NCBI GenBank assembly: GCA_000719105.1
Contig: JODX01000003.1
Coordinates: 287,916-351,915, forward strand
Length of the DNA: 64,000 nucleotides
From: Streptomyces sclerotialus
Lineage (GTDB): Bacteria > Actinomycetota > Actinomycetes > Streptomycetales > Streptomycetaceae
Reading direction: 5' to 3'
Shown here: positions 1-64,000 of the stretch, in pieces
Layout: every line of letters starts with the position of its first letter
Numbering within the stretch: position 1 is the stretch's first letter
The notes under the pieces: generated by a model
Told to the model about the DNA's origin: nothing
Database searches by the model: none
What the model saw: only the letters and a program-made list of their open reading frames with translations
Program-made: the position numbers and the translations under genes

Positions 1-57
1 GCGCCCTGCGCCGTGTGAGGATGCTGTCCACGGTGGCGGAGGGAACGGGGGACGGTC

Positions 58-840
58 ATGACCAGTCGGCTGCTGATGCCGCGGCGGCGCACCGGGAGCA
101 CGGAAGGCGTACGGTCGCGGGAAGTCCATGACGGCCATGATGTCGCCGGGTCGGCCGGGGCCACCGCGATCCTGGACTGGGAGCACCCGCTCGTCGCCGG
201 GCTCGTGACGCGCGTACGGCACATCACCGCGCCGCTCGACGCCCCGCTCGACACGCTGCGCGCCGCGCACCGGATCGTCGCGCGCGAGGTCCGTCCCGTG
301 TACTCCGTCGAGGACGGCCGCCGGGCGTCCCGCACCCTGGCGCTGGGGCGCGGCTCGTGCAGTCAGCGGATGGCCGTCCTGGAGGCGGTCGCCCGGGCGA
401 CCGGAGTCCCCACGCGCGTACGCGGGCTGCTCGTCGACGGAGCCTTCTGGTACCCGCGGTTCCCCCGGCTGCGGCCGCTCGTGCCGGAACAGGTGCTGCT
501 GGCGTGGCCTGAGTTCCGGATCGAGGGGACGTGGGTGCCGGTCGGGGAGCTGTTCGGGGAGCCGTCCGGCGTGGGGGGCTTCACCAACCGGGGCAGCGAG
601 ACCCTCTTCGACGCCGTGGCCCGGACCGGCATCCGCTGGGACGCCCCCGCGCCCGGCTGCGACGGCACCGCGGCGTGCGACCTGTCCGCCCGGGTCCGCG
701 TCGACCTCGGGTACTTCACCTCCCGCGACGACCTCTTCGCACGGCACGGACAGACCCTGTGCCGTACGGCCCGGACGGTCTCGGAGCCCGTCCTGGGCCG
801 CTGGAGCGCGGGCGCCCGCACCACCGGTACGGCGGCCTGA
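58..840 (+). CDS. Transglutaminase-like domain protein
   Basis: 260 aa. The centre (residues about 85-140) resembles the transglutaminase-like superfamily: a GRGSCSQR segment supplies the candidate nucleophilic Cys, followed by AVARATGVPTRVRGL and a later Trp/Phe-rich stretch. Family members are papain-fold enzymes or inactive relatives; the substrate here is unknown. No signal peptide or membrane segment is visible, so it is probably cytoplasmic. ATG start follows a GGGGGA Shine-Dalgarno sequence at good spacing. It converges on the histidine kinase gene, with 19 bp between the stops. The fold is likely; the reaction is not assigned. Confidence 0.75.
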   Translation: MTSRLLMPRRRTGSTEGVRSREVHDGHDVAGSAGATAILDWEHPLVAGLVTRVRHITAPLDAPLDTLRAAHRIVAREVRPVYSVEDGRRASRTLALGRGSCSQRMAVLEAVARATGVPTRVRGLLVDGAFWYPRFPRLRPLVPEQVLLAWPEFRIEGTWVPVGELFGEPSGVGGFTNRGSETLFDAVARTGIRWDAPAPGCDGTAACDLSARVRVDLGYFTSRDDLFARHGQTLCRTARTVSEPVLGRWSAGARTTGTAA

Positions 841-859
841 GACCACCGGCCCCAGCCGG

Positions 860-2380
860 TCACCGGTCCCGGGTTCCCTCCCCCGTCTCCGCCGCCGGCA
901 CCGTGAATCCGATGACCGCGCCGCCTCCGGCCCGCCGCCGGGCGAAGGGCGCACCCCCGTGTGCCTCGGCGACCTCCCGCATGATGGACAGACCGAGGCC
1001 CGAGCCGGGCAGGCTGCGGGCGGCGGGGGTGCGGTAGAAGCGGTCGAAGACGCGGACCAGGTCGTCGCCGTCGATGCCGGGACCCCGGTCGCGCACCTCT
1101 ACGCGGACGACCCCCGTCCCGGTTGCGGTCCCGGTCCCCGTTCCGACGCCGGTGCCGGTCCCGGTGCCGGTGCCCTCCGGGTCGTCGGTCCCGTCCCCCG
1201 GCCCCGGTCCCGGTCCCGTCACCACGATCTCGATCGTCCCTGCTCCCCCGCGGTCGAACTTCGCCGCGTTCTCCACCAGGTTCGACACCGCGCGCTGCAG
1301 CGCACTCGCCCGGCCCCGCACCGTGGTGTCGCCCGTCGCCCGTACCGCGATCTCCCGGCCGGTCCGGCGGCGGGCGGGCGTCGCCACGTCCTCGGCGATG
1401 TCGGCGAGGGCCACCCGCTGGACCGGCTCGGTGCCGGACTGGCCGGCCGCCAGGTCCACCAGCTCGTTGACCAGGTCGGTCAGTTCACGGGCCTCCTGGG
1501 CGAGGTCGGTGACCAGGTCCTCGCGGACGGCGGGCGGGAACTCGCCGATGCGGCGCAGCAGGGAGATGTTGGTGCGCAGGGAGGTCAGGGGGGTGCGGAG
1601 TTCGTGGCCCGCGTCCTGGACCAGTCGCCGCTGGTCCTCCTCCGACCGGGCGAGCCGGACCAGCATGCGGTCGAAGGAGCGGCCGACGCGGGCCACCTCG
1701 TCGCGGCCGGTGACGGGGACCTGGATGTCGAGCCGGCCGGTGCGGGCGACGTCCTCCGCCGCGCCGGCCAGCCGTACCAGGCGCCGGGTGAGGCGGCGGG
1801 CCAGCCACCAGCCGAACAGCCCGGCCGACAGGACGACCGCCGCGACCAGCAGCACCGTGCGCTGCTGCAGCTCCCGCAGCAGGTCCTCGGTGTCGCTGAA
1901 CTCCTGGGCGACCTGGACCGCGCCCCGCCCGTCGCCGAGGGACACGGTGGCCACGCGGTAGCGCCCGTCGCCCCGGGCCACCTCGTCGTGCTGGACCACC
2001 CGGCCCGCGGCGGCCGCGTCGGCCGTACGGCGGTCCATCGAGCGGACGGGGAGGCCCGGGCCGCCGGGGTCCGCGATCTCACCGCCCGGGCCCAGCACCT
2101 GGACGACCGGCCGGCCCGTGCCCAGCAGTTCGTCGCGCGGTCCGCCCCGGTCGGCGGCGGCGTAGTCCTCGGGGCCGAGCTCCTGCTCCTGTACCTGGTC
2201 GCGCAGTTCCCGCACCATCCCGGCGAACACGGTCAGCTGGTCGACCCGGACGAGGCGGGCCGCCGCGCTGTAACTGAGGAAGCCCACGAGGACGGTGACG
2301 ACGGCGGCGACGAGGGCGAACGAGACCGTGAAGGTGGTCCGGAGGGCGGAGATCCGGGGCCGGCGCGGGCGCACGGGCAC
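860..2380 (-). CDS. Sensor histidine kinase
   Basis: 506 aa membrane histidine kinase. TM1 is at about residues 14-38, an extracytoplasmic sensor at 39-173, TM2 at 174-192, HAMP at 193-245, and the HisKA domain has the phosphorylatable His258 in GHELRTPLTSL. The HATPase has an N-box (NLVENAAKF, about 367-375), G1 (DRGPGI, about 430-435) and G2 (GSGLGLSI). The GTG start directly abuts the TGA of the upstream response regulator (TGAGTG), so the pair is translationally coupled. Odd feature: a Gly-Thr/Pro-Gly rich insertion at residues about 387-422 between N-box and G1, encoded by a 6-bp tandem repeat. The architecture matches MtrB/CseC-like kinases; the stimulus is unknown. Confidence 0.93.
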   Translation of the reverse strand: MPVRPRRPRISALRTTFTVSFALVAAVVTVLVGFLSYSAAARLVRVDQLTVFAGMVRELRDQVQEQELGPEDYAAADRGGPRDELLGTGRPVVQVLGPGGEIADPGGPGLPVRSMDRRTADAAAAGRVVQHDEVARGDGRYRVATVSLGDGRGAVQVAQEFSDTEDLLRELQQRTVLLVAAVVLSAGLFGWWLARRLTRRLVRLAGAAEDVARTGRLDIQVPVTGRDEVARVGRSFDRMLVRLARSEEDQRRLVQDAGHELRTPLTSLRTNISLLRRIGEFPPAVREDLVTDLAQEARELTDLVNELVDLAAGQSGTEPVQRVALADIAEDVATPARRRTGREIAVRATGDTTVRGRASALQRAVSNLVENAAKFDRGGAGTIEIVVTGPGPGPGDGTDDPEGTGTGTGTGVGTGTGTATGTGVVRVEVRDRGPGIDGDDLVRVFDRFYRTPAARSLPGSGLGLSIMREVAEAHGGAPFARRRAGGGAVIGFTVPAAETGEGTRDR

Positions 2381-3112
2381 TCAGTCCTCCCTCAGCACGT
2401 ACCCCACGCCGCGCACCGTGTGGATCAGCGCCGGGGCTCCCGGCTCGTCGAGCTTGCGCCGCAGATAGCCCACGTAGACGGCGAGGTTCTTGGAGCCGGG
2501 GCCGAAGTCGTAGCCCCAGATGCGGTCGTAGACGGTCGTGTGGTCGAGGACCGTGCCGGCGTTGCGCACGAGGAGTTCGAGGAGGTCGAACTCGGTTCTG
2601 GTCAGCTCCAGTTCCCGTGCCCCGCGCCAGGCCCGCCGCGCGTGGACGTCCATGCGCAGTCCCGCCACCGTGAGGAAGCCGGTACCGGTGTCCCTGTACG
2701 GCGGCCGGGGCCCGTCCGCCGCCGGCCGTGGCCCGTCCGCCGGGTTGCCCGTTCGGCGCAGCAGGGCTCTCAATCGGGCGAACACCTCCTCTACGTCGAA
2801 CGGCTTAACGACGTAGTCGTCCGCCCCGGCGTCCAGACCGGCGATCCGGTCGGCCGTCTCCACCAGCGCGGTGAGCATCAGGATCGGCGTCCGGTCCCCC
2901 TCGGCCCGCAGGACACGGCACACCTGGAGCCCGTCGATCCCGGGCATCATCACGTCCAGTACGAGCACGTCCGGCGGCGTCCGGTGGGCCTGCGCGAGCG
3001 CCTCCACACCGTCGGCCACGGCCGTGACCTCGTAACCCTCAAGGGTCAACGCGCGTTCCAGGGCATGTCGAATGGCGCGGTCGTCCTCGGCGAGCAGCAC
3101 AGTCTGGGGCAC
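2381..3112 (-). CDS. OmpR-family response regulator
   Basis: 243 aa if translation begins at the GTG giving VPQTVLLAEDD. The receiver domain has acidic residues EDD at 9-11, phosphoacceptor Asp53 in VLDVMMPG and the KPF Lys. A linker leads to an OmpR/PhoB winged helix (ELTRTEFDLLELL...VYVGYLRRKL...TVRGVGYVL). It receives phosphate from the kinase encoded immediately downstream and should act as a DNA-binding transcription factor. The reading frame extends upstream for about 94 codons, but that part has no receiver homology and is Arg/Ser-rich, so the GTG at 3112 is preferred. No clear Shine-Dalgarno precedes it; a leaderless transcript is possible. Confidence 0.93.
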   Translation of the reverse strand: MPQTVLLAEDDRAIRHALERALTLEGYEVTAVADGVEALAQAHRTPPDVLVLDVMMPGIDGLQVCRVLRAEGDRTPILMLTALVETADRIAGLDAGADDYVVKPFDVEEVFARLRALLRRTGNPADGPRPAADGPRPPYRDTGTGFLTVAGLRMDVHARRAWRGARELELTRTEFDLLELLVRNAGTVLDHTTVYDRIWGYDFGPGSKNLAVYVGYLRRKLDEPGAPALIHTVRGVGYVLRED

Positions 3113-3437
3113 CTCACCAGTCTGCCAAGGCCGCGGCCACGTACCACCTGATGAGGACGGCGGGAGCGGGCTTCTTACCCCTCTCTCACCGCGTCTCCCG
3201 CACCGGATCCGGTACACCGCATCGGGTGAGGAGGACCGAGGCCACGCCGGGAAGGGTCGTATGAAGCGCAGGGTGAAGCGCACGGAACTCAGCGGGCGGA
3301 GCGGGTACGCGACCCGTATGGAGCCCGAGGAACCGACGCGGCGCGCACCGCACGACGCACACGACGAGCACGAAGGACATGAGCGGACCCACATTCCGCG
3401 TACGACGTTTCACCGCCCCCCGACGAAGGCCCGGCGC
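3113..3437. promoter_or_regulatory. Divergent intergenic region (response regulator / glycosyltransferase)
   Basis: 325 bp between two divergent starts. In-frame extensions of both neighbours run through it, but none looks like conserved protein. It must carry promoters for the two-component operon and the glycosyltransferase. No confident -10/-35 pair or RNA element could be picked by eye. Confidence 0.4.
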
Positions 3438-4739
3438 ATGAAGATCGTGTTCCTGCTGCACAACGCGTACGCCATCGGCGGCACCGTCCGCACCACGCTG
3501 AACCTCGCGTCGGCGCTGGCGGACCGGCACGAGGTGGAGATCGTGTCGATGTCGCGGCACCGGGACACGCCCCGCTTCACCGTCGACCCGCGCATCCGGC
3601 TCGTCCCCATGGTGGACCTGCGGCCGGGCAGCGCGGACCCGGACGACCCCGCGTACGGGCGCCCGGCCCTGGACTTCCCCATGGAGGACAAGCGCCACCA
3701 CCAGTACAGCCGCCTCACCGACCTGCGAGTACGCGCCCACCTGTCCGCCTGCCGAGCGGACGTCGTCATCGGCACCCGGCCCGGCCTCAACGTGTACGTC
3801 GCCCGCTTCGCACCCCGCCGCGCACTGCGCATCGGGCAGGAGCACCTGCGCCTCGACGCGCACGACGAAACGTTGCGCAAGGTGCTGGCCCGGCACTACC
3901 GCGACCTGGACGCGGTGGTGACGACGACCGAGGCGGACGCCCGGGTGTACCGGGCGCGGATGACGCTGCCGGGGGTGCGGGTGCTGTCGGTACCCAACAT
4001 CGTGCCCGAGGTGGACGTCCCCCCGTCCGGCCTCACCGCGCCGGTGATCGCGGCGGCCGGCCGGCTCGCCCGCGGCAAGCGCTTCGACCTGCTCCTGGAG
4101 GCGTTCGCCCGGGTCGCGGCGAAGGAGCCGGACTGGGAGCTGCGCATCTACGGCGGCGGCAGGCAGAAGGAACGTCTGCACAGGCTGGTCGAGGGTCTCG
4201 GGCTGACCGGCCGGGCCCGTCTGCTGGGGCCGCGCACCCCGATCGAGGCCGAGTTCGCCCAGGCGTCGCTGGTGGTCAGCGCCTCGGACGCGGAGTCGTT
4301 CGGGATGACACTGGTCGAGGCGATGCGCTGCGGGGTGCCCGTCGTCAGCACGGACTGCCCGCTCGGGCCCGCCGAGATCATCACGGACGGCGTCGACGGC
4401 CGTCTCGTCCCCGTCGGGGACGCCGAGGCCCTCGCCGACGCGATACTGGAGCTGATCGCGGACGGCGCGACCCGGCGGGCGATGGGCAGCGCGGCGCTGG
4501 AGAGCGCCCGCCGCTACGACCCCGCCCCGATCATCGCCCGCTACGAACTGCTGTTCGCGGAGCTGCGCGCCACCCAGTGCCGGCGGGGATGGGTACGGGA
4601 GAGGGCGCGGGCGAGGACCTGGCTCCGGCGCCGCATCCGGCTGGTACGGCGCCGGGTACGGGCGTGGCGCGCGAGTGCGGGCCGGTCGGGCCGGTCGGGC
4701 CGATCAGGCCGATCAGGCACGACGATCACGAGCGGCTGA
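3438..4739 (+). CDS. GT4-family glycosyltransferase
   Basis: 433 aa. The N-terminal GT-B half begins MKIVFLLHNAYAIGGTVRTT (donor/acceptor Gly loop). The C-terminal half has AAGRLARGKRFDLLLEAFA and the nucleotide-sugar signature SDAESFGMTLVEAMRCGVPVVSTD (residues about 285-310), with Glu residues in the E-x7-E arrangement usual for retaining GT4 enzymes. It probably transfers a sugar to a cell-surface or secondary-metabolite acceptor; the acceptor is unknown. ATG start with upstream AAGG. The C-terminus is unusual: a basic Arg-rich stretch followed by a 9-bp repeat encoding GRS units. Confidence 0.88.
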   Translation: MKIVFLLHNAYAIGGTVRTTLNLASALADRHEVEIVSMSRHRDTPRFTVDPRIRLVPMVDLRPGSADPDDPAYGRPALDFPMEDKRHHQYSRLTDLRVRAHLSACRADVVIGTRPGLNVYVARFAPRRALRIGQEHLRLDAHDETLRKVLARHYRDLDAVVTTTEADARVYRARMTLPGVRVLSVPNIVPEVDVPPSGLTAPVIAAAGRLARGKRFDLLLEAFARVAAKEPDWELRIYGGGRQKERLHRLVEGLGLTGRARLLGPRTPIEAEFAQASLVVSASDAESFGMTLVEAMRCGVPVVSTDCPLGPAEIITDGVDGRLVPVGDAEALADAILELIADGATRRAMGSAALESARRYDPAPIIARYELLFAELRATQCRRGWVRERARARTWLRRRIRLVRRRVRAWRASAGRSGRSGRSGRSGTTITSG

Positions 4740-4827
4740 TGGGCAGGGCGGCCATTCCCAGCCGCCGGCCCACAGCCGCCATGACCGCCACGGCCGCCAC
4801 CGCCGCCCGCCTCCCCGAAGCCGTCGG

Positions 4828-5532
4828 CTACGGCCGCAACGCCGCGAGCTGCTGCTCGAAGGGGACCACGGGCGGCAGCTCCGCCCCGGAGCCGGGGGCG
4901 GCCTCCGCCCCGGGCGCCGACGGGACCTCCGGCCCGGACGGTACCCCGGACTCGTACGCCTCCCCGGACCGGCTACCGGCACCGGCACCGGCACCGGCAC
5001 CGGCACCGGCCGGAGGCCACACGCCCAGCAGCCCCGCCAGTTCCCCGGCCGCCCGCTCGGTCCGCTCGGCGAGCCCGTCCGCGCCCCAGTCCTCCGAGGC
5101 CGCGTAGACCGCGGTGGGCACGGTCGTCGCGCGCAGGTACGCGAACAGCGGGCGCAGCGCGTGTTCGAGCACCAGCGAATGCCGGGCGGAGCCGCCGGTG
5201 GCCGCGAGGAGCACCGGCTTCCCGACCAGGGCGTCCTTGTCCAGCACGTCGAAGAAGGACTTGAACAGCCCGCTGTACGAGGCGGAGAACACCGGCGTGA
5301 CCACGATCAGGCCGTCCGCCGCCTCGACGGCGCCCAGCGCGGCGGACAGCCGCGGGCCCGGGAAGCCGTTGGTGAAGTTGTGCGCGATCTCGACGGCCAG
5401 GTCGCGCAGCTCGACGACCTGGACGTCGGCCTCACCGGGCACGCGCGCGACGGTCGCGGCGGCCAGCCGGTCACCCAGCAGCCGCGTGGACGACGGCACG
5501 CTCAGCCCCGCCGAGACGACGACGAGCTTCAT
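4828..5532 (-). CDS. NADPH-dependent FMN reductase (LLM-partner type)
   Basis: 234 aa flavodoxin-fold reductase. It begins MKLVVVSAGLSVPSSTRLLGDRL and has TPVFSASYSGLFKSFFDVLD, typical of the CE1759 subgroup of FMN reductases. It probably supplies reduced FMN to the LLM monooxygenase-like protein encoded just upstream: its ATG overlaps that gene's TGA (ATGA), so the two are translationally coupled. The C-terminal tail (about residues 175-234) is Pro/Gly/Ala-rich and contains an (Ala-Gly)n run from a 6-bp tandem repeat, beyond the normal family length. Confidence 0.88.
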   Translation of the reverse strand: MKLVVVSAGLSVPSSTRLLGDRLAAATVARVPGEADVQVVELRDLAVEIAHNFTNGFPGPRLSAALGAVEAADGLIVVTPVFSASYSGLFKSFFDVLDKDALVGKPVLLAATGGSARHSLVLEHALRPLFAYLRATTVPTAVYAASEDWGADGLAERTERAAGELAGLLGVWPPAGAGAGAGAGAGSRSGEAYESGVPSGPEVPSAPGAEAAPGSGAELPPVVPFEQQLAALRP

Positions 5533-6647
5533 GCGCGGGCTCCTTCCTGCGCGGCGGCCTCGGCGGCCCTGACGTTCTTGGCGGCCAGCAGCGACCCGTG
5601 GGTCGGCGCGTCCGGCACGTTCGCCGGGCGGCCCTTCGCGAACTCCTCGCGCAGCACCGGCACGACCTCCTCGCCGAGGATGTCGAGCTGCTCCAGCACG
5701 GTCTTCAGCGGCAGCCCCGCGTGGTCCATCAGGAAGAGCTGGCGCTGGTAGTCGCCCGCGTACTCGCGGAAGCTCAGCGTCTTCTCGATGACCTGCTGCG
5801 GCGAGCCGACCGTCAGCGGGGTCTGCGCGGTGAACTCCTCCAGCGACGGCCCGTGCCCGTACACCGGCGCGACGTCGAAGTAGGGGCGGAACTCACGCAC
5901 CGCGTCCTGCGAGTTCTTCCGCATGAACACCTGGCCGCCGAGCCCGACGATCGCCTGCTCGGGCGTGCCGTGGCCGTAGTGCGCGTACCGGTTGCGGTAC
6001 AGCTCGACCATCCGCTTGGTGTGGTCGGCGGGCCAGAAGATGTTGTTGTGGAAGAAGCCGTCGCCGTAGTACGCGGCCTGCTCGGCGATCTCCGGTGAAC
6101 GGATCGAGCCGTGCCAGACGAACGGCGGGACGCCGTCCAGCGGCGCGGGTGTGGAGGTGTAGCCCTGGAGCGGGGTGCGGAACTTGCCCTCCCAGTTCAC
6201 CACCTTCTCGGTCCACAGCCGGCGCAGCAGGGCGTAGTTCTCGATGGCGAGGTTGATGCCCTGCCGGATGTCCTTGCCGAACCAGGGGTAGACCGGGCCG
6301 GTGTTGCCGCGGCCCATGGTCAGGTCGACCCGGCCGTCGGCCAGGTGCTGGAGCATCGCGTAGTCCTCGGCGATCTTCACCGGGTCGTTGGTGGTGATCA
6401 GCGTGGTCGCCGTGGACAGGACCAGCCGCTCGGTCTGCGCCGCGATGTAACCGAGCATCGTGGTCGGGGAGGACGGCACGAACGGCGGGTTGTGGTGCTC
6501 ACCCGTCGCGAACACGTCCAGGCCGACCTCCTCGGCCTTCAGCGCGATCGCGACCATCGCCTTGATGCGCTCCCGCTCGGTCGGCGTCCGGCCCGTGGTC
6601 GGGTCGGGCGTGACGTCGCCGACGCTGAAGATCCCGAACTGCATCAT
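5529..6647 (-). CDS. LLM-class flavin-dependent oxidoreductase
   Basis: 372 aa luciferase-like TIM-barrel flavoenzyme (MMQFGIFSVGDVTPDPTTGRTPTE..., ATGEHHNPPF, TNDPVKIAEDYAMLQHLADGR). Family members use reduced FMN and O2, or F420, on varied substrates; the close FMN reductase partner suggests FMNH2 dependence. Start: GGAGGG lies 8 nt before the first ATG of an ATG-ATG pair; the in-frame GTG three codons upstream overlaps that Shine-Dalgarno and is unlikely. First gene of a two-gene operon, divergent from an AraC-type regulator that may control it. Confidence 0.9.
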   Translation of the reverse strand: MMQFGIFSVGDVTPDPTTGRTPTERERIKAMVAIALKAEEVGLDVFATGEHHNPPFVPSSPTTMLGYIAAQTERLVLSTATTLITTNDPVKIAEDYAMLQHLADGRVDLTMGRGNTGPVYPWFGKDIRQGINLAIENYALLRRLWTEKVVNWEGKFRTPLQGYTSTPAPLDGVPPFVWHGSIRSPEIAEQAAYYGDGFFHNNIFWPADHTKRMVELYRNRYAHYGHGTPEQAIVGLGGQVFMRKNSQDAVREFRPYFDVAPVYGHGPSLEEFTAQTPLTVGSPQQVIEKTLSFREYAGDYQRQLFLMDHAGLPLKTVLEQLDILGEEVVPVLREEFAKGRPANVPDAPTHGSLLAAKNVRAAEAAAQEGARA

Positions 6648-6750
6648 GGCTGCCACCCTCCAGGTTGTTTACGATTCAACTATACCCCTGAACGGCCGGC
6701 CACCCCCCGCTATTCCGCATCCATGGCCCTCCGTGCCTACGCTCCCTCCC
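6648..6750. promoter_or_regulatory. Divergent promoter region with AT-rich candidate operator
   Basis: 103 bp between the LLM gene and the AraC-type gene. A conspicuously AT-rich patch (6665-6686, gtttacgattcaactata) stands out in very GC-rich DNA. On the minus strand it reads TATAGTTGAATCGTAAAC, the kind of TTGAA-containing site often seen at flavoenzyme promoters in actinomycetes. Which factor binds is not known. Confidence 0.4.
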
Positions 6751-7572
6751 ATGGCCGCCCCACGCCGTGACACCCGAGGCATCGTCGACGCCGCGGAGCT
6801 CTTCGCCCGCGTCCGCTTCCGCCGCCGTGAACCGGCCGAGCCGCTCCGCCCGTATCTGGAGCACTACTGGCTGATCGACTGGGACCTCACGGAGCCGTAT
6901 GTCTCCCATGTCGTCCCGCATCCGTCCGTGAACGTCGTCTTCCAGCGCTACGAGGGCACCGACGGAGACGGCTTCGCCGAGGTCGCCGGCATCGGCCTCG
7001 ACCTGTTCGCCCAGAAGCTGGAGGGCCGCGGCCGGGTCTGCGGCATCCAGTTCCGCCCCGGCGGCTTCCGGCCCTTCGCTCCGGGCCGGCCGGTCTCCGA
7101 CTGGACGGGCCGGCGCGTCCTGCTGCCCGAGGCGCTTCCACGCGTCCCCGCCGCCGCGGCCGTCGCCTCCGTGCTAGACCCGGACGACGAGGACGCGCGC
7201 GTGGCCGCCCTCGACGCGTTCTTGCTGGACCTCGCCCCGGAGCCCGATCCACAGGCCGACCTCACCATGGCCCTCGTGGACCGCATCCGCACCGACCGCG
7301 CCATCCGCCGCGTCGGCGGCTTCGCCCGCGAGCAGGGACTCTCGACGCGGGCTCTCCAGCGCCTCTTCGCCGAGTACGTCGGCGTGGGCCCCAAGTGGGT
7401 CATCCTGCGCTACCGCATCCACGAGGCCCTGGAGCGGGCGGAGACCGACCGCGCCGTGGACTGGGCCGCCCTCGCCGCCGACCTCGGCTACGCGGACCAG
7501 GCCCACCTGGTCCGCGACTTCACCGCGACCGTGGGGGTGCCGCCGACGGCGTACGCGCAGGCCCCGCGCTGA
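6751..7572 (+). CDS. AraC-family transcriptional regulator
   Basis: 273 aa. The N-terminal domain resembles the DUF6597 ligand-binding type (PLRPYLEHYWLIDWD...VVPHPSVNVVFQ...FRPGGFRPF). The C-terminal half is a double helix-turn-helix of the AraC/XylS type (RRVGGFAREQGLSTRALQRLFAEYVGVGPKWVILRYRIHEALE...AALAADLGYADQAHLVRDFTATVGVPPTAY). Start chosen at the ATG giving MAAPRRDTRG; in-frame upstream sequence overlaps the divergent LLM gene. It probably regulates the adjacent LLM/FMN reductase operon. Confidence 0.88.
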   Translation: MAAPRRDTRGIVDAAELFARVRFRRREPAEPLRPYLEHYWLIDWDLTEPYVSHVVPHPSVNVVFQRYEGTDGDGFAEVAGIGLDLFAQKLEGRGRVCGIQFRPGGFRPFAPGRPVSDWTGRRVLLPEALPRVPAAAAVASVLDPDDEDARVAALDAFLLDLAPEPDPQADLTMALVDRIRTDRAIRRVGGFAREQGLSTRALQRLFAEYVGVGPKWVILRYRIHEALERAETDRAVDWAALAADLGYADQAHLVRDFTATVGVPPTAYAQAPR

Positions 7573-7588
7573 TCCCCACCGGGGCAGC

Positions 7589-8368
7589 TCAGAGCTCCCG
7601 GTGCACCTTGGTGTTCGACGCCTGCGCGCGCGGGCGGAGCACAAGCAGGTCGACGTTGACGTGGCTGGGCCGGGTGACCGCCCAGGCGATGGTGTCCGCC
7701 ACGTCGTCCGCGGTCAGCGGCTCGGCGACGCCCTGGTAGACCTTGGCGGCCTTCTCCTCGTCCCCGCGGAACCGGGTCAGCGCGAACTCGTCCGTCTTCA
7801 CCATGCCCGGCGCGATCTCGATGACGCGGACCGGCTGCCCCACGATCTCCAGCCGCAGGGTCTCGGCGAGGACGTGCTCCGCGTGCTTGGCCGCGACGTA
7901 CCCCGCACCGCCCTCGTACGTGCCGTGGCCCGCCGTGGAGGACACCACGACCACCGTGCCGTCGCCGCTCGCGGTGAGGGCCGGGAGCAGCGCCTGGGTC
8001 ATGTTCAGGGTGCCGAGGACGTTCGTCTCGTACATCCGGCGCCAGTCCTCCGGGTCACCCGTCGCGACCGGATCGGAGCCCAGCGCGCCGCCCGCGTTGT
8101 TCACCAGCACGCCGACCGTCCGGAACGCCGTGGCGAACTCGTCGACGGCCGCCCGGTCCGTCACGTCCAGGGGGTACGCGGTGGCCGCGTGGCCCGCCGC
8201 GTTGATCTCCTCCGCCAGAGCCTCGATACGGTCCTTGCGGCGGGCGGTCAGCACCACGCGGTAGCCGGCCGCGGCCAGCTGCCGGGCCGTCGCGGCGCCG
8301 ATGCCGCTGCTCGCACCGGTGACGACGGCGATGCGGGAGGCGGCGGAGGGGGTGGCGGGGGCGGTCAT
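7589..8368 (-). CDS. SDR family oxidoreductase
   Basis: 259 aa classical short-chain dehydrogenase. Cofactor motif TGASSGIG at residues about 18-25, NNAG in VLVNNAGGALG, catalytic Ser in VVSSTAGHG, YVAAK (Tyr/Lys) and PGMVKTDEF. It belongs to the YdfG/serine-dehydrogenase-like group of NADP-dependent enzymes; the substrate is not known. ATG start with GAGGAG Shine-Dalgarno. Its leader carries a 13-bp tandem repeat immediately upstream of the Shine-Dalgarno. Confidence 0.9.
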   Translation of the reverse strand: MTAPATPSAASRIAVVTGASSGIGAATARQLAAAGYRVVLTARRKDRIEALAEEINAAGHAATAYPLDVTDRAAVDEFATAFRTVGVLVNNAGGALGSDPVATGDPEDWRRMYETNVLGTLNMTQALLPALTASGDGTVVVVSSTAGHGTYEGGAGYVAAKHAEHVLAETLRLEIVGQPVRVIEIAPGMVKTDEFALTRFRGDEEKAAKVYQGVAEPLTADDVADTIAWAVTRPSHVNVDLLVLRPRAQASNTKVHREL

Positions 8369-8385
8369 GGACGTAACTCCTCGGT

Positions 8386-8434
8386 GCCGTACTGGATTGC
8401 CGTACTGGATTGCCGTACTGGATTGCCGTACTGG
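8386..8434. repeat. 13-bp tandem repeat in the SDR gene leader
   Basis: Three perfect copies of gccgtactggatt and a fourth partial copy (gccgtactgg), ending 18 bp before the SDR start codon. The unit reads AATCCAGTACGGC on the coding strand. This could be an iterated operator, a leader element or recent slippage. Confidence 0.85.
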
Positions 8435-8481
8435 TGCGGCGCGCTGCCGCTGTGCCGGGTTCCCGCCAGGATAGGTGCGTC

Positions 8482-8820
8482 TCAGTTGCCACCGCGGGGC
8501 GCGTACATGATCAACGCCATCCCCGCCAGGCAGACGAGCGCGCCGATGACGTCCCAGCGGTCGGGCCGGTAGCCGTCCGCGACCATGCCCCAGGCCAGCG
8601 AGCCCGCGACGAACACACCGCCGTACGCGGCGAGGATGCGGCCGAAGTTCGCGTCGGGCTGGAGCGTCGCCACGAACCCGTACACGCCCAGCGCGACGAC
8701 GCCCGCGCCGATCCACAGCCGGCCGCGGTGTTCCCGTACGCCCTGCCACACCAGCCAGGCGCCACCGATCTCGAACAGCGCGGCGAGAACGAACAGGACG
8801 ACGGAGCGGACGATCACCAT
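8482..8820 (-). CDS. YnfA family (UPF0060) membrane protein
   Basis: 112 aa, four predicted transmembrane helices: [64 protein letters not shown] and [20 protein letters not shown]. These match the conserved UPF0060/YnfA small membrane protein family, whose length is about 108-112 aa; relation to small multidrug transporters is suspected for the family. ATG start chosen because the family begins right there; sequence upstream lacks homology. Confidence 0.9.
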
Positions 8821-8982
8821 ACGGGCAGCCTGCCACGCTCCCCCGCCCGCCCGGCGCGCCGCCCCTCTGGGTGCCTCACCTGATGGGCGGCGCCTGAGCC
8901 CCACCGCCGGGTGGCATGTATGGCGATGCACTCAGGCACTCGGCACTTCGACACTTCGGCACTTCGGCAAGGAGGCGGCGTC

Positions 8983-9447
8983 ATGCGCATCCTCGGCGCG
9001 CTCACGGCGGGCGCGGTACTCATGGGCGGCGCGACCGCCCTCGCGGCGGACCGGCCCGCCCCCGACGCCGACCTCGCCTACCACGGCCACGCCGTCCTGC
9101 ACGCCGGCCGCGCCGACGTACGGCTCGCCGCACGCAACCACGGCCCGTCCCCCGTCGGCGACGCCACGGTACGGCTGCGCTGGTCGGAGCCCCTGGCCGA
9201 CCGGCAGTCGCTGCCGCGCCGATGCGCGCGTTCGGACGCGTGGACGGTGCTGTGCGGGACGGGCGCACTCGCGGCGGACGGGCTCGACGAGGTGATCCGC
9301 CTGCGGGTACGGCTCGAGGGCAGGCCCGCCGAGGTCCTGCTGGAGATCGGCACGGCCTGGGCCGCCGGCGGCGCGGTCGACCGCAACCACCGGAACGACC
9401 ACCAGCATGTGCTGGTGCTGGACACGGGGGACACGTACCGCTTCTGA
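8983..9447 (+). CDS. Small secreted protein, unknown function
   Basis: 154 aa with a Sec signal peptide (MRILGALTAGAVLMGGATALAA, likely cut after ALAA). The mature part looks like a single beta-sandwich (ADVRLAARNHGPSPVGDATVRLRWSEPL...RRCARSDAWTVLCGTGAL...VLLEIGTAW) with two Cys that could form a disulfide, reminiscent of DUF11/CARDB-like secreted domains. ATG with GGAGG Shine-Dalgarno at ideal spacing. The 50 bp upstream contain imperfect repeats of cacttcgg. Function not recognised. Confidence 0.75.
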   Translation: MRILGALTAGAVLMGGATALAADRPAPDADLAYHGHAVLHAGRADVRLAARNHGPSPVGDATVRLRWSEPLADRQSLPRRCARSDAWTVLCGTGALAADGLDEVIRLRVRLEGRPAEVLLEIGTAWAAGGAVDRNHRNDHQHVLVLDTGDTYRF

Positions 9448-9473
9448 CCGGTGAAGACCGCTCGTGACCGGCG

Positions 9474-10667
9474 TCAGCCCTTCACACAGATGACCTGCTT
9501 CAGCTTGGCCACCACCTGCACGAGGTCCCGCTGCTGGTCGATGACCTGCTCGATCGGCTTGTACGCGCCGGGGATCTCGTCCACGACGCCGGAGTCCTTG
9601 CGGCACTCCACGCCCCGCGTCTGCTCCTCCAGGTCCTTCGTCGAGAAGCGCCGCTTGGCGGCGTTGCGGCTCATGCGCCGGCCCGCTCCGTGCGAGGCGG
9701 AGTTGAAGGACTTCTCGTTGCCGAGGCCCTTCACGATGTACGAGCCGGTGCCCATCGAGCCCGGGATGATGCCGTACTCCCCGGCCTTCGCGCTGATCGC
9801 CCCCTTGCGGGTGACGAGCAGGTCCATGCCCTCGTAGCGCTCCCGGCTCACGTAGTTGTGGTGGCAGCTCACCTCGGGCTCGAACGTGACCCGGGCCTTC
9901 CTGAACTCCTTGCGGACCACGTCCTTGAAGAGCGCCATCATGATCGACCGGTTGTGCCTCGCGTACTCCTGCGCCCAGTACAGGTCGTTCTCGTACGCGG
10001 CCATCTGCGGCGTGTCCGCGACGAAGACGGCCAGGTCGCGGTCGATCAGCCCCTGGTTGTGCGGGAGCTTCTGGGCGACGCCGATGTGGTGCTCGGCCAG
10101 TTCCTTGCCGATGTTCCGGGAACCGGAGTGCAGCATGAGCCAGACGGAACCGGTCTCATCCAGGCAGAACTCGACGAAGTGGTTGCCGCTTCCGAGCGTT
10201 CCCATCTGCTTCTCCGCCCGGTCGTGACGGAATCTGACCGCTTCGGCGACCCCGTCGAACCGCCCCCAGAAGTCGTCCCACCCCGCGGTGGCGTACCCGT
10301 GCAGCCGTCCCGGATCGACCGGGGAGTCGTGCATCCCTCGGCCCACCGGGATCACCTGCTCGATCTTCGAGCGCAGCCGGGAGAGGTCGCCCGGCAGGTC
10401 GTTCGCGGTCAGGGACGTCTTCACCGCCGACATCCCGCACCCGATGTCCACGCCCACCGCCGCGGGGCAGACCGCGCCCCGCATCGCGATGACCGACCCC
10501 ACCGTGGCACCCTTCCCGTAGTGGACGTCCGGCATGACGGCCAGACCCTTGATCCACGGAAGCGTCGCCACGTTGTGGAGCTGCCGCATCGCGACGTCCT
10601 CGACCGACGCCGGGTCGGCCCACATCCGGATCGGGACCTTCGCGCCCGGTACCTCGACGTACGACAT
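9474..10667 (-). CDS. rtcB: RtcB family RNA-splicing ligase
   Basis: 397 aa, the usual length for intein-free bacterial RtcB. Mn/guanylate site motifs are present: MPDVHYGKGATVGSVIAMRG, VGVDIGCGMSAVKTSL (Cys/Asp metal ligands), GSGNHFVEF, LHSGSRNIGKELAEHH, and the SASHGAGRRMSR segment with the His that carries GMP. The enzyme joins 2',3'-cyclic phosphate (or 3'-phosphate) RNA ends to 5'-OH ends using GTP, in tRNA splicing or RNA repair. No RtcA or archease is adjacent. Divergent from the lipoprotein gene. Confidence 0.95.
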   Translation of the reverse strand: MSYVEVPGAKVPIRMWADPASVEDVAMRQLHNVATLPWIKGLAVMPDVHYGKGATVGSVIAMRGAVCPAAVGVDIGCGMSAVKTSLTANDLPGDLSRLRSKIEQVIPVGRGMHDSPVDPGRLHGYATAGWDDFWGRFDGVAEAVRFRHDRAEKQMGTLGSGNHFVEFCLDETGSVWLMLHSGSRNIGKELAEHHIGVAQKLPHNQGLIDRDLAVFVADTPQMAAYENDLYWAQEYARHNRSIMMALFKDVVRKEFRKARVTFEPEVSCHHNYVSRERYEGMDLLVTRKGAISAKAGEYGIIPGSMGTGSYIVKGLGNEKSFNSASHGAGRRMSRNAAKRRFSTKDLEEQTRGVECRKDSGVVDEIPGAYKPIEQVIDQQRDLVQVVAKLKQVICVKG

Positions 10668-10842
10668 ATCGTCCTCGTTCCCCCGAAAAAGCAGCAGAAG
10701 CGGTAATGCGCAAAACCGGCGCCAAGGTCGACGAATGGGATAGGGGACCGGCGTCCACGGCAGTGCGTGCGATACACATTGTGTTCAGCGACCGCGCTGG
10801 TGCGGCAAGCGAATAACCGCAGGAGACCCGAGAGGAGCCCCC
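10668..10842. promoter_or_regulatory. Divergent intergenic region (rtcB / lipoprotein)
   Basis: 175 bp between rtcB and the first DUF3558-like lipoprotein gene. No ORF or tRNA is visible. It contains A-rich runs near the rtcB side (ccgaaaaagcagcagaag) and cgatacacattgtg near 10770, a possible -10 area for the rightward gene. Confidence 0.35.
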
Positions 10843-11805
10843 GTGCAGCCGAAGGTGTACGTACCCGGTGTCGCCGTGCTCCTCGCGGCGCTGCTGGCCG
10901 GCTGCACGGGCTCGGACGACCCCGACAGCGCCGCCGACGACCGTCCCGGCGACCCCGGCGCCACCACGACCGTCGCCGAGCCGGGCCGCTACCGCGTCCT
11001 CCCGGATCCCTGCGGCGTGGTGAGCCACGACTCCCTCGACGCACTCCTGCCGGGCATCCAGCAGATCACGGACGTGGAGCAGCGCGAGACGGCGTACGAG
11101 GGCGAGGCGACGCAGACCTTCGACACGGACCGGCGGGCGGGCTGCCGGTGGAAGGTGGAGTCGCGGACCGCGACGGACCACCTCCTGGTCGACTTCGAGC
11201 GCGTGGTGTCGTACGACACCACGGTCAGCGACGACAGCAAGGCCGAGGAGATCTACGCGGAGAAGGTCGAGGCGGCGGATCTGCCGGAGCCCTCCCCGAC
11301 GGCGAGCGAGGGGGAAGGGGGACCGGAGGAGTCGGCCGGGACCGGGAGCGGCACCGCGACCGGGGAGCCCGGGGAGAGCGGGAAGCCCGGAGAGAACGGG
11401 GAGAGCGGGGACGACGAGTCCCCGGACGACACGGCGTCCCCCTCCGACTCCGAATCCGACTCCGAATCCGACTCCCCCTCCGACTCCGACTCCGACTCCG
11501 ACTCCGCCTCCGACTCCGCCTCGGGCTCCGCCACCTCCTCCGACGGGGCCGACGACGCCACCGGAAGTCCGTCCGCCCTCCAGCCCCGTACCCTCGACGA
11601 CCTCGCCGACGACGCGTTCCTGGACGACGAGCTGAGCACGGCCCGGCAGCGCACGGTGACTGTGGTGTTCCGCACGTCCAACGTCCTCGTGACGATCGAG
11701 TACGCGGAGCAGCCGACCACCGCGACGGACGTCCCGGACAGCGAGGAACTGCAGGACAGGGCAAGGAAACTGGCCGCTCGGCTGGCGGAGTCGTTCGAGG
11801 AGTGA
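10843..11805 (+). CDS. DUF3558-like lipoprotein with Ser-Asp repeats
   Basis: 320 aa. Lipobox LLAGC places the lipid-modified Cys at residue 20. The conserved part has PDPCGVVSHDSLDALLPG and a second Cys in GCRWKVES, the pattern of DUF3558 lipoproteins of actinobacteria. A 90-residue acidic low-complexity insert (about 145-240) rich in Glu, Gly, then Ser-Asp/Ser-Glu dipeptides splits the domain before a C-terminal alpha/beta stretch (TVTVVFRTSNVLVTIEYAEQP). GTG start with GAGGAG. It is followed by a paralogue on the same strand; both are probably exposed on the cell surface. Confidence 0.8.
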   Translation: MQPKVYVPGVAVLLAALLAGCTGSDDPDSAADDRPGDPGATTTVAEPGRYRVLPDPCGVVSHDSLDALLPGIQQITDVEQRETAYEGEATQTFDTDRRAGCRWKVESRTATDHLLVDFERVVSYDTTVSDDSKAEEIYAEKVEAADLPEPSPTASEGEGGPEESAGTGSGTATGEPGESGKPGENGESGDDESPDDTASPSDSESDSESDSPSDSDSDSDSASDSASGSATSSDGADDATGSPSALQPRTLDDLADDAFLDDELSTARQRTVTVVFRTSNVLVTIEYAEQPTTATDVPDSEELQDRARKLAARLAESFEE

Positions 11806-11982
11806 CCGCTCACGCCGGCCGTCCACGCCCGCCGGCGAACCGTACGAACCACAGCCGTGTTTCTTCCCCACCGCGTACCGTGGCCCCTCGGACCCCACCG
11901 ATCCGACAGTGCGACAGTCCGTCAGACCGACGGTCCGACAGCAGGAACCGCGAGCGTCATGAACGTCATGAGTGAAGGAACC

Positions 11983-12957
11983 ATGCACCGATCAGCACAG
12001 CGCAACCAGCAGCACCAGCGAGCCGGGCGACCCGGTGGGGCCGGACGCGGACGCCGTCTCCTCGTGGCTGCCGCCGCTGCTCCCGTGCTGCTCATGGCCG
12101 CCGCCTGCTCCTCGGACTCCGACTCCGCATCCGGCTCCGGCGGCGACGCCGGGAAGCAGAAGGAGCCGAGCGCGTCGGCGTCGGCCACGCCCTCGGCGAG
12201 TGCCGTGCAGGCGGCCGCGTACGACAAACTGCCCGACGCGTGCGAGGTGTTCTCGAAGGACACTTTGAAGGACCTGGTCCCGGAGGGCGCGAAGTCGGGC
12301 AAGGCCATCAACGACGGCGAGCCGGACGCCAGCGGTGACTGCCGTTGGACCAGCCTCGACAACAACGGGGTGGACGGCTCCCAGTACCGCTGGCTGAGCG
12401 TGTCCTTCCTGCGGCTGGACTCGGACGAGGCGCGCGGTGCGGGCGACGAGCGGGCCCATGAGCAGTACGAGAAGAAGGTCGCCGAGGCCGAGGCGGTCGA
12501 CGGCGCGAAGAACGTCAAGTCGGAGCCGGTGACCGGCACGGGCGACGAGGCGACGGTGGTCCGCTACGACCTGAAGAAGGAGGAGGGCTCCTTCAAGCAG
12601 CAGACGGTCGTGGCGCGGGTCGAGAACGTGGTCCTCACGCTCGACTACAACGGCGCGGGCCTGGCGGGCGACAAGACGCCGGACGCCGACGACCTGGTGA
12701 AGTCCGCGAAGGCCGCGGCCAAGGAGGCCGTGGCGGCGGTGACCGAGGCCAACGACGGCAAGGGCGGCAGCGGCAAGGGCGGTTCGGGCTCCTCGCCTTC
12801 GGCCTCGGCGTCCAAGTCCGAGTCCGAGTCCGCGGGCACGTCGGACTCCGGCGCGGAGAAGGACGCGGAGGCGGCCTCGGCCACCGATGACGACTCCGGC
12901 TCCGACTCGGACTCCGACTCGGACAAGGCCTCGACCTCGTCGAGCAAGAAGAGCTGA
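11983..12957 (+). CDS. DUF3558 domain lipoprotein
   Basis: 324 aa lipoprotein paralogous to its upstream neighbour. The basic N-terminus is followed by a hydrophobic stretch and lipobox MAAAC. Conserved DUF3558 elements: LPDACEVFSKDTLKDLVPEG and SGDCRWTSLDNN; the paired Cys probably form a disulfide. The C-terminal 60 residues are Ser/Asp/Lys-rich (SDSDSDSD). Start taken at ATG 11983 with AAGGAA upstream; ATGs at 11959 and 11968 are alternatives. Ligand unknown. Confidence 0.82.
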   Translation: MHRSAQRNQQHQRAGRPGGAGRGRRLLVAAAAAPVLLMAAACSSDSDSASGSGGDAGKQKEPSASASATPSASAVQAAAYDKLPDACEVFSKDTLKDLVPEGAKSGKAINDGEPDASGDCRWTSLDNNGVDGSQYRWLSVSFLRLDSDEARGAGDERAHEQYEKKVAEAEAVDGAKNVKSEPVTGTGDEATVVRYDLKKEEGSFKQQTVVARVENVVLTLDYNGAGLAGDKTPDADDLVKSAKAAAKEAVAAVTEANDGKGGSGKGGSGSSPSASASKSESESAGTSDSGAEKDAEAASATDDDSGSDSDSDSDKASTSSSKKS

Positions 12958-13063
12958 CGCCTCGGCAGGTACCCACCTCACCGGCGCATTCGCCGTGGCC
13001 CGGGCGCGACGGGGCGGGCCACGCACTGACCGGTAACCCGCACACCGCACACATGTGCCACCC

Positions 13064-13075
13064 TGTTGCGCGCAA
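13064..13075. promoter_or_regulatory. Palindrome GTTGCGCGCAAC upstream of the DUF2637 gene
   Basis: Perfect 12-bp palindrome 28 bp before the start codon of the DUF2637 gene, within 145 bp of non-coding DNA. It could be an operator, but short GC palindromes are common in this genome. Confidence 0.25.
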
Positions 13076-13102
13076 CGACACGCTACGGGAGGGGAGCATG
13101 GG

Positions 13103-14491
13103 GTGGCCGCGCCACTGCAGCTGACACGGATGCACCGGGTTCTGATCGGCGTGGTGGTCGCCGGTGCGGTGGTGATCGCCGGTATCGGCTTCGCCGGTTC
13201 GTACGCGGCCGTCCGTGAACTCGCCGTCGAGAAGGGCTTCGGGAACTTCTCCTACGTCCTCCCGATCGGCATCGACGCGGGCATCTGCGTACTGCTCGCC
13301 CTGGACCTGCTCCTCACCTGGATCCGCATCCCGTTCCCGCTGCTGCGGCAGACGGCGTGGCTGCTGACCGCGGCGACCATCGCGTTCAACGGCGCGGCCG
13401 CCTGGCCGGACCCGCTGGGTGTGGGCATGCACAGCGTGATCCCGGTGCTGTTCGTGGTGACGGTCGAGGCGGCGCGGCACGCGGTCGGCCGCATCGCCGA
13501 CATCACGGCGGACAAGCACATGGAGGGCGTCCGCCTCACCCGCTGGCTGCTCTCCCCCGTCCCCACCTTCCTGCTCTGGCGCCGGATGAAGCTGTGGGAG
13601 CTGCGCAGCTACGACGAGGTGATCAAGCTGGAGCAGGAACGTCTCGTCTACCAGGCGCGCATGCGCTCGCGCTTCGGCCGCGCCTGGCGCCGCAAGGCCC
13701 CGGTGGAGTCGCTGATGCCGCTGCGGCTGGCCCGCTACGGCGTCCCCCTGGCGGAGACGGCCCCCGCCGGCCTGGCCGCCGCCGGTATCGAGCCGGCGCT
13801 GCTGCCCCCGGCGCCGAAGCCCGAACTGGAGCCGGCCGCCCAGTCCGCCCAGGCGCCTCTCGCCCAGGCACCCGCTGTTCAGGGCCCTCGCTCCGACGTG
13901 GCGCCGGGAGCTCCGCAGTACGCACAGGCGGCACCGGACGACCAGAGCCCGTGGTTCGCCGCCCAGGCCCCCCAGGACACCGCGTACCAGGGCGGCTACG
14001 ACCCGTCGTACGAACCGGAGGCGCCGTACGACGAGTGGTACGAGGACCGGCAGCCGGAGCCGTACCGGCCCGCCTCGCCGTCGGAGGAGACGGGCAGCTT
14101 CCCGATCCCGGCGGGCCCCGGCCGCACGCGCCGGCTCGGTGAGGGCGGCGTACAGCCGCCGCAGCCGCAGCCCCAGGCACCCCAGGCACCCCAGGCCCAG
14201 ACGGGCCAGCTGCCCATCCCCCACCCTCGTGAGGAGTCGGTACCCGCGGCGGCCCCGGCGGCCGTCCCGGACGAGGCGGCTGGGGAGAAGACCGACGAGG
14301 AGGCCGAGGAGGATGCCTACTACCAGGTCTTCCGCACGTCGATCGACGGCAGCTTCCCCACCCCGAAGACCCTCGGCGACAACATCGAGGCGACCTACGG
14401 CACGAAGCTGAGCCCGAGCGCCCTGAAGACCCTCTCGGACCGCTTCCAGGCCCGCTTCAACGCGGAGCTGGAGGAGGACCACATCGCGTAG
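13103..14491 (+). CDS. DUF2637 domain membrane protein (SpdB-like)
   Basis: 462 aa. The N-terminal 125 residues carry four transmembrane helices in the DUF2637 pattern (LIGVVVAGAVVIAGIGFAGSYAAV, FSYVLPIGIDAGICVLLALDLLL, QTAWLLTAATIAFNGAAAW, HSVIPVLFVVTVEAARHAV). Related domains occur in actinomycete plasmid spread (Spd) proteins and in conserved chromosomal proteins. A cytoplasmic basic segment, a long Pro/Gln/Ala linker with Tyr-rich acidic repeats and a conserved C-terminal helical module (YYQVFRTSIDGSFPTPKTLGDNIEATYG, about 405-432) follow. That module resembles a small winged-helix-like region. GTG start with GGGAGGGG. Function unknown; next to lysS but convergent. Confidence 0.82.
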   Translation: MAAPLQLTRMHRVLIGVVVAGAVVIAGIGFAGSYAAVRELAVEKGFGNFSYVLPIGIDAGICVLLALDLLLTWIRIPFPLLRQTAWLLTAATIAFNGAAAWPDPLGVGMHSVIPVLFVVTVEAARHAVGRIADITADKHMEGVRLTRWLLSPVPTFLLWRRMKLWELRSYDEVIKLEQERLVYQARMRSRFGRAWRRKAPVESLMPLRLARYGVPLAETAPAGLAAAGIEPALLPPAPKPELEPAAQSAQAPLAQAPAVQGPRSDVAPGAPQYAQAAPDDQSPWFAAQAPQDTAYQGGYDPSYEPEAPYDEWYEDRQPEPYRPASPSEETGSFPIPAGPGRTRRLGEGGVQPPQPQPQAPQAPQAQTGQLPIPHPREESVPAAAPAAVPDEAAGEKTDEEAEEDAYYQVFRTSIDGSFPTPKTLGDNIEATYGTKLSPSALKTLSDRFQARFNAELEEDHIA

Positions 14492-14507
14492 CGCCCGCGA
14501 CCCGAGT

Positions 14508-14553
14508 ACGACGATGGGGGCGCCCGGAGTTCACCGGGCGCCCCCATCGTCGT
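14508..14553. terminator. Bidirectional hairpin terminator
   Basis: Perfect 20-bp stem (14508-14527 with 14534-14553) and a 6-nt loop, centred between the convergent stops of the DUF2637 gene and lysS. No U-tract, as is usual in Streptomyces. Confidence 0.9.
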
Positions 14554-14569
14554 AGCCGCTACGGCGCGA

Positions 14570-16324
14570 TCAGTCCCCGAGCAGCGTGCGCACCCGCTCC
14601 TGGCCCACGGCCAGCAGCAGCGTGGGCAGCCGCGGACCGGTGTCCCGGCCCACCAGCAGGTGGTAGAGCAGCGCGAAGAACTTCCGCTGGTCGCTCTTGA
14701 TCTCCGGCGGGAGCTCCTTGGGCGTGGCGTCGGCGGAGAATCCGGCCTGGACCTTCGGCACGCCGTACACGAGGTGGGTGAGCCCGTCCAGGGACCAGTG
14801 CTCGTCGAGCCCGTCGAGCAGCAGCCGCAGGGAGCCCCGCGCCTGCTCGTCGAGGGACGCCAGCAGCTCGGCGTCGGGCTCGTCGCGCACGATGGTGCGC
14901 TGGTCGGCGGGCACGTGGGTGTTGATCCACGCCTCGGCCTTGTCGTACCGGGGCCGCGCCTCGTCGAGCGAGCCGAGCGGGTTCGCCGGGTCGAGCTCGC
15001 TCAGGATGCGCAGGGCCTGGTCCTCGTGGCCGGCGGTGATGTCGGCGACGGAGGCCAGGGTGCGGTACGGCAGCGGCCGCGGCGTCCTCGGCAGCTCACC
15101 GGCGGCCGTGCGCACCGCGCGCGCGTGGGCGGCGACGTCGGCCGGGAGGGCGGTCCCGTCGGCGACCTTGGCGTCGAGCTTGTCCCACTCGTCGTAGAGC
15201 CGCTGGATCTCCTGGTCGAAGGCGATCTTGAAGGACTGGTTGGGCTTGCGGCGGGCGTACAGCCAGCGCAGCAGCTGCGGCTCCATGATCTTCAGCGCGT
15301 CGGCGGGCGTGGGCACGCCACCACGGCTGGACGACATCTTCGCCATCCCGCTGATGCCGACGAACGCGTACATGGGCCCGATCGGCCGCTCACCGCCGAA
15401 GATGCCGACGATCTGGCCGCCGACCTGGAACGACGACCCCGGCGAGGAGTGGTCGACACCGCTCGGCTCGAAGATCACGCCCTCGTACGCCCAGCGCATG
15501 GGCCAGTCGACCTTCCACACCAGCTTGCCGCGGTCGAACTCGCTCAGCCGGACGGTCTCGGTGAAGCCGCACGCGGTGCAGGTGTACGTCAGCTCGGTGG
15601 TGTCGTCGTCGTACGCGGTGACGGTCGTGAGGTCCTTCTCGCAGTTGCCGCAGAACGGCTTGTACGGGAAGTAGCCGGCGGAGCCGGAGCTGCCGTCGTC
15701 CTCGGCCGCGGCCCCCGACCCCTCGGCGGCCTCGAGCTCGGCCTCGTCGACCGGCTTCTGCTTGGCCTGCTGCTTCTTCTGGTCGGCGGGCTTCGGCTTG
15801 GTCCGGTACTGGGCGAGGATCGCGTCGATGTCGGCGCGGTGCTTCATCGCGTGCAGGATCTGCTCGCGGTAGACGCCGGACGTGTACTGCGCGGTCTGGC
15901 TGATGCCGTCGAACTCCACGCCCAGCTCGGCGAGCGCCTCGACCATGGCGGCCTTGAAGTGCTCCGCCCAGTTCGGGTACGCCGAGCCCTTGGGTGCCGG
16001 GACGGAGGTCAGCGGCTTGCCGATGTGCTCGGCCCAGGACTCGTCGATGCCTTCGACGCCGTTCGGCACCTTGCGGTAGCGGTCGTAGTCGTCCCAGGAG
16101 ATCAGGTGCCGCACCTGGTGCCCACGGCGGCGGATCTCGTCGGCCACGAGGTGCGGGGTCATGACCTCGCGGAGGTTGCCCAGGTGGATGGGGCCGGACG
16201 GGGAGAGACCGGACGCGACGACGACGGGTTTGCCCGGGGCCCGGCGCTCCGATTCCTCGATGACCTCATCCGCGAAACGGGAGACCCAGTCGGTGGTCTC
16301 GGTGCTCTGAGCCACGGTCGGCAC
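14570..16324 (-). CDS. lysS: Lysine--tRNA ligase, class I
   Basis: 584 aa class I (archaeal-type) lysyl-tRNA synthetase, not the class II enzyme. Rossmann HIGH-type motif [10 protein letters not shown] (residues about 42-51), Zn-ribbon-like Cys pair sets (FCGNCEKDL and CTACGF), and KMSKS-type [10 protein letters not shown] Lys/Gln- and Glu/Ala-rich insert at about 180-215 precedes the Cys cluster. It charges tRNA-Lys in the cytoplasm. Divergent from argS across about 220 bp. Confidence 0.95.
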
Positions 16325-16548
16325 GTCCTTCTTTCCTCATCCGCAGCCGGTACGGTCGCACGGCTGACCGCTCCATTCTCCCAGTTGTGGCCACAACCGC
16401 GAAAACGGCTTTTCACGGCCGTGCGCGAGACCCCGCCCATGGCCTCCCCCTGGCGAGAACCACCCCGCTCGCCCGAGAAAACCGCTTTACCCCCCGTGGG
16501 ATACTGGCCACATCCACCCGTACCCACGAGGAGAACGGCACCCACTCC

Positions 16549-18321
16549 ATGGCCTCGGTCCAGTCCCTCACCGCCTCCGTCCACCAGCGCCTCGCGAACG
16601 CCCTCTCGGCAGCCCTGCCGGAGGCCGCCGACGCGGACCCGCTGCTGCGACGCAGCGACCGGGCGGACTACCAGGCGAACGGCATCCTCGCCCTCGCCAA
16701 GAAGGCCAAGGCCAACCCGCGGGAGCTGGCGACCCAGGTCGTCGCCCGGATCGAGTCGGGTGACCTCCTCGCGGACGTCGAGGTGTCGGGCCCCGGCTTC
16801 CTCAACGTCACGATCACCGACAAGGCGATCACCGAGAACCTGGCCGCGCGGTACGCGGACCCGGACGGCCGCCTCGGTGTGCCGTACGCGGAGAACCCGG
16901 GCACGACGGTCATCGACTACGCCCAGCCGAACGTGGCCAAGGAGATGCACGTCGGCCACCTCCGCTCGGCGGTCATCGGCGACGCCGCCGTCCAGATCCT
17001 GGAGTTCACCGGCGAGAAAGTGATCCGCCGGCACCACATCGGCGACTGGGGCACCCAGTTCGGCATGCTCATCCAGTACCTGGTCGAGCACCCGCACGAG
17101 CTGGACCACGAGGGCGGCGAGGTCTCCGGCGAGGAGGCCATGTCCAACCTGGACCGGCTCTACAAGGCCTCGCGCGCGCTCTTCGACTCCGACGAGGAGT
17201 TCAAGACCCGGGCCCGGCGCCGGGTGGTCGACCTCCAGGCGGGCGATCCGGAGACCCTCGCCCAGTGGCAGAAGTTCGTGGACGAGTCGAAGATCTACTT
17301 CTACTCCGTCTTCGACAAGCTGGACATGGAGATCCGCGACGCGGACGTGGTCGGCGAGTCCGGCTACAACGACATGCTGGACGAGACCTGCCGCCTCCTG
17401 GAGGAGTCGGGCGTGGCCGTCGACTCCGAGGGCGCGCTGTGCGTCTTCTTCGACGACATCAAGGGCCCGGACGGCAACCCGGTCCCGCTGATCGTCCGCA
17501 AGTCCGACGGCGGCTACGGCTACGCGGCGACGGACCTCTCGGCGATCCGCGACCGCGTCTTCAACCTGAAGGCGGACACCCTCCTCTACGTGGTCGACGC
17601 CCGCCAGTCCCTGCACTTCAGGATGGTTTTCGAGACCGCGCGCCGGGCCGGCTGGCTGAACGACGACACCAAGGCCGAGCAGCTCGCCTTCGGCACGGTC
17701 CTCGGCAAGGACGGCAAGCCGTTCAAGACCCGCGCGGGCGAGACGGTCCGCCTGGTCGACCTCCTCGACGAGGCGATCGACCGCGCCACCACCGTCGTCC
17801 GCGAGAAGGCCGGGAAGGTCGGCCTGATCGAGGACGAGATCGTCGAGAACGGCCGGTACGTCGGCATCGGCGCCGTGAAGTACGCGGACCTGTCGACGTC
17901 GGCGGTCCGGGACTACAAGTTCGACCTGGACCAGATGGTCTCGCTCAACGGCGACACATCGGTCTACCTCCAGTACGCCTACGCCCGTATCCAGTCCATC
18001 CTCCGCAAGGCCGGGACCGCCCGCCCGGCCGCCCACCCGGAGCTGGCGCTGGCCCCCGCGGAGCGCGCCCTGGGCCTGCACCTGGACCAGTTCGGCGAGC
18101 TGCTGCTGGAGGTGGCGAAGGGTCCCGAGCCGCACAAGCTGGCCGCGTACCTGTACCAGCTGGCGTCGCACCTGACCACGTTCTACGACCAGTGCAAGGT
18201 CCTGGACGACGCCAACCCGCAGGAGGTCGTGGAGAACCGCCTGTTCCTGGTCGACCTGACGGCGCGCACCCTCCACCAGGGGATGGCGCTGCTGGGGATC
18301 AGGACGCCCGAGCGGCTCTGA
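16549..18321 (+). CDS. argS: Arginine--tRNA ligase
   Basis: 590 aa. N-terminal Arg-tRNA additional domain ([17 protein letters not shown]), HIGH motif [34 protein letters not shown], catalytic-core [16 protein letters not shown], and a C-terminal anticodon-binding DALR domain ([18 protein letters not shown]...[13 protein letters not shown]). Charges tRNA-Arg. Start at the ATG giving [16 protein letters not shown] lies about 15 nt upstream, a long spacing. Ends at a strong hairpin. Confidence 0.95.
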
Positions 18322-18341
18322 CACACCGGCATACCGACGCC

Positions 18342-18388
18342 GACGGGCGCGGTACGGCAGGGCCGTCGCCTGCCGTACCGCGCCCGTC
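18342..18388. terminator. argS hairpin terminator
   Basis: Perfect 19-bp inverted repeat (18342-18360 with 18370-18388) around a 9-nt loop, 20 bp after the argS stop. Confidence 0.88.
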
Positions 18389-18395
18389 GCGCCGT

Positions 18396-18643
18396 TCAGG
18401 CGTAGTGGCGGACCGTCCCCCGCAGCGCGGCCTCGTTCACCGGGCGGAAGAGGCTTGTGGAACCGGTGTGGGCGACGCTCTTTCCTGGCCGACGAAGTCG
18501 AGGCCGGACGCCGTGACGAGGCTCGCCGGCGTGCCGGTGAGCACACGTCTCCGTCCTGCGCGGGTCCGCACGGACGCTTCCCCCTCCGATGCGGACACCT
18601 CAACAGGCGCCCGGATGTGTGGTGTTGCGACCGGCACCCGCAC
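18396..18643 (-). pseudogene. Possible decayed gene remnant
   Basis: In the 415-bp gap after argS, two minus-strand frames look protein-like but do not connect. One reads LTGTPASLVTASGLDFVGQE until a TGA; the other, shifted frame ends TSLFRPVNEAALRGTVRHYA and a TGA at 18396-18398. Together they look like the C-terminal end of an oxidoreductase-like gene with a frameshift near 18440-18470 and no intact 5' part. Family not recognised; the gap could also be plain non-coding DNA. Confidence 0.3.
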
Positions 18644-18736
18644 ATCCGGGAAACCGTCACCCGAACCACCGGGCTCGCACCCGTCCCGGCACCCGGGCCG
18701 GCCGCGTTGTCAGTGGCGGCCCCTACAGTCACCTCC

Positions 18737-27528: not shown

Positions 27529-28903
27529 TCACAGATGCACCTTTGCCGACGCGGCGTCGGCCATGGGCACGCCGATCGTTGTCCATCCCGAGGGGTATGT
27601 TCCCGTCCTGATCGGCAAGGGCTGTGCGCGGGAAAGCTCACGAACGCCACTGACGTGCGGGTGCCTACGGTGAAGCTCCCGGACGATGGCTCGCATACTG
27701 GGCCGGTCCCGCACCTCCGCAGGAGTTACGCGAAAGGCATTCAGCAGAGACTGTGCCGTCTGCTCGGGTTTGCCCCACTGCCACCAGGCACGAGCCATGT
27801 CGGTGTGCAGGCGCGCCTTTCGCTCGGCGGTGGCGAACTGGTCCTGGTGCAATTGCTGGCCTGCCCTGATCGCGGCCCCGGCATCACCGAGCGCCCAGTG
27901 CACTCCCACCTCATAGAGACGCACGGATGCAGGAGTGATGGAGAAGAGGCGATCCGCCGGGGCCACAGCGGGGAGGCCACGGACTGCCCGCGCAGCATCG
28001 TCGATCATCGCCCGAGCCCGGTCCCGGTCGCCCGCCCGAGCTGCGGTGTACGCGGTGGTGCACAGCATCTGCGCGTACGCCGCCGCCTGTGGATGGGTGC
28101 TGAGTCCAGTGGCCTCGATGTTCGACGCGGCGTTGAGTACGAGACGCTGCGCCGCATCCGGCTGGTCCTGGTGGCGCAGGACGATGCTCAGCTCACGAGC
28201 CGCCGCAGCGGAGGTCAGCGGGGAGCCGGAGAGGTCTGCGTACACGGTCGCCCGGTCCGCGGTGAGTCGAGCCTGGTCGTACCGCCCGATCTTCACTAGA
28301 ACCTGGGCCGCCACTGTGTAGCAGGCAGACAGACGCGCGTAGTTGATCTCGGCCCGATCCCGGATCAGGGCGTGAGCCGTGGCGAGAAGGTCCGGGAGCG
28401 CCTTGATGAGTTCGCCATATCTGCCGGTCTCGAACAGCACGCGAGCGCGAGCCAGACGCACGTCCAAAGGGAACCGGCGATCCTGACGGGAGAGGCATCT
28501 CGGCGAGAGCCGATTCCACGCCGAGCAGGAGTGACGCAGGGACGGCCAGCCCTGCCGCTCCGAGCAGAGTGCGTCGTCGCATCGGGTCCTCCTCGGTGTG
28601 CCGTGGACCATTCGGCGCAACTTTAGTGGCATGCGACTCGACGAGGCCGAGTGCCGCTCCCAGGACGTCCGCCGGCACCCCGACTTCGTGTGCGGCTCTC
28701 TGCAGAAGGCGCAGATCAGCGACACGGCCGGGCCGCTCCAGACGAGAAATCGTCGATGCCGAGCAGCCCAGTCTGCGGCCGAGGTCGGCTTGCCGCCACC
28801 CGCGCCAACCTCTGCCCAGCTTGATCAGGCCTCCTGGGTCGCGCTGCGTCATGAGCAAGCGGACTCGCGACGAATTCCACAACGGGTCGATGGTGCGCTG
28901 CAT
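27529..28903 (-). pseudogene. XRE/TPR transcriptional regulator, frameshifted
   Basis: Would encode about 457 aa. N-terminal HTH (LIKLGRGWRGWRQADLGRRLGCSASTISRLERPGR), a RRRTLLGAAGL segment as in many streptomycete XRE/TPR regulators, then an all-helical TPR-like half (LDVRLARARVLFETGRYGELIKALPDLL...WWQWGKPEQTAQSLLNAFR). The two halves are in different frames: the shift lies in the CCCTTT run at 28466-28471, where removing one base restores ...GSPVPLDVRLARARV. Either a recent inactivation or an assembly error. ATG 28903 with GGGGGAGG. Divergent from a small Cys-tailed protein it probably controls. Confidence 0.75.
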
Positions 28904-28974
28904 CGCGCCTCCCCCGTGGCAGGAGCAGGACCGTCCGCCCACGGTAGACGCCACGGGACGGCACGCCTATGGCA

Positions 28975-28991
28975 TGTGCATCTTCTGCACA
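28975..28991. promoter_or_regulatory. Inverted repeat TGTGCA-N5-TGCACA
   Basis: Perfect 6-bp arms in the 197-bp divergent region between the XRE regulator and the 152-aa protein; flanking GGCATG/GGCATGC adds partial symmetry. Candidate operator for the XRE protein. Confidence 0.45.
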
Positions 28992-29100
28992 CGGCATGCG
29001 CAGCCCGCGAGCTGGAGACGGCGGAGGCCAACTGTGTGGTGCTGTGGCAATGCGACCCGCCAACAGGGGATGGGTTCGCGGCACCGGAAGGAGACCCACT

Positions 29101-29559
29101 GTGACGACAGCGGTTGAGAGCGTTCCGGGCACGACTCCCGCGACGCGGGATCCCAGGGAGTACGTCAGGCCGGAGGTCTGGGAGCGAGAGGTCCAGCTCC
29201 TGATGCGCGACCACCCGTTCGACGAGGTGATGGCCGAGCGACTGTTCAGCGCGGCCGTGTCCTACCTGATCACAGCAATGGAGAAGTGGGGTCAGGGCCT
29301 GGAGATGTGCTGCGGCCGGGTGGTCGACATCGCCGTCCACGTCTTCATCCTGGACACCAGGAACTACCGGGAGTTCTGCGCTCAGCACTTCGGTGGCAGG
29401 TTCCTGGAGCACATCCCGGAGATCGAGTTCAAGTACGACGGCTCGGTAGAACGCACGGCGCACATCATCGCCGAGAACGGCTTCCCCGTGGACTGGAAGC
29501 TGTGGGAACGCGACTTCGCCAAGTGTGGTCCGTGCAGGCCGGGCGAGAACTGCCACTGA
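29101..29559 (+). CDS. Conserved small protein with Cys-rich C-terminus, unknown function
   Basis: 152 aa from a GTG preceded by GGAAGGAG. Mostly helical in appearance; no signal peptide or TM. Notable residues: MCCGRVVDIAVHVF, NYREFCAQHFGGRFLEHIPEIEFKYDG, and the tail FAKCGPCRPGENCH, where three Cys and a His could bind metal. Proteins of this type are found next to XRE regulators in streptomycetes, but no function is known to me. The CPC-like tail also invites comparison with precursor peptides, though the length argues for a folded protein. Ends before a strong hairpin. Confidence 0.72.
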   Translation: MTTAVESVPGTTPATRDPREYVRPEVWEREVQLLMRDHPFDEVMAERLFSAAVSYLITAMEKWGQGLEMCCGRVVDIAVHVFILDTRNYREFCAQHFGGRFLEHIPEIEFKYDGSVERTAHIIAENGFPVDWKLWERDFAKCGPCRPGENCH

Positions 29560-29571
29560 CCGGTCACGCCT

Positions 29572-29613
29572 GAACGGGTCGGGGCCTCCCTCCGCGGATG
29601 CCCCGACCCGTTC
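29572..29613. terminator. Hairpin terminator
   Basis: Perfect 14-bp stem (29572-29585 with 29600-29613), 14-nt loop, 12 bp after the stop of the 152-aa protein gene. Confidence 0.85.
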
Positions 29614-29692
29614 GAGTCTCTGGGGCGTGTCGTGGGTGTGTTCCGGATACGGTGCGACGCCAGCACCGTTCCGCATCCGCGTGAGGAAGCAC

Positions 29693-30358
29693 ATGCCCCA
29701 CACGTCACATGCCCCCGTCCTCTTCTGGGACCGCTACAAACCGGACCGCGACGGACCGTCTCCGGCCCCCGACGTGACCGCTTTCGAGTGGACGCAGTAC
29801 GAGGGTCATGGACCTGGTGCCGAGCTGCTGGGGCGACCGGGTACCGCTCTGGAGCTGGGAGCAGCCGAGGGCCGGGAAGCGTCCTGGCTGGCCGGTCAAG
29901 GAGTACGCGTCACGGCGGTGGACCTCTCCCCCGTTCAGATCGAGCGGGCCCGTCGGTGGTGGAAGGACGTCCCCGGGCTGACATTCGTGGAAGCGGAAGC
30001 CTGCTCGTACCTACGGGAGACCGACGAGACGTACGACGCGGTGTTCTCCATCTGGGGCGCCGTGTGGTTCACGGACCCCGAGGAGCTGTTCCCGCTCGTC
30101 GCCAAGCGGCTGACACCTGGTGGCCTGTTCGCCTTCTCGCACGGCGAGACCGCCGCTCACCTCCATGGCTGCCAACTGATGTACGGGAAGGGGCCTGGGG
30201 GTACTGAGATGACCGTTGACCGCTGGTGCTATCCCCCCGCGGCATGGGCCGAGCTGGCACGTCGCCACGGATTCACGGACGTGCGGGCGACATGCCTTCC
30301 GGCACCGGGTGGCCAGGAAATGGGGACGATCGTCGTTACAGCGCGAATGCCCTACTGA
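29693..30358 (+). CDS. Class I SAM-dependent methyltransferase
   Basis: 221 aa. Rossmann SAM motifs: motif I TALELGAAEGREASWLAGQG (residues about 51-70), motif II VTAVDLSPVQIERARRWW, YDAVFSIWGAVWFTDPEELF, and KRLTPGGLFAFSH. Resembles UbiE/Methyltransf_11 small-molecule methyltransferases; acceptor unknown. ATG with GAGGAA. Its last 23 bp overlap the convergent winged-helix gene. It lies downstream of the XRE/152-aa pair but is separated from it by a terminator. Confidence 0.88.
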   Translation: MPHTSHAPVLFWDRYKPDRDGPSPAPDVTAFEWTQYEGHGPGAELLGRPGTALELGAAEGREASWLAGQGVRVTAVDLSPVQIERARRWWKDVPGLTFVEAEACSYLRETDETYDAVFSIWGAVWFTDPEELFPLVAKRLTPGGLFAFSHGETAAHLHGCQLMYGKGPGGTEMTVDRWCYPPAAWAELARRHGFTDVRATCLPAPGGQEMGTIVVTARMPY

Positions 30359-31352
30359 CCTCGGCATGCATCAGGTCGGGATCGGGAGCAGCCGTCCTGG
30401 CAGTACGGCACTGGCGGCAGACCCTTTCTGGTCTCGAACTGTGGATGACGCGCCCGCAGCCGCCATCGCAGTCCCGCCAGAGCTCCTGCTGAAGGGGCGG
30501 AACGGTGTCCGTGTCCTGAGCTGGGACCGCGATGGTTTCCACCGTGGACGGCAGCGGCGGTGGGAGCTGTTCCCTCAAACGGTGGGCGACCAGCGCGGCC
30601 GGGCTATGCACCTTGAGCGGCAGTCCGTCGGTCAACGCGTCCATCACGGTCACCCGGTCGACCCCTCGGGCGAGCCATTCGGCGGCGGCAGGCGCGAGGC
30701 GCCTCACGTCCTGCTCGGACAGCGTGAGCCGCTTGTCGACCTTGCGCAACCGCGTGAGCGCGGCGACGGCCTCTTCGTGGTGAGGCCCAGGTGCCGCATC
30801 CTCGGCAGGTGGCTCCGACGGCTCGGGGGCCGCCGGTACGGGCTCCGCTACGGCGAGCGGGGAAGCCTCTCGCTCGGGTACGGGCTCCAGCTCGACGACC
30901 CGGTCAGGAACCGGCTCCGGTCCCCGCTCGCGCACCGGCTCACGGCCTGCTGACTCGCGGACTGCCTGCTCACTCGTCCGAGCCGTACGCCCAGGAACGT
31001 GATGCGCGTACGTACGCGTCACCACCTGCCCCGCGCCCGTGCGCTCCCGCACCCGCTCGAAGTACCCCTGCGCCTCCAGCTCCCGCAGCGCGAAGGCGAT
31101 CCGGTCGCGCCCTTCGGGGAAGCGGCCGGCGAGAGTACGGATGTCGACGGCCGCGCCGTCGGGCAACGACAGGATGTGCACGGCCAGCCCGATGGCGACG
31201 AGGGACAGCTCGCGGTGCTGGGCGAGGTGGTTGCCGATGATCGTGTACCGCTCCGGCTGGTAGGCCTTGAGCTGGATGACACCTGAAGGGCTGCCGGATC
31301 GCGGAACACCGGGATGCGAGCGTACGGCAGCGTTAGTCTTGCGCACAGCCAT
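30336..31352 (-). CDS. Winged-helix (helix-turn-helix) domain protein
   Basis: 338 aa. Residues about 28-105 form a winged helix (YQPERYTIIGNHLAQHRELSLVAIGLAVHILSLPDGAAVDIRTLAGRFPEGRDRIAFALRELEAQGYFER), like replication-initiator/HTH proteins common near WhiJ-type genes. A Pro/Glu linker is followed by a helical segment (LTLSEQDVRRLAPAAAEWLARGV...ALVAHRLREQLPP) and a C-terminal Cys set (CDGGCGRVIHSS...VCRQCR) that could be a zinc ribbon. Probably a DNA-binding regulator. Confidence 0.8.
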   Translation of the reverse strand: MAVRKTNAAVRSHPGVPRSGSPSGVIQLKAYQPERYTIIGNHLAQHRELSLVAIGLAVHILSLPDGAAVDIRTLAGRFPEGRDRIAFALRELEAQGYFERVRERTGAGQVVTRTYAHHVPGRTARTSEQAVRESAGREPVRERGPEPVPDRVVELEPVPEREASPLAVAEPVPAAPEPSEPPAEDAAPGPHHEEAVAALTRLRKVDKRLTLSEQDVRRLAPAAAEWLARGVDRVTVMDALTDGLPLKVHSPAALVAHRLREQLPPPLPSTVETIAVPAQDTDTVPPLQQELWRDCDGGCGRVIHSSRPERVCRQCRTARTAAPDPDLMHAEVSRAFAL

Positions 31353-31512
31353 GAGGGAAGGTGCTTTCTTCCTGGATGGTCAGGCCCTCGCTCGGGAGTG
31401 CAAGTCCCGGCGGGGGCCGTCGCATGTCTGCGGATTGTGTGAAGTTCTGTGAGGTTCTTCGGGGCGAGCCTGCCCGCCTGCACCGCAGACGCGCCAGCCG
31501 GAACGGCCCGGT

Positions 31513-32067
31513 TCACCCCCGCGGGTGACGTACACGAGGTTTGGCTGGTTGGAGGGGTTCTTTCCCCAGGTTCTTTCCTTCTTGACCGCCCGCCGCCCCG
31601 GCCGACGCACCACCGGATCCCGTGTTTCCGGACTCCGGTGACGAGGGCTTCCGCAAAGTCCCGTGATCAAGTTCAGCCCATACGGTCTTGATCGGAACCG
31701 GCCCGGTCCGGACGCCCCATCGGTCCGCCAGCACCTCGACGAGAAGCAGGCCGCGTCCGGAGTCGGGAAGTTCTTCGCGACCTGCTGACGACAGCACCGG
31801 CAACCGATCGCCGCGAGTGTCGGTGACCTCGATACGCAGCGTGCCGGACCGCAGGACGGAAAGGGTGAGGCGGAAGCTGCGGCCGGCGACGCGACCGTGC
31901 AGCGCGGCGTTCGCCGCGAGTTCCGCAACGATGAGCCGGGCCGGGTCGAGCGGCAGGGCCCAGCTCCGCAGTTGCTCGGTCGCGAGCAGCCGGGCGAGGC
32001 GCGCGCCACGGCGTGTGGCGGAGAGCGGCACGGTGAACCGGTGCAGCGGGGACGGGATTTCGGGCAT
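31513..32067 (-). CDS. RsbW-like ATP-binding (anti-sigma type) protein
   Basis: 184 aa with a GHKL ATPase fold: FTVPLSATRRGARLARLLATEQLRSW, N-box AELAANAALHG, G1-like VTDTRGD and G2 SGRGLLLVEVLADRWGV. Matches the small histidine-kinase-like ATPase family (anti-sigma or AbaA-like) usually encoded beside XRE/DUF5753 and DUF397 genes. The tail is Gly/Ser/Pro-rich. Start at MPEI; a GTG six codons earlier is possible. Divergent from the XRE gene. Confidence 0.83.
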   Translation of the reverse strand: MPEIPSPLHRFTVPLSATRRGARLARLLATEQLRSWALPLDPARLIVAELAANAALHGRVAGRSFRLTLSVLRSGTLRIEVTDTRGDRLPVLSSAGREELPDSGRGLLLVEVLADRWGVRTGPVPIKTVWAELDHGTLRKPSSPESGNTGSGGASAGAAGGQEGKNLGKEPLQPAKPRVRHPRG

Positions 32068-32246
32068 GGCGCTTTGCTCATTCACATCACTCAGCGTGTT
32101 CACACCTGCGTAACCTGTGAAGAAGGTGTCCCCGTGCGACGGATGGCTGTCCGGGCCGTGCCCGGTTCCGTCCGGGCGGTACGGCATGACCGGCCGCGGG
32201 CGCGTGCGTTGGACGGAGAACGGCTCGGCGGGAAAGGGCGGCGGAC

Positions 32247-33071
32247 GTGAACGACTGGGATGCGGAGCTGGAGGACGACGAGGCCGGGGCCGTGATGCGG
32301 ACGGTCGCGCGGCAGCTGAAGCTGTGGCGCGAGGTGGCCGGCCTCACCCAGGCCGAGTTCGGAGCGGCCATCGGCTACGGGGAGGAACTGGTCTCGTCGG
32401 TGGAGCGGGGACGGCGCATCCCCCGGCCCGAGTACTTGGACCAGGCGGACGAGGCACTCGCGGCGAGCGGCAGGATCGCGGCGCTGAAGGAGGACGTGGC
32501 GGAGGTCCGGTACCCGAAGAAGGTGCGGGACGTGAAACGGCTGGAGGCGGGGGCCGTCGAGATCTGCTCGTACAACAACTCGGTCGTGGACGGCCTGCTC
32601 CAGACCGAGGATTACGCACGAGCCGTCTTCACCTCTCGCCGACCGCCGTTCCCGGAGGAGGAGCTGGAACGGCGGGTCACCGCGCGTCTGGCCCGGCAAG
32701 AGGCCCTGAACGCTGAGCCCTTGTTCAGCTTCGTGCTGTGCGAAGCGACGCTTCGCCGCTCGATCGGGGGGAAGATGGTGATGCGCGCCCAACTCGAGCG
32801 CCTGTTGGCGGCGGCCCGGTCGCGCAATGTCGACCTCCAGGTCCTGCCCCTCAGCCGCGAGGAGAATGCGGGCATCGACGGCTCGTTCCGACTGCTCAAG
32901 CTCAAGACCGGGACGGCTGTCGGCCTGTACGAAGTGCAGCTCACCAACCGTGTGATCACCGACCCGAAAGAAACCACGGTGCTCGACATGCGCTACGGGA
33001 TCATCCGGGCGCAGGCTCTCGCGCCACGGGAGTCACTGGCCTTCATCGAGAAAGTGCTGGGAGAGTCATGA
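32247..33071 (+). CDS. XRE-family regulator with DUF5753 (WhiJ-like)
   Basis: 274 aa. N-terminal HTH at about residues 18-75 (QLKLWREVAGLTQAEFGAAIGYGEELVSSVERGRRIP), then a DUF5753 effector domain (YNNSVVDGLLQTEDYARAVF...LFSFVLCEATLRRSIGGKMVMRAQLERLL...IDGSFRLL). WhiJ-type regulators repress development-related genes together with DUF397 partner proteins. GTG start. The downstream DUF397 gene overlaps by 4 bp (ATGA), so the two are co-translated. Confidence 0.9.
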   Translation: MNDWDAELEDDEAGAVMRTVARQLKLWREVAGLTQAEFGAAIGYGEELVSSVERGRRIPRPEYLDQADEALAASGRIAALKEDVAEVRYPKKVRDVKRLEAGAVEICSYNNSVVDGLLQTEDYARAVFTSRRPPFPEEELERRVTARLARQEALNAEPLFSFVLCEATLRRSIGGKMVMRAQLERLLAAARSRNVDLQVLPLSREENAGIDGSFRLLKLKTGTAVGLYEVQLTNRVITDPKETTVLDMRYGIIRAQALAPRESLAFIEKVLGES

Positions 33072-33280
33072 CCGTCAAGCCCTCTGCCGGAACCGGTACC
33101 GGCACCGAGCTGAACTGGATAAAAAGCAGCTACAGCACAGCTGACGGCCCGTCCTGCGTAGAAGTGGCAGCACCCCCCGCCCACATCCTCGTCCGCGACT
33201 CCAAGAACCCCCGAGGCCCCCGCCTCACCCTCACCCCCACCGCCTGGGCGGCGTTCCTGCCCTACGCCTCCGAACGCTGA
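33068..33280 (+). CDS. DUF397 domain protein
   Basis: 70 aa with the diagnostic DUF397 pattern LNWIKSSYSTADGPSCVEVA and VRDSKNPRGPRLTLTPTAWAAFL. These small proteins partner with XRE/DUF5753 regulators and are thought to relieve repression. Its ATG overlaps the regulator's TGA. Its last 19 bp overlap the convergent TetR gene. Confidence 0.93.
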   Translation: MTVKPSAGTGTGTELNWIKSSYSTADGPSCVEVAAPPAHILVRDSKNPRGPRLTLTPTAWAAFLPYASER

Positions 33281-33870
33281 CCCAGCACCCTGGCCGTGAA
33301 GTCGGCCAGCCGGCTCCGCAACCGCTCCCGTTCCACCCCCCGCACGCCCACCAGGTGTTCCACCAGATCGGCCCGTACGGCGGCGAGCAACGCGTGTGCG
33401 GCGAAGTCACCGGAGCCGTCGCCGTCGACGTCACCGAAGCCTGGCACCTGCTCCAGCGCATCCCGCAGCAGGCCGTGCCACCGCTCGTAGTGGTCCGCGT
33501 CGTAGGGACTGTCGCTGCCCGTCGCCTCCAGCGCCAGCGCGAGATGACGGTTGTCGATCTTGAGGCACAGCAGGGCGTCCAGCACGGCGGGTACGCGCTC
33601 CAGCGGCGGGGTGTCAGGTCCCAGCGGCGGCGGTCCCGCGGTCACGGCCTCCTCGACCGGCTCCAGCCGCGCGGCGTACAGCGCACGGATCAGCCCCGTG
33701 CGGTCACCGAACGCGCGGAACAACGTTCCCTTGCCGACCCCCGCCGCCGCCGCGACGTCGGACATGGTCACGTCCTCGGGGCGTGCGCGGCTCGCGAAGA
33801 GCTCCTCGGCGGCGGCGAGCAGGGAGGCCCGGTTGCGGGCGGCGTCCTTGCGCGGCTTGCGGTCGGCCAT
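33262..33870 (-). CDS. TetR-family regulator
   Basis: 202 aa. HTH at about residues 10-55 (NRASLLAAAEELFASRARPEDVTMSDVAAAAGVGKGTLFRAFGDRTGLIRALY), then a helical ligand domain. ATG preceded by AAGGAA. Divergent from an NTF2-like/NmrA-like operon, with two matching near-palindromes between the genes, so it is probably the repressor of that operon and of itself. Confidence 0.9.
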   Translation of the reverse strand: MADRKPRKDAARNRASLLAAAEELFASRARPEDVTMSDVAAAAGVGKGTLFRAFGDRTGLIRALYAARLEPVEEAVTAGPPPLGPDTPPLERVPAVLDALLCLKIDNRHLALALEATGSDSPYDADHYERWHGLLRDALEQVPGFGDVDGDGSGDFAAHALLAAVRADLVEHLVGVRGVERERLRSRLADFTARVLGQRSEA

Positions 33871-33908
33871 GTGGTTCCTTTCCAGCGGCGAGGGGCGAGG
33901 TTGCAATC

Positions 33909-33959
33909 CGGACCGGCGGTCCGTATCTTCGGTCACACGTTAACCAGACCGCCGGTCCG
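33909..33959. promoter_or_regulatory. Two candidate TetR operators
   Basis: CGGACCGGCGGTCCG (33909-33923) is a perfect palindrome around a central base. CAGACCGCCGGTCCG (33945-33959) is the same motif with one mismatch and inverted centre. The 36-bp centre-to-centre spacing and position between divergent starts fit control of both genes. Confidence 0.7.
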
Positions 33960-33982
33960 CATCGTACGCCATGGAGACAGCC

Positions 33983-34435
33983 ATGCCCTCGAACGCGACC
34001 AACACCTCCACCCACGCCCCCACCGCACCCGCCGATCTCTTCCGTCACGGCCTGCGCCTGCTACTGGAGAAGGACATCGACGCCTGGCTCGGCCTGTGGG
34101 CCGAGGACGGCGTCATGGAGTTCCCGTTCGCCCCGGAGGGCCGGCCGCGCCGACTGGACGGCAGGGAGGCCGTCGCGTCGTACATGCGCGACTACCCGGA
34201 CCACATCGACCTGCACGACTTCCCCGACGTGACGATCCACCAGACCACCGACCCGGAAACCATCGTGGTCGAGATGCGCGCGGTCGGCCGCCTGGTGCAG
34301 ACCGACAGTCCGTACGACATGACGTACGTCGCCGTCGTGAGCGTCCGGGACGGCCGCATCACCGCCTACCGCGACTACTGGAACCCCCTCGCCGTGCAGG
34401 ACCCGGCCGCCGACTTCGTCGGGAGCGCCCGATGA
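33983..34435 (+). CDS. NTF2-like (SnoaL-type) protein
   Basis: 150 aa, one SnoaL/NTF2 domain (ADLFRHGLRLLLEKDIDAWLGLWAEDGVMEFPFAP...REAVASYMRDYP...VVSVRDGRITAYRDYWNPLAV). Family members are small enzymes (isomerases, cyclases) or ligand-binding proteins. ATG 33983 has GGAGA upstream; ATG 33971 is an alternative. The next gene overlaps by 4 bp (ATGA). Likely TetR-regulated. Confidence 0.87.
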   Translation: MPSNATNTSTHAPTAPADLFRHGLRLLLEKDIDAWLGLWAEDGVMEFPFAPEGRPRRLDGREAVASYMRDYPDHIDLHDFPDVTIHQTTDPETIVVEMRAVGRLVQTDSPYDMTYVAVVSVRDGRITAYRDYWNPLAVQDPAADFVGSAR

Positions 34436-35298
34436 CCGCCACCGGCACCACTCTCGTCATCGGCGCGACGGGCACCACCGGCAGCCGTACCGCCGCACGA
34501 CTCCTCGCCGCCGGGCACCGCGTGAAGGCCGCCTCCCGGCGCGCCACCCCGGTCCCGGGCGCCGAAGCCGTCCGCTTCGACTGGTACGACCCCGCCACCT
34601 TCGACGACGCCCTCGCCGGAGCCGACCGCGTCTACCTCGTCCCGCCGGTGGGCGACCCCGACCCGGCCGCCGTCATGCTGCCGTTCCTGAAGCAGGCCCG
34701 CGCCGCCGGAGTGCGCCGCGCGGTGCTGCTCAGCTCCTCGGCCGTCCCGGCCGGAGGCCCGGCCGTCGGCGCCGTGCACCAGGCCCTGCCCGGGCTGTTC
34801 GAGGAATGGGCGGTTCTCCGGCCGTCGTGGTTCATGCAGAACTTCACCGGGGGGCACGCCCACGCCACCACCCTCCGTGAGACCGGCACCGTCCTGACGG
34901 CGACCGGCGACGGTCGTGTCGGCTTCGTCGACGCGGACGACATCGCGGCCGTCGCCGTTCACGCCCTCACCGACGAGTCCGCCCCCGGCACCGACCTGGT
35001 CCTGACCGGGCCCGAGGCACTGAGCTACGACGACGTCGCCGCGATCTCCGCCGAGGTCACCGGCCGACCCGTGGTCCACCAACGGCTGACGTACGAGGGG
35101 ATGTGCGACCACCTGACGCGCGCCGCAGGCATCCCCGCGGAGTTCGCCGCGATGCTGGCCGCCATGGACCAGGCCATCGCCGAGGGCTCCGAGGACCGCA
35201 CCACGGACGCCGTCGAGCGACTTACCGGCCGTCCTCCGCACGACCTGCGCACCGTCCTCCTTCGGGAGGGCGTCGGGCGCGAGCAGCCGACAGGGTGA
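34432..35298 (+). CDS. NmrA-like NAD(P)-binding protein
   Basis: 288 aa atypical SDR. Dinucleotide motif VIGATGTTGSRTAARLL (residues about 8-24), VRRAVLLSSSAVPAG, LRPSWFMQNF, VGFVDADDIAAVAVHAL, and C-terminal LTYEGMCDHLTRAAGIP. Such proteins act as NAD(P)H:quinone-type reductases or redox sensors. Translationally coupled to the NTF2-like gene. A diverged copy of its last 62 bp recurs downstream of the first STAND gene. Confidence 0.88.
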   Translation: MTATGTTLVIGATGTTGSRTAARLLAAGHRVKAASRRATPVPGAEAVRFDWYDPATFDDALAGADRVYLVPPVGDPDPAAVMLPFLKQARAAGVRRAVLLSSSAVPAGGPAVGAVHQALPGLFEEWAVLRPSWFMQNFTGGHAHATTLRETGTVLTATGDGRVGFVDADDIAAVAVHALTDESAPGTDLVLTGPEALSYDDVAAISAEVTGRPVVHQRLTYEGMCDHLTRAAGIPAEFAAMLAAMDQAIAEGSEDRTTDAVERLTGRPPHDLRTVLLREGVGREQPTG

Positions 35299-35302
35299 GG
35301 CG

Positions 35303-35390
35303 CGGAGCACTTTCCCACTCCTGGTGGTGAGGCGTGAGCGATGTGGCCGAACTCCTGCGGACGGGCTCAGCCTGCTGCTAGCACCGAGCC
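35303..35390 (+). promoter_or_regulatory. STAND-array promoter module, copy 1
   Basis: Contains AGCACTTTCCCAC (35306-35318), TGCGGA (35356-35361, -35 position), a 17-bp spacer and TAGCAC (35379-35384, -10 position) within TGCTGCTAGCACCGAG. The same arrangement precedes all four STAND genes, at 54-60 bp from the start codon. Confidence 0.6.
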
Positions 35391-35438
35391 ACACACGGCG
35401 GTTGAGGAACCGCGGCGGGATCGGGAAGGGGCCGTAGC

Positions 35439-37562
35439 GTGGCGGCGGAGCGGCGGTTGGGCAACCTGCCCAAGGAGACGAACCAGCTGGTCGGACGGCG
35501 GTCGGAGCTGGACCAGGTGGCCCGGCTGTGTGGGCGGTCGCGGCTGGTGACGGTGACGGGCGTGGGCGGGGTGGGCAAGACCCGGCTGGCCCGGCGGGTG
35601 GCGGGCGAGCTGCAGCCGTCCTTCACGGACGGGGCGTGGTGGGTGGAGCTGTCCCCGATCGGCGCGGGCATGGAGGCGCTGCCCTACGCGGTCGCCGAGG
35701 CGCTGCCGCTGGCCGACCAGACCACCCGGCCCATGCTGGAGGTGGTCGCCGAGTACCTGGCCGGGCGGCAGGCGCTGCTGGTGTGGGACACCTGCGAACA
35801 CCTGGCGGAGGACTGCCGGGAGATGGCGGCAACGCTGCTGACCGTCGCCCCGGGCCTGCGGATCCTGGCCACCAGCCGCTGCCCGCTCGACCTGGCCTGC
35901 GAGGAGATGCTCGCCCTCGACCCGCTCCCGGTCCCCGGGGCCGACGACGAGGCGGCGGACGCGGTACTGCTGCTGGCCGACCGGGCCGCACAGGCCGTGC
36001 CCGGCTTCACCGTCACCGACGCCAACCGCGCCGAGCTGGCCGCCCTGTGCCGCCGCCTGGAAGGGCTGCCCCTCGCCCTGGAACTGGCCGCCGCCCGCCT
36101 GCGCGAGATGCCGGTGGCCGAGCTGAAGCAGCGGCTCGACGACCGGTACGCCGTCCTCGGCACCACCGACGAGCCGGTCCACGGCGTCGATCCCCCCTGG
36201 CACCAGGCCCTGCGCACCGCGATCGGCTGGAGCCACCAGCTGTGCACCCCCGCCGAGCGGTTGCTGTGGGCGCGGCTGTCCGTGTTCGCCGACACCTTCG
36301 ACGCCGAGGCCGCCCGGCAGGTCTGCGCCGACGCGCAGCTGCCCGGGGAGGAGGTGCCGGCGCTGCTGGCCGCGCTGGTGGAGAAGTCGATCCTGACCTG
36401 GGTGCCCACCGGGGGCGGCGAGCGGTACCGGATGCTGGACACCATCCGCGAGTTCGGCGCCTTCTGGCTGCGGGGCCTGGGCGAGGAACAGGCGGCGCGC
36501 CGCCGCCACCGTGACCACTACCTGACCCTGGCCCACGAGGCGGATGCCGCCTGGTCCGGGCCCGGCCAGACGGCCTCGAAGGACCGGATGAGCGCCGAAT
36601 ACGCCAACCTGCGTGCCGCGCTGGACTTCTGCCTCGCCGAGAAGGACGGGCGCACCGCACTGGAGATGGGCGGTGCGCTGGGGTTCCTCTGGTACGCCTG
36701 CGGCTTCGCCCGGGACGGCCGCCACTACCTGGAGCAGGCCCTGGCCCTGGAGCAGGCTTCGAGCCCCGCGCGTGCCAAGGCGCTGTGGGCCGCGAGCCTC
36801 GTCGCTCTCGTCCAGGGCGACACTGAGGCCGGCAGCCGTCTCGCCACCGCGTTCCAGCAGGCCGTGGCCGAGGAAGCCGACGCAACCACCGCGGTTGCCG
36901 TCCTCACTCTGGAAGGCGCCAGCCTGACGGTGAGCGGCCGGCACACGCAGGCGGCCAAGGTGCTTGCCGATCTGCCGCCCGCCCCGCCGGTCGACGGCCG
37001 CTACCACGCGGCCTGGGTCATGGCACGCAACACGCAAGCCCTCGTCCACAACCACCTCGGACAGTTCACCGACGCCCTGGCCACCGCCGACGACCTGTGC
37101 GCCGAGTGCGCCCGGCGCGGAGAGACCTGGTCCCGCGCCTGGGGCGACTACATGCGCGCCCTTGCCGCACTCGGACTGGGACGCGCGTCGGAGGCCGCAG
37201 CCCATGCCCGTACCGCCCTCGCCGGCAAGCAGCGCCTCCACGACGACATGGGCATCGCCATGACCACCGACCTGCTCGCCTCCGCCGCCATCGCCTCTGG
37301 CCGGATCGAACAGGCGGCCCGCCTCCTCGGCCTCGCCGAGCAGGTCTGGCACACCCTCGGCACCCCCCAGGCGGGCATCCCCGAACTCGTCGCCGCCCGC
37401 ACCGCATGCGAGAAGCAGGCCCGCCACCTCATCGGCGACGCCACCTACCAGACCGCCTTCGACGCCGGCTACGACACCGACCTCGACACCGGCATCGCTG
37501 AAGCCCTCACCCCGCCCGAGCCCTCACCGCACGCCCCTCTCCGGCCCGGCCCCACTGGCTGA
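35439..37562 (+). CDS. STAND (NB-ARC type) ATPase with TPR-like repeats, paralogue 1
   Basis: 707 aa. NLP-x-LVGR entry motif, Walker A GVGGVGKT (residues 41-48), Walker B LLVWD (Asp117) followed by TCEHL, sensor-like LATSRCPLDL, GLPLALEL (GxP), then a winged-helix ARC2 part (WHQALRTAIGWSHQLCTPAERLLWARLSVF...RYRMLDTIREFG) and a helical TPR-like region (about 340-690). It resembles LuxR-type STAND regulators but stops after the TPRs: the C-terminal LuxR HTH is absent and no DNA-binding or BTAD domain precedes the NTPase. GTG start with GGAAGGGG. Likely an ATP-driven signalling switch; input and output unknown. Confidence 0.88.
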   Translation: MAAERRLGNLPKETNQLVGRRSELDQVARLCGRSRLVTVTGVGGVGKTRLARRVAGELQPSFTDGAWWVELSPIGAGMEALPYAVAEALPLADQTTRPMLEVVAEYLAGRQALLVWDTCEHLAEDCREMAATLLTVAPGLRILATSRCPLDLACEEMLALDPLPVPGADDEAADAVLLLADRAAQAVPGFTVTDANRAELAALCRRLEGLPLALELAAARLREMPVAELKQRLDDRYAVLGTTDEPVHGVDPPWHQALRTAIGWSHQLCTPAERLLWARLSVFADTFDAEAARQVCADAQLPGEEVPALLAALVEKSILTWVPTGGGERYRMLDTIREFGAFWLRGLGEEQAARRRHRDHYLTLAHEADAAWSGPGQTASKDRMSAEYANLRAALDFCLAEKDGRTALEMGGALGFLWYACGFARDGRHYLEQALALEQASSPARAKALWAASLVALVQGDTEAGSRLATAFQQAVAEEADATTAVAVLTLEGASLTVSGRHTQAAKVLADLPPAPPVDGRYHAAWVMARNTQALVHNHLGQFTDALATADDLCAECARRGETWSRAWGDYMRALAALGLGRASEAAAHARTALAGKQRLHDDMGIAMTTDLLASAAIASGRIEQAARLLGLAEQVWHTLGTPQAGIPELVAARTACEKQARHLIGDATYQTAFDAGYDTDLDTGIAEALTPPEPSPHAPLRPGPTG

Positions 37563-37573
37563 TCAGGACCGTC

Positions 37574-37635
37574 GCACGACCTGCCCACCGCCCTCCTCCG
37601 GGAAGGCGTCCGACTCGGGCAGCCGACGGGGTGAA
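37574..37635 (+). pseudogene. Remnant of the NmrA-like gene 3' end
   Basis: 62 bp matching 35237-35298 (end of the NmrA-like gene) without gaps at 53 of 62 positions; it still translates HDLPTALLREGV...QPTG and a TGA against HDLRTVLLREGV...QPTG. It is a scar of the duplication that produced the STAND array. Confidence 0.75.
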
Positions 37636-37638
37636 CCG

Positions 37639-38346
37639 TCAGGGCGGCGGAAGGGGGGTGTCGGGGGCCGGCTGAAAGAGCATCAGGGTGAGGTCGTCGG
37701 CCGGGACGGCGTCTCCGGTGTGCCGCTGAAGGAGGTCCAGGAGACGGTCGAGGGCCTGGTCGAGGGTGGGGGCGCGCAGGGCGGCGCGGGCGTGCTCGTC
37801 GAGGGGGAAGAAGGTGCCGTCGGCGGCGCGGGTGTCGGTGAGGCCGTCGGTGTGGAGCAGCAGGCGCTGGTGGGGAAGGACCTGGGCGCGCTGGATATGG
37901 GGGTCCGGGTCCAGGCCCAGGGGTGGGGAGGGCAGGGGCGGGGGGAGGCGGGCGAGGCGGTGGTCGATGCGCAGGGGCGGTGGGTGGCCGCAGTTGACCA
38001 GGCGGACCTCGTCGGGGAGGAGGTCGGCGAGGAGGAGGGTGACGAAGTCCTCCTCGCCCAGGTGGGGGCGGAGGCGGGCATCGAGGGCGCGGGCGAGGCG
38101 GACGAGGTCCTCCTCGGTGGCCGCGGTGTCCCGGAAGGCGGCCAGGACGACGGCGGCCAGCGGGGCGGCGGCGGGGCCGTGGCCCCTGACGTCGCCGAGG
38201 ATCAGACGGGGTCCGGCCGGGGTGAGCACGGCGTCGTGCAGGTCGCCGCCGAGCCGCGCGCCGTCGGCGGGGCGGGAGCGGACGGCCAGGGCGAGGGATG
38301 CCTCGGCGATCAGTGCCGGCAGCGACCGGGCACGGTCCGCGTGCAC
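37639..38346 (-). CDS. PP2C phosphatase (SpoIIE/RsbU type), copy A
   Basis: 235 aa, consisting almost only of the PPM catalytic domain. Metal-binding motifs GGDLHDAV, GDVRGHG, DGLTDTRAADG and DDLTLMLF are all present, so it should be active on phospho-Ser/Thr. Relatives dephosphorylate STAS anti-anti-sigma factors. No sensor, GAF/PAS or TM segment is attached. GTG 38346 is chosen because GGGGAGG precedes it; copy B starts at the same residue. Divergent from STAND paralogue 2 over 184 bp. Confidence 0.86.
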   Translation of the reverse strand: MHADRARSLPALIAEASLALAVRSRPADGARLGGDLHDAVLTPAGPRLILGDVRGHGPAAAPLAAVVLAAFRDTAATEEDLVRLARALDARLRPHLGEEDFVTLLLADLLPDEVRLVNCGHPPPLRIDHRLARLPPPLPSPPLGLDPDPHIQRAQVLPHQRLLLHTDGLTDTRAADGTFFPLDEHARAALRAPTLDQALDRLLDLLQRHTGDAVPADDLTLMLFQPAPDTPLPPP

Positions 38347-38403
38347 CACGCCCCTCCCCGAGCTCACCAGACTCGCCCCACCCCTTCAGGCAGAAAGGCG
38401 TGA

Positions 38404-38485
38404 AGCACTTTCCCACCGCTGGCGGCGGGCCGTGGGTAAAGCGGCCGAAGTGCTGCGGGTCGGCCCGATGTGCTGCTAGCACCGA
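38404..38485 (+). promoter_or_regulatory. STAND-array promoter module, copy 2
   Basis: AGCACTTTCCCAC (38404-38416), TGCGGG (38454-38459), 17-bp spacer, TAGCAC (38477-38482). CCGAAGTGCT upstream of the -35 pairs with AGCACTT as an inverted repeat. Confidence 0.6.
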
Positions 38486-38530
38486 CTCACCCGCGGACAA
38501 ATGCCGCGTCGGGACGAGGAGGAGTTCGAA

Positions 38531-40663
38531 GTGGCGGAAGAGCGGCGGGTGGGGAACCTGCCAAGGGAGACGGGCCGTCTGGTGGGGCGGCGGACGGAGC
38601 TGTCCCAGGTGGGGCGGATGTTCCGGCGGTCGCGGCTGGTGACGGTGACCGGAGTGGGCGGAGTGGGCAAGACCCGGCTGGCCCAGCGGGTGGCGGGCGA
38701 GCTGCAGCCGGCCTTCGCGGACGGGGCGTGGTGGGTGGAGCTGTCCCCGCTCAGCGCGGGCAGGAAGGCGCTGCCGTACGCGATCTACGAGGCGCTGCCG
38801 CTGGCCGACCAGACCACCCGCCCGATGCTGGAGGTGATCGCCGAGTACCTGGCCGGGCGCGACCTCCTGCTGGTGTGGGACACCTGCGAGCACCTCGTCG
38901 ACGACTGCCGGGAGGCGGCGGCGAAGCTGCTGGCCAGGGCCCCGGGCCTGCGGATCCTGGCCACCAGCCGCCGCCCGCTCGGCCTGTCCGCCGAGGAAGT
39001 GGTCGCCCTGGAGCCGCTGCCGGTGCCCGAGGCCGACGATGCGGCGGCCGAGGACAACGACTCGGTGATGCTGCTGACCGAGCGGGCGGCCGAGGCGGTC
39101 CCCGGCTTCACGGTCACCGACGCCAACCGGGGCGAGCTGGCAGCGCTGTGCCGCCGCCTGGAGGGGCTGCCCCTGGCCCTGGAGCTGGCCGCGGCCCGCC
39201 TGCGCGAGATGCCGCCGGCCGAGCTGAACCAGCGCCTGGCCGACCGCTACGCGACCCTCGGCGACACCGACGGCGCGAACTGCGACACCGACCCTCCCTG
39301 GCACCAGGCACTGCGCACCGCGATCGGCTGGAGCCACCAGCTGTGCACCCCGGCCGAACGGCTCGCCTGGGCACGGCTGTCGGTCTTCGCCGGTTCCTTC
39401 GACCTGGAGGCGGCCCGCCGGGTACTGGCCGACGAGCGCCTGCCCATCGCCCAGGTCCCGCACCTCGTCGCGGCGCTGGTGCAGGACTCGATCCTGGAGT
39501 GGACGCCCACCGGGGCCGGGGAGCGGTACCGGATGCTGGACACCCTCCGTGAGTACGGCGCCTTCTGGCTGCACGAGCTGGGCGAGGAGCGGACCGTCCG
39601 CCGTCGGCACCGCGACCACTACCTGGCCCTGGCCCGCGCCGCCGACGCCGCCTGGATCGGACCCGGCCAGGCGGCCCTGTACGACGAGATGACCGCCGAG
39701 CACGCCAACCTGCGCGCCGCGCTGGACTTCTGCCTCGCCGAAGGCGACGGAGGAACCGCGCTGGAGATGGGCGGCGTGCTGTGGTTCTTCTGGTTCGCCT
39801 GCGGCTTCGCCCGGGACGGCCGCCACTACCTGGACCGGGCCCTGGCCCTGGACCCGGCCCCCGGGCCGACTCGGGCCAAGGCCCTGTGGGCCTGCGGCAT
39901 CGCTGCCATCGCCCAGGGCGACACGGAGACCAGCAGCCGTTTCGCCACCGCCTTCCGAGCCGCCGTGGCCGACGACACCGACCGTACCGCCCTCTTCGCC
40001 GCCGCCTATCTGGAGGGCGGCAGTCTCACCGTCAGCGGTCACCAGACGCGGGCCGCCGAGGTACTCGACGCGTCGGCGCACACCCGGCCGTGCCGTGGAC
40101 GCTACGACGCGGCGTGGTTCCTGACACGCGCCGCACGGGCCTTCGTCCACGTCCACCTCGGACAGTTCACCGACGCCTTGGCCGTCGCCGACGAGTTGTG
40201 CGCCGAATGCGGCCGGCGCGGTGAGACCTGGGCCCGCGCCTGGGGCGACTACATGCGCGCCCTCGCCGCACTGGGACTGGGCCGGGCCGAGGAGGCCGCC
40301 ACCCATGCCCGCACCGCCCTCGACGGCAAGCGCCGCCTCCGCGACAGTCTCGGCATCGCCATGGCCATCGACCTGCTCGCCTCCGCGGCCGCCGCGGCCC
40401 GGAACGCTGAACAGGCCGCCCGGTTCCTCGGCATCGCCGAGCGGATCTGGCGCACCCTCGGCACCCCTCAGATGGGCATGCCCGAACTCATCGCGGCCCG
40501 GCGCGCCTGCGAGGCGGAAGCCCGCCGCCTCATCGGGGACGACGCCTACCAGGCCGCCTTCCACGGCGGCTACCACACCGACCCCGCCACCGGCATCGCC
40601 GAAGCCCTGCGCCCGCCCGGCCCCTCGCACCACGCCCCCGCACAGCCCGGCTCCACCGGCTGA
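38531..40663 (+). CDS. STAND ATPase with TPR-like repeats, paralogue 2
   Basis: 710 aa from a GTG with GGAGGAG at 7 nt; the frame is open to an ATG ten codons upstream. Same domain order as paralogue 1: Walker A GVGGVGKT, Walker B LLVWD/TCEHL, LATSRRPLGL, GLPLALEL, winged-helix part, TPR-like half (GVLWFFWFACGFARDGRHYLDRAL...) and no LuxR HTH. The C-terminal half is close to that of paralogue 1. Divergent partner of PP2C copy A. Confidence 0.88.
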   Translation: MAEERRVGNLPRETGRLVGRRTELSQVGRMFRRSRLVTVTGVGGVGKTRLAQRVAGELQPAFADGAWWVELSPLSAGRKALPYAIYEALPLADQTTRPMLEVIAEYLAGRDLLLVWDTCEHLVDDCREAAAKLLARAPGLRILATSRRPLGLSAEEVVALEPLPVPEADDAAAEDNDSVMLLTERAAEAVPGFTVTDANRGELAALCRRLEGLPLALELAAARLREMPPAELNQRLADRYATLGDTDGANCDTDPPWHQALRTAIGWSHQLCTPAERLAWARLSVFAGSFDLEAARRVLADERLPIAQVPHLVAALVQDSILEWTPTGAGERYRMLDTLREYGAFWLHELGEERTVRRRHRDHYLALARAADAAWIGPGQAALYDEMTAEHANLRAALDFCLAEGDGGTALEMGGVLWFFWFACGFARDGRHYLDRALALDPAPGPTRAKALWACGIAAIAQGDTETSSRFATAFRAAVADDTDRTALFAAAYLEGGSLTVSGHQTRAAEVLDASAHTRPCRGRYDAAWFLTRAARAFVHVHLGQFTDALAVADELCAECGRRGETWARAWGDYMRALAALGLGRAEEAATHARTALDGKRRLRDSLGIAMAIDLLASAAAAARNAEQAARFLGIAERIWRTLGTPQMGMPELIAARRACEAEARRLIGDDAYQAAFHGGYHTDPATGIAEALRPPGPSHHAPAQPGSTG

Positions 40664-40778
40664 CCCGGGCCGGACCCACGGCGACGCACCGCGGCCTCTC
40701 CGGCCGACCCGGGCCCGCCCGGAGCGTCCCGCACCGCCGGGCGAGGGCCCGGCCTCGCGGTGAAGGCGGCCCCACCCC

Positions 40779-40807
40779 GTCGAGGAGGCCGTGACCGCGG
40801 GGCCGCC
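40779..40807 (+). repeat. Fragment identical to part of the TetR gene
   Basis: 29 bp (28 identical) matching the reverse complement of 33629-33657, which encodes VEEAVTAGPP in the TetR regulator. It lies between STAND paralogue 2 and PP2C copy B and is a probable rearrangement scar. Confidence 0.55.
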
Positions 40808-40824
40808 CCTGCCGACGTGAACCG

Positions 40825-41532
40825 TCAGGGTGGTGGAAGATCCGTGACAGGGGTCGGCTGAAGGAGCATCAAGGTGAGGTCGTCGGCCGGGGCGGCGCCT
40901 CCGGTGTGCCGGTGGAGGAGGTCCAGGAGACGGTCGAGGGCCTGGTCGAGGGTGGGCGCGAGCAGGGCGGCGCGGGCGTGCTCGTCGAGGGGGAAGAAGG
41001 TGCCGTCGGCGGCACGGGCGTCGGTGAGGCCGTCGGTGTGGAGCAGCAGACGCTGGTGGGGGAGGACTCGGGCGCGCTGGACCCGGGGTTCCGGGTCCAG
41101 GCCCAGGGGCGGGCAGGGGTGGGGCGGGGGCAGGGGGACGAAGCTCTCGTCGATGCGCAGGGGCGGTGGGTGGCCGCAGTTGACCAGGCGGACCTCGTGG
41201 GGGCGGAGGTCGGCGATCAGGAGGGTGACGAAGTCCTCCTGGCCGAGGTGGGGGCGGAGGCGGGCGTCGAGGGCGCGGGCGAGGCGGACGGGGTCCTCCT
41301 CGGTGGCCGCGGTGTCCCGGAAGGCGGTCAGGACGGCGGCGGCCAGCGGGGCGGCGGCGAGGCCGTGGCCCTTGACGTCGCCGATGAGGAGCCGGGGTCC
41401 GGCCGTCGTCATGACGGCGTCGTGCACATCGCCTCCCACCCGGGCGCCGTCGGCGGGGCGGACGCGGACAGCCAGGGCGAGACGAGCCTCGGCCATCAGC
41501 ATCGGCAGCGATCGGGCGCCGTCCGCGTGCAC
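40825..41532 (-). CDS. PP2C phosphatase (SpoIIE/RsbU type), copy B
   Basis: 235 aa, closely similar to copy A along its whole length. Metal motifs GGDVHDAV, GDVKGHG, DGLTDARAADG, DDLTLMLL are intact. GTG start with GGGAGGGG at 5 nt; the codons before it are not conserved with copy A. Divergent from STAND paralogue 3 over 190 bp. Its pairing with a STAND gene, repeated twice, suggests the phosphatase and ATPase work in one signalling unit. Confidence 0.86.
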   Translation of the reverse strand: MHADGARSLPMLMAEARLALAVRVRPADGARVGGDVHDAVMTTAGPRLLIGDVKGHGLAAAPLAAAVLTAFRDTAATEEDPVRLARALDARLRPHLGQEDFVTLLIADLRPHEVRLVNCGHPPPLRIDESFVPLPPPHPCPPLGLDPEPRVQRARVLPHQRLLLHTDGLTDARAADGTFFPLDEHARAALLAPTLDQALDRLLDLLHRHTGGAAPADDLTLMLLQPTPVTDLPPP

Positions 41533-41590
41533 CGCACCCCTCCCAGAGATGAACAAGGCTCGCCCCAGGCTTGTGAGCAAGGAGGCGCGC

Positions 41591-41673
41591 AGCACTATCC
41601 CACTCGCGGTGGCGGACCGTGGGCGAAGTGGCCGAAGTGCTGCGGACGGGCCCGGCGCGCTGCTAGCACCGAG
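41591..41673 (+). promoter_or_regulatory. STAND-array promoter module, copy 3
   Basis: AGCACTATCCCAC (41591-41603), TGCGGA (41641-41646), 17-bp spacer, TAGCAC (41664-41669). Confidence 0.6.
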
Positions 41674-41722
41674 GCACCACGCGCGAGGGCGCGCGGCGGG
41701 AGCGGGAAAGGGGACGGTCACG

Positions 41723-43843
41723 GTGGCGGCGGAGCGACGGGTGGGCAACCTGCCGGAGGAGAGCAATCGTCTGGTGGGGCGGCGGGCGGAACTGGCGCAG
41801 GTGACGCGCGCGTGCGGGCGGCATCGGCTGGTGACGGTGACCGGAGTGGGCGGCGTGGGCAAGACCCGGCTGGCCCGGCGGGTGGCGGGCGAGCTGCAGC
41901 CGTCCTTCACCGACGGGGCGTGGTGGATGGAACTGTCCCCGCTCAGCATGGGCATGGAGGCCCTGCCGTACGCGATCGCCGAGGCGCTGCCGCTGGCCGA
42001 CCAGAGCACCCGGCCGATGTGGGAGGTGATCGCCGAGTACCTGGCCGGACGGAAGACCCTGCTGGTGTGGAACACCTGCGAGCACCTGGTCGAGGAGTGC
42101 CGGCAACTGGCGGGGACGCTGCTGTCGATGGCCCCGGGCCTCAGGATCCTGGCCACCAGCCGCCGCCCGCTCGGCCTGCCCGCCGAGGAGGTGCTCGCCC
42201 TCGATCCGCTGCCGGTGCCCGAGACGGACGACGATGCGGCGGACGCGGTGGTGCTGCTGGCGGACCGGGCCGCGGAGGCGGTGTCCGGCTTCACCGTCAC
42301 CGACGCCAACCGTGCCGGACTGGCCGCCCTCTGCCGCCGCCTGGAGGGGCTGCCACTGGCCCTGGAACTGGCCGCGGCCCGCCTGCGCGAGATGCCACTG
42401 CCCGAGCTGAACCAGCGGCTGGCCGACCGCTACGCGATCCTCGGCGACACCGACGGCGGGAACTACGGCGTCCGTCCGCGCTGGCACCAGGCGCTGCGTA
42501 CCGCGATCGGCTGGAGCCATGAGCTGTGCACCCCGGCCGAGCGGTTGCTGTGGGCGCGGCTGTCGGTGTTCGCCGGCAGCTTCGACGCGGAGGCGGCCCG
42601 GCAGGTCTGCGCCGACGCGCGACTGCCCGGGGAAGAGGTGCCGTCGCTGCTGGCCGCGCTGGTGGAGAAATCGATCCTGACCTGGGTGCCCACGGGGGGC
42701 GGCGAGCGGTACCGGATGCTGGACACCATCCGCGAGTTCGGCACCTTCTGGCTGCACGAGCTGGGCGAGGAGGAGGCACTGCGGTGCCGGCACCGGGCGT
42801 ACTTCCTCGCGCTGGCCCGCGCGGGGGACGCCGCCTGGCTGGGGCCGGATCAGTTCGCCTGGTACGACCGCATGGCCGACGAGCACGACAACCTGCGCAC
42901 CGCGCTGGAGTACTGCCTGGCCGAGCCGGCCGGGCATGCCGCGCTGGAGCTGGCCGGCGCCCTGTGGTTCTTCTGGTACGCCTGCGGGTTCGCCCGGGAG
43001 GGCCGGCACTACCTGGACCGCGCCCTGGCCGCGGACACCGCACCGAGCGGGGCGCGCACCCAGGCCCTGTGGGCCGCGGGGCTCGCCGCGGTCGGCCTCG
43101 GCGACGCGGAGTCCGCCGCCGCCCGCAGCGAGGAAGGCCTGGCCGCGGCCGAACAGCAAGGCGACGACGCGCTCGATCCCGCCCTGGGGGTCTTCTCGTG
43201 CGCCGTGGCCCTGCGGGGCGACCTGGCGGCCATGGAGGCCGTGACCGACCGCATCTTCGCCCTGCCGCAGAAGGACGACGTACTCACCCTGGCCCCGCTC
43301 TTCGGCCTGCAGGTCCGTAGCCACGTTCTCATCTCCGCGGGCGAGCCGGCGAAGGCGCTGACCCACCTCGAGCGGCTGCGCACGCTGTGCGACCGGCACG
43401 GCGAGCGATGGACACGCGCGTTCTGCGACTACTTCCAGGCTCAGGCCGAACTGGCGCTCGGCCGGCCCGACGCGGCGCAGCACCACGCCCGGGAGGCGTT
43501 GCGGATCAAGCACCGGCTCCACGACCGCATGGCGATCGGTCTGCTCATGGACACGCTCGCCGTGGCCACCGGCGCCGCCGGGCAGGCCGAGCGCGCCGCC
43601 TGGCTGCTCGGCCTGGCCCATCAGGTCTGGGGCACCCTCGGGGCGCCGCAGATGGGCCAGCCCCAGTGGGTGGCCGTCCGCCAGGCATGCGAACGCCAGG
43701 CCCGCGCCGCCCTCGGCGACCACGGCTACCGGATCGCGTTCGACACCGGCCACGCCACCGACCTGGACACCGGAATCGCCGAGGCCCTCATCCCGGCTGA
43801 CCCGGCACCCCGCTCCCCCGCACAGCCCGGCGCCACCGGCTGA
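41723..43843 (+). CDS. STAND ATPase with TPR-like repeats, paralogue 3 (Walker B variant)
   Basis: 706 aa. Walker A GVGGVGKT is intact, but Walker B reads LLVWN/TCEHL: Asp117 of the paralogues is Asn (AAC at 42071-42073), expected to weaken Mg coordination or hydrolysis. The NTPase and winged-helix parts remain very close to the other copies. The TPR-like half (from about residue 445) is clearly more divergent (GDDALDPALGVFSCAVALRG...LPQKDDVLTLAPLFGLQVRSHVLISAGEPAKALTHLERL). No LuxR HTH. GTG start. Partner of PP2C copy B. Confidence 0.87.
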   Translation: MAAERRVGNLPEESNRLVGRRAELAQVTRACGRHRLVTVTGVGGVGKTRLARRVAGELQPSFTDGAWWMELSPLSMGMEALPYAIAEALPLADQSTRPMWEVIAEYLAGRKTLLVWNTCEHLVEECRQLAGTLLSMAPGLRILATSRRPLGLPAEEVLALDPLPVPETDDDAADAVVLLADRAAEAVSGFTVTDANRAGLAALCRRLEGLPLALELAAARLREMPLPELNQRLADRYAILGDTDGGNYGVRPRWHQALRTAIGWSHELCTPAERLLWARLSVFAGSFDAEAARQVCADARLPGEEVPSLLAALVEKSILTWVPTGGGERYRMLDTIREFGTFWLHELGEEEALRCRHRAYFLALARAGDAAWLGPDQFAWYDRMADEHDNLRTALEYCLAEPAGHAALELAGALWFFWYACGFAREGRHYLDRALAADTAPSGARTQALWAAGLAAVGLGDAESAAARSEEGLAAAEQQGDDALDPALGVFSCAVALRGDLAAMEAVTDRIFALPQKDDVLTLAPLFGLQVRSHVLISAGEPAKALTHLERLRTLCDRHGERWTRAFCDYFQAQAELALGRPDAAQHHAREALRIKHRLHDRMAIGLLMDTLAVATGAAGQAERAAWLLGLAHQVWGTLGAPQMGQPQWVAVRQACERQARAALGDHGYRIAFDTGHATDLDTGIAEALIPADPAPRSPAQPGATG

Positions 43844-43923
43844 TCCGGCCGGACACCACAGCGACGTACTGCTGTCTCCGCAGCTCAGCTCGTCGACCGC
43901 CTCCGCCGGGCAAGAAGACGCAG

Positions 43924-44006
43924 GGCACACTCTCACTTCCGTCGGCGGGCTGTGGGCGAAGCGGCCGAAGTGCTGCGGCCGGACCGGGCGCGCTGCTAAC
44001 ACCGAG
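43924..44006 (+). promoter_or_regulatory. STAND-array promoter module, copy 4
   Basis: Diverged GGCACACTCTCAC box (from 43924), TGCGGC (43974-43979), 17-bp spacer, TAACAC (43997-44002). No PP2C gene accompanies this copy. Confidence 0.55.
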
Positions 44007-44055
44007 TCCCACACGGGCGGGAGACCGCGGCGGGAGCGGGAAGGGGACGGTCACG

Positions 44056-46185
44056 ATGGTGGCGGGGCGGCGGGTGGGCAACCTGCCGGAGGAGAACGGT
44101 CGTCTGGTGGGGCGACGGGCAGAGCTGGCGCAGGTGGCACGGGCGTGCGAACGGCATCGGCTGGTGACGGTGACCGGGGTGGGCGGAGTGGGCAAGACCC
44201 GGCTGGCCCGGCGGGCGGCGGGCCGGCTGCAGCCGTCGTTCGCGGACGGGGCGTGGTGGGTGGAGCTGTCCCCGCTGAGCGCGGGCAGGGAGGCGGCTCT
44301 GCCGTATGCGATCGCCGAGGCACTGCCGCTGGCCGACCAGACCACCCGCCCGATGCTGGAGGTGGTCGCCGAGTACCTGGCCGGGCGCGACCTCCTGCTG
44401 GTGTGGGACACCTGCGAGCACCTCGTCGAGGACTGCCGGAAGGCGGCGGCGACACTGCTGACCGTAGCCCCGGGCCTGCGGATCCTGGCCACCGGTCGCC
44501 GCCCGCTCGGCCTGGCCTGCGAGGAAGTGCTCGCCCTCGACCCGCTCCCGGTCCCCGGGGCCGACGAGGACGAGGCGGCGGACGCGGTGGTGCTGCTGGC
44601 CGACCGGGCCGCCGAGGCCGTGCCCGGATTCACCGTCTCCGCCGCCAACCGCGCCGAGCTGGCCGCCCTGTGCCGCCGCCTGGAAGGGCTGCCCCTCGCC
44701 CTGGAGCTGGCCGCGGCCCGCCTGCGCGAGATACCACTGCCCGAGCTGAACCGGCGCCTGGACGACCGCTACGCGATCCTCGGCACCACCGACGGCCCGG
44801 ACTACGACGCCGACCCGCCCTGGCACCAGGCGCTGCGCACCGCGATCGGCTGGAGCCACCAGCTGTGCACCCCGGCCGAGCGGTTGCTGTGGGCGCGGCT
44901 GTCGGTGTTCGCCGGCAGCTTCGACGCGGAGGCGGCCCGGCAGGTCTGCGCCGACAAGCTGCTGCCCGGCCAGGAGGTACCGGCCCTGCTCGGGGCGCTC
45001 GTGGAGAAGTCGATCCTGGTCTGGGAGCCGACCGGGGCCGGGGAGCGGTACAGGATGCTCGACACCGTCCGCGAGTACGGCGCCCACTGGCTGCGCGGCC
45101 TGGGCGAGGAGCGGGTGGTCCGCCTTCGTCACCGTGCCCACTTCCTGCACCTGTCCCGCACCGCCGACGCCGCCTGGTCCGGGCCCGGCCAGGTCGTCTG
45201 GCGCGACCGGACGGTCGAGGAGTTCGCCAACCTGCGGGCCGCACTCGACTGCTGCCTCGCCGAGGAAGACGGGCACGCCGCGCAGGAGCTGGGCGGGGCG
45301 CTGTGGTTCTTCTGGTACGCCTGTGGTTTCTCCAACGAGGGCCGTCACTATCTGGACCGGGCCCTGGCCCTGGCCCCGGGCTCCGGGCCGGCCCGCGCCA
45401 AGGCCCTGCTGGCCCGCGGTCTGGTCGCCGTCATCCAGGGCGACGGACTGGCCTGCATCCGTCTCGCCGTCGAGTTCCGCGAGGCCGTGGCCGGGGACAC
45501 CGACGACACCGCCGTGTTCGCCGCCGCCTTCCTGGAGGGCGTCGGTCATGCGGAGTGCGGCCGGCACGCGCAGGCGGCCGAGGTGTACGACGCGGCGCCG
45601 CGCACTCGGCCCGGCACCGGGCGGTACGCCGCGATGTGGTTCCAGTTGCAGGCCAGCTCGGCCTTCGTTCGCGTCAACCTCGGACAGTTCGCCGACGCCG
45701 AGATGATCGCCACGGAACTGCGCGCCGAGTGCGCCCGGCGCGGCGAGGTCCATGTCCGCGCCTGGAGCGACTACATCCGTGCCCTCGCCACGCTGGCCCT
45801 GGGACGGGCGGAAGAGGCCGTGGCCCATGCCCGCAACGCCCTGGACGGCAAACGCCGCCTGCATGACAGCCTCGGCATCGCCCTGACCATCGAGCTGCTC
45901 GCCTCCGCCGCCGGCACCGCCGGGGACGCCGCACAGACCGCACGGCTCCTCGGCCTCGCCGACCAGATCTGGGACACCCTCGGCACCCCTCAGGCGGGCA
46001 TTCCCGAACTCATCGCCACCCGCCAGGCGTGCGAGGCCCGCACCCGCCACCTCCTCGGTGACGACGCCTATCGGACCGCCTTCCGCACCGGCTACGACAC
46101 CCACCTCGACACCGGCATCACCGAAGCCCTGCGCCCGCCCGACCCCTCGTACCAGGCCCCCGCACAACCCGACCCCACCGGCTGA
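44056..46185 (+). CDS. STAND ATPase with TPR-like repeats, paralogue 4
   Basis: 709 aa. Walker A GVGGVGKT, Walker B LLVWD/TCEHL, a sensor segment changed to LATGRRPLGL (Ser to Gly), GLPLALEL, winged-helix part and TPR-like half ending LGTPQAGIPELIATRQACEARTRHLLGDDAYRTAF. No LuxR HTH. ATG start, with GTG as the next codon; GGGAAGGGG upstream. Only 212 bp separate it from paralogue 3, so readthrough from that gene is possible. Ends 17 bp before a strong bidirectional hairpin shared with hemD. Confidence 0.88.
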   Translation: MVAGRRVGNLPEENGRLVGRRAELAQVARACERHRLVTVTGVGGVGKTRLARRAAGRLQPSFADGAWWVELSPLSAGREAALPYAIAEALPLADQTTRPMLEVVAEYLAGRDLLLVWDTCEHLVEDCRKAAATLLTVAPGLRILATGRRPLGLACEEVLALDPLPVPGADEDEAADAVVLLADRAAEAVPGFTVSAANRAELAALCRRLEGLPLALELAAARLREIPLPELNRRLDDRYAILGTTDGPDYDADPPWHQALRTAIGWSHQLCTPAERLLWARLSVFAGSFDAEAARQVCADKLLPGQEVPALLGALVEKSILVWEPTGAGERYRMLDTVREYGAHWLRGLGEERVVRLRHRAHFLHLSRTADAAWSGPGQVVWRDRTVEEFANLRAALDCCLAEEDGHAAQELGGALWFFWYACGFSNEGRHYLDRALALAPGSGPARAKALLARGLVAVIQGDGLACIRLAVEFREAVAGDTDDTAVFAAAFLEGVGHAECGRHAQAAEVYDAAPRTRPGTGRYAAMWFQLQASSAFVRVNLGQFADAEMIATELRAECARRGEVHVRAWSDYIRALATLALGRAEEAVAHARNALDGKRRLHDSLGIALTIELLASAAGTAGDAAQTARLLGLADQIWDTLGTPQAGIPELIATRQACEARTRHLLGDDAYRTAFRTGYDTHLDTGITEALRPPDPSYQAPAQPDPTG

Positions 46186-46202
46186 CCGGGCCGGCACCCA
46201 CA

Positions 46203-46251
46203 ACGACGGCTCAGGGGTGCCCCGAGAACCGGGACACCCCTGAGCCGTCGT
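46203..46251. terminator. Bidirectional hairpin terminator between STAND 4 and hemD
   Basis: Perfect 17-bp stem (46203-46219 with 46235-46251) and a GC-rich loop, between the convergent ends of paralogue 4 and hemD. Confidence 0.88.
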
Positions 46252-46275
46252 ACACCACTCACCGCGCGGCAGCGA

Positions 46276-47985
46276 TCAGGTCGTCGTCGTCCGCCTCCGC
46301 CGAGCACCCGGACGCCGCTCGCTCGGCCGCGTCACCGGATCCCCGGCCTCGAGCGCGGCGGCGCGCCGCCGCAGCCCGAAGTCGGCCAGCGCCTCGGCCA
46401 GCTTGTGCACCGAAGGCTCCGGAGCCATGACGTCGACCCGCAGGCCGTGCTCCTCGGCGGTCTTCGCCGTGGCCGGGCCGATGCAGGCGATAACGGTCAC
46501 GTTGTGCGGCTTGCCGGCGATGCCCACCAGGTTCCGCACCGTGCTCGACGACGTGAAGAGGACCGCGTCGAAGCCACCACCCTTGATGGCCTCCCGCGTC
46601 TCGGCCGGCGGCGGCGACGCCCGCACGGTGCGGTACGCCGTGACGTCGTCGACCTCCCAGCCCAGCTCGATCAGCCCGGCGACCAGGGTCTCCGTGGCGA
46701 TGTCGGCGCGCGGCAGGAACACCCGGTCGATCGGGTCGAAGACCGGGTCGTACGGCGGCCAGTCCTCCAACAAGCCCGCCGCCGACTGCTCCCCACTGGG
46801 CACCAGGTCGGGCTTCACACCGAAGGCCACCAGCGCCTTGGCCGTCTGCTCGCCCACCGCCGCGACCTTGATGCCCGCGAAGGCACGCGCGTCGAGCCCG
46901 TACTCCTCGAACTTCTCCCGTACGGCCTTGACCGCGTTCACCGAGGTGAAGGCGATCCACTCGTACCGGCCCGTCACCAGGCCCTTGACCGCGCGCTCCA
47001 TCTGCTGGGGGGTGCGCGGGGGCTCGACGGCGATGGTCGGGACCTCGTGCGGGACGGCCCCGTAGGACCGCAGCTGGTCGGAGAGCGACGCCGCCTGCTC
47101 CTTCGTGCGCGGGACGAGCACCTTCCAGCCGAACAGCGGCTTGGACTCGAACCACGAGAGCTGGTCGCGCTGCGCGGCGGAGGACCGCTCACCGACCACG
47201 GCTATCACCGGGCGGCCGCCGTCCGGCGACGGCAGCACCTTCGCCTGCTTCAGCGTCTGCGCGATGGAGCCGAGCGTCGCGGTCCAGGTGCGCTGCCGGG
47301 TCGTCGTACCGCCGATCGTGACCGTGAGAGGGGTGTCCGGCTTGCGGCCCGCCGACACCAGCTCACCGGCCGCGGCCGCGACGGAGTCCAGCGTCGTCGA
47401 GACGACGACCGTGCCGTCCGAGGCGCCCACCTCCGTCCAGCAGCGGTCGGAGGCGGTGCGGGCGTCCACGAACCGTACGTCGGCGCCCTGCGCGTCCCGC
47501 AGCGGCACACCCGCGTAAGCAGGCACACCCACGGCGGACGCGATGCCGGGCACCACCTCGAACGGCACGCCCGCGGCGGCGCACGCCAGCATCTCCCCGG
47601 CGGCGTAGGTGTCGAGCCCGGGGTCCCCGGTCACCGCACGGACGACCCGCTTGCCGCCCCGCGCGGCCTCCATGACAAGATTGGCCGCATCCCGCGACGC
47701 GGGAAGTGCAGCGGTTTTTGACGAGCCGTCGACTACCGCGAGCTGAGGCGTGCCCATGGCCGGGAAGACGTCCGCGGACGACCCGGCCGCAGTGTCAAGG
47801 ACGGCAACGCCTGCCCGGGCATGCGCACGGACCACGTCGAGCACCTCGTGCTCGCCGACGAGGACGTCCGCGCTGGCCAGCGCCTCTACGGCGCGCAGTG
47901 TGAGCAGTCCCGGATCCCCGGGTCCGGCACCGAGGAAGGTGACGTGACCGTGGTCCGGACCGGCGGGAAGGGTGGTGGGGCTCAA
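46276..47985 (-). CDS. hemD: Bifunctional uroporphyrinogen-III methyltransferase / synthase
   Basis: 569 aa fusion. Residues about 12-260 are a tetrapyrrole-methylase (CobA/SUMT-like) domain (FLGAGPGDPGLLTLRAVEAL, VVPGIASAVGVPAYAGVPL). Residues about 290-530 are uroporphyrinogen-III synthase (VPRTKEQAASLSDQLRSYGA, IAFTSVNAVKAV, VFLPRADIATETLVAGL, VLFTSSSTVRNLVG). It cyclises hydroxymethylbilane to uroporphyrinogen III. The start is TTG at 47985 (TTG AGC CCC), with GGGGAG at 8 nt and a TTGA overlap with the hemC stop. Last gene of rex-hemA-hemC-hemD. Confidence 0.94.
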   Translation of the reverse strand: MSPTTLPAGPDHGHVTFLGAGPGDPGLLTLRAVEALASADVLVGEHEVLDVVRAHARAGVAVLDTAAGSSADVFPAMGTPQLAVVDGSSKTAALPASRDAANLVMEAARGGKRVVRAVTGDPGLDTYAAGEMLACAAAGVPFEVVPGIASAVGVPAYAGVPLRDAQGADVRFVDARTASDRCWTEVGASDGTVVVSTTLDSVAAAAGELVSAGRKPDTPLTVTIGGTTTRQRTWTATLGSIAQTLKQAKVLPSPDGGRPVIAVVGERSSAAQRDQLSWFESKPLFGWKVLVPRTKEQAASLSDQLRSYGAVPHEVPTIAVEPPRTPQQMERAVKGLVTGRYEWIAFTSVNAVKAVREKFEEYGLDARAFAGIKVAAVGEQTAKALVAFGVKPDLVPSGEQSAAGLLEDWPPYDPVFDPIDRVFLPRADIATETLVAGLIELGWEVDDVTAYRTVRASPPPAETREAIKGGGFDAVLFTSSSTVRNLVGIAGKPHNVTVIACIGPATAKTAEEHGLRVDVMAPEPSVHKLAEALADFGLRRRAAALEAGDPVTRPSERRPGARRRRTTTT

Positions 47986-48950
47986 TGTGCTCGCTCCCCC
48001 ATCAGACCGGCCGCGCCCTTGGCGAGCATCTCGGCCGCGAGTTCGCGGCCGAGCGCCATCGCCTGCTCGTGCGTCTCGGGCACGGGACCGGTGGTGGACA
48101 GCTGCACCAGCGTCGAGCCGTCGGTGGTGCCGACGACGCCGCGCAGGCGCATTTCCTTGACAATCTGCCCGTCGGCCAGAAGATCGGCGAGCGCGCCCAC
48201 GGGAGCACTGCAGCCGGCCTCGAGGGCGGCGAGAAGGGACCGCTCGGCGGTCACGGCGGCCCGGGTGAACGGGTCGTCGAGCTCGGCGAGCGCGGCGACG
48301 AGGTCCGCGTTGTCCGCGGCGCACTCGATCGCGAGGGCCCCCTGGCCGGGGGCGGGCAAAATCGTGTCGACCGACAGGAAGTCGGTCACCTCGTCGGTCC
48401 GCTCGATCCGGTTCAGTCCGGCGGCGGCGAGCACGACGGCGTCCAGCTCGCCCTTGTGGACGTACCCGACGCGGGTGTCGATGTTCCCGCGGATCGGCAC
48501 CGTCTCGATGGTGCGGCCGTGGCTGCGGGCGTACGCGTTGAGCTGGGCCATGCGGCGCGGCGAGCCGGTGCCGACGCGCGCGCCCTCGGGCAGCTCGCCG
48601 AAGCGCAGCCCGTCACGGGCGACGAGGACGTCACGCGGGTCCTCGCGCACCGGCACCGCGGCCAGCACCAGGCCCGGGTGCGCGGCGGTGGGCAGGTCCT
48701 TCAGGGAGTGCACGGCGAAGTCGACCTCGCCGCGCAGCAGCGCCTCGCGCAGTGCCACGACGAAGACGCCGGTGCCGCCGATCTGCGCCAGGTGCTCGCG
48801 GGAGGTGTCGCCGTACGTCGTGATCTCCACGAGCTCGACGGGCCGCCCGGTCACCCGGCGCACCGCCTCCGCCACGTGGCCGGACTGGGCCATGGCGAGC
48901 TTGCTCCGCCTGGTCCCGAGCCTCAGTGCCGGTGCCTGCTGCTCACTCAT
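47982..48950 (-). CDS. hemC: Porphobilinogen deaminase (hydroxymethylbilane synthase)
   Basis: 322 aa. RLGTRRSKLAMAQSGHVAEAV, VHSLKDLPT with the catalytic Asp region, IRGNIDTRV, and the dipyrromethane-cofactor Cys in LEAGCSAPVGA. Polymerises four porphobilinogens into hydroxymethylbilane. ATG overlaps the hemA stop by 4 bp and its own stop overlaps the hemD start. Confidence 0.97.
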   Translation of the reverse strand: MSEQQAPALRLGTRRSKLAMAQSGHVAEAVRRVTGRPVELVEITTYGDTSREHLAQIGGTGVFVVALREALLRGEVDFAVHSLKDLPTAAHPGLVLAAVPVREDPRDVLVARDGLRFGELPEGARVGTGSPRRMAQLNAYARSHGRTIETVPIRGNIDTRVGYVHKGELDAVVLAAAGLNRIERTDEVTDFLSVDTILPAPGQGALAIECAADNADLVAALAELDDPFTRAAVTAERSLLAALEAGCSAPVGALADLLADGQIVKEMRLRGVVGTTDGSTLVQLSTTGPVPETHEQAMALGRELAAEMLAKGAAGLMGERAH

Positions 48951-50683
48951 GCTCGCCCTCGGTTCTCGGCGTCTCGGTCGTTCTTGGTCTCGGTGTCGGC
49001 CCGCGAGACGGCGGCGACCGTCTCCTGATCCAGGTCGAACAGGGTCCGCAGCGCGTCGGCGTACCCGGCGCCACCGGGTTCGGCCGCGAGCTGCTTGACC
49101 CGCACGGTCGGCGCGTGCAGCAGCTTGTCGACCACGCGCCGTACGGTCTGCGTGATCTCGCCGCGGTGCTTGTCGTCGAGCCCCGGCAGCCGGCCCTCCA
49201 GCCGCGCGATCTCACTCGCGACGACATCGGCGGCCATGGTGCGCAGCGCCACGACGGTGGGCGTGATGTGCGCGGCCCGCTGGGCGGCGCCGAAGGCGGC
49301 CACCTCGTCGGAGACGATGCGCCGCACCTGGTCCACGTCGGCGGCCATCGGCGCGTCGGCGGAGGCCTCTGCCAGCGACTCGATGTCGACCAGCCGCACT
49401 CCGGCGAGCCGGTGCACGGCCGCGTCGATGTCGCGGGGCATCGCCAGGTCCAGCAGCGCGAGCACGGGCTCGGGCCGGGGGGCCACGGGCACGGGCTCGG
49501 GCCGGCGCCGCTCGGGCACCCGGCCGGTGGCGGTCGCGGTGGCGGCGAGCGCGCTGATCAGCTCGGCGTCGGGCGCGGTACGGGTCTCGCGGCGGTCGAC
49601 GGTGCCGTTGTCGACCCACGTGGCGTGCTGCTCCAGCGTGGCCGCGTCCATACCGGCCACCGCGGCCTCGCCGAGCACGGAGAACCCGCCCTGCGCGGCG
49701 GGCGGATCGAGCGGGCAGCCGTCCTCGGTCCCGAGGGAGGTGGGCGGCAGCGGCGTCTCCTCGCGCGCGGTGCGCACCGGTGCCGGGGCCGTACGGGCGG
49801 ACGCGGCGTCCGGAGCCGACGGCTCGACGGAGGCCTCCTCGATCCGGCCCTCGACCGCCGCGGCGACCGCCTCGGCCGTGAGGACCAGACCCGTCGCGCC
49901 CGTACAGGACACCGCGACGTCGGCACGTGTCAGTTCGTCCGCGACCGCGTCCATCCGCACGGCACGGGCGACAACGTCCGTTCCGTCCTGCTCCGTGAGG
50001 ATCTGCGCGAGGCGCTCGGCACGGTCGTACGTCCGGTTGGCGATGACGATTTCGGCGACACCCGCGCGCGCGAGCGTCGCGGCGGCCAGCGAGGACATGG
50101 AGCCCGCGCCGATGACGAGGGCGCGCTTGCCGCGGGCCCAGGCCTCGACGTCGCCGCCGTCCGCGAGCTGCTCCAGACCGAAGGTGACCAGGGACTGGCC
50201 CGCCCGGTCGATGCCGGTCTCGGAGTGGGCGCGCTTGCCGACTCTGAGGCCCTGCTGGAACAGGTCGTTCAGCAGCCGGCCGGCCGTGTGCAGGTTCTGC
50301 GCCTTGGCCAGCGAGTCCTTGAGCTGGCCGAGGATCTGGCCCTCGCCGACCACCATCGAGTCCAGGCCACAGGCCACGGAGAACAGGTGGTGGACCGCGC
50401 GGTCCTCGTAGTGCACGTACAGGTAGGGGGTGAGCTCGTCCAGCCCTACCCCGCTGTGCTGGGCGAGCAGCGTGGACAGCTCGGCCACACCGGCGTGGAA
50501 CTTGTCCACGTCGGCGTAGAGCTCGATGCGGTTGCAGGTGGCGAGCAGCGTGGCCTCGGCGGCCGGCTCGGCGGCGACCGTGTCCTGGAGCAGCTTGATC
50601 TGCGTGTCCGGGGACAGCGCGGCCCGCTCCAGCAAGCTGACCGGAGCGCTGCGGTGGCTCAGCCCGACGACGAGGAGGCTCAT
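48947..50683 (-). CDS. hemA: Glutamyl-tRNA reductase
   Basis: 578 aa. Catalytic Cys in LLATCNRIELYADVD (about residue 50), GEGQILGQLKDS, NADPH motif VIGAGSMSSLAAATLARAG and ANRTYDRAERLAQ, and a C-terminal dimerisation helix. It makes glutamate-1-semialdehyde, the first committed step of the C5 pathway. Longer than the usual 420-450 aa because of a 120-residue Ala/Pro/Glu-rich insert (about 285-405), as in other streptomycetes. ATG overlaps the rex stop. Confidence 0.97.
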   Translation of the reverse strand: MSLLVVGLSHRSAPVSLLERAALSPDTQIKLLQDTVAAEPAAEATLLATCNRIELYADVDKFHAGVAELSTLLAQHSGVGLDELTPYLYVHYEDRAVHHLFSVACGLDSMVVGEGQILGQLKDSLAKAQNLHTAGRLLNDLFQQGLRVGKRAHSETGIDRAGQSLVTFGLEQLADGGDVEAWARGKRALVIGAGSMSSLAAATLARAGVAEIVIANRTYDRAERLAQILTEQDGTDVVARAVRMDAVADELTRADVAVSCTGATGLVLTAEAVAAAVEGRIEEASVEPSAPDAASARTAPAPVRTAREETPLPPTSLGTEDGCPLDPPAAQGGFSVLGEAAVAGMDAATLEQHATWVDNGTVDRRETRTAPDAELISALAATATATGRVPERRRPEPVPVAPRPEPVLALLDLAMPRDIDAAVHRLAGVRLVDIESLAEASADAPMAADVDQVRRIVSDEVAAFGAAQRAAHITPTVVALRTMAADVVASEIARLEGRLPGLDDKHRGEITQTVRRVVDKLLHAPTVRVKQLAAEPGGAGYADALRTLFDLDQETVAAVSRADTETKNDRDAENRGRA

Positions 50684-51435
50684 GCCGGCATCACGGCGGG
50701 GACGTCCCCGTCAGGGCCTTTACCGGTCTCCTTGGGCACCTGGAGCACGGTGCCGGGCTCCCCGGCGGCCTCCTCGACGGCCTTGCGCTGCTCGTGGAAG
50801 GCGAGGATCTGGAGCTCGATGGAGAGGTCGACCTTGCGCACGTCGACGCCGTCCGGCACGGACAGCACGGTCGGCGCGAAGTTCAGGATGGAGGTGACCC
50901 CGGCGGCCACGAGCCGGTCGCAGACCTGCTGGGCGGCGCCGGCGGGGGTGGCGATGACACCGATCGAGACACCGTTCTCGGCGATGATCGATTCCAGGTC
51001 GTCCGTGTGCTGCACGGGGATGCCCGCGACGGGCTTCCCGGCCATCGCCGGATCGGCGTCGATCAGCGCCGCGACACGGAACCCGCGGGACGCGAAGCCG
51101 CCGTAGTTGGCGAGCGCCGCGCCGAGGTTGCCGATACCGACGATCACAACCGGCCAGTCCTGGGTGAGGCCCAGTTCACGGGAGATCTGGTAGACGAGAT
51201 ACTCGACGTCGTAACCGACCCCACGCGTCCCGTAGGAGCCCAGGTACGAGAAGTCCTTGCGCAGCTTCGCGGAGTTGACCCCGGCGGCGGCCGCGAGCTC
51301 CTCGGAGGAGACGGTGGGCACCGAGCGCTCCGAGAGCGCGGTCAGGGCGCGGAGGTACAGCGGAAGCCGGGCGACGGTGGCCTCGGGAATCCCTCGGCTA
51401 CGGGTCGCCGGTCGGTGAGTTCGGCCAGTTGCCAC
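50680..51435 (-). CDS. rex: Redox-sensing transcriptional repressor Rex
   Basis: 251 aa from a GTG with CAGGAG Shine-Dalgarno. Winged-helix N-domain (IPEATVARLPLYLRALTALSER...AAAAGVNSAKLRKDFSYLGSYGTRGVGY) and a Rossmann NAD(H)-binding domain (VVIVGIGNLGAALANYGGF). Rex senses the NADH/NAD+ ratio and represses respiratory and haem genes at low NADH. First gene of the haem operon, with its own operator upstream. Confidence 0.97.
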   Translation of the reverse strand: MATGRTHRPATRSRGIPEATVARLPLYLRALTALSERSVPTVSSEELAAAAGVNSAKLRKDFSYLGSYGTRGVGYDVEYLVYQISRELGLTQDWPVVIVGIGNLGAALANYGGFASRGFRVAALIDADPAMAGKPVAGIPVQHTDDLESIIAENGVSIGVIATPAGAAQQVCDRLVAAGVTSILNFAPTVLSVPDGVDVRKVDLSIELQILAFHEQRKAVEEAAGEPGTVLQVPKETGKGPDGDVPAVMPA

Positions 51436-51511
51436 GGTGCTCCTGCGGGTAGAGCGGGGCTGCAGGCGGTCATACGTCCCCAGACCGCCCCGTCGACAGC
51501 AGGCTATGTCT

Positions 51512-51529
51512 TTGTGAACGCGTGCACAA
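51512..51529. promoter_or_regulatory. Rex operator (ROP)
   Basis: TTGTGAACGCGTGCACAA, an 18-bp palindrome with one mismatch that fits the known Rex operator pattern TGTGAA-N4-TTCACA. Located 77 bp upstream of the rex GTG; implies autoregulation of rex-hemACD. Confidence 0.88.
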
Positions 51530-51717
51530 AGATGGTGTCCGTTTTGCCCGCCCAACGTGACCGGGCTCACGCACATCCGGCCCGTTCGCCGGGAACCGAG
51601 GCGCAACCTCTGTCGTTCCTCCGATGCTGGGGGCAAAGCCGCACACTCTCCTTAATGATCACCGCCCCCGAGATGAATTCGCCGTCGATCCTAAGCGAAC
51701 TTTCCGGACCAGTTGGA

Positions 51718-52074
51718 CTAGTCGGTCAGTGCATCCCGGAGACGTTTCTCGTTCACCCGCCAGAAGGTGTGCTGTTCACCGTCGACCAGGACGACCGGAA
51801 TCTGCTCCCAGTAAGCGCGGTGCAGCTCCTCGTCCTGGGTGATGTCCCTGCCCTCCCACGGGATCCCGAGCTCCCCGCACACCCGCTCGACCACGGCCTG
51901 GGCGTCCTCGCACAGATGGCACCCGGGCTTCCCGATCAGGGTGACGAGATGCCGGGCCCCCCGAGCGGCCGGGGCATCCGGGGCTGCCTGTGACGTACGC
52001 GACTCAGGGGCCCCCTGAGGTGCGGTCTTGCTCTCCGTACTGCGGCGTCCGGCGCGCCGGAAGATGGGACTCAT
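51718..52074 (-). CDS. Glutaredoxin-like protein
   Basis: 118 aa. A disordered 45-residue N-terminus leads to a glutaredoxin/thioredoxin-fold domain: [23 protein letters not shown] with the CxxC dithiol, the cis-Pro segment [23 protein letters not shown], matching the DUF836/glutaredoxin-like family. Likely a cytoplasmic thiol-redox protein. Start at MSPIFRR or three codons earlier (MADM). Divergent from a HAD gene. Confidence 0.88.
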
Positions 52075-52267
52075 GTCGGCCATTCTCGCGCTGCGGCGCC
52101 CACAGGGAACCCCTGCGCCCCGGCTCGCGCCCGAGCCCGCGGCCTGCCGTCTCCGCACACCGGCGCACCGAGCGGCGCACTGCTTTAACGACACGGTCGC
52201 GGAGTGTTCACGGCCTCCGAACCTCTCCGCTCCGGAAGCACCGAACGGACTGGCTATGCTCACCGTC

Positions 52268-53188
52268 ATGGCCGCTCTCGGATGGCTCACCCCTCGTAGG
52301 CGCTCCGCCACCGCGCGAAGCGTATTGGCAGGCGAAGCCTCGGCGGAGGCAGCACGCAAGTCCTCGCAGGAACAGGAACTGGCCGGCCCGCTCGAGCCGC
52401 AGTTCCCCGTCCACGGCGACGACAAGGCCGCCGCCTTCTTCGACCTCGACAACACCGTCATGCAGGGTGCCGCGCTGTTCCACTTCGGCCGCGGCCTGTA
52501 CAAGCGGAAGTTCTTCGAGACCCGCGACCTCGCCCGGTTCGCCTGGCAGCAGGCGTGGTTCCGGCTGGCCGGGGTCGAGGACCCCGAGCACATGCAGGAC
52601 GCGCGCGACTCCGCGCTGTCGATCGTCAAGGGCCACCGGGTGGCCGAGCTCATGACGATCGGCGAGGAGATCTACGACGAGTACATGGCCGAGCGCATCT
52701 GGCCGGGCACGCGCGCGCTGGCCCAGGCGCACCTGGACGCGGGCCAGAAGGTGTGGCTCGTCACGGCGGCCCCCGTGGAGATCGCCACGGTGATCGCCCG
52801 CCGCCTGGGCCTGACCGGCGCCCTGGGCACGGTCGCGGAATCGGTCGGCGGTGTCTACACGGGCAAGCTGGTCGGCGAGCCGCTGCACGGCCCGGCCAAG
52901 GCGGAGGCGGTCCGCGCGCTGGCGTCGGCGGAGGGCCTGGACCTCACGCGCTGCGCGGCGTACAGCGACTCCCACAACGACATCCCGATGCTCTCCCTGG
53001 TCGGCCACCCCTACGCGATCAACCCGGACACCAAGCTGCGCAAGCACGCGCGCGAGTTCGACTGGCGGCTGCGCGACTACCGTACGGCCCGCAAGGCGGC
53101 CAAGGTCGGTCTGCCGGCGGCGGCCGGGGTGGGCGCGGTGGCGGGCGGCACGGCGGCGGCGATCGCCCTGCACCGCCGCCGCCGCTGA
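52268..53188 (+). CDS. HAD-IB family hydrolase
   Basis: 306 aa. HAD motif [12 protein letters not shown] (residues about 60-70), motif [14 protein letters not shown], Lys in [12 protein letters not shown], and motif [14 protein letters not shown]. It belongs to the SerB-like IB subfamily (phosphoserine phosphatase relatives); the exact phospho-substrate is unknown. C-terminal hydrophobic/Ala-Gly stretch followed by RRRR could anchor it to membrane. ATG 52268; TATGCT 7 bp upstream suggests a leaderless transcript. Confidence 0.88.
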
Positions 53189-53545
53189 CCCGGCACGCAC
53201 CTCCGCGCCGTCCTTCCGGACACCTGTGCGCCGCTGCTCACCGCTCCCTCACGGCCTCGTCACCCGCTCCGCACCCCCCTTGTCACCCTCTCCCGCACCC
53301 GAGCACAACACGCCCCGACCGAAGCGCAAGCTGGATCGATCCGGTCAACAAGCGGTCACGAAAAGGCACTTGAACGTGCGTTGATCGATAACAGAAGCGA
53401 CGTAATCGGCGAATTGGGCAACTGGGTGTAGCAGGGCCTGCACGAAGCGTTATTCTCCTCAGACGCAAACCGGTACCCCTCCGTCGCTACGACGGGTGAA
53501 AGGTCCCGCACTGCACGTGATGGAAGCTCTGCCTCTGGGAGTCCC
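53189..53545. promoter_or_regulatory. bldN upstream regulatory region
   Basis: 357 bp without a gene. From 53330 the DNA becomes relatively AT-rich and has several short inverted repeats (for example GCACTTGAACGTGC near 53368 and tgatcgata near 53390). A developmental promoter is expected here, but individual AdpA or BldD sites cannot be fixed by eye. Confidence 0.45.
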
Positions 53546-54364
53546 GTGTACCCACACGTCGGGGTTGACGCCTCGGGCCTGGCTACGCTGCGCGCAACGG
53601 TCCTGGACATGTTGCGCGACTTCGTCCCCACCGCGTACGCCGTCCCCGCGCTCGCCGTCTCCGCTGCCCCCGTCCGCCCGTGCTACGCGCTCGCCGACGG
53701 CATCGAGCAGGGGTCTGCGCGCAACTCCGTCGTCGCGGGGCGGCGGTCCGGGGACGCCACCAGACGCGGCCGGACCGGCTCGGCCGCCACCGCACGCCGC
53801 CCCGCCGCGGACAGCGACAGCGCCCGGATGATGGACCTCGTGGAACGCGCCCAGGCCGGCGAGGCCGACGCGTTCGGGCGGCTGTACGACCAGTACAGCG
53901 ACACGGTGTACCGCTACATCTACTACCGGGTGGGGGGCAAGGCGACCGCCGAGGACCTCACCAGCGAGACCTTTCTGCGGGCCCTGCGCCGCATCGGGAC
54001 GTTCACCTGGCAGGGGCGCGACTTCGGCGCCTGGCTGGTCACCATCGCCCGCAACCTCGTCGCCGACCACTTCAAGTCGAGCCGGTTCCGGCTCGAGGTC
54101 ACCACCGGCGAGATGCTCGACGCCAACGAGGTGGAACGCTCCCCCGAGGACTCCGTCCTGGAGTCGCTCTCCAACGCCGCGCTCCTCGACGCCGTCCGGC
54201 GGCTCAACCCACAGCAGCAGGAGTGCGTCACCCTCCGCTTCCTTCAGGGCCTCTCCGTCGCGGAGACCGCCCGTGTGATGGGGAAGAACGAGGGAGCGAT
54301 CAAGACCCTGCAGTACCGCGCCGTGCGCACCCTCGCCCGGCTGCTACCCGAAGACGCCCGCTGA
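53546..54364 (+). CDS. bldN: ECF sigma factor BldN
   Basis: 272 aa. The unusual 85-90-residue N-terminal extension (MYPHVGVDASGLATLRATVLDMLRDFVPTAYAVPAL...) matches the pro-sequence of streptomycete BldN, which is removed on maturation. Then sigma region 2 (MMDLVERAQAGEADAFGRLYDQYSDTVYRYIYYRVG...AEDLTSETFLRALRRI) and region 4 (LNPQQQECVTLRFLQGLSVAETARVMGKNEGAIKTLQYRAVRTLARLL). It directs aerial mycelium genes (bldM, chaplins, rodlins) in relatives. GTG start. Followed by rsbN. Confidence 0.95.
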   Translation: MYPHVGVDASGLATLRATVLDMLRDFVPTAYAVPALAVSAAPVRPCYALADGIEQGSARNSVVAGRRSGDATRRGRTGSAATARRPAADSDSARMMDLVERAQAGEADAFGRLYDQYSDTVYRYIYYRVGGKATAEDLTSETFLRALRRIGTFTWQGRDFGAWLVTIARNLVADHFKSSRFRLEVTTGEMLDANEVERSPEDSVLESLSNAALLDAVRRLNPQQQECVTLRFLQGLSVAETARVMGKNEGAIKTLQYRAVRTLARLLPEDAR

Positions 54365-54688
54365 GCGGCGCCCCCTCCGCCCCTTCCCCTCCCCTCGCGG
54401 ACCGAGCCGCCGAGACGTCGAACCGCGCACCGGCCCCGGCCTGACCGGAGATCACCCGCCACCCTCGGCCACCGCCAAGTAACCCTGTGTCGACACCCGT
54501 TGACTCCGCGGTTCGCTCATTCGTCGTCCGTAACCCAAGTGCCGCGCCGCTCGTTGTGCGGGATGCAGGCTCCCTGTGGTCACACCTTGGCCGACATCGA
54601 TCACTCGATCGTGTGGAAGTGGTCGGGGGTGTGCAACCCTCAGGAACCCCTGGGGAGTCGACCGTCACGACGAGAGGAGGTGCCGCCA
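54365..54688. promoter_or_regulatory. rsbN promoter region
   Basis: 324 bp between bldN and rsbN. CGTAAC (54529-54534) and CGTTGT (54552-54557) are separated by 17 bp and resemble the sigma-BldN promoter pattern reported for BldN targets (about CGTAAC / CGTTGA). It fits known autoregulatory expression of rsbN by sigma-BldN in relatives. Confidence 0.55.
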
Positions 54689-55921
54689 GTGATCGCGAAC
54701 GTATCGGCGCACCGGCGGGCGAACGCCTTCGCCCAGGCTCTGGAGGAGCTGTCCGACCGGGCCACGGCGGCCGAGCAGCCCGACGTCCCGGCCCCGGCTG
54801 CGGCGGAGCGGACCGAGCAGGGCCGGCTGCTGGCCCTCACAACCGGTCTGGGCGAGCTGCCCAAGCCGGAACTCGATCCCGAGGTCAAGGTCGTCCAGCG
54901 GGCCAGGCTCGTGGCCGCGATGGAGGCCATGCTGCAGGAGGGCACAGCCGCGGGCGGCGAGGCGGCGGACGCCACGGTGCCCGCACAGAAGGGAAACTCC
55001 CACCGGGCGCGGGGCCCGCGCCGGACGGGCGCACTGGGGAAACTGCGCCCCCGTTCCCGGCTGAGCAAGGGGCTCGCCGCGGGCGGACTCAGTGTCGGCG
55101 TGGCCGCGGGAGCCTTCGGCGGTGTCGCCGCCGCCAGTTCCGACGCCCTCCCCGGTGACTCGCTGTACGGCCTCAAGCGCGGCATCGAGGACTTCAAGCT
55201 GAACATGGCCGACGACAGCTCGGACCGCGGCCGGCTCTACCTCGACCAGGCGTCCACCCGGCTCGGCGAGGCCCGCCGGCTCATGGACCGCGATCGCGGC
55301 AACTCCCTCGACCACGAGGATCTCGGCGCGATCCGCCGCGCCCTGAACGGTATGCGCCATGACGCCGAGGAGGGCCACCGCCTGCTCCGCGAGGCGTACG
55401 AGCACGACCCCGGCTCCCTGGACCCCATCCAGACCCTCTCCGCCTTCTCCCGCTCCCACCGCGGCACATGGGGAGCACTGCGCGAGAAGCTTCCCGTACA
55501 GCTCGGGGACGTCAGTCAGCAGGTCTCGTCGGTGTTCGACGCCATAGACAGCGAGGTCGCTCCGCTCCAGTCACTGCTGCCGGAGTACCCGGCGCGCGGC
55601 GGCGACGGCCGACAGCACGGTACGGACCCCGGTTCCACCGGCTCCGCGGAGACCGGTCGGCCGACCCCGAGCGTCAGCGACTCCCCGGACCGCGGCCACG
55701 ACAGCGGCGGCGCCCCGGAGCCGTCCGCCTCGGACTCCGGCGGCGAGGGGCTGCTCGGCGGCAGCACGGGCGGCCTGCTGGACCCGCCCGAGGAGGACAC
55801 CAGCAGCTCCTCCCCCTCGTCCGGCAAGAGCACTCCGGCCGAGAAGCCGGACGTCACCCTGCCGCCGCTCCTCCCGGACCTGCTGCCCGACCTCGGCATC
55901 GACGGCGGTAGCACCGAGTAG
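54689..55921 (+). CDS. rsbN: Anti-sigma factor RsbN (DUF5667)
   Basis: 410 aa membrane anti-sigma factor of BldN. The cytoplasmic N-terminus (VSAHRRANAFAQALEELSDR...LGELPKPELDPEVKVVQRARLVAAMEAML) binds the sigma factor. One transmembrane helix (KGLAAGGLSVGVAAGAFGGVAAASS, about 130-153) is followed by the DUF5667 region (LPGDSLYGLKRGIEDFKLNMADDSSDRGRLYLDQASTRLGEA) and a Pro/Ser-rich extracellular tail. GTG start with GGAGG. It keeps sigma-BldN inactive until development. Confidence 0.93.
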   Translation: MIANVSAHRRANAFAQALEELSDRATAAEQPDVPAPAAAERTEQGRLLALTTGLGELPKPELDPEVKVVQRARLVAAMEAMLQEGTAAGGEAADATVPAQKGNSHRARGPRRTGALGKLRPRSRLSKGLAAGGLSVGVAAGAFGGVAAASSDALPGDSLYGLKRGIEDFKLNMADDSSDRGRLYLDQASTRLGEARRLMDRDRGNSLDHEDLGAIRRALNGMRHDAEEGHRLLREAYEHDPGSLDPIQTLSAFSRSHRGTWGALREKLPVQLGDVSQQVSSVFDAIDSEVAPLQSLLPEYPARGGDGRQHGTDPGSTGSAETGRPTPSVSDSPDRGHDSGGAPEPSASDSGGEGLLGGSTGGLLDPPEEDTSSSSPSSGKSTPAEKPDVTLPPLLPDLLPDLGIDGGSTE

Positions 55922-55929
55922 GTCCGGTG

Positions 55930-55982
55930 CGTATGGCGGTGGGGGCGCCCCTTCGGCGAAGGGGCGCCCCCACCGCCATACG
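55930..55982. terminator. Long hairpin terminator after rsbN
   Basis: Near-perfect 26-bp inverted repeat around a central base (55930-55955 with 55957-55982), 8 bp after the rsbN stop; very strong. Confidence 0.9.
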
Positions 55983-56002
55983 CGGGTATCAGGCGACCCC
56001 GA

Positions 56003-56203
56003 GCGCGGCACGCCTCAGAAGAAGACCGACCTCCGCTGCACCAGCAACTTGGCCCCTCTCCTCTGCTGCTCTCGCACTGCTCCGCAGGCTTCGAACAGCT
56101 GCGCCGGACTCCGTCCGCCGACCAGCCGGCACCCGCGCCCGACGACCAGTCCGGGCGCGGCACGCCTCAGAAGAAGACCGACCTCCGCTGCACCAGCAAC
56201 TTG
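56003..56203. repeat. 49-bp direct repeat at the 3' end of the acyltransferase gene
   Basis: 56003-56051 and 56155-56203 are identical, offset 152 bp. The second copy holds the last codons of the acyltransferase (KLLVQRRSVFF, stop). The first lies outside the gene, so a duplicated gene end sits in the intergenic DNA. Confidence 0.9.
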
Positions 56204-57228
56204 TACAGCGTGTGCTGGATCTGCTCCCTGACCTGGTCCGTCAGGTTGAACATCAGCATCGGGTCGTCGGCGGCCTCCGGGGGATAGCCGTCCGTCGGGA
56301 TCGGCTCGCCGAACTGGATCGTCCACTTCGTCGGCAGCGGCACCGCGCCCAGCGGCCCCAGCCACGGGAACGTCGGCGTGATCGGGAAGTACGGGAAGCC
56401 CAGCAGCCGCGCCAGCGTCTTGGCGTTGCCGATCATCGGATAGATCTCCTCCGCGCCCACGATCGAGCACGGGACGATCGGCGTGCCCTGCCGCAGCGCG
56501 GTCGACACGAAGCCGCCCCGCCCGAACCGCTGGAGCTTGTAGCGCTCGCTGAACGGCTTGCCGACGCCCTTGAAGCCCTCCGGCATCACCCCGACCAGCT
56601 CCCCCTGCGCCAGCAGGCGTTCGGCGTCCTCCGTGCAGGCGAGGGTGTGCCCCAGCTTCCGGGCCAGCTCGTTCACCACCGGCAGTACGAACACGAGATC
56701 GGCGGCCAGCAGCCGCAGATGACGGTCCGCCGGATGGTGGTCGTGCACGGCGACCTGCATCATCAGGCCGTCCAGCGGCAGCGTCCCGGAGTGGTTGGCG
56801 ACGATCAGCGCTCCGCCCTCGGACGGAACGTTCTCGATACCCTTCACCTCGACCCGGAAGTACTTCTCGAACACCGGCCGCAGCAGGGACATCAGCACCT
56901 GATCGGTGAGCTCGGCGTCGTACCCGAAGTCGTCGATCTCGTAGTCGCCGGTGAGGCGCTTGCGCAGGAAAGACAGCCCCCCGGCGATACGGCGCTCCAG
57001 GCCGCCCTCCTGGGGCCGGCCCCGCCGCTCCGGTGTCTCCGGCTGCTCATGCGTCACGGGAACATCATCCTGCCCGAACGACCGCTTGGGCAGGGCCTGG
57101 ACCTCACGGACGATCGCGGGCTCGCCCTTGCGCCGGCTCCCCGCGGTCCGGCGGCGCGGCGCGCGCGGTAGGGCGCCGGCACGCGACGACCGGTCGTCGT
57201 CGAACGGAATGACCTTGGCATCCGCCAT
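56167..57228 (-). CDS. Lysophospholipid acyltransferase family protein
   Basis: 353 aa PlsC-like acyltransferase. Catalytic NHSGTLPLD (Asn-His-x4-Asp) at about residue 135, substrate motif VGVMPEGFKGVGKPFSERYKLQRF, and VPCSIVGAEEIYP. It probably acylates a (lyso)phospholipid or glycerol-phosphate at the inner membrane face. The first 80 residues are a charged, probably disordered extension. ATG with GAGGAG, whose Shine-Dalgarno overlaps the end of the epimerase gene, so the two form an operon. Confidence 0.92.
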   Translation of the reverse strand: MADAKVIPFDDDRSSRAGALPRAPRRRTAGSRRKGEPAIVREVQALPKRSFGQDDVPVTHEQPETPERRGRPQEGGLERRIAGGLSFLRKRLTGDYEIDDFGYDAELTDQVLMSLLRPVFEKYFRVEVKGIENVPSEGGALIVANHSGTLPLDGLMMQVAVHDHHPADRHLRLLAADLVFVLPVVNELARKLGHTLACTEDAERLLAQGELVGVMPEGFKGVGKPFSERYKLQRFGRGGFVSTALRQGTPIVPCSIVGAEEIYPMIGNAKTLARLLGFPYFPITPTFPWLGPLGAVPLPTKWTIQFGEPIPTDGYPPEAADDPMLMFNLTDQVREQIQHTLYKLLVQRRSVFF

Positions 57229-57242
57229 TGTTGATGCGCTCC

Positions 57243-58304
57243 TCAGTTGGCGCTCTGCGTCGGGGGGTGGCCTCCGCCCAGGGCGGGCAGTGCGGCGAAC
57301 CGGTCGACGGCCCCGGCGAGGGCCTCCGGCGGCAGCAGTCCCGGGCCGCGGCTGCGGACGAAGTCGGCGAACGTCTCCGCCGTCGTGTACTTCGGCTGAT
57401 AGCCCAGCGTCTCGCGCATCTGGTTCGTCGCCACGACCCGCCCATGGGTCAGCAGCCTCAACTGTTCGGGCGAGAAGTCCGTCACGCCCAGCGTACGCAC
57501 GGCCGAACCGAGCCAGCTGACGGCCGGCATCAGCAGCGGCACCGTGGGCCGGCCGAGCCGCCGGGCGCACTGCGAGAGCAGCAGCACGCCGTCTCCCGCG
57601 ACGTTGAACGTCCCACTGTTGAGCGTGCCGCGTTCGGGCTCGTGCGAGGCGATCCGCAGCACCTCGATGACATCGTCCTCGTGCGCGAACTGCAGGCGCG
57701 GGTCGTAGCCCAGCACGGTCAGCAGCACCGGCATCGAGAAGTACGAGGCGAGCGGCGAGTCCGCGCTCGGCCCGAGGATGTTCGCGAACCTCAGCACACA
57801 CACGGCCACATCGGGCCGGCGGCGCGCGAACCCGCGGACGTACCCCTCGACCTCGACGGTGTCCTTGGCGAAGCCGCCGCTGGGCAGGGACTTGGGCGGG
57901 GTGGTCTCGGTGAACACGGCCGGGTCGCGCGGCGCCGAACCGTAGACGTTCGTGCTGGACTTCACCACCAGCCGCTTCACGGCCGGGGACTTCTGGCAGG
58001 CACCCAGCAGCTGCATGGTGCCGATGACGTTGGTCTCCTTGACCGTGGCCCGGCTGCCGCTGCCCAGCGGGGTTCCCGTGACGTCCATGTGCACCACGGT
58101 GTCGACCTCGTGCTCGGCCAGCACCCGCCCGATCGTGGGCTGCCTTATGTCGGCCTGCACGAAGTCCGCGCCGCCCAAGTGGTGCTCGGGCGGCACCGCG
58201 TCCACGGCGATCACCCGCTCGACCTGGGGGTCCCGCTGGATCCGTCGTACGAACCGGCCCCCCAGCCGACGGGCCACCCCGGTCACGAGTACGACCTTGC
58301 CCAA
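57243..58304 (-). CDS. NAD-dependent epimerase/dehydratase (extended SDR)
   Basis: 353 aa. Rossmann start VVLVTGVARRLGGRFVRRI, VDTVVHMDVTGTP, SSTNVYGSAPRDP, LRFANILGP and a conserved FNVAGDGVLLLSQCARRLGRP. The usual YxxxK is not obvious: the expected place reads SGGFAKDTVEVEGYVR, with FAKD in place of YARSK, as in some actinobacterial members. Start is TTG (TTG GGC AAG GTC) with GAGGCG; family proteins begin MGKVVLVTG. Cotranscribed with the acyltransferase. Confidence 0.9.
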   Translation of the reverse strand: MGKVVLVTGVARRLGGRFVRRIQRDPQVERVIAVDAVPPEHHLGGADFVQADIRQPTIGRVLAEHEVDTVVHMDVTGTPLGSGSRATVKETNVIGTMQLLGACQKSPAVKRLVVKSSTNVYGSAPRDPAVFTETTPPKSLPSGGFAKDTVEVEGYVRGFARRRPDVAVCVLRFANILGPSADSPLASYFSMPVLLTVLGYDPRLQFAHEDDVIEVLRIASHEPERGTLNSGTFNVAGDGVLLLSQCARRLGRPTVPLLMPAVSWLGSAVRTLGVTDFSPEQLRLLTHGRVVATNQMRETLGYQPKYTTAETFADFVRSRGPGLLPPEALAGAVDRFAALPALGGGHPPTQSAN

Positions 58305-58662
58305 GATCAGCGCCTCACTTCCAGACGTCGATACAGCATCGTTTCAGCACTGCGTGCCGCTGCCCGTACTCTGCCGCGTTCCCCGTGTGCGGCCACGTTA
58401 GCGGGTTGTTGTTGCGCTGTGATGACTGCCAGATGCATGAAGTGACGGCGAGCCCTGGCGTCCGATCGGACCCGGCCACTCGTCAGCCGGTCACGCCTGA
58501 GCCGGTCACGCGCCCGGCACGCACCCTGTGCGCCGCGGCGGCCGTACAACGACTGCGGCCCCCCACCGGAGCCGGTGGGGGGCCGCAGAGCGCGCTGTTC
58601 GCGGCGCTCGTGCAAGATTCGCAAGGCGAACCCGTCGGGGGATACTCCCCCGGGGACAGGCC
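58305..58662. promoter_or_regulatory. Intergenic region between bS22 and epimerase genes
   Basis: 358 bp with no credible gene. It holds a strong hairpin (58553-58588), repeats of ccggtcacgc near 58490-58510, and the promoter of the epimerase operon near its left end. Confidence 0.5.
58553..58588. terminator. Hairpin terminator of the bS22 gene
   Basis: Perfect 17-bp stem (58553-58569 with 58572-58588) separated by 2 nt, 75 bp downstream of the bS22 stop on the minus strand. Confidence 0.85.
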
Positions 58663-58761
58663 TTACTTCTTGTTGCGACGCTGAACGCGGGTGCGCTTGA
58701 GCAGCTTGCGGTGCTTCTTCTTGGCCATCCGCTTGCGCCGCTTCTTGATAACAGAGCCCAC
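58663..58761 (-). CDS. Small ribosomal subunit protein bS22
   Basis: 32 aa, extremely basic: [18 protein letters not shown] at the N-terminus and ending [11 protein letters not shown]. Identical in kind to the actinobacterial bS22 (AURKAIKIN-type) 30S protein of about 32-33 aa. GTG start at 58761, TAA stop. Found beside a small HTH gene in other actinomycetes. Confidence 0.95.
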
Positions 58762-58929
58762 GACTACCCTCGCTCACTTCTCATCACTCGGTGCTGGGCG
58801 CCATGGGCCCACACGACCTACGAGGGGCTAGCCTACCCGCCCGAGCGCTGAGCTCGTAATCGAGGGGGCCGAGGGGTTCCCGGGGCGCCCCTCGGGACCC
58901 CCGGAGGGCCCTCGGCCCTTCGATGACCG

Positions 58930-59142
58930 TCAGGCCGTCTCCACCCCCACGTAGCTCTCGCGGAGGTACTCGTGAACCGCTTGCTCCGGAACCCGGAATG
59001 ACCTCCCCACCCGGATCGCCGGCAGATGACCGCTGTGCACCAGCCGGTACACGGTCATCTTCGACACTCGCATCACCGAGGCGACTTCCGCCACGGTAAG
59101 GAACTGAACCTCGTTCAGAGGCCTCTCGCCAGCTGCAGCCAT
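58930..59142 (-). CDS. Excisionase/BldC-type small HTH protein
   Basis: 70 aa, one MerR-like helix-turn-helix: FLTVAEVASVMRVSKMTVYRLVHSGHLPAIRVGRSFRVPEQAVHEYLRES. A highly conserved actinobacterial protein next to bS22; related to, but not, BldC itself. Probably a DNA-binding regulator. ATG start. Confidence 0.93.
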   Translation of the reverse strand: MAAAGERPLNEVQFLTVAEVASVMRVSKMTVYRLVHSGHLPAIRVGRSFRVPEQAVHEYLRESYVGVETA

Positions 59143-59271
59143 GACACACCTGAACCTTCCGCACTCGACGGCCCCCGGCTTCCCCTTCCGGTGACTCTTC
59201 GTCGTTGCGCGCTCACTCCCCAGACTAGGGGCGGGTGATGCGAGTGGGGAAGAGGGGATGGCATCGGCGGC

Positions 59272-60087
59272 TTACTGTGACAGACACGCCCGATTGAGTA
59301 CGTAGCGGGTCAGCGGTCGGTAGTAATCAGATCGCACAGCGTCATCAAGTGGAACGACGACGGACACCCGCCCCTCTGCCTGCCCGACGAAGAGCGCGGG
59401 GTCGTTCGTGTCCGCCAGGCCGATGGCCTCGAACCCCAGCTGACCTGCGCCGCAGACCCATCCGTGGTCGCCGATGACCAGTTCCGGCAGGGGGCCGCCC
59501 CGCTTCGCGGCAGCGTCCAGAACCGTGCGTACCGGGAGTGGTGAATGTGTGTGCGCGCCCGTCTCACCACCCGTGCTCCGAGCGCCGGGTTCGCGTACCA
59601 GCGCGACTCTTCGTACGTAGCCGAGGTTGTACGTACGTAGACCGAACCGGGTCGTTATGTCGACACGCTCACCCACCGCAGGGGTGAGGACCTCACATCC
59701 CGCCGCCGACAAGGCGTCTGCCAGCGCGCCGTAGAAGCCGAGCAGCGGGTGCGGATGCCCGGTGCCGAGGAGCACCGGCTCGCCCCGCCGGGCGGCGTTC
59801 GCCAGCCGTTCCGCGAAGGCATGCAGCGCGCTCAGCGTCCGCTCCGGATCGATCACATCCGGCCCGGAGGTGACACGGGGATCGTCCGAAACTCCACACT
59901 TCTCCGCCATCAATTGGAGCAGATCAGTCTGACGCCAGGGCCCCCGGGGGTTGATCCCGATCAGCACCCGGGGGTCCCGGGCCGCGAACAGCCGGTAGCT
60001 GCGCAGACTCTCCTCCCGCGTGGTGGCGACGGTACCCGCAAGCCGCGCGGCCAGCAGATGGGCCCGCAGCGCTCCGGTGCTCAACAC
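59272..60087 (-). CDS. Phosphatase-like conserved actinobacterial protein
   Basis: 271 aa from a GTG (GTG TTG AGC ACC). Conserved features: GEPVLLGTGHPHPLLGFYGALADAL, DITTRFGLRTYNLGYVRRVALV, VIGDHGWVCGAGQLGFEAIGLADTNDPALFVGQAEGRVSVVVPLDD. Homologues are annotated as phosphatases, but no classical HAD or PPM motif is visible, so the activity is uncertain. Conserved next to the HTH/bS22 genes. Confidence 0.75.
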   Translation of the reverse strand: MLSTGALRAHLLAARLAGTVATTREESLRSYRLFAARDPRVLIGINPRGPWRQTDLLQLMAEKCGVSDDPRVTSGPDVIDPERTLSALHAFAERLANAARRGEPVLLGTGHPHPLLGFYGALADALSAAGCEVLTPAVGERVDITTRFGLRTYNLGYVRRVALVREPGARSTGGETGAHTHSPLPVRTVLDAAAKRGGPLPELVIGDHGWVCGAGQLGFEAIGLADTNDPALFVGQAEGRVSVVVPLDDAVRSDYYRPLTRYVLNRACLSQ

Positions 60088-60306
60088 ACGGCCGATGGTG
60101 ACGCACGCCCCCCGCGGTCACCCCCACTTCGCGGAAACACCGCACGGTCGGCCTAGCGTCCGACCGGCGTCCGATCCGCCTGAGGGCGGAGGGAAACTGG
60201 CGGAAAAGGCTACGGGAATGATCGGCGCAAAGCTTTCGACTGCGCTTTCCCCGGCCGGGTGGCCGGTACCCCGTACAGGACCCCGGTCGTTCCACAGCCC
60301 TTCCCC

Positions 60307-61479
60307 CTAGGCCAGCAGCCCCCTCAGCGGGAACACGGCCCGCCGCGCCGCCAGGACGGCCTGGTCCAGCCGGTCCTCGGGGTCGTACCCGAGTTCCCAG
60401 TCCGCCCAGGACACCGGCCACCGGCCATCGGTCATGCGCGCGGGCGCGAGCTGCCGGGTGCGGGCGAAGACCTCCTGCCGCCAGCCGGCGGGGATCGCCG
60501 TCCCGGGCTCCACCGGCCGTCCCGCCGCGATGGCCACCAGATGCGTCCACGACCGCGGAACGACCTCCACCACGGCGTATCCGCCGCCGCCCAGGGCGAT
60601 CCACCGCCCGTCCGCGTGCGTGTGCGCCAAGTCGTGGCAGGCGAGCTGTACGGCCCGCTGGGCGTCCAGCGACACGGCGAGATGCGCCAGCGGGTCCTCG
60701 AAGTGCGTGTCGGCCCCGTGCTGCGTCACCAGCACCTGCGGCCGGAACTCGGCGAGCAGTTCGGGCACCACGGCGTGGAACGCCCGCAGCCACCCCGCGT
60801 CACCGGTCCCCGCCGGCAGGGCCACGTTGACCGCCGAACCCTCGGCGCCGGCCGCTCCCGTCTCCTCCGGCCACCCGGTCTGCGGGAACAGCGTCCGCGG
60901 GTGCTCGTGCAGCGAGATCGTCAGTACCCGGGGGTCCTCCCAGAACGCCGCCTGGACCCCGTCCCCGTGGTGGACGTCGACGTCCACGTACGCGACCCGC
61001 TCGGCGCCCAGCTCCAGCAGTCTCGCGATGGCCAGCGCCGCGTCGTTGTACACGCAGAACCCGGCCGCGCCGCCCGGCATGGCGTGGTGCAGCCCGCCCG
61101 CGAAGTTCACCGCGTGCAGCGCGTCGCCCCGCCACACCGCCTCCGCGGCCCCCACCGACTGCCCGGCGATCAGCGCGGACGCCTCGTGCATGCCGGCGAA
61201 GGCGGGGTCGTCCATGGTGCCCAGGCCGTACGACGCGTCGGCGGACCGGGGCTCGGCGGAGGCCGCCTTGACCGCGTCCACGTAGTCCTCGCGGTGCACG
61301 AGCCGCAGCGTCGACTCACCGGCGGGCTTCGCCGCGACGACCCGTACCTCCCGGTCGAGGCCGAGGGCGCCGACCAGGCTCCGGGTCAGGACCAGCCGGA
61401 CCGGATCCATCGGGTGGTCCGGGCCGAAGTCATAGCCGGTTACCGCCTCGTCCCACATCAGCTGTGCGCGACCGCTCAT
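60307..61479 (-). CDS. acuC: AcuC-type histone deacetylase-fold protein
   Basis: 390 aa. Arginase-deacetylase fold: YDFGPDHPMDPVRLVLTRSL, GGLHHAMPGGAAGFCVYNDAALAIARLLE, VAYVDVDVHHGDGVQAAFWEDP (Zn ligands Asp/His), VTQHGADTHFEDPLAHL and LALGGGGY-type ending (WIALGGGGYAV). AcuC proteins deacetylate lysines, e.g. of acetyl-CoA synthetase. ATG 61479 (MSGRAQL); GTG three codons earlier is possible. Its start overlaps the MFS gene end by 50 bp. Confidence 0.93.
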   Translation of the reverse strand: MSGRAQLMWDEAVTGYDFGPDHPMDPVRLVLTRSLVGALGLDREVRVVAAKPAGESTLRLVHREDYVDAVKAASAEPRSADASYGLGTMDDPAFAGMHEASALIAGQSVGAAEAVWRGDALHAVNFAGGLHHAMPGGAAGFCVYNDAALAIARLLELGAERVAYVDVDVHHGDGVQAAFWEDPRVLTISLHEHPRTLFPQTGWPEETGAAGAEGSAVNVALPAGTGDAGWLRAFHAVVPELLAEFRPQVLVTQHGADTHFEDPLAHLAVSLDAQRAVQLACHDLAHTHADGRWIALGGGGYAVVEVVPRSWTHLVAIAAGRPVEPGTAIPAGWRQEVFARTRQLAPARMTDGRWPVSWADWELGYDPEDRLDQAVLAARRAVFPLRGLLA

Positions 61480-62659
61480 GCCCGCCACCGTATCGGTCCG
61501 GTTCAGTCTTGAACGAGCGTGCGTACACCAGCGTCAGCAGTACCAGGACCATCGGTACGAGCATGGCGCCGCGGTAGTTCCAAGTGTCGCCCAGCGCTCC
61601 CACCAACGGCGAACCGATCAGAAAGCCGACATAGTTGAAGACGTTCAGCCGTGCCACGGCCGTGTCGGACGCTCCCGGGAAGAGCCGTCCCGCCGCCGCG
61701 AACGTCTGCGGCACCAGCACGCACAGCCCCAGTCCCAGCAGCGTGAACCCGAGCATCCCCACCCAGGGCCCAGGCGCCCCGGCCACCACCGCGAACCCGA
61801 GAGCGGCCACCAGCGCCCCCACCCGTACGACCGTCACGGCCCCGAGACGCCGCACGCCGACGTCCCCGATGGCCCGCCCCAGCAGTGTGGTCACCATGTA
61901 CACGTTGTAGGGGACCGTCGCCAGCTGCTCCGAACTCCCCAGCACGTCCTGGAGGTACTTCGCGCTCCAGTTGGAGACCGTCGAGTCCCCGATGTACGCG
62001 AAGGTCATCACCAGGCAGAGCGGCAGCAGCAGCTTGAAGACCACGGGCCCGGACTCCCCGGCGGTCTGTGCCGTCCGGGCCGTCCGGGACGTCCGGGCCG
62101 ATTCCCCGTCGACGTACCACCGGCTGCCCACCAGCGCCGCCGGCAGCAGCACCAGCACGACCGGCAGGTACGAGACCCACAGCGCCAGCTCCCCGTGCGC
62201 CCCCGCCCAGGCCAGCGAGGCACCCACGATCCCGCCCAGGCTGTACACCGCGTGGAAGCCGAGCATGATGCTGCGCCCGTACGTCCGCTGCAGGCTCACC
62301 CCGAGCATGTTCATCGACGCGTCCAGCGCCCCGACGGCAAGCCCGAAGGCAGCGAGCGCAACGGCCAGGGCCGCCATCCGGTCGCCCGCTCCCACCCCCA
62401 GCAGCGCCAGCAGCACCACCGGCTGGGACCAGCGCAGCACCCGGCTGGGCCGCACCCGCCGCACCAGCCGCTCGGTCACGACACTGCCGACGCCGGCCAG
62501 GACCGGTACGGCCGCCAGGAAGGCCGGCAGCAGCGCGTCGGACACCCCGTACCGGTCCTGAACTGCCGGAATCCGCGTCACCAGCAACGCGAACGCGACG
62601 CCTTGCGCAAAGAAGCTGAACGCCAGGGAGGCCCTACCGCGCCGCAGCACATCGGTCAT
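61430..62659 (-). CDS. MFS transporter
   Basis: 409 aa with about 12 transmembrane helices, of the YbjJ/FucP-like MFS group (MTDVLRRGRASLAFSFFAQGVAFALLVTRIPAVQDRYGV; GALDASMNMLGVSLQRTYGRSIMLGFHAVYSLGG). Between helices 6 and 7 is a short Arg/Thr-Ala repeat loop ([11 protein letters not shown]). Substrate unknown. The ATG is well placed. The gene runs 50 bp into acuC on the same strand. Confidence 0.9.
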   Translation of the reverse strand: MTDVLRRGRASLAFSFFAQGVAFALLVTRIPAVQDRYGVSDALLPAFLAAVPVLAGVGSVVTERLVRRVRPSRVLRWSQPVVLLALLGVGAGDRMAALAVALAAFGLAVGALDASMNMLGVSLQRTYGRSIMLGFHAVYSLGGIVGASLAWAGAHGELALWVSYLPVVLVLLPAALVGSRWYVDGESARTSRTARTAQTAGESGPVVFKLLLPLCLVMTFAYIGDSTVSNWSAKYLQDVLGSSEQLATVPYNVYMVTTLLGRAIGDVGVRRLGAVTVVRVGALVAALGFAVVAGAPGPWVGMLGFTLLGLGLCVLVPQTFAAAGRLFPGASDTAVARLNVFNYVGFLIGSPLVGALGDTWNYRGAMLVPMVLVLLTLVYARSFKTEPDRYGGGHERSRTADVGRGGNRL

Positions 62660-62795
62660 GGCGGCGAGCGTAGGGCCCCGCGCTACCTGTGGGTAGATCC
62701 AGCCAAAGATGAGTTCTCTTCAGCTTCAGCGGGCGACGACGACGGCGGTGACGGTGGCCTCGGACGCCTCGGGCGTCATGGGCGTCATGGGCGCC

Positions 62796-63116
62796 TCAAG
62801 GCCCACGACCGTACACCCGCTCGGCCCGCCGGAACGCCGGGGAATCACGCAGCAGCCGCGCCCAGGCCGCCTCCCGGTCCGCCCGCTCCTTCACCAGCCA
62901 CGGCTTGAGCGCCTCGGTCATCATGGGCCTGCCCGCCGGCACGGAGACCAGTACACCGATCCCCACCGCACTGCTGACGCCGCTGTCCTTGACGAGCATC
63001 AGCCGCGGGTCTCCGGAGACGAAGCCGAGCGCCAGCCCGACGACGTTGACGAACAGGATCAGCGCGGCGAAGGAGCGGGTCTTGCTCCGGCGCTGGGAAA
63101 CCGTGTTCGTCGTCAT
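62796..63116 (-). CDS. Truncated VC0807-like membrane protein
   Basis: 106 aa, matching only the middle of VC0807-family proteins: FAALILFVNVVGLALGFVSGDPRLMLVKDSGVSSAVGIGVLVSVPAGRPMM then WLVKERADREAAWARLLRDSPAFRRAERVYG. Family members are about 200-250 aa with more helices on both sides. It has its own ATG and a purine-rich leader, so it may still be expressed, but it is probably a decayed remnant. Confidence 0.6.
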   Translation of the reverse strand: MTTNTVSQRRSKTRSFAALILFVNVVGLALGFVSGDPRLMLVKDSGVSSAVGIGVLVSVPAGRPMMTEALKPWLVKERADREAAWARLLRDSPAFRRAERVYGRGP

Positions 63117-63209
63117 GCCCCCAGCTTCCCGCCGGGACTCTGTCCGCCAGTGGAAACGATCGTCCGGAGCAGCACGTGACAAATGTCAGGTCGGCAGCCA
63201 TGGCCGGGG

Positions 63210-63854
63210 TCATACCAGCAGGTCAGCCAAGTCCTCCAGGCTCCGGAACAGTTGGGTGGCTCCAGCCAGCTTCGCGGCGGGCGTCATAGCGGTGAACCCG
63301 TAGACGTCCATCCCGGCCGCGACGGCCGCCTGGACCCCGAGCGGACTGTCCTCGACGACGGCACACCGCTCCGGCGCCACCCCCATACGCTCGGCCGCGT
63401 ACAGGAACAGGTCCGGCGCGGGCTTCCCCCGGCCCACATCCTCCGAGCTGAAGATCCGCGCATCGTCGAACCAGCGGTCCAGCCCGGTCTTCCGGTGCCC
63501 CACCCGAATCCGCTCATGGCTTCCGGAGGAGGCCACGCAGTACGGCACCCCGTCCGCCGTGAGCTTCTCCAGCACAGCGACCACGCCGGCCACCGGCTCC
63601 AGGTCGCGCTCGAACGCGGCGAAGACCCGCCCGTGGAAGACGTCGTCGAAGTTCTCGGGCAGTCGTCGGCTCGTACGCTCCTGGATCAGGTCGTGGACGC
63701 GATGCATCGCCGCCCCCATGTAGTCACGGAGGGAATCCTCGTACGAGGTCGGATGCCCGAGCTCGGTCAGATAGGCGGCCAGCAGCCGGTTGGAGATCGG
63801 CTCGCTGTCGACGAGAACGCCGTCGTTGTCGAAGATGACCAGGTCGTATCGCAT
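63210..63854 (-). CDS. HAD family hydrolase (beta-phosphoglucomutase-like)
   Basis: 214 aa. Motif I VIFDNDGVLVDSEP, cap domain from about residue 17, motif II VASSGS, Lys in GRGKPAPDLFLYAAERMG, and motif IV VVEDSPLGVQAAVAAGM. Cytoplasmic phosphatase or phosphomutase of the CbbY/PGMB subgroup; DND in motif I (DxD retained). ATG start 63854, just beyond the rRNA terminator. Confidence 0.92.
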   Translation of the reverse strand: MRYDLVIFDNDGVLVDSEPISNRLLAAYLTELGHPTSYEDSLRDYMGAAMHRVHDLIQERTSRRLPENFDDVFHGRVFAAFERDLEPVAGVVAVLEKLTADGVPYCVASSGSHERIRVGHRKTGLDRWFDDARIFSSEDVGRGKPAPDLFLYAAERMGVAPERCAVVEDSPLGVQAAVAAGMDVYGFTAMTPAAKLAGATQLFRSLEDLADLLV

Positions 63855-63873
63855 GAGTCGACCCTAAACGCAG

Positions 63874-63904
63874 AAAACCCCCGCACCGAAGGTGCGGGGG
63901 TTTT
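63874..63904. terminator. rRNA operon terminator
   Basis: Perfect 14-bp stem (63874-63887 with 63891-63904), 3-nt loop, A-run/T-run flanks; a rho-independent terminator for the leftward rRNA operon. Confidence 0.95.
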
Positions 63905-63913
63905 CTCAATGAT

Positions 63914-64000
63914 TGTTCGGCGGCGTCCTACTCTCCCACAGGGTCCCCCCTGCAGTACCATCGGCGCTGTAAGGCTTAGCTTCCGGGTTCGGAATGTAAC
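63914..64000 (-). rRNA. 5S ribosomal RNA (3' part, cut by window end)
   Basis: The reverse complement reads gttacattccgaacccggaa and ends in gacgccgccgaaca, the conserved 3' two-thirds of actinobacterial 5S rRNA. About 30-35 nt of the 5' end lie outside the window. It marks the end of an rRNA operon transcribed right to left. Confidence 0.97.

Follow-up and report, generated by a model that had tools for sequence, protein, structure and literature searches.

Why do genes for STAND ATPases and PP2C phosphatases alternate at one locus of Streptomyces sclerotialus, and do their products work together? The locus lies in a 64,000-nucleotide stretch of contig JODX01000003.1, analysed here as a whole (the window). 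Our preferred answer, held tentatively, is a two-protein signalling module that has been expanded into an array, in which the STAND senses a signal and switches the neighbouring PP2C.

The array and its proteins

Four paralogous STAND ATPases (706-720 aa) are encoded in a tandem same-strand array at 35439-46185. The first, S1 (35439..37562, + strand; 707 aa, from ORF and alignment), comprises NB-ARC, winged-helix and TPR parts, and is followed by the SpoIIE/RsbU-type PP2C phosphatase A (37639..38367, - strand; 242 aa; Pfam SpoIIE, E 5.5e-35), which is divergent from S2 (38501..40663, + strand; 720 aa, or 710 aa from the GTG at 38531, where the conserved part begins). The second SpoIIE/RsbU-type phosphatase, PP2C B (40825..41556, - strand; 243 aa; Pfam SpoIIE, E 2.1e-37), is divergent from S3 (41723..43843, + strand; 706 aa), and S4 (44056..46185, + strand; 709 aa, from ORF and AlphaFold model) closes the array. 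The layout described in an earlier note, four STAND paralogues in tandem, two of them with a divergent PP2C, is borne out by ORFs, alignments, Pfam and fold. The note's "almost identical" PP2Cs of 235 aa are instead 83% identical over 242-243 aa; the length of 235 aa is that of a database entry on the same contig (P0129).

S2, S3 and S4 are 73%, 65% and 72% identical to S1. The Pfam NB-ARC matches of all four fall below the curated cut-off, and the AAA_16 cut-off is reached by S3 only. A STAND fold is nevertheless supported by the predicted structure of S4 (AlphaFold, mean pLDDT 86.7), with nucleotide-binding, helical and winged-helix parts followed by a repeat sensor, and by its best PDB matches in Foldseek, namely the STAND-TPR protein 6mfv (top match, TM 0.50/0.54), Apaf-1, CED-4 and plant resistosomes. 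The Walker A motif GVGGVGKT is present in S1-S4, the pattern G.GG.GKT in 13/13 aligned rows from four species, and G.GG.GK[TS] in 114 of the 120 homologues listed out of 7520. Walker B has Asp in S1, S2 and S4 and Asn in S3; the Asn recurs in the S3 copies of all four species examined and in S4 of S. poonensis, while the 120 listed homologues (of 7520) include 118 with Asp, one with Asn (from the S. poonensis array) and one without a recognised motif.

No effector domain was found in S1-S4 with Pfam or in the S4 model, and by the same two approaches no SARP DNA-binding domain precedes NB-ARC, at which the STANDs start directly. Some database names of STAND homologues say LuxR; the four STANDs have no Pfam match to a C-terminal LuxR helix-turn-helix, and the S4 model stops after the TPR helices. 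Membership of the AfsR or FxSxx-TPR families was rejected on NCBIfam scores far below the cut-offs (for AfsR, 34.7 bits for S1, 28.8 for S2 and none for S4, the three proteins scanned, against a cut-off of 1430). A STAND-PP2C fusion as proof of interaction was dropped, none being present among the 120 listed of 7520 STAND homologue clusters.

In the phosphatases, D43, D60, D175 and D226, taken to be the metal ligands typical of this family, are invariant in 43 PP2C sequences, and the AlphaFold model of PP2C B (pLDDT 90.1) has a PP2C fold. A hydrophobic N-terminal segment is seen in 89 of the 93 long PP2C relatives and in none of the 26 short ones, and the array PP2Cs are, as predicted from sequence, soluble proteins without their relatives' membrane region and without a sensor domain. 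The usual partners of SpoIIE/RsbU-type phosphatases are STAS-type proteins. The genome holds 33 SpoIIE matches.

Alignment of 13 upstream regions (four paralogues in four species) identified a conserved block between PP2C A and S2, upstream of the latter (38396..38490, + strand), with similar blocks before S1 (~35300-35390), S3 (~41583-41673) and S4 (~43917-44006); it is probably a shared promoter or operator. As an operator of the whole STAND family the block was rejected on 23 further upstream regions. Its two elements occur together in only one of these, before an S. minutiscleroticus STAND (L148), with GGCCGAA alone before L147 and L149, and the block therefore belongs to the array lineage. 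Blastn of intergenic stretches also revealed a 62-bp direct repeat on either side of S1 (35237..35298 and 37573..37634, both + strand; the right copy is 85% identical to the left). Direct repeats in the array follow the genes in register, far in excess of chance.

Recurrence of the pair and the proposed direction of signalling

If the two proteins work together, their genes should also be neighbours elsewhere. A STAND relative lies within 2.5 kb at 17 of 22 loci with a PP2C at least 50% identical to the array PP2Cs, versus 0 of 12 loci whose lead PP2C is below 50% (L038-L045, L126-L129). The 22 loci are made up of 8 with a PP2C of at least 56% identity, all paired, 13 places with a PP2C of at least 50% in 246 Streptomyces genomes (9 paired, 3 unpaired and 1 at a contig end), and an unpaired copy (C4) in the genome of the window. 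The 17 pairs include a single syntenic locus counted seven times (clade B) and the array itself, which accounts for L030-L032. At locus L034 a further PP2C, of 45% identity, narrowly misses the distance rule, lying 2.5-2.8 kb away from two STANDs. Pairs occur both head-to-head and on the same strand, and in the same-strand pairs (L034, L113, L120, L151) the PP2C lies upstream and a short gap separates it from the STAND. The distances of the two partners are correlated (r=0.78 over 11 pairs, Mantel p=0.0001), also within the seven syntenic clade-B pairs (r=0.85, p=0.0016), and the nearest neighbour agrees between partners in 9 of 11 pairs, differing for S2 and L036. The pair is thus conserved elsewhere and is not the chance insertion that the earlier note had held open, given the 17 of 22 loci, the ten neighbourhoods and the correlated distances. 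Recurrence at unrelated genome positions suggests that STAND and PP2C probably work together.

Two expanded Streptomyces families might also have been ancestral neighbours by chance and been copied jointly with no functional link. Each family has many members (22-82 STAND candidates per genome listed, and the SpoIIE complement given above), the clade B pairs represent a single syntenic locus, and S3 and PP2C B mismatch in the trees, as this reading would allow. It is nonetheless improbable, the pair being kept in ten different neighbourhoods. At an assumed density of 50 STAND genes per 8.5 Mb, roughly 4% of PP2Cs would be paired by chance, and 17 of 22 is then very unlikely, in an estimate that counts related loci as independent.

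The pairing is looser from the STAND side. Clade STANDs have a PP2C nearby in 5 of 13 places and no confirmed one in 8 (one of them at a contig end), so some STANDs must either work in trans or use a different output. Among plasmid relatives there were short matches only, plus one Nonomuraea gerenzanensis record of 11.9 Mb, in which the stretch concerned has a STAND match of 59% and no PP2C match. A STAND-PP2C pairing was not found described in the titles and abstract beginnings of the literature searched.

In the proposed module, the STAND would be an AfsR/MalT-like nucleotide switch, whose TPR superhelix senses a signal and whose NB-ARC/winged-helix half alters its nucleotide state and then assembles. 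The output would be the neighbouring soluble SpoIIE/RsbU-type Ser/Thr phosphatase, bound and switched by the active STAND, which may then dephosphorylate a target, by analogy an anti-anti-sigma factor or another regulatory phosphoprotein. The NB-ARC halves are alike and the TPR parts have diverged, so several diverged sensors could feed one phosphatase type. The genes, predicted folds, conserved catalytic residues, recurrent co-location and correlated divergence are direct results, from which we infer a physical interaction, its direction from STAND to phosphatase, a target and a signal. Against this scheme, clade STANDs are often without a nearby PP2C, the listed homologues include no fusion, the tree positions of S3 and PP2C B disagree, only two PP2Cs serve four STANDs, and a PP2C acting on the STAND would give equal co-location.

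The opposite direction is a close rival, and we regard it as possible. Ser/Thr kinases acting in trans would phosphorylate the NB-ARC half of the STAND, including the Walker A Thr, blunting its activation by ATP; the PP2C would strip the phosphates and reset the switch, and the STAND output would be a separate, unlinked partner. AfsR is the best PDB sequence match (8k60, E 9.7e-8; also 8jke), and a study of AfsR reports that T337, the last Walker A residue, is phosphorylated and that phosphorylation opposes activation by ATP (PMC10936776). The array STANDs retain GVGGVGKT, including the Thr phosphorylated in AfsR, and clade PP2Cs lie mostly beside a STAND while STANDs are often without a PP2C, the pattern that a STAND substrate would give. 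Against this, the ten clade A pair loci have no other called flanking family in common, except one 29% SpoIIE-like match, and hence no kinase; the STANDs would remain without output, and STAS-type proteins are the usual partners of such phosphatases. We retain the direction from STAND to PP2C as our working scheme. Streptomyces genomes carry many STANDs, and for those of this clade the recurrent PP2C neighbour is a concrete candidate partner.

History and distribution of the array

An 18.6-kb insertion that includes the array separates hemD from hemB, two genes found together in 25 of the 29 other Streptomyces examined. The earlier note had proposed one amplified unit. The pair does recur, but S1 and S4 have no PP2C of their own, STANDs are often unpaired and orientations are mixed. 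The trees place S3 in a different STAND subclade from S1, S2 and S4 (S3 versus S2, 99% SH-aLRT), while PP2C A and B are sisters, and plain tandem copying of one pair therefore fits poorly.

Between paralogues, dN is 0.30-1.21 in the TPR part (alignment columns 440-560), compared with 0.07-0.15 in the first 240 columns. Derived changes match a paralogue in 127 of 235 cases in the NB half (54 expected) and in 49 of 93 in the TPR half (33 expected), and the NB-ARC halves are probably kept alike by gene conversion. Orthologue dN/dS was set aside as a measure of positive selection, given the likely gene conversion and the scarcity of synonymous change in some stretches; paralogue dN was used alone. 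Both TPR divergence and gain or loss of copies are observed directly: S. ruber lacks S1, and in S. fumigatiscleroticus S2 is truncated and S4 was not found as a separate gene.

These features would also suit an NLR-like immune (phage-sensing) cluster with changing STAND sensors and phosphatase-driven dormancy or death; phage sensing was among the roles suggested in the earlier note. Copy content differs between close species, the sensor half diverges while the switch half is conserved, Apaf-1 and plant resistosomes are structural kin, and horizontal spread is suggested by the identity in S. fumigatiscleroticus of 91-92% for the array versus 82-86% for the hem side. We consider such a cluster unlikely, as PADLOC gave no match for the six proteins, Pfam detected no nuclease, TIR, protease or other killing domain in them, and none of ten scanned neighbour proteins was recognised as defence (two had no Pfam match). 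With PADLOC empty for all six, an assignment to phage defence was rejected and phage sensing finds no support.

Developmental signalling, also raised in that note, receives an indirect, correlative hint from former Chainia, a genus defined by sclerotia. Among the 120 listed of 7520 homologue clusters, at least 11 of the 13 named species formerly placed in Chainia carry the STAND clade (S. roseiscleroticus and S. hygroatrocyaneus do not appear there), compared with 10 of 392 sampled Streptomyces genomes (~2-3%, including the window's genome, S. violens and S. minutiscleroticus). The 13 are named species, drawn from taxonomy names with initials a, c, f, g, h, k, l, m, n, o, p, r, s and v with current names checked, and leave out the azura, 'g' and 's' entries. 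Fisher's test gives p = 1e-14 (13 species) or 2e-15 (12 species), a value that ignores relatedness and mixes two sources. Former Chainia species are spread over two or more deep parts of a HemD tree. A speculative extension is that effector-less NLR-like switches with varied TPR sensors feed a shared SpoIIE-type phosphatase tied to the sclerotium-forming lifestyle, and such a STAND-PP2C network might control the formation or germination of sclerotia. Our literature search on Chainia and sclerotia found no genetics of sclerotia; the link, if it survives species-level control, would provide a genetic handle on bacterial sclerotia.

Comparison with known systems

The array STANDs resemble AfsR in their NOD (NB-ARC) and TPR architecture and in the conserved Walker A Thr, and differ in having no SARP domain and in forming a tandem array with PP2C neighbours. 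The available parts of one article (PMC1262709) treat kinase-PP2C fusions and AfsR and contain no STAND-PP2C pair. With 6mfv and the MalT, Apaf-1 and NLR switches the array STANDs share the nucleotide-binding, helical, winged-helix and TPR parts, but they carry neither a DNA-binding domain nor a CARD nor any other effector domain.

NTP-dependent conflict systems (VMAP, iSTAND) likewise involve STAND ATPases in multicellular bacteria, and the single PP2C mentioned in Kaur et al. 2020 (PMC7159879), in a GAP1-N2 system, has a kinase gene and a vWA gene next to it, not a STAND. The STAND-PP2C pair loci, by contrast, share no vWA, MoxR or kinase gene.

Partner-switching linkage of the RsbU/RsbW/RsbV kind would bring a third family, and the clade A pair loci have no such family in common; no RsbW-type kinase or STAS protein is among the ten scanned proteins near the array. 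The array PP2Cs are like RsbU, RsbP and SpoIIE (for example the RsbU domain of Rv1364c, and SpoIIE) in their Pfam SpoIIE match, conserved Asp residues and PP2C fold, but they are without a sensor domain and their neighbour is a STAND ATPase. If the proposed module is correct, it would link NLR-like switches to RsbU/SpoIIE-type phosphatase signalling.

Layout and insertion site of the array

The array comprises four paralogous STAND ATPase ORFs on the forward strand, S1 (35439-37562), S2 (38501-40663), S3 (41723-43843) and S4 (44056-46185), and two SpoIIE-type PP2C phosphatase genes on the reverse strand: A (37639-38367), between S1 and S2 and head to head with S2, and B (40825-41556), between S2 and S3 and head to head with S3. 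In alignment, S2, S3 and S4 are 73, 65 and 72% identical to S1, and A and B are 83% identical to each other. The window's own genome (85% complete) contains no other STAND with >45% identity to S4. A third close PP2C (70% identity) is present on contig C4, with no STAND match across the 19 kb fetched around the gene (L130, G000:C4:27000-46000); a second, distant PP2C lies 1.6 kb from it.

HemB (26517-27650) is encoded to the left of the array and HemD immediately to its right, leaving a hemB-hemD gap of 18.6 kb (27650-46276). This is best read as an insertion, since 25/29 other Streptomyces genomes have hemB in the 1.5 kb retrieved next to hemD (it was not seen there in the remaining four, one of which is at a broken contig). 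The 18.6 kb also encodes an XRE/DUF5753 regulator, a methyltransferase, a TetR regulator, and SnoaL-like and NmrA-like genes. Further along the window, an ECF sigma factor (53546-54364, Pfam) is presumably BldN/AdsA, going by the hemA-rex-bldN neighbourhood.

Relatives of the array occupy the same site next to hemD in S. poonensis (L031), S. ruber (L032) and S. fumigatiscleroticus (L030), with hemB beyond the array inside the fetched stretch for S. ruber only. The S. poonensis DNA is 94.8% identical to the window across 18.5 kb. S. ruber lacks S1, and the missing stretch is roughly that between the two copies (85% identical) of a 62-bp repeat around S1 in the window (35237-35298 and 37573-37634), located at the 3' end of the NmrA-like gene. 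In S. fumigatiscleroticus, S2 is truncated, with the NB-ARC part absent (L030 10892-11722), and there is no separate S4. Identity to the window is 91-92% across its array stretches but 82-86% on the hem side, and its HemD does not group with the S. ruber, S. poonensis and window sequences (forks with 85-88% support), which suggests transfer of this array by recombination. S. minutiscleroticus carries a reverse-strand PP2C followed by two forward-strand STANDs at another site (L148), its own hemD and hemB being adjacent.

Recurrence and descent of the STAND-PP2C pair

The earlier note asked whether the STAND-PP2C pair is conserved elsewhere, and it is indeed co-located in 17/22 loci with a PP2C of at least 50% identity (a STAND relative within 2.5 kb of the PP2C; the C4 copy counted as a miss, the window's own array and the STAND-derived loci L147, L148 and L151 excluded). 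A search of named genomes with A and B gave at least 16 loci, with candidates picked by two peptide patterns. Among the matches listed, all eight loci whose PP2C is 56% identical or more are paired (six Streptomyces, one Actinomadura, one Nonomuraea), and none of the eight at 31-39% is. A search of 246 Streptomyces genomes gave 17 PP2C places at E <= 1e-40, in 16 genomes besides the window's. Thirteen of these places reach 50% identity: nine have a STAND no more than 2.5 kb away, three lack one (L114, L115, L117) and one is at a contig end (L116); of the four below 50%, none is paired. The L116 genome (G213) contains a STAND (L097) also at a contig end, 5' side outward like the PP2C, and in both trees the nearest relatives of the two are the partners in L033 and L035; this is what a divergent pair split during assembly would look like. 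In L034, extra PP2Cs (45% and 35% identity) occur near STANDs, the 45% one lying 2.5-2.8 kb from two of them, just beyond the 2.5-kb rule. Besides its pair, this S. flavofungini locus (9995-20621) contains another STAND and two additional SpoIIE-type genes, all within 11 kb of the pair.

The link is looser from the STAND side than from the PP2C side. STAND hits at E <= 1e-190 in 392 genomes, with at most two places scored per genome, gave 13 places in nine other genomes, five with a PP2C nearby, seven without, and one (L097) at a contig end. No PP2C match was found in any of 20 regions around STAND hits picked for lacking an adjacent PP2C hit, six of which are also among the 13 places.

Matching groups are present in quick trees of the PP2Cs (38 rows) and of the STANDs (59 rows), in which support is by SH-aLRT only and long branches were flagged; these groups comprise seven clade B pairs (L118, L119, L121-L125) and clade A pairs including the window's. 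The clade B loci are one ancestral locus, as they have flanking genes in common. Ten clade A pair loci (L033-L037, L113, L120, L147, L148, L151) share no flanking family besides STAND and PP2C, except one 29% match involving at least one SpoIIE-like protein; the mechanical ORF calls used missed the PP2C itself in L036, L037, L147 (a partial match of 84 residues) and L148, so a shared small flanking gene could be missed too. Six of these ten pairs are head to head, and in L034, L113, L120 and L151 both genes are on one strand, the PP2C a short distance upstream of the STAND.

Partner distances correlate overall (r=0.88, 18 pairs), in clade A (r=0.78, 11 pairs, p=0.0001) and in clade B (r=0.85, 7 pairs, p=0.0016), L030-L032 and L147 being excluded and species history still contained in these raw distances. 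Partner nearest neighbours agree in 9/11 pairs, differing for S2/A and L036, and S3 belongs to a different STAND subclade from S1, S2 and S4 (99% support), while A and B are sisters. The S3 placement and the two mismatches speak against joint copying of the pair; either A and B were homogenised, or S3 entered the array separately.

Between STAND paralogues, dN ranges from 0.07 to 0.15 over the first 240 columns and from 0.30 to 1.21 over columns 440-560 (TPR part). Among derived changes in the window or S. poonensis, compared with paralogues of the same genome, 127/235 match a paralogue in the NB/WHD half (54 expected) and 49/93 in the TPR half (33 expected), the expectations assuming random bases, so that mutation bias could inflate the excess. 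These matches fit gene conversion that affects the switch half more than the sensor half. A conserved block of ~100 bp precedes each STAND (13/13 aligned upstream regions) and contains the invariant elements GGCCGAA and CTGCTA(G/A)CACCGA, the simple reading being a putative shared promoter or operator.

Distribution among former Chainia species

Named species among the best 120 STAND homologue clusters include S. ruber, S. sclerotialus, S. minutiscleroticus, S. poonensis, S. fumigatiscleroticus and S. olivaceiscleroticus, and further S. violens, S. ochraceiscleroticus, S. purpurogeneiscleroticus, S. niger and S. kunmingensis. Name look-ups gave Chainia synonyms for these 11 species as well as S. 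roseiscleroticus and S. hygroatrocyaneus, placing the STAND clade in 11/13 named former Chainia species (among the best 120 clusters). Chainia was defined by sclerotia. Other carriers in these clusters include S. atriruber, S. longisporoflavus and S. alboflavus. In a separate sample, 10/392 Streptomyces genomes, the window's included, have a STAND hit at E <= 1e-190. Comparing 11/13 with 9/391 (the latter including S. violens and S. minutiscleroticus) gives a Fisher p of 1e-14, which ignores relatedness and mixes two sources. A HemD tree (one gene) places S. violens apart from S. poonensis, S. ruber, S. fumigatiscleroticus and S. minutiscleroticus. We regard the association as a lead, not a result.

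Protein architecture, proposed direction of control and known systems

In the S4 model (mean pLDDT 86.7), the first ~350 residues form NBD, helical and winged-helix domains, TPR-type helices continue to residue 692, and no effector domain is seen. The best PDB fold matches of the STAND model are 6mfv, Apaf-1, plant NLRs and CED-4; at the sequence level, AfsR is the top PDB match. S3 may hydrolyse ATP poorly, since its Walker B Asp is replaced by Asn in 4/4 species copies examined; S. poonensis S4 also has this Asn. Among the best 120 homologues, 118 have Asp, one Asn (S. poonensis array) and one no recognised motif. The PP2C B model (pLDDT 90.1) has a PP2C fold, its best structural matches being to a Sphaerobacter phosphatase, to the RsbU domain of Rv1364c and to SpoIIE, and the expected PP2C Asp residues are invariant in 43 sequences. 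By simple hydropathy, a hydrophobic N-terminal segment is present in 0/26 short PP2C relatives (<275 aa, some perhaps fragments), and one to four are present in 89/93 long relatives.

We favor a mechanism in which the STAND would control the neighboring phosphatase, because the STANDs lack an effector, the PP2Cs lack a sensor, and the pairs recur and diverge together. By analogy with AfsR, the phosphatase could instead reset the STAND, since phosphorylation of AfsR, at sites that include the Walker A Thr, opposes activation of the protein by ATP (PMC10936776). The data do not strongly separate these two directions, control of the phosphatase by the STAND being favored.

Our literature search found no description of a STAND-PP2C pairing; Kaur et al. 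2020 (PMC7159879) mention one PP2C, which neighbors a kinase and a vWA gene. STAND ATPases and SpoIIE-type PP2Cs are both known kinds of protein, and what is new is their recurrent pairing and arrayed form.
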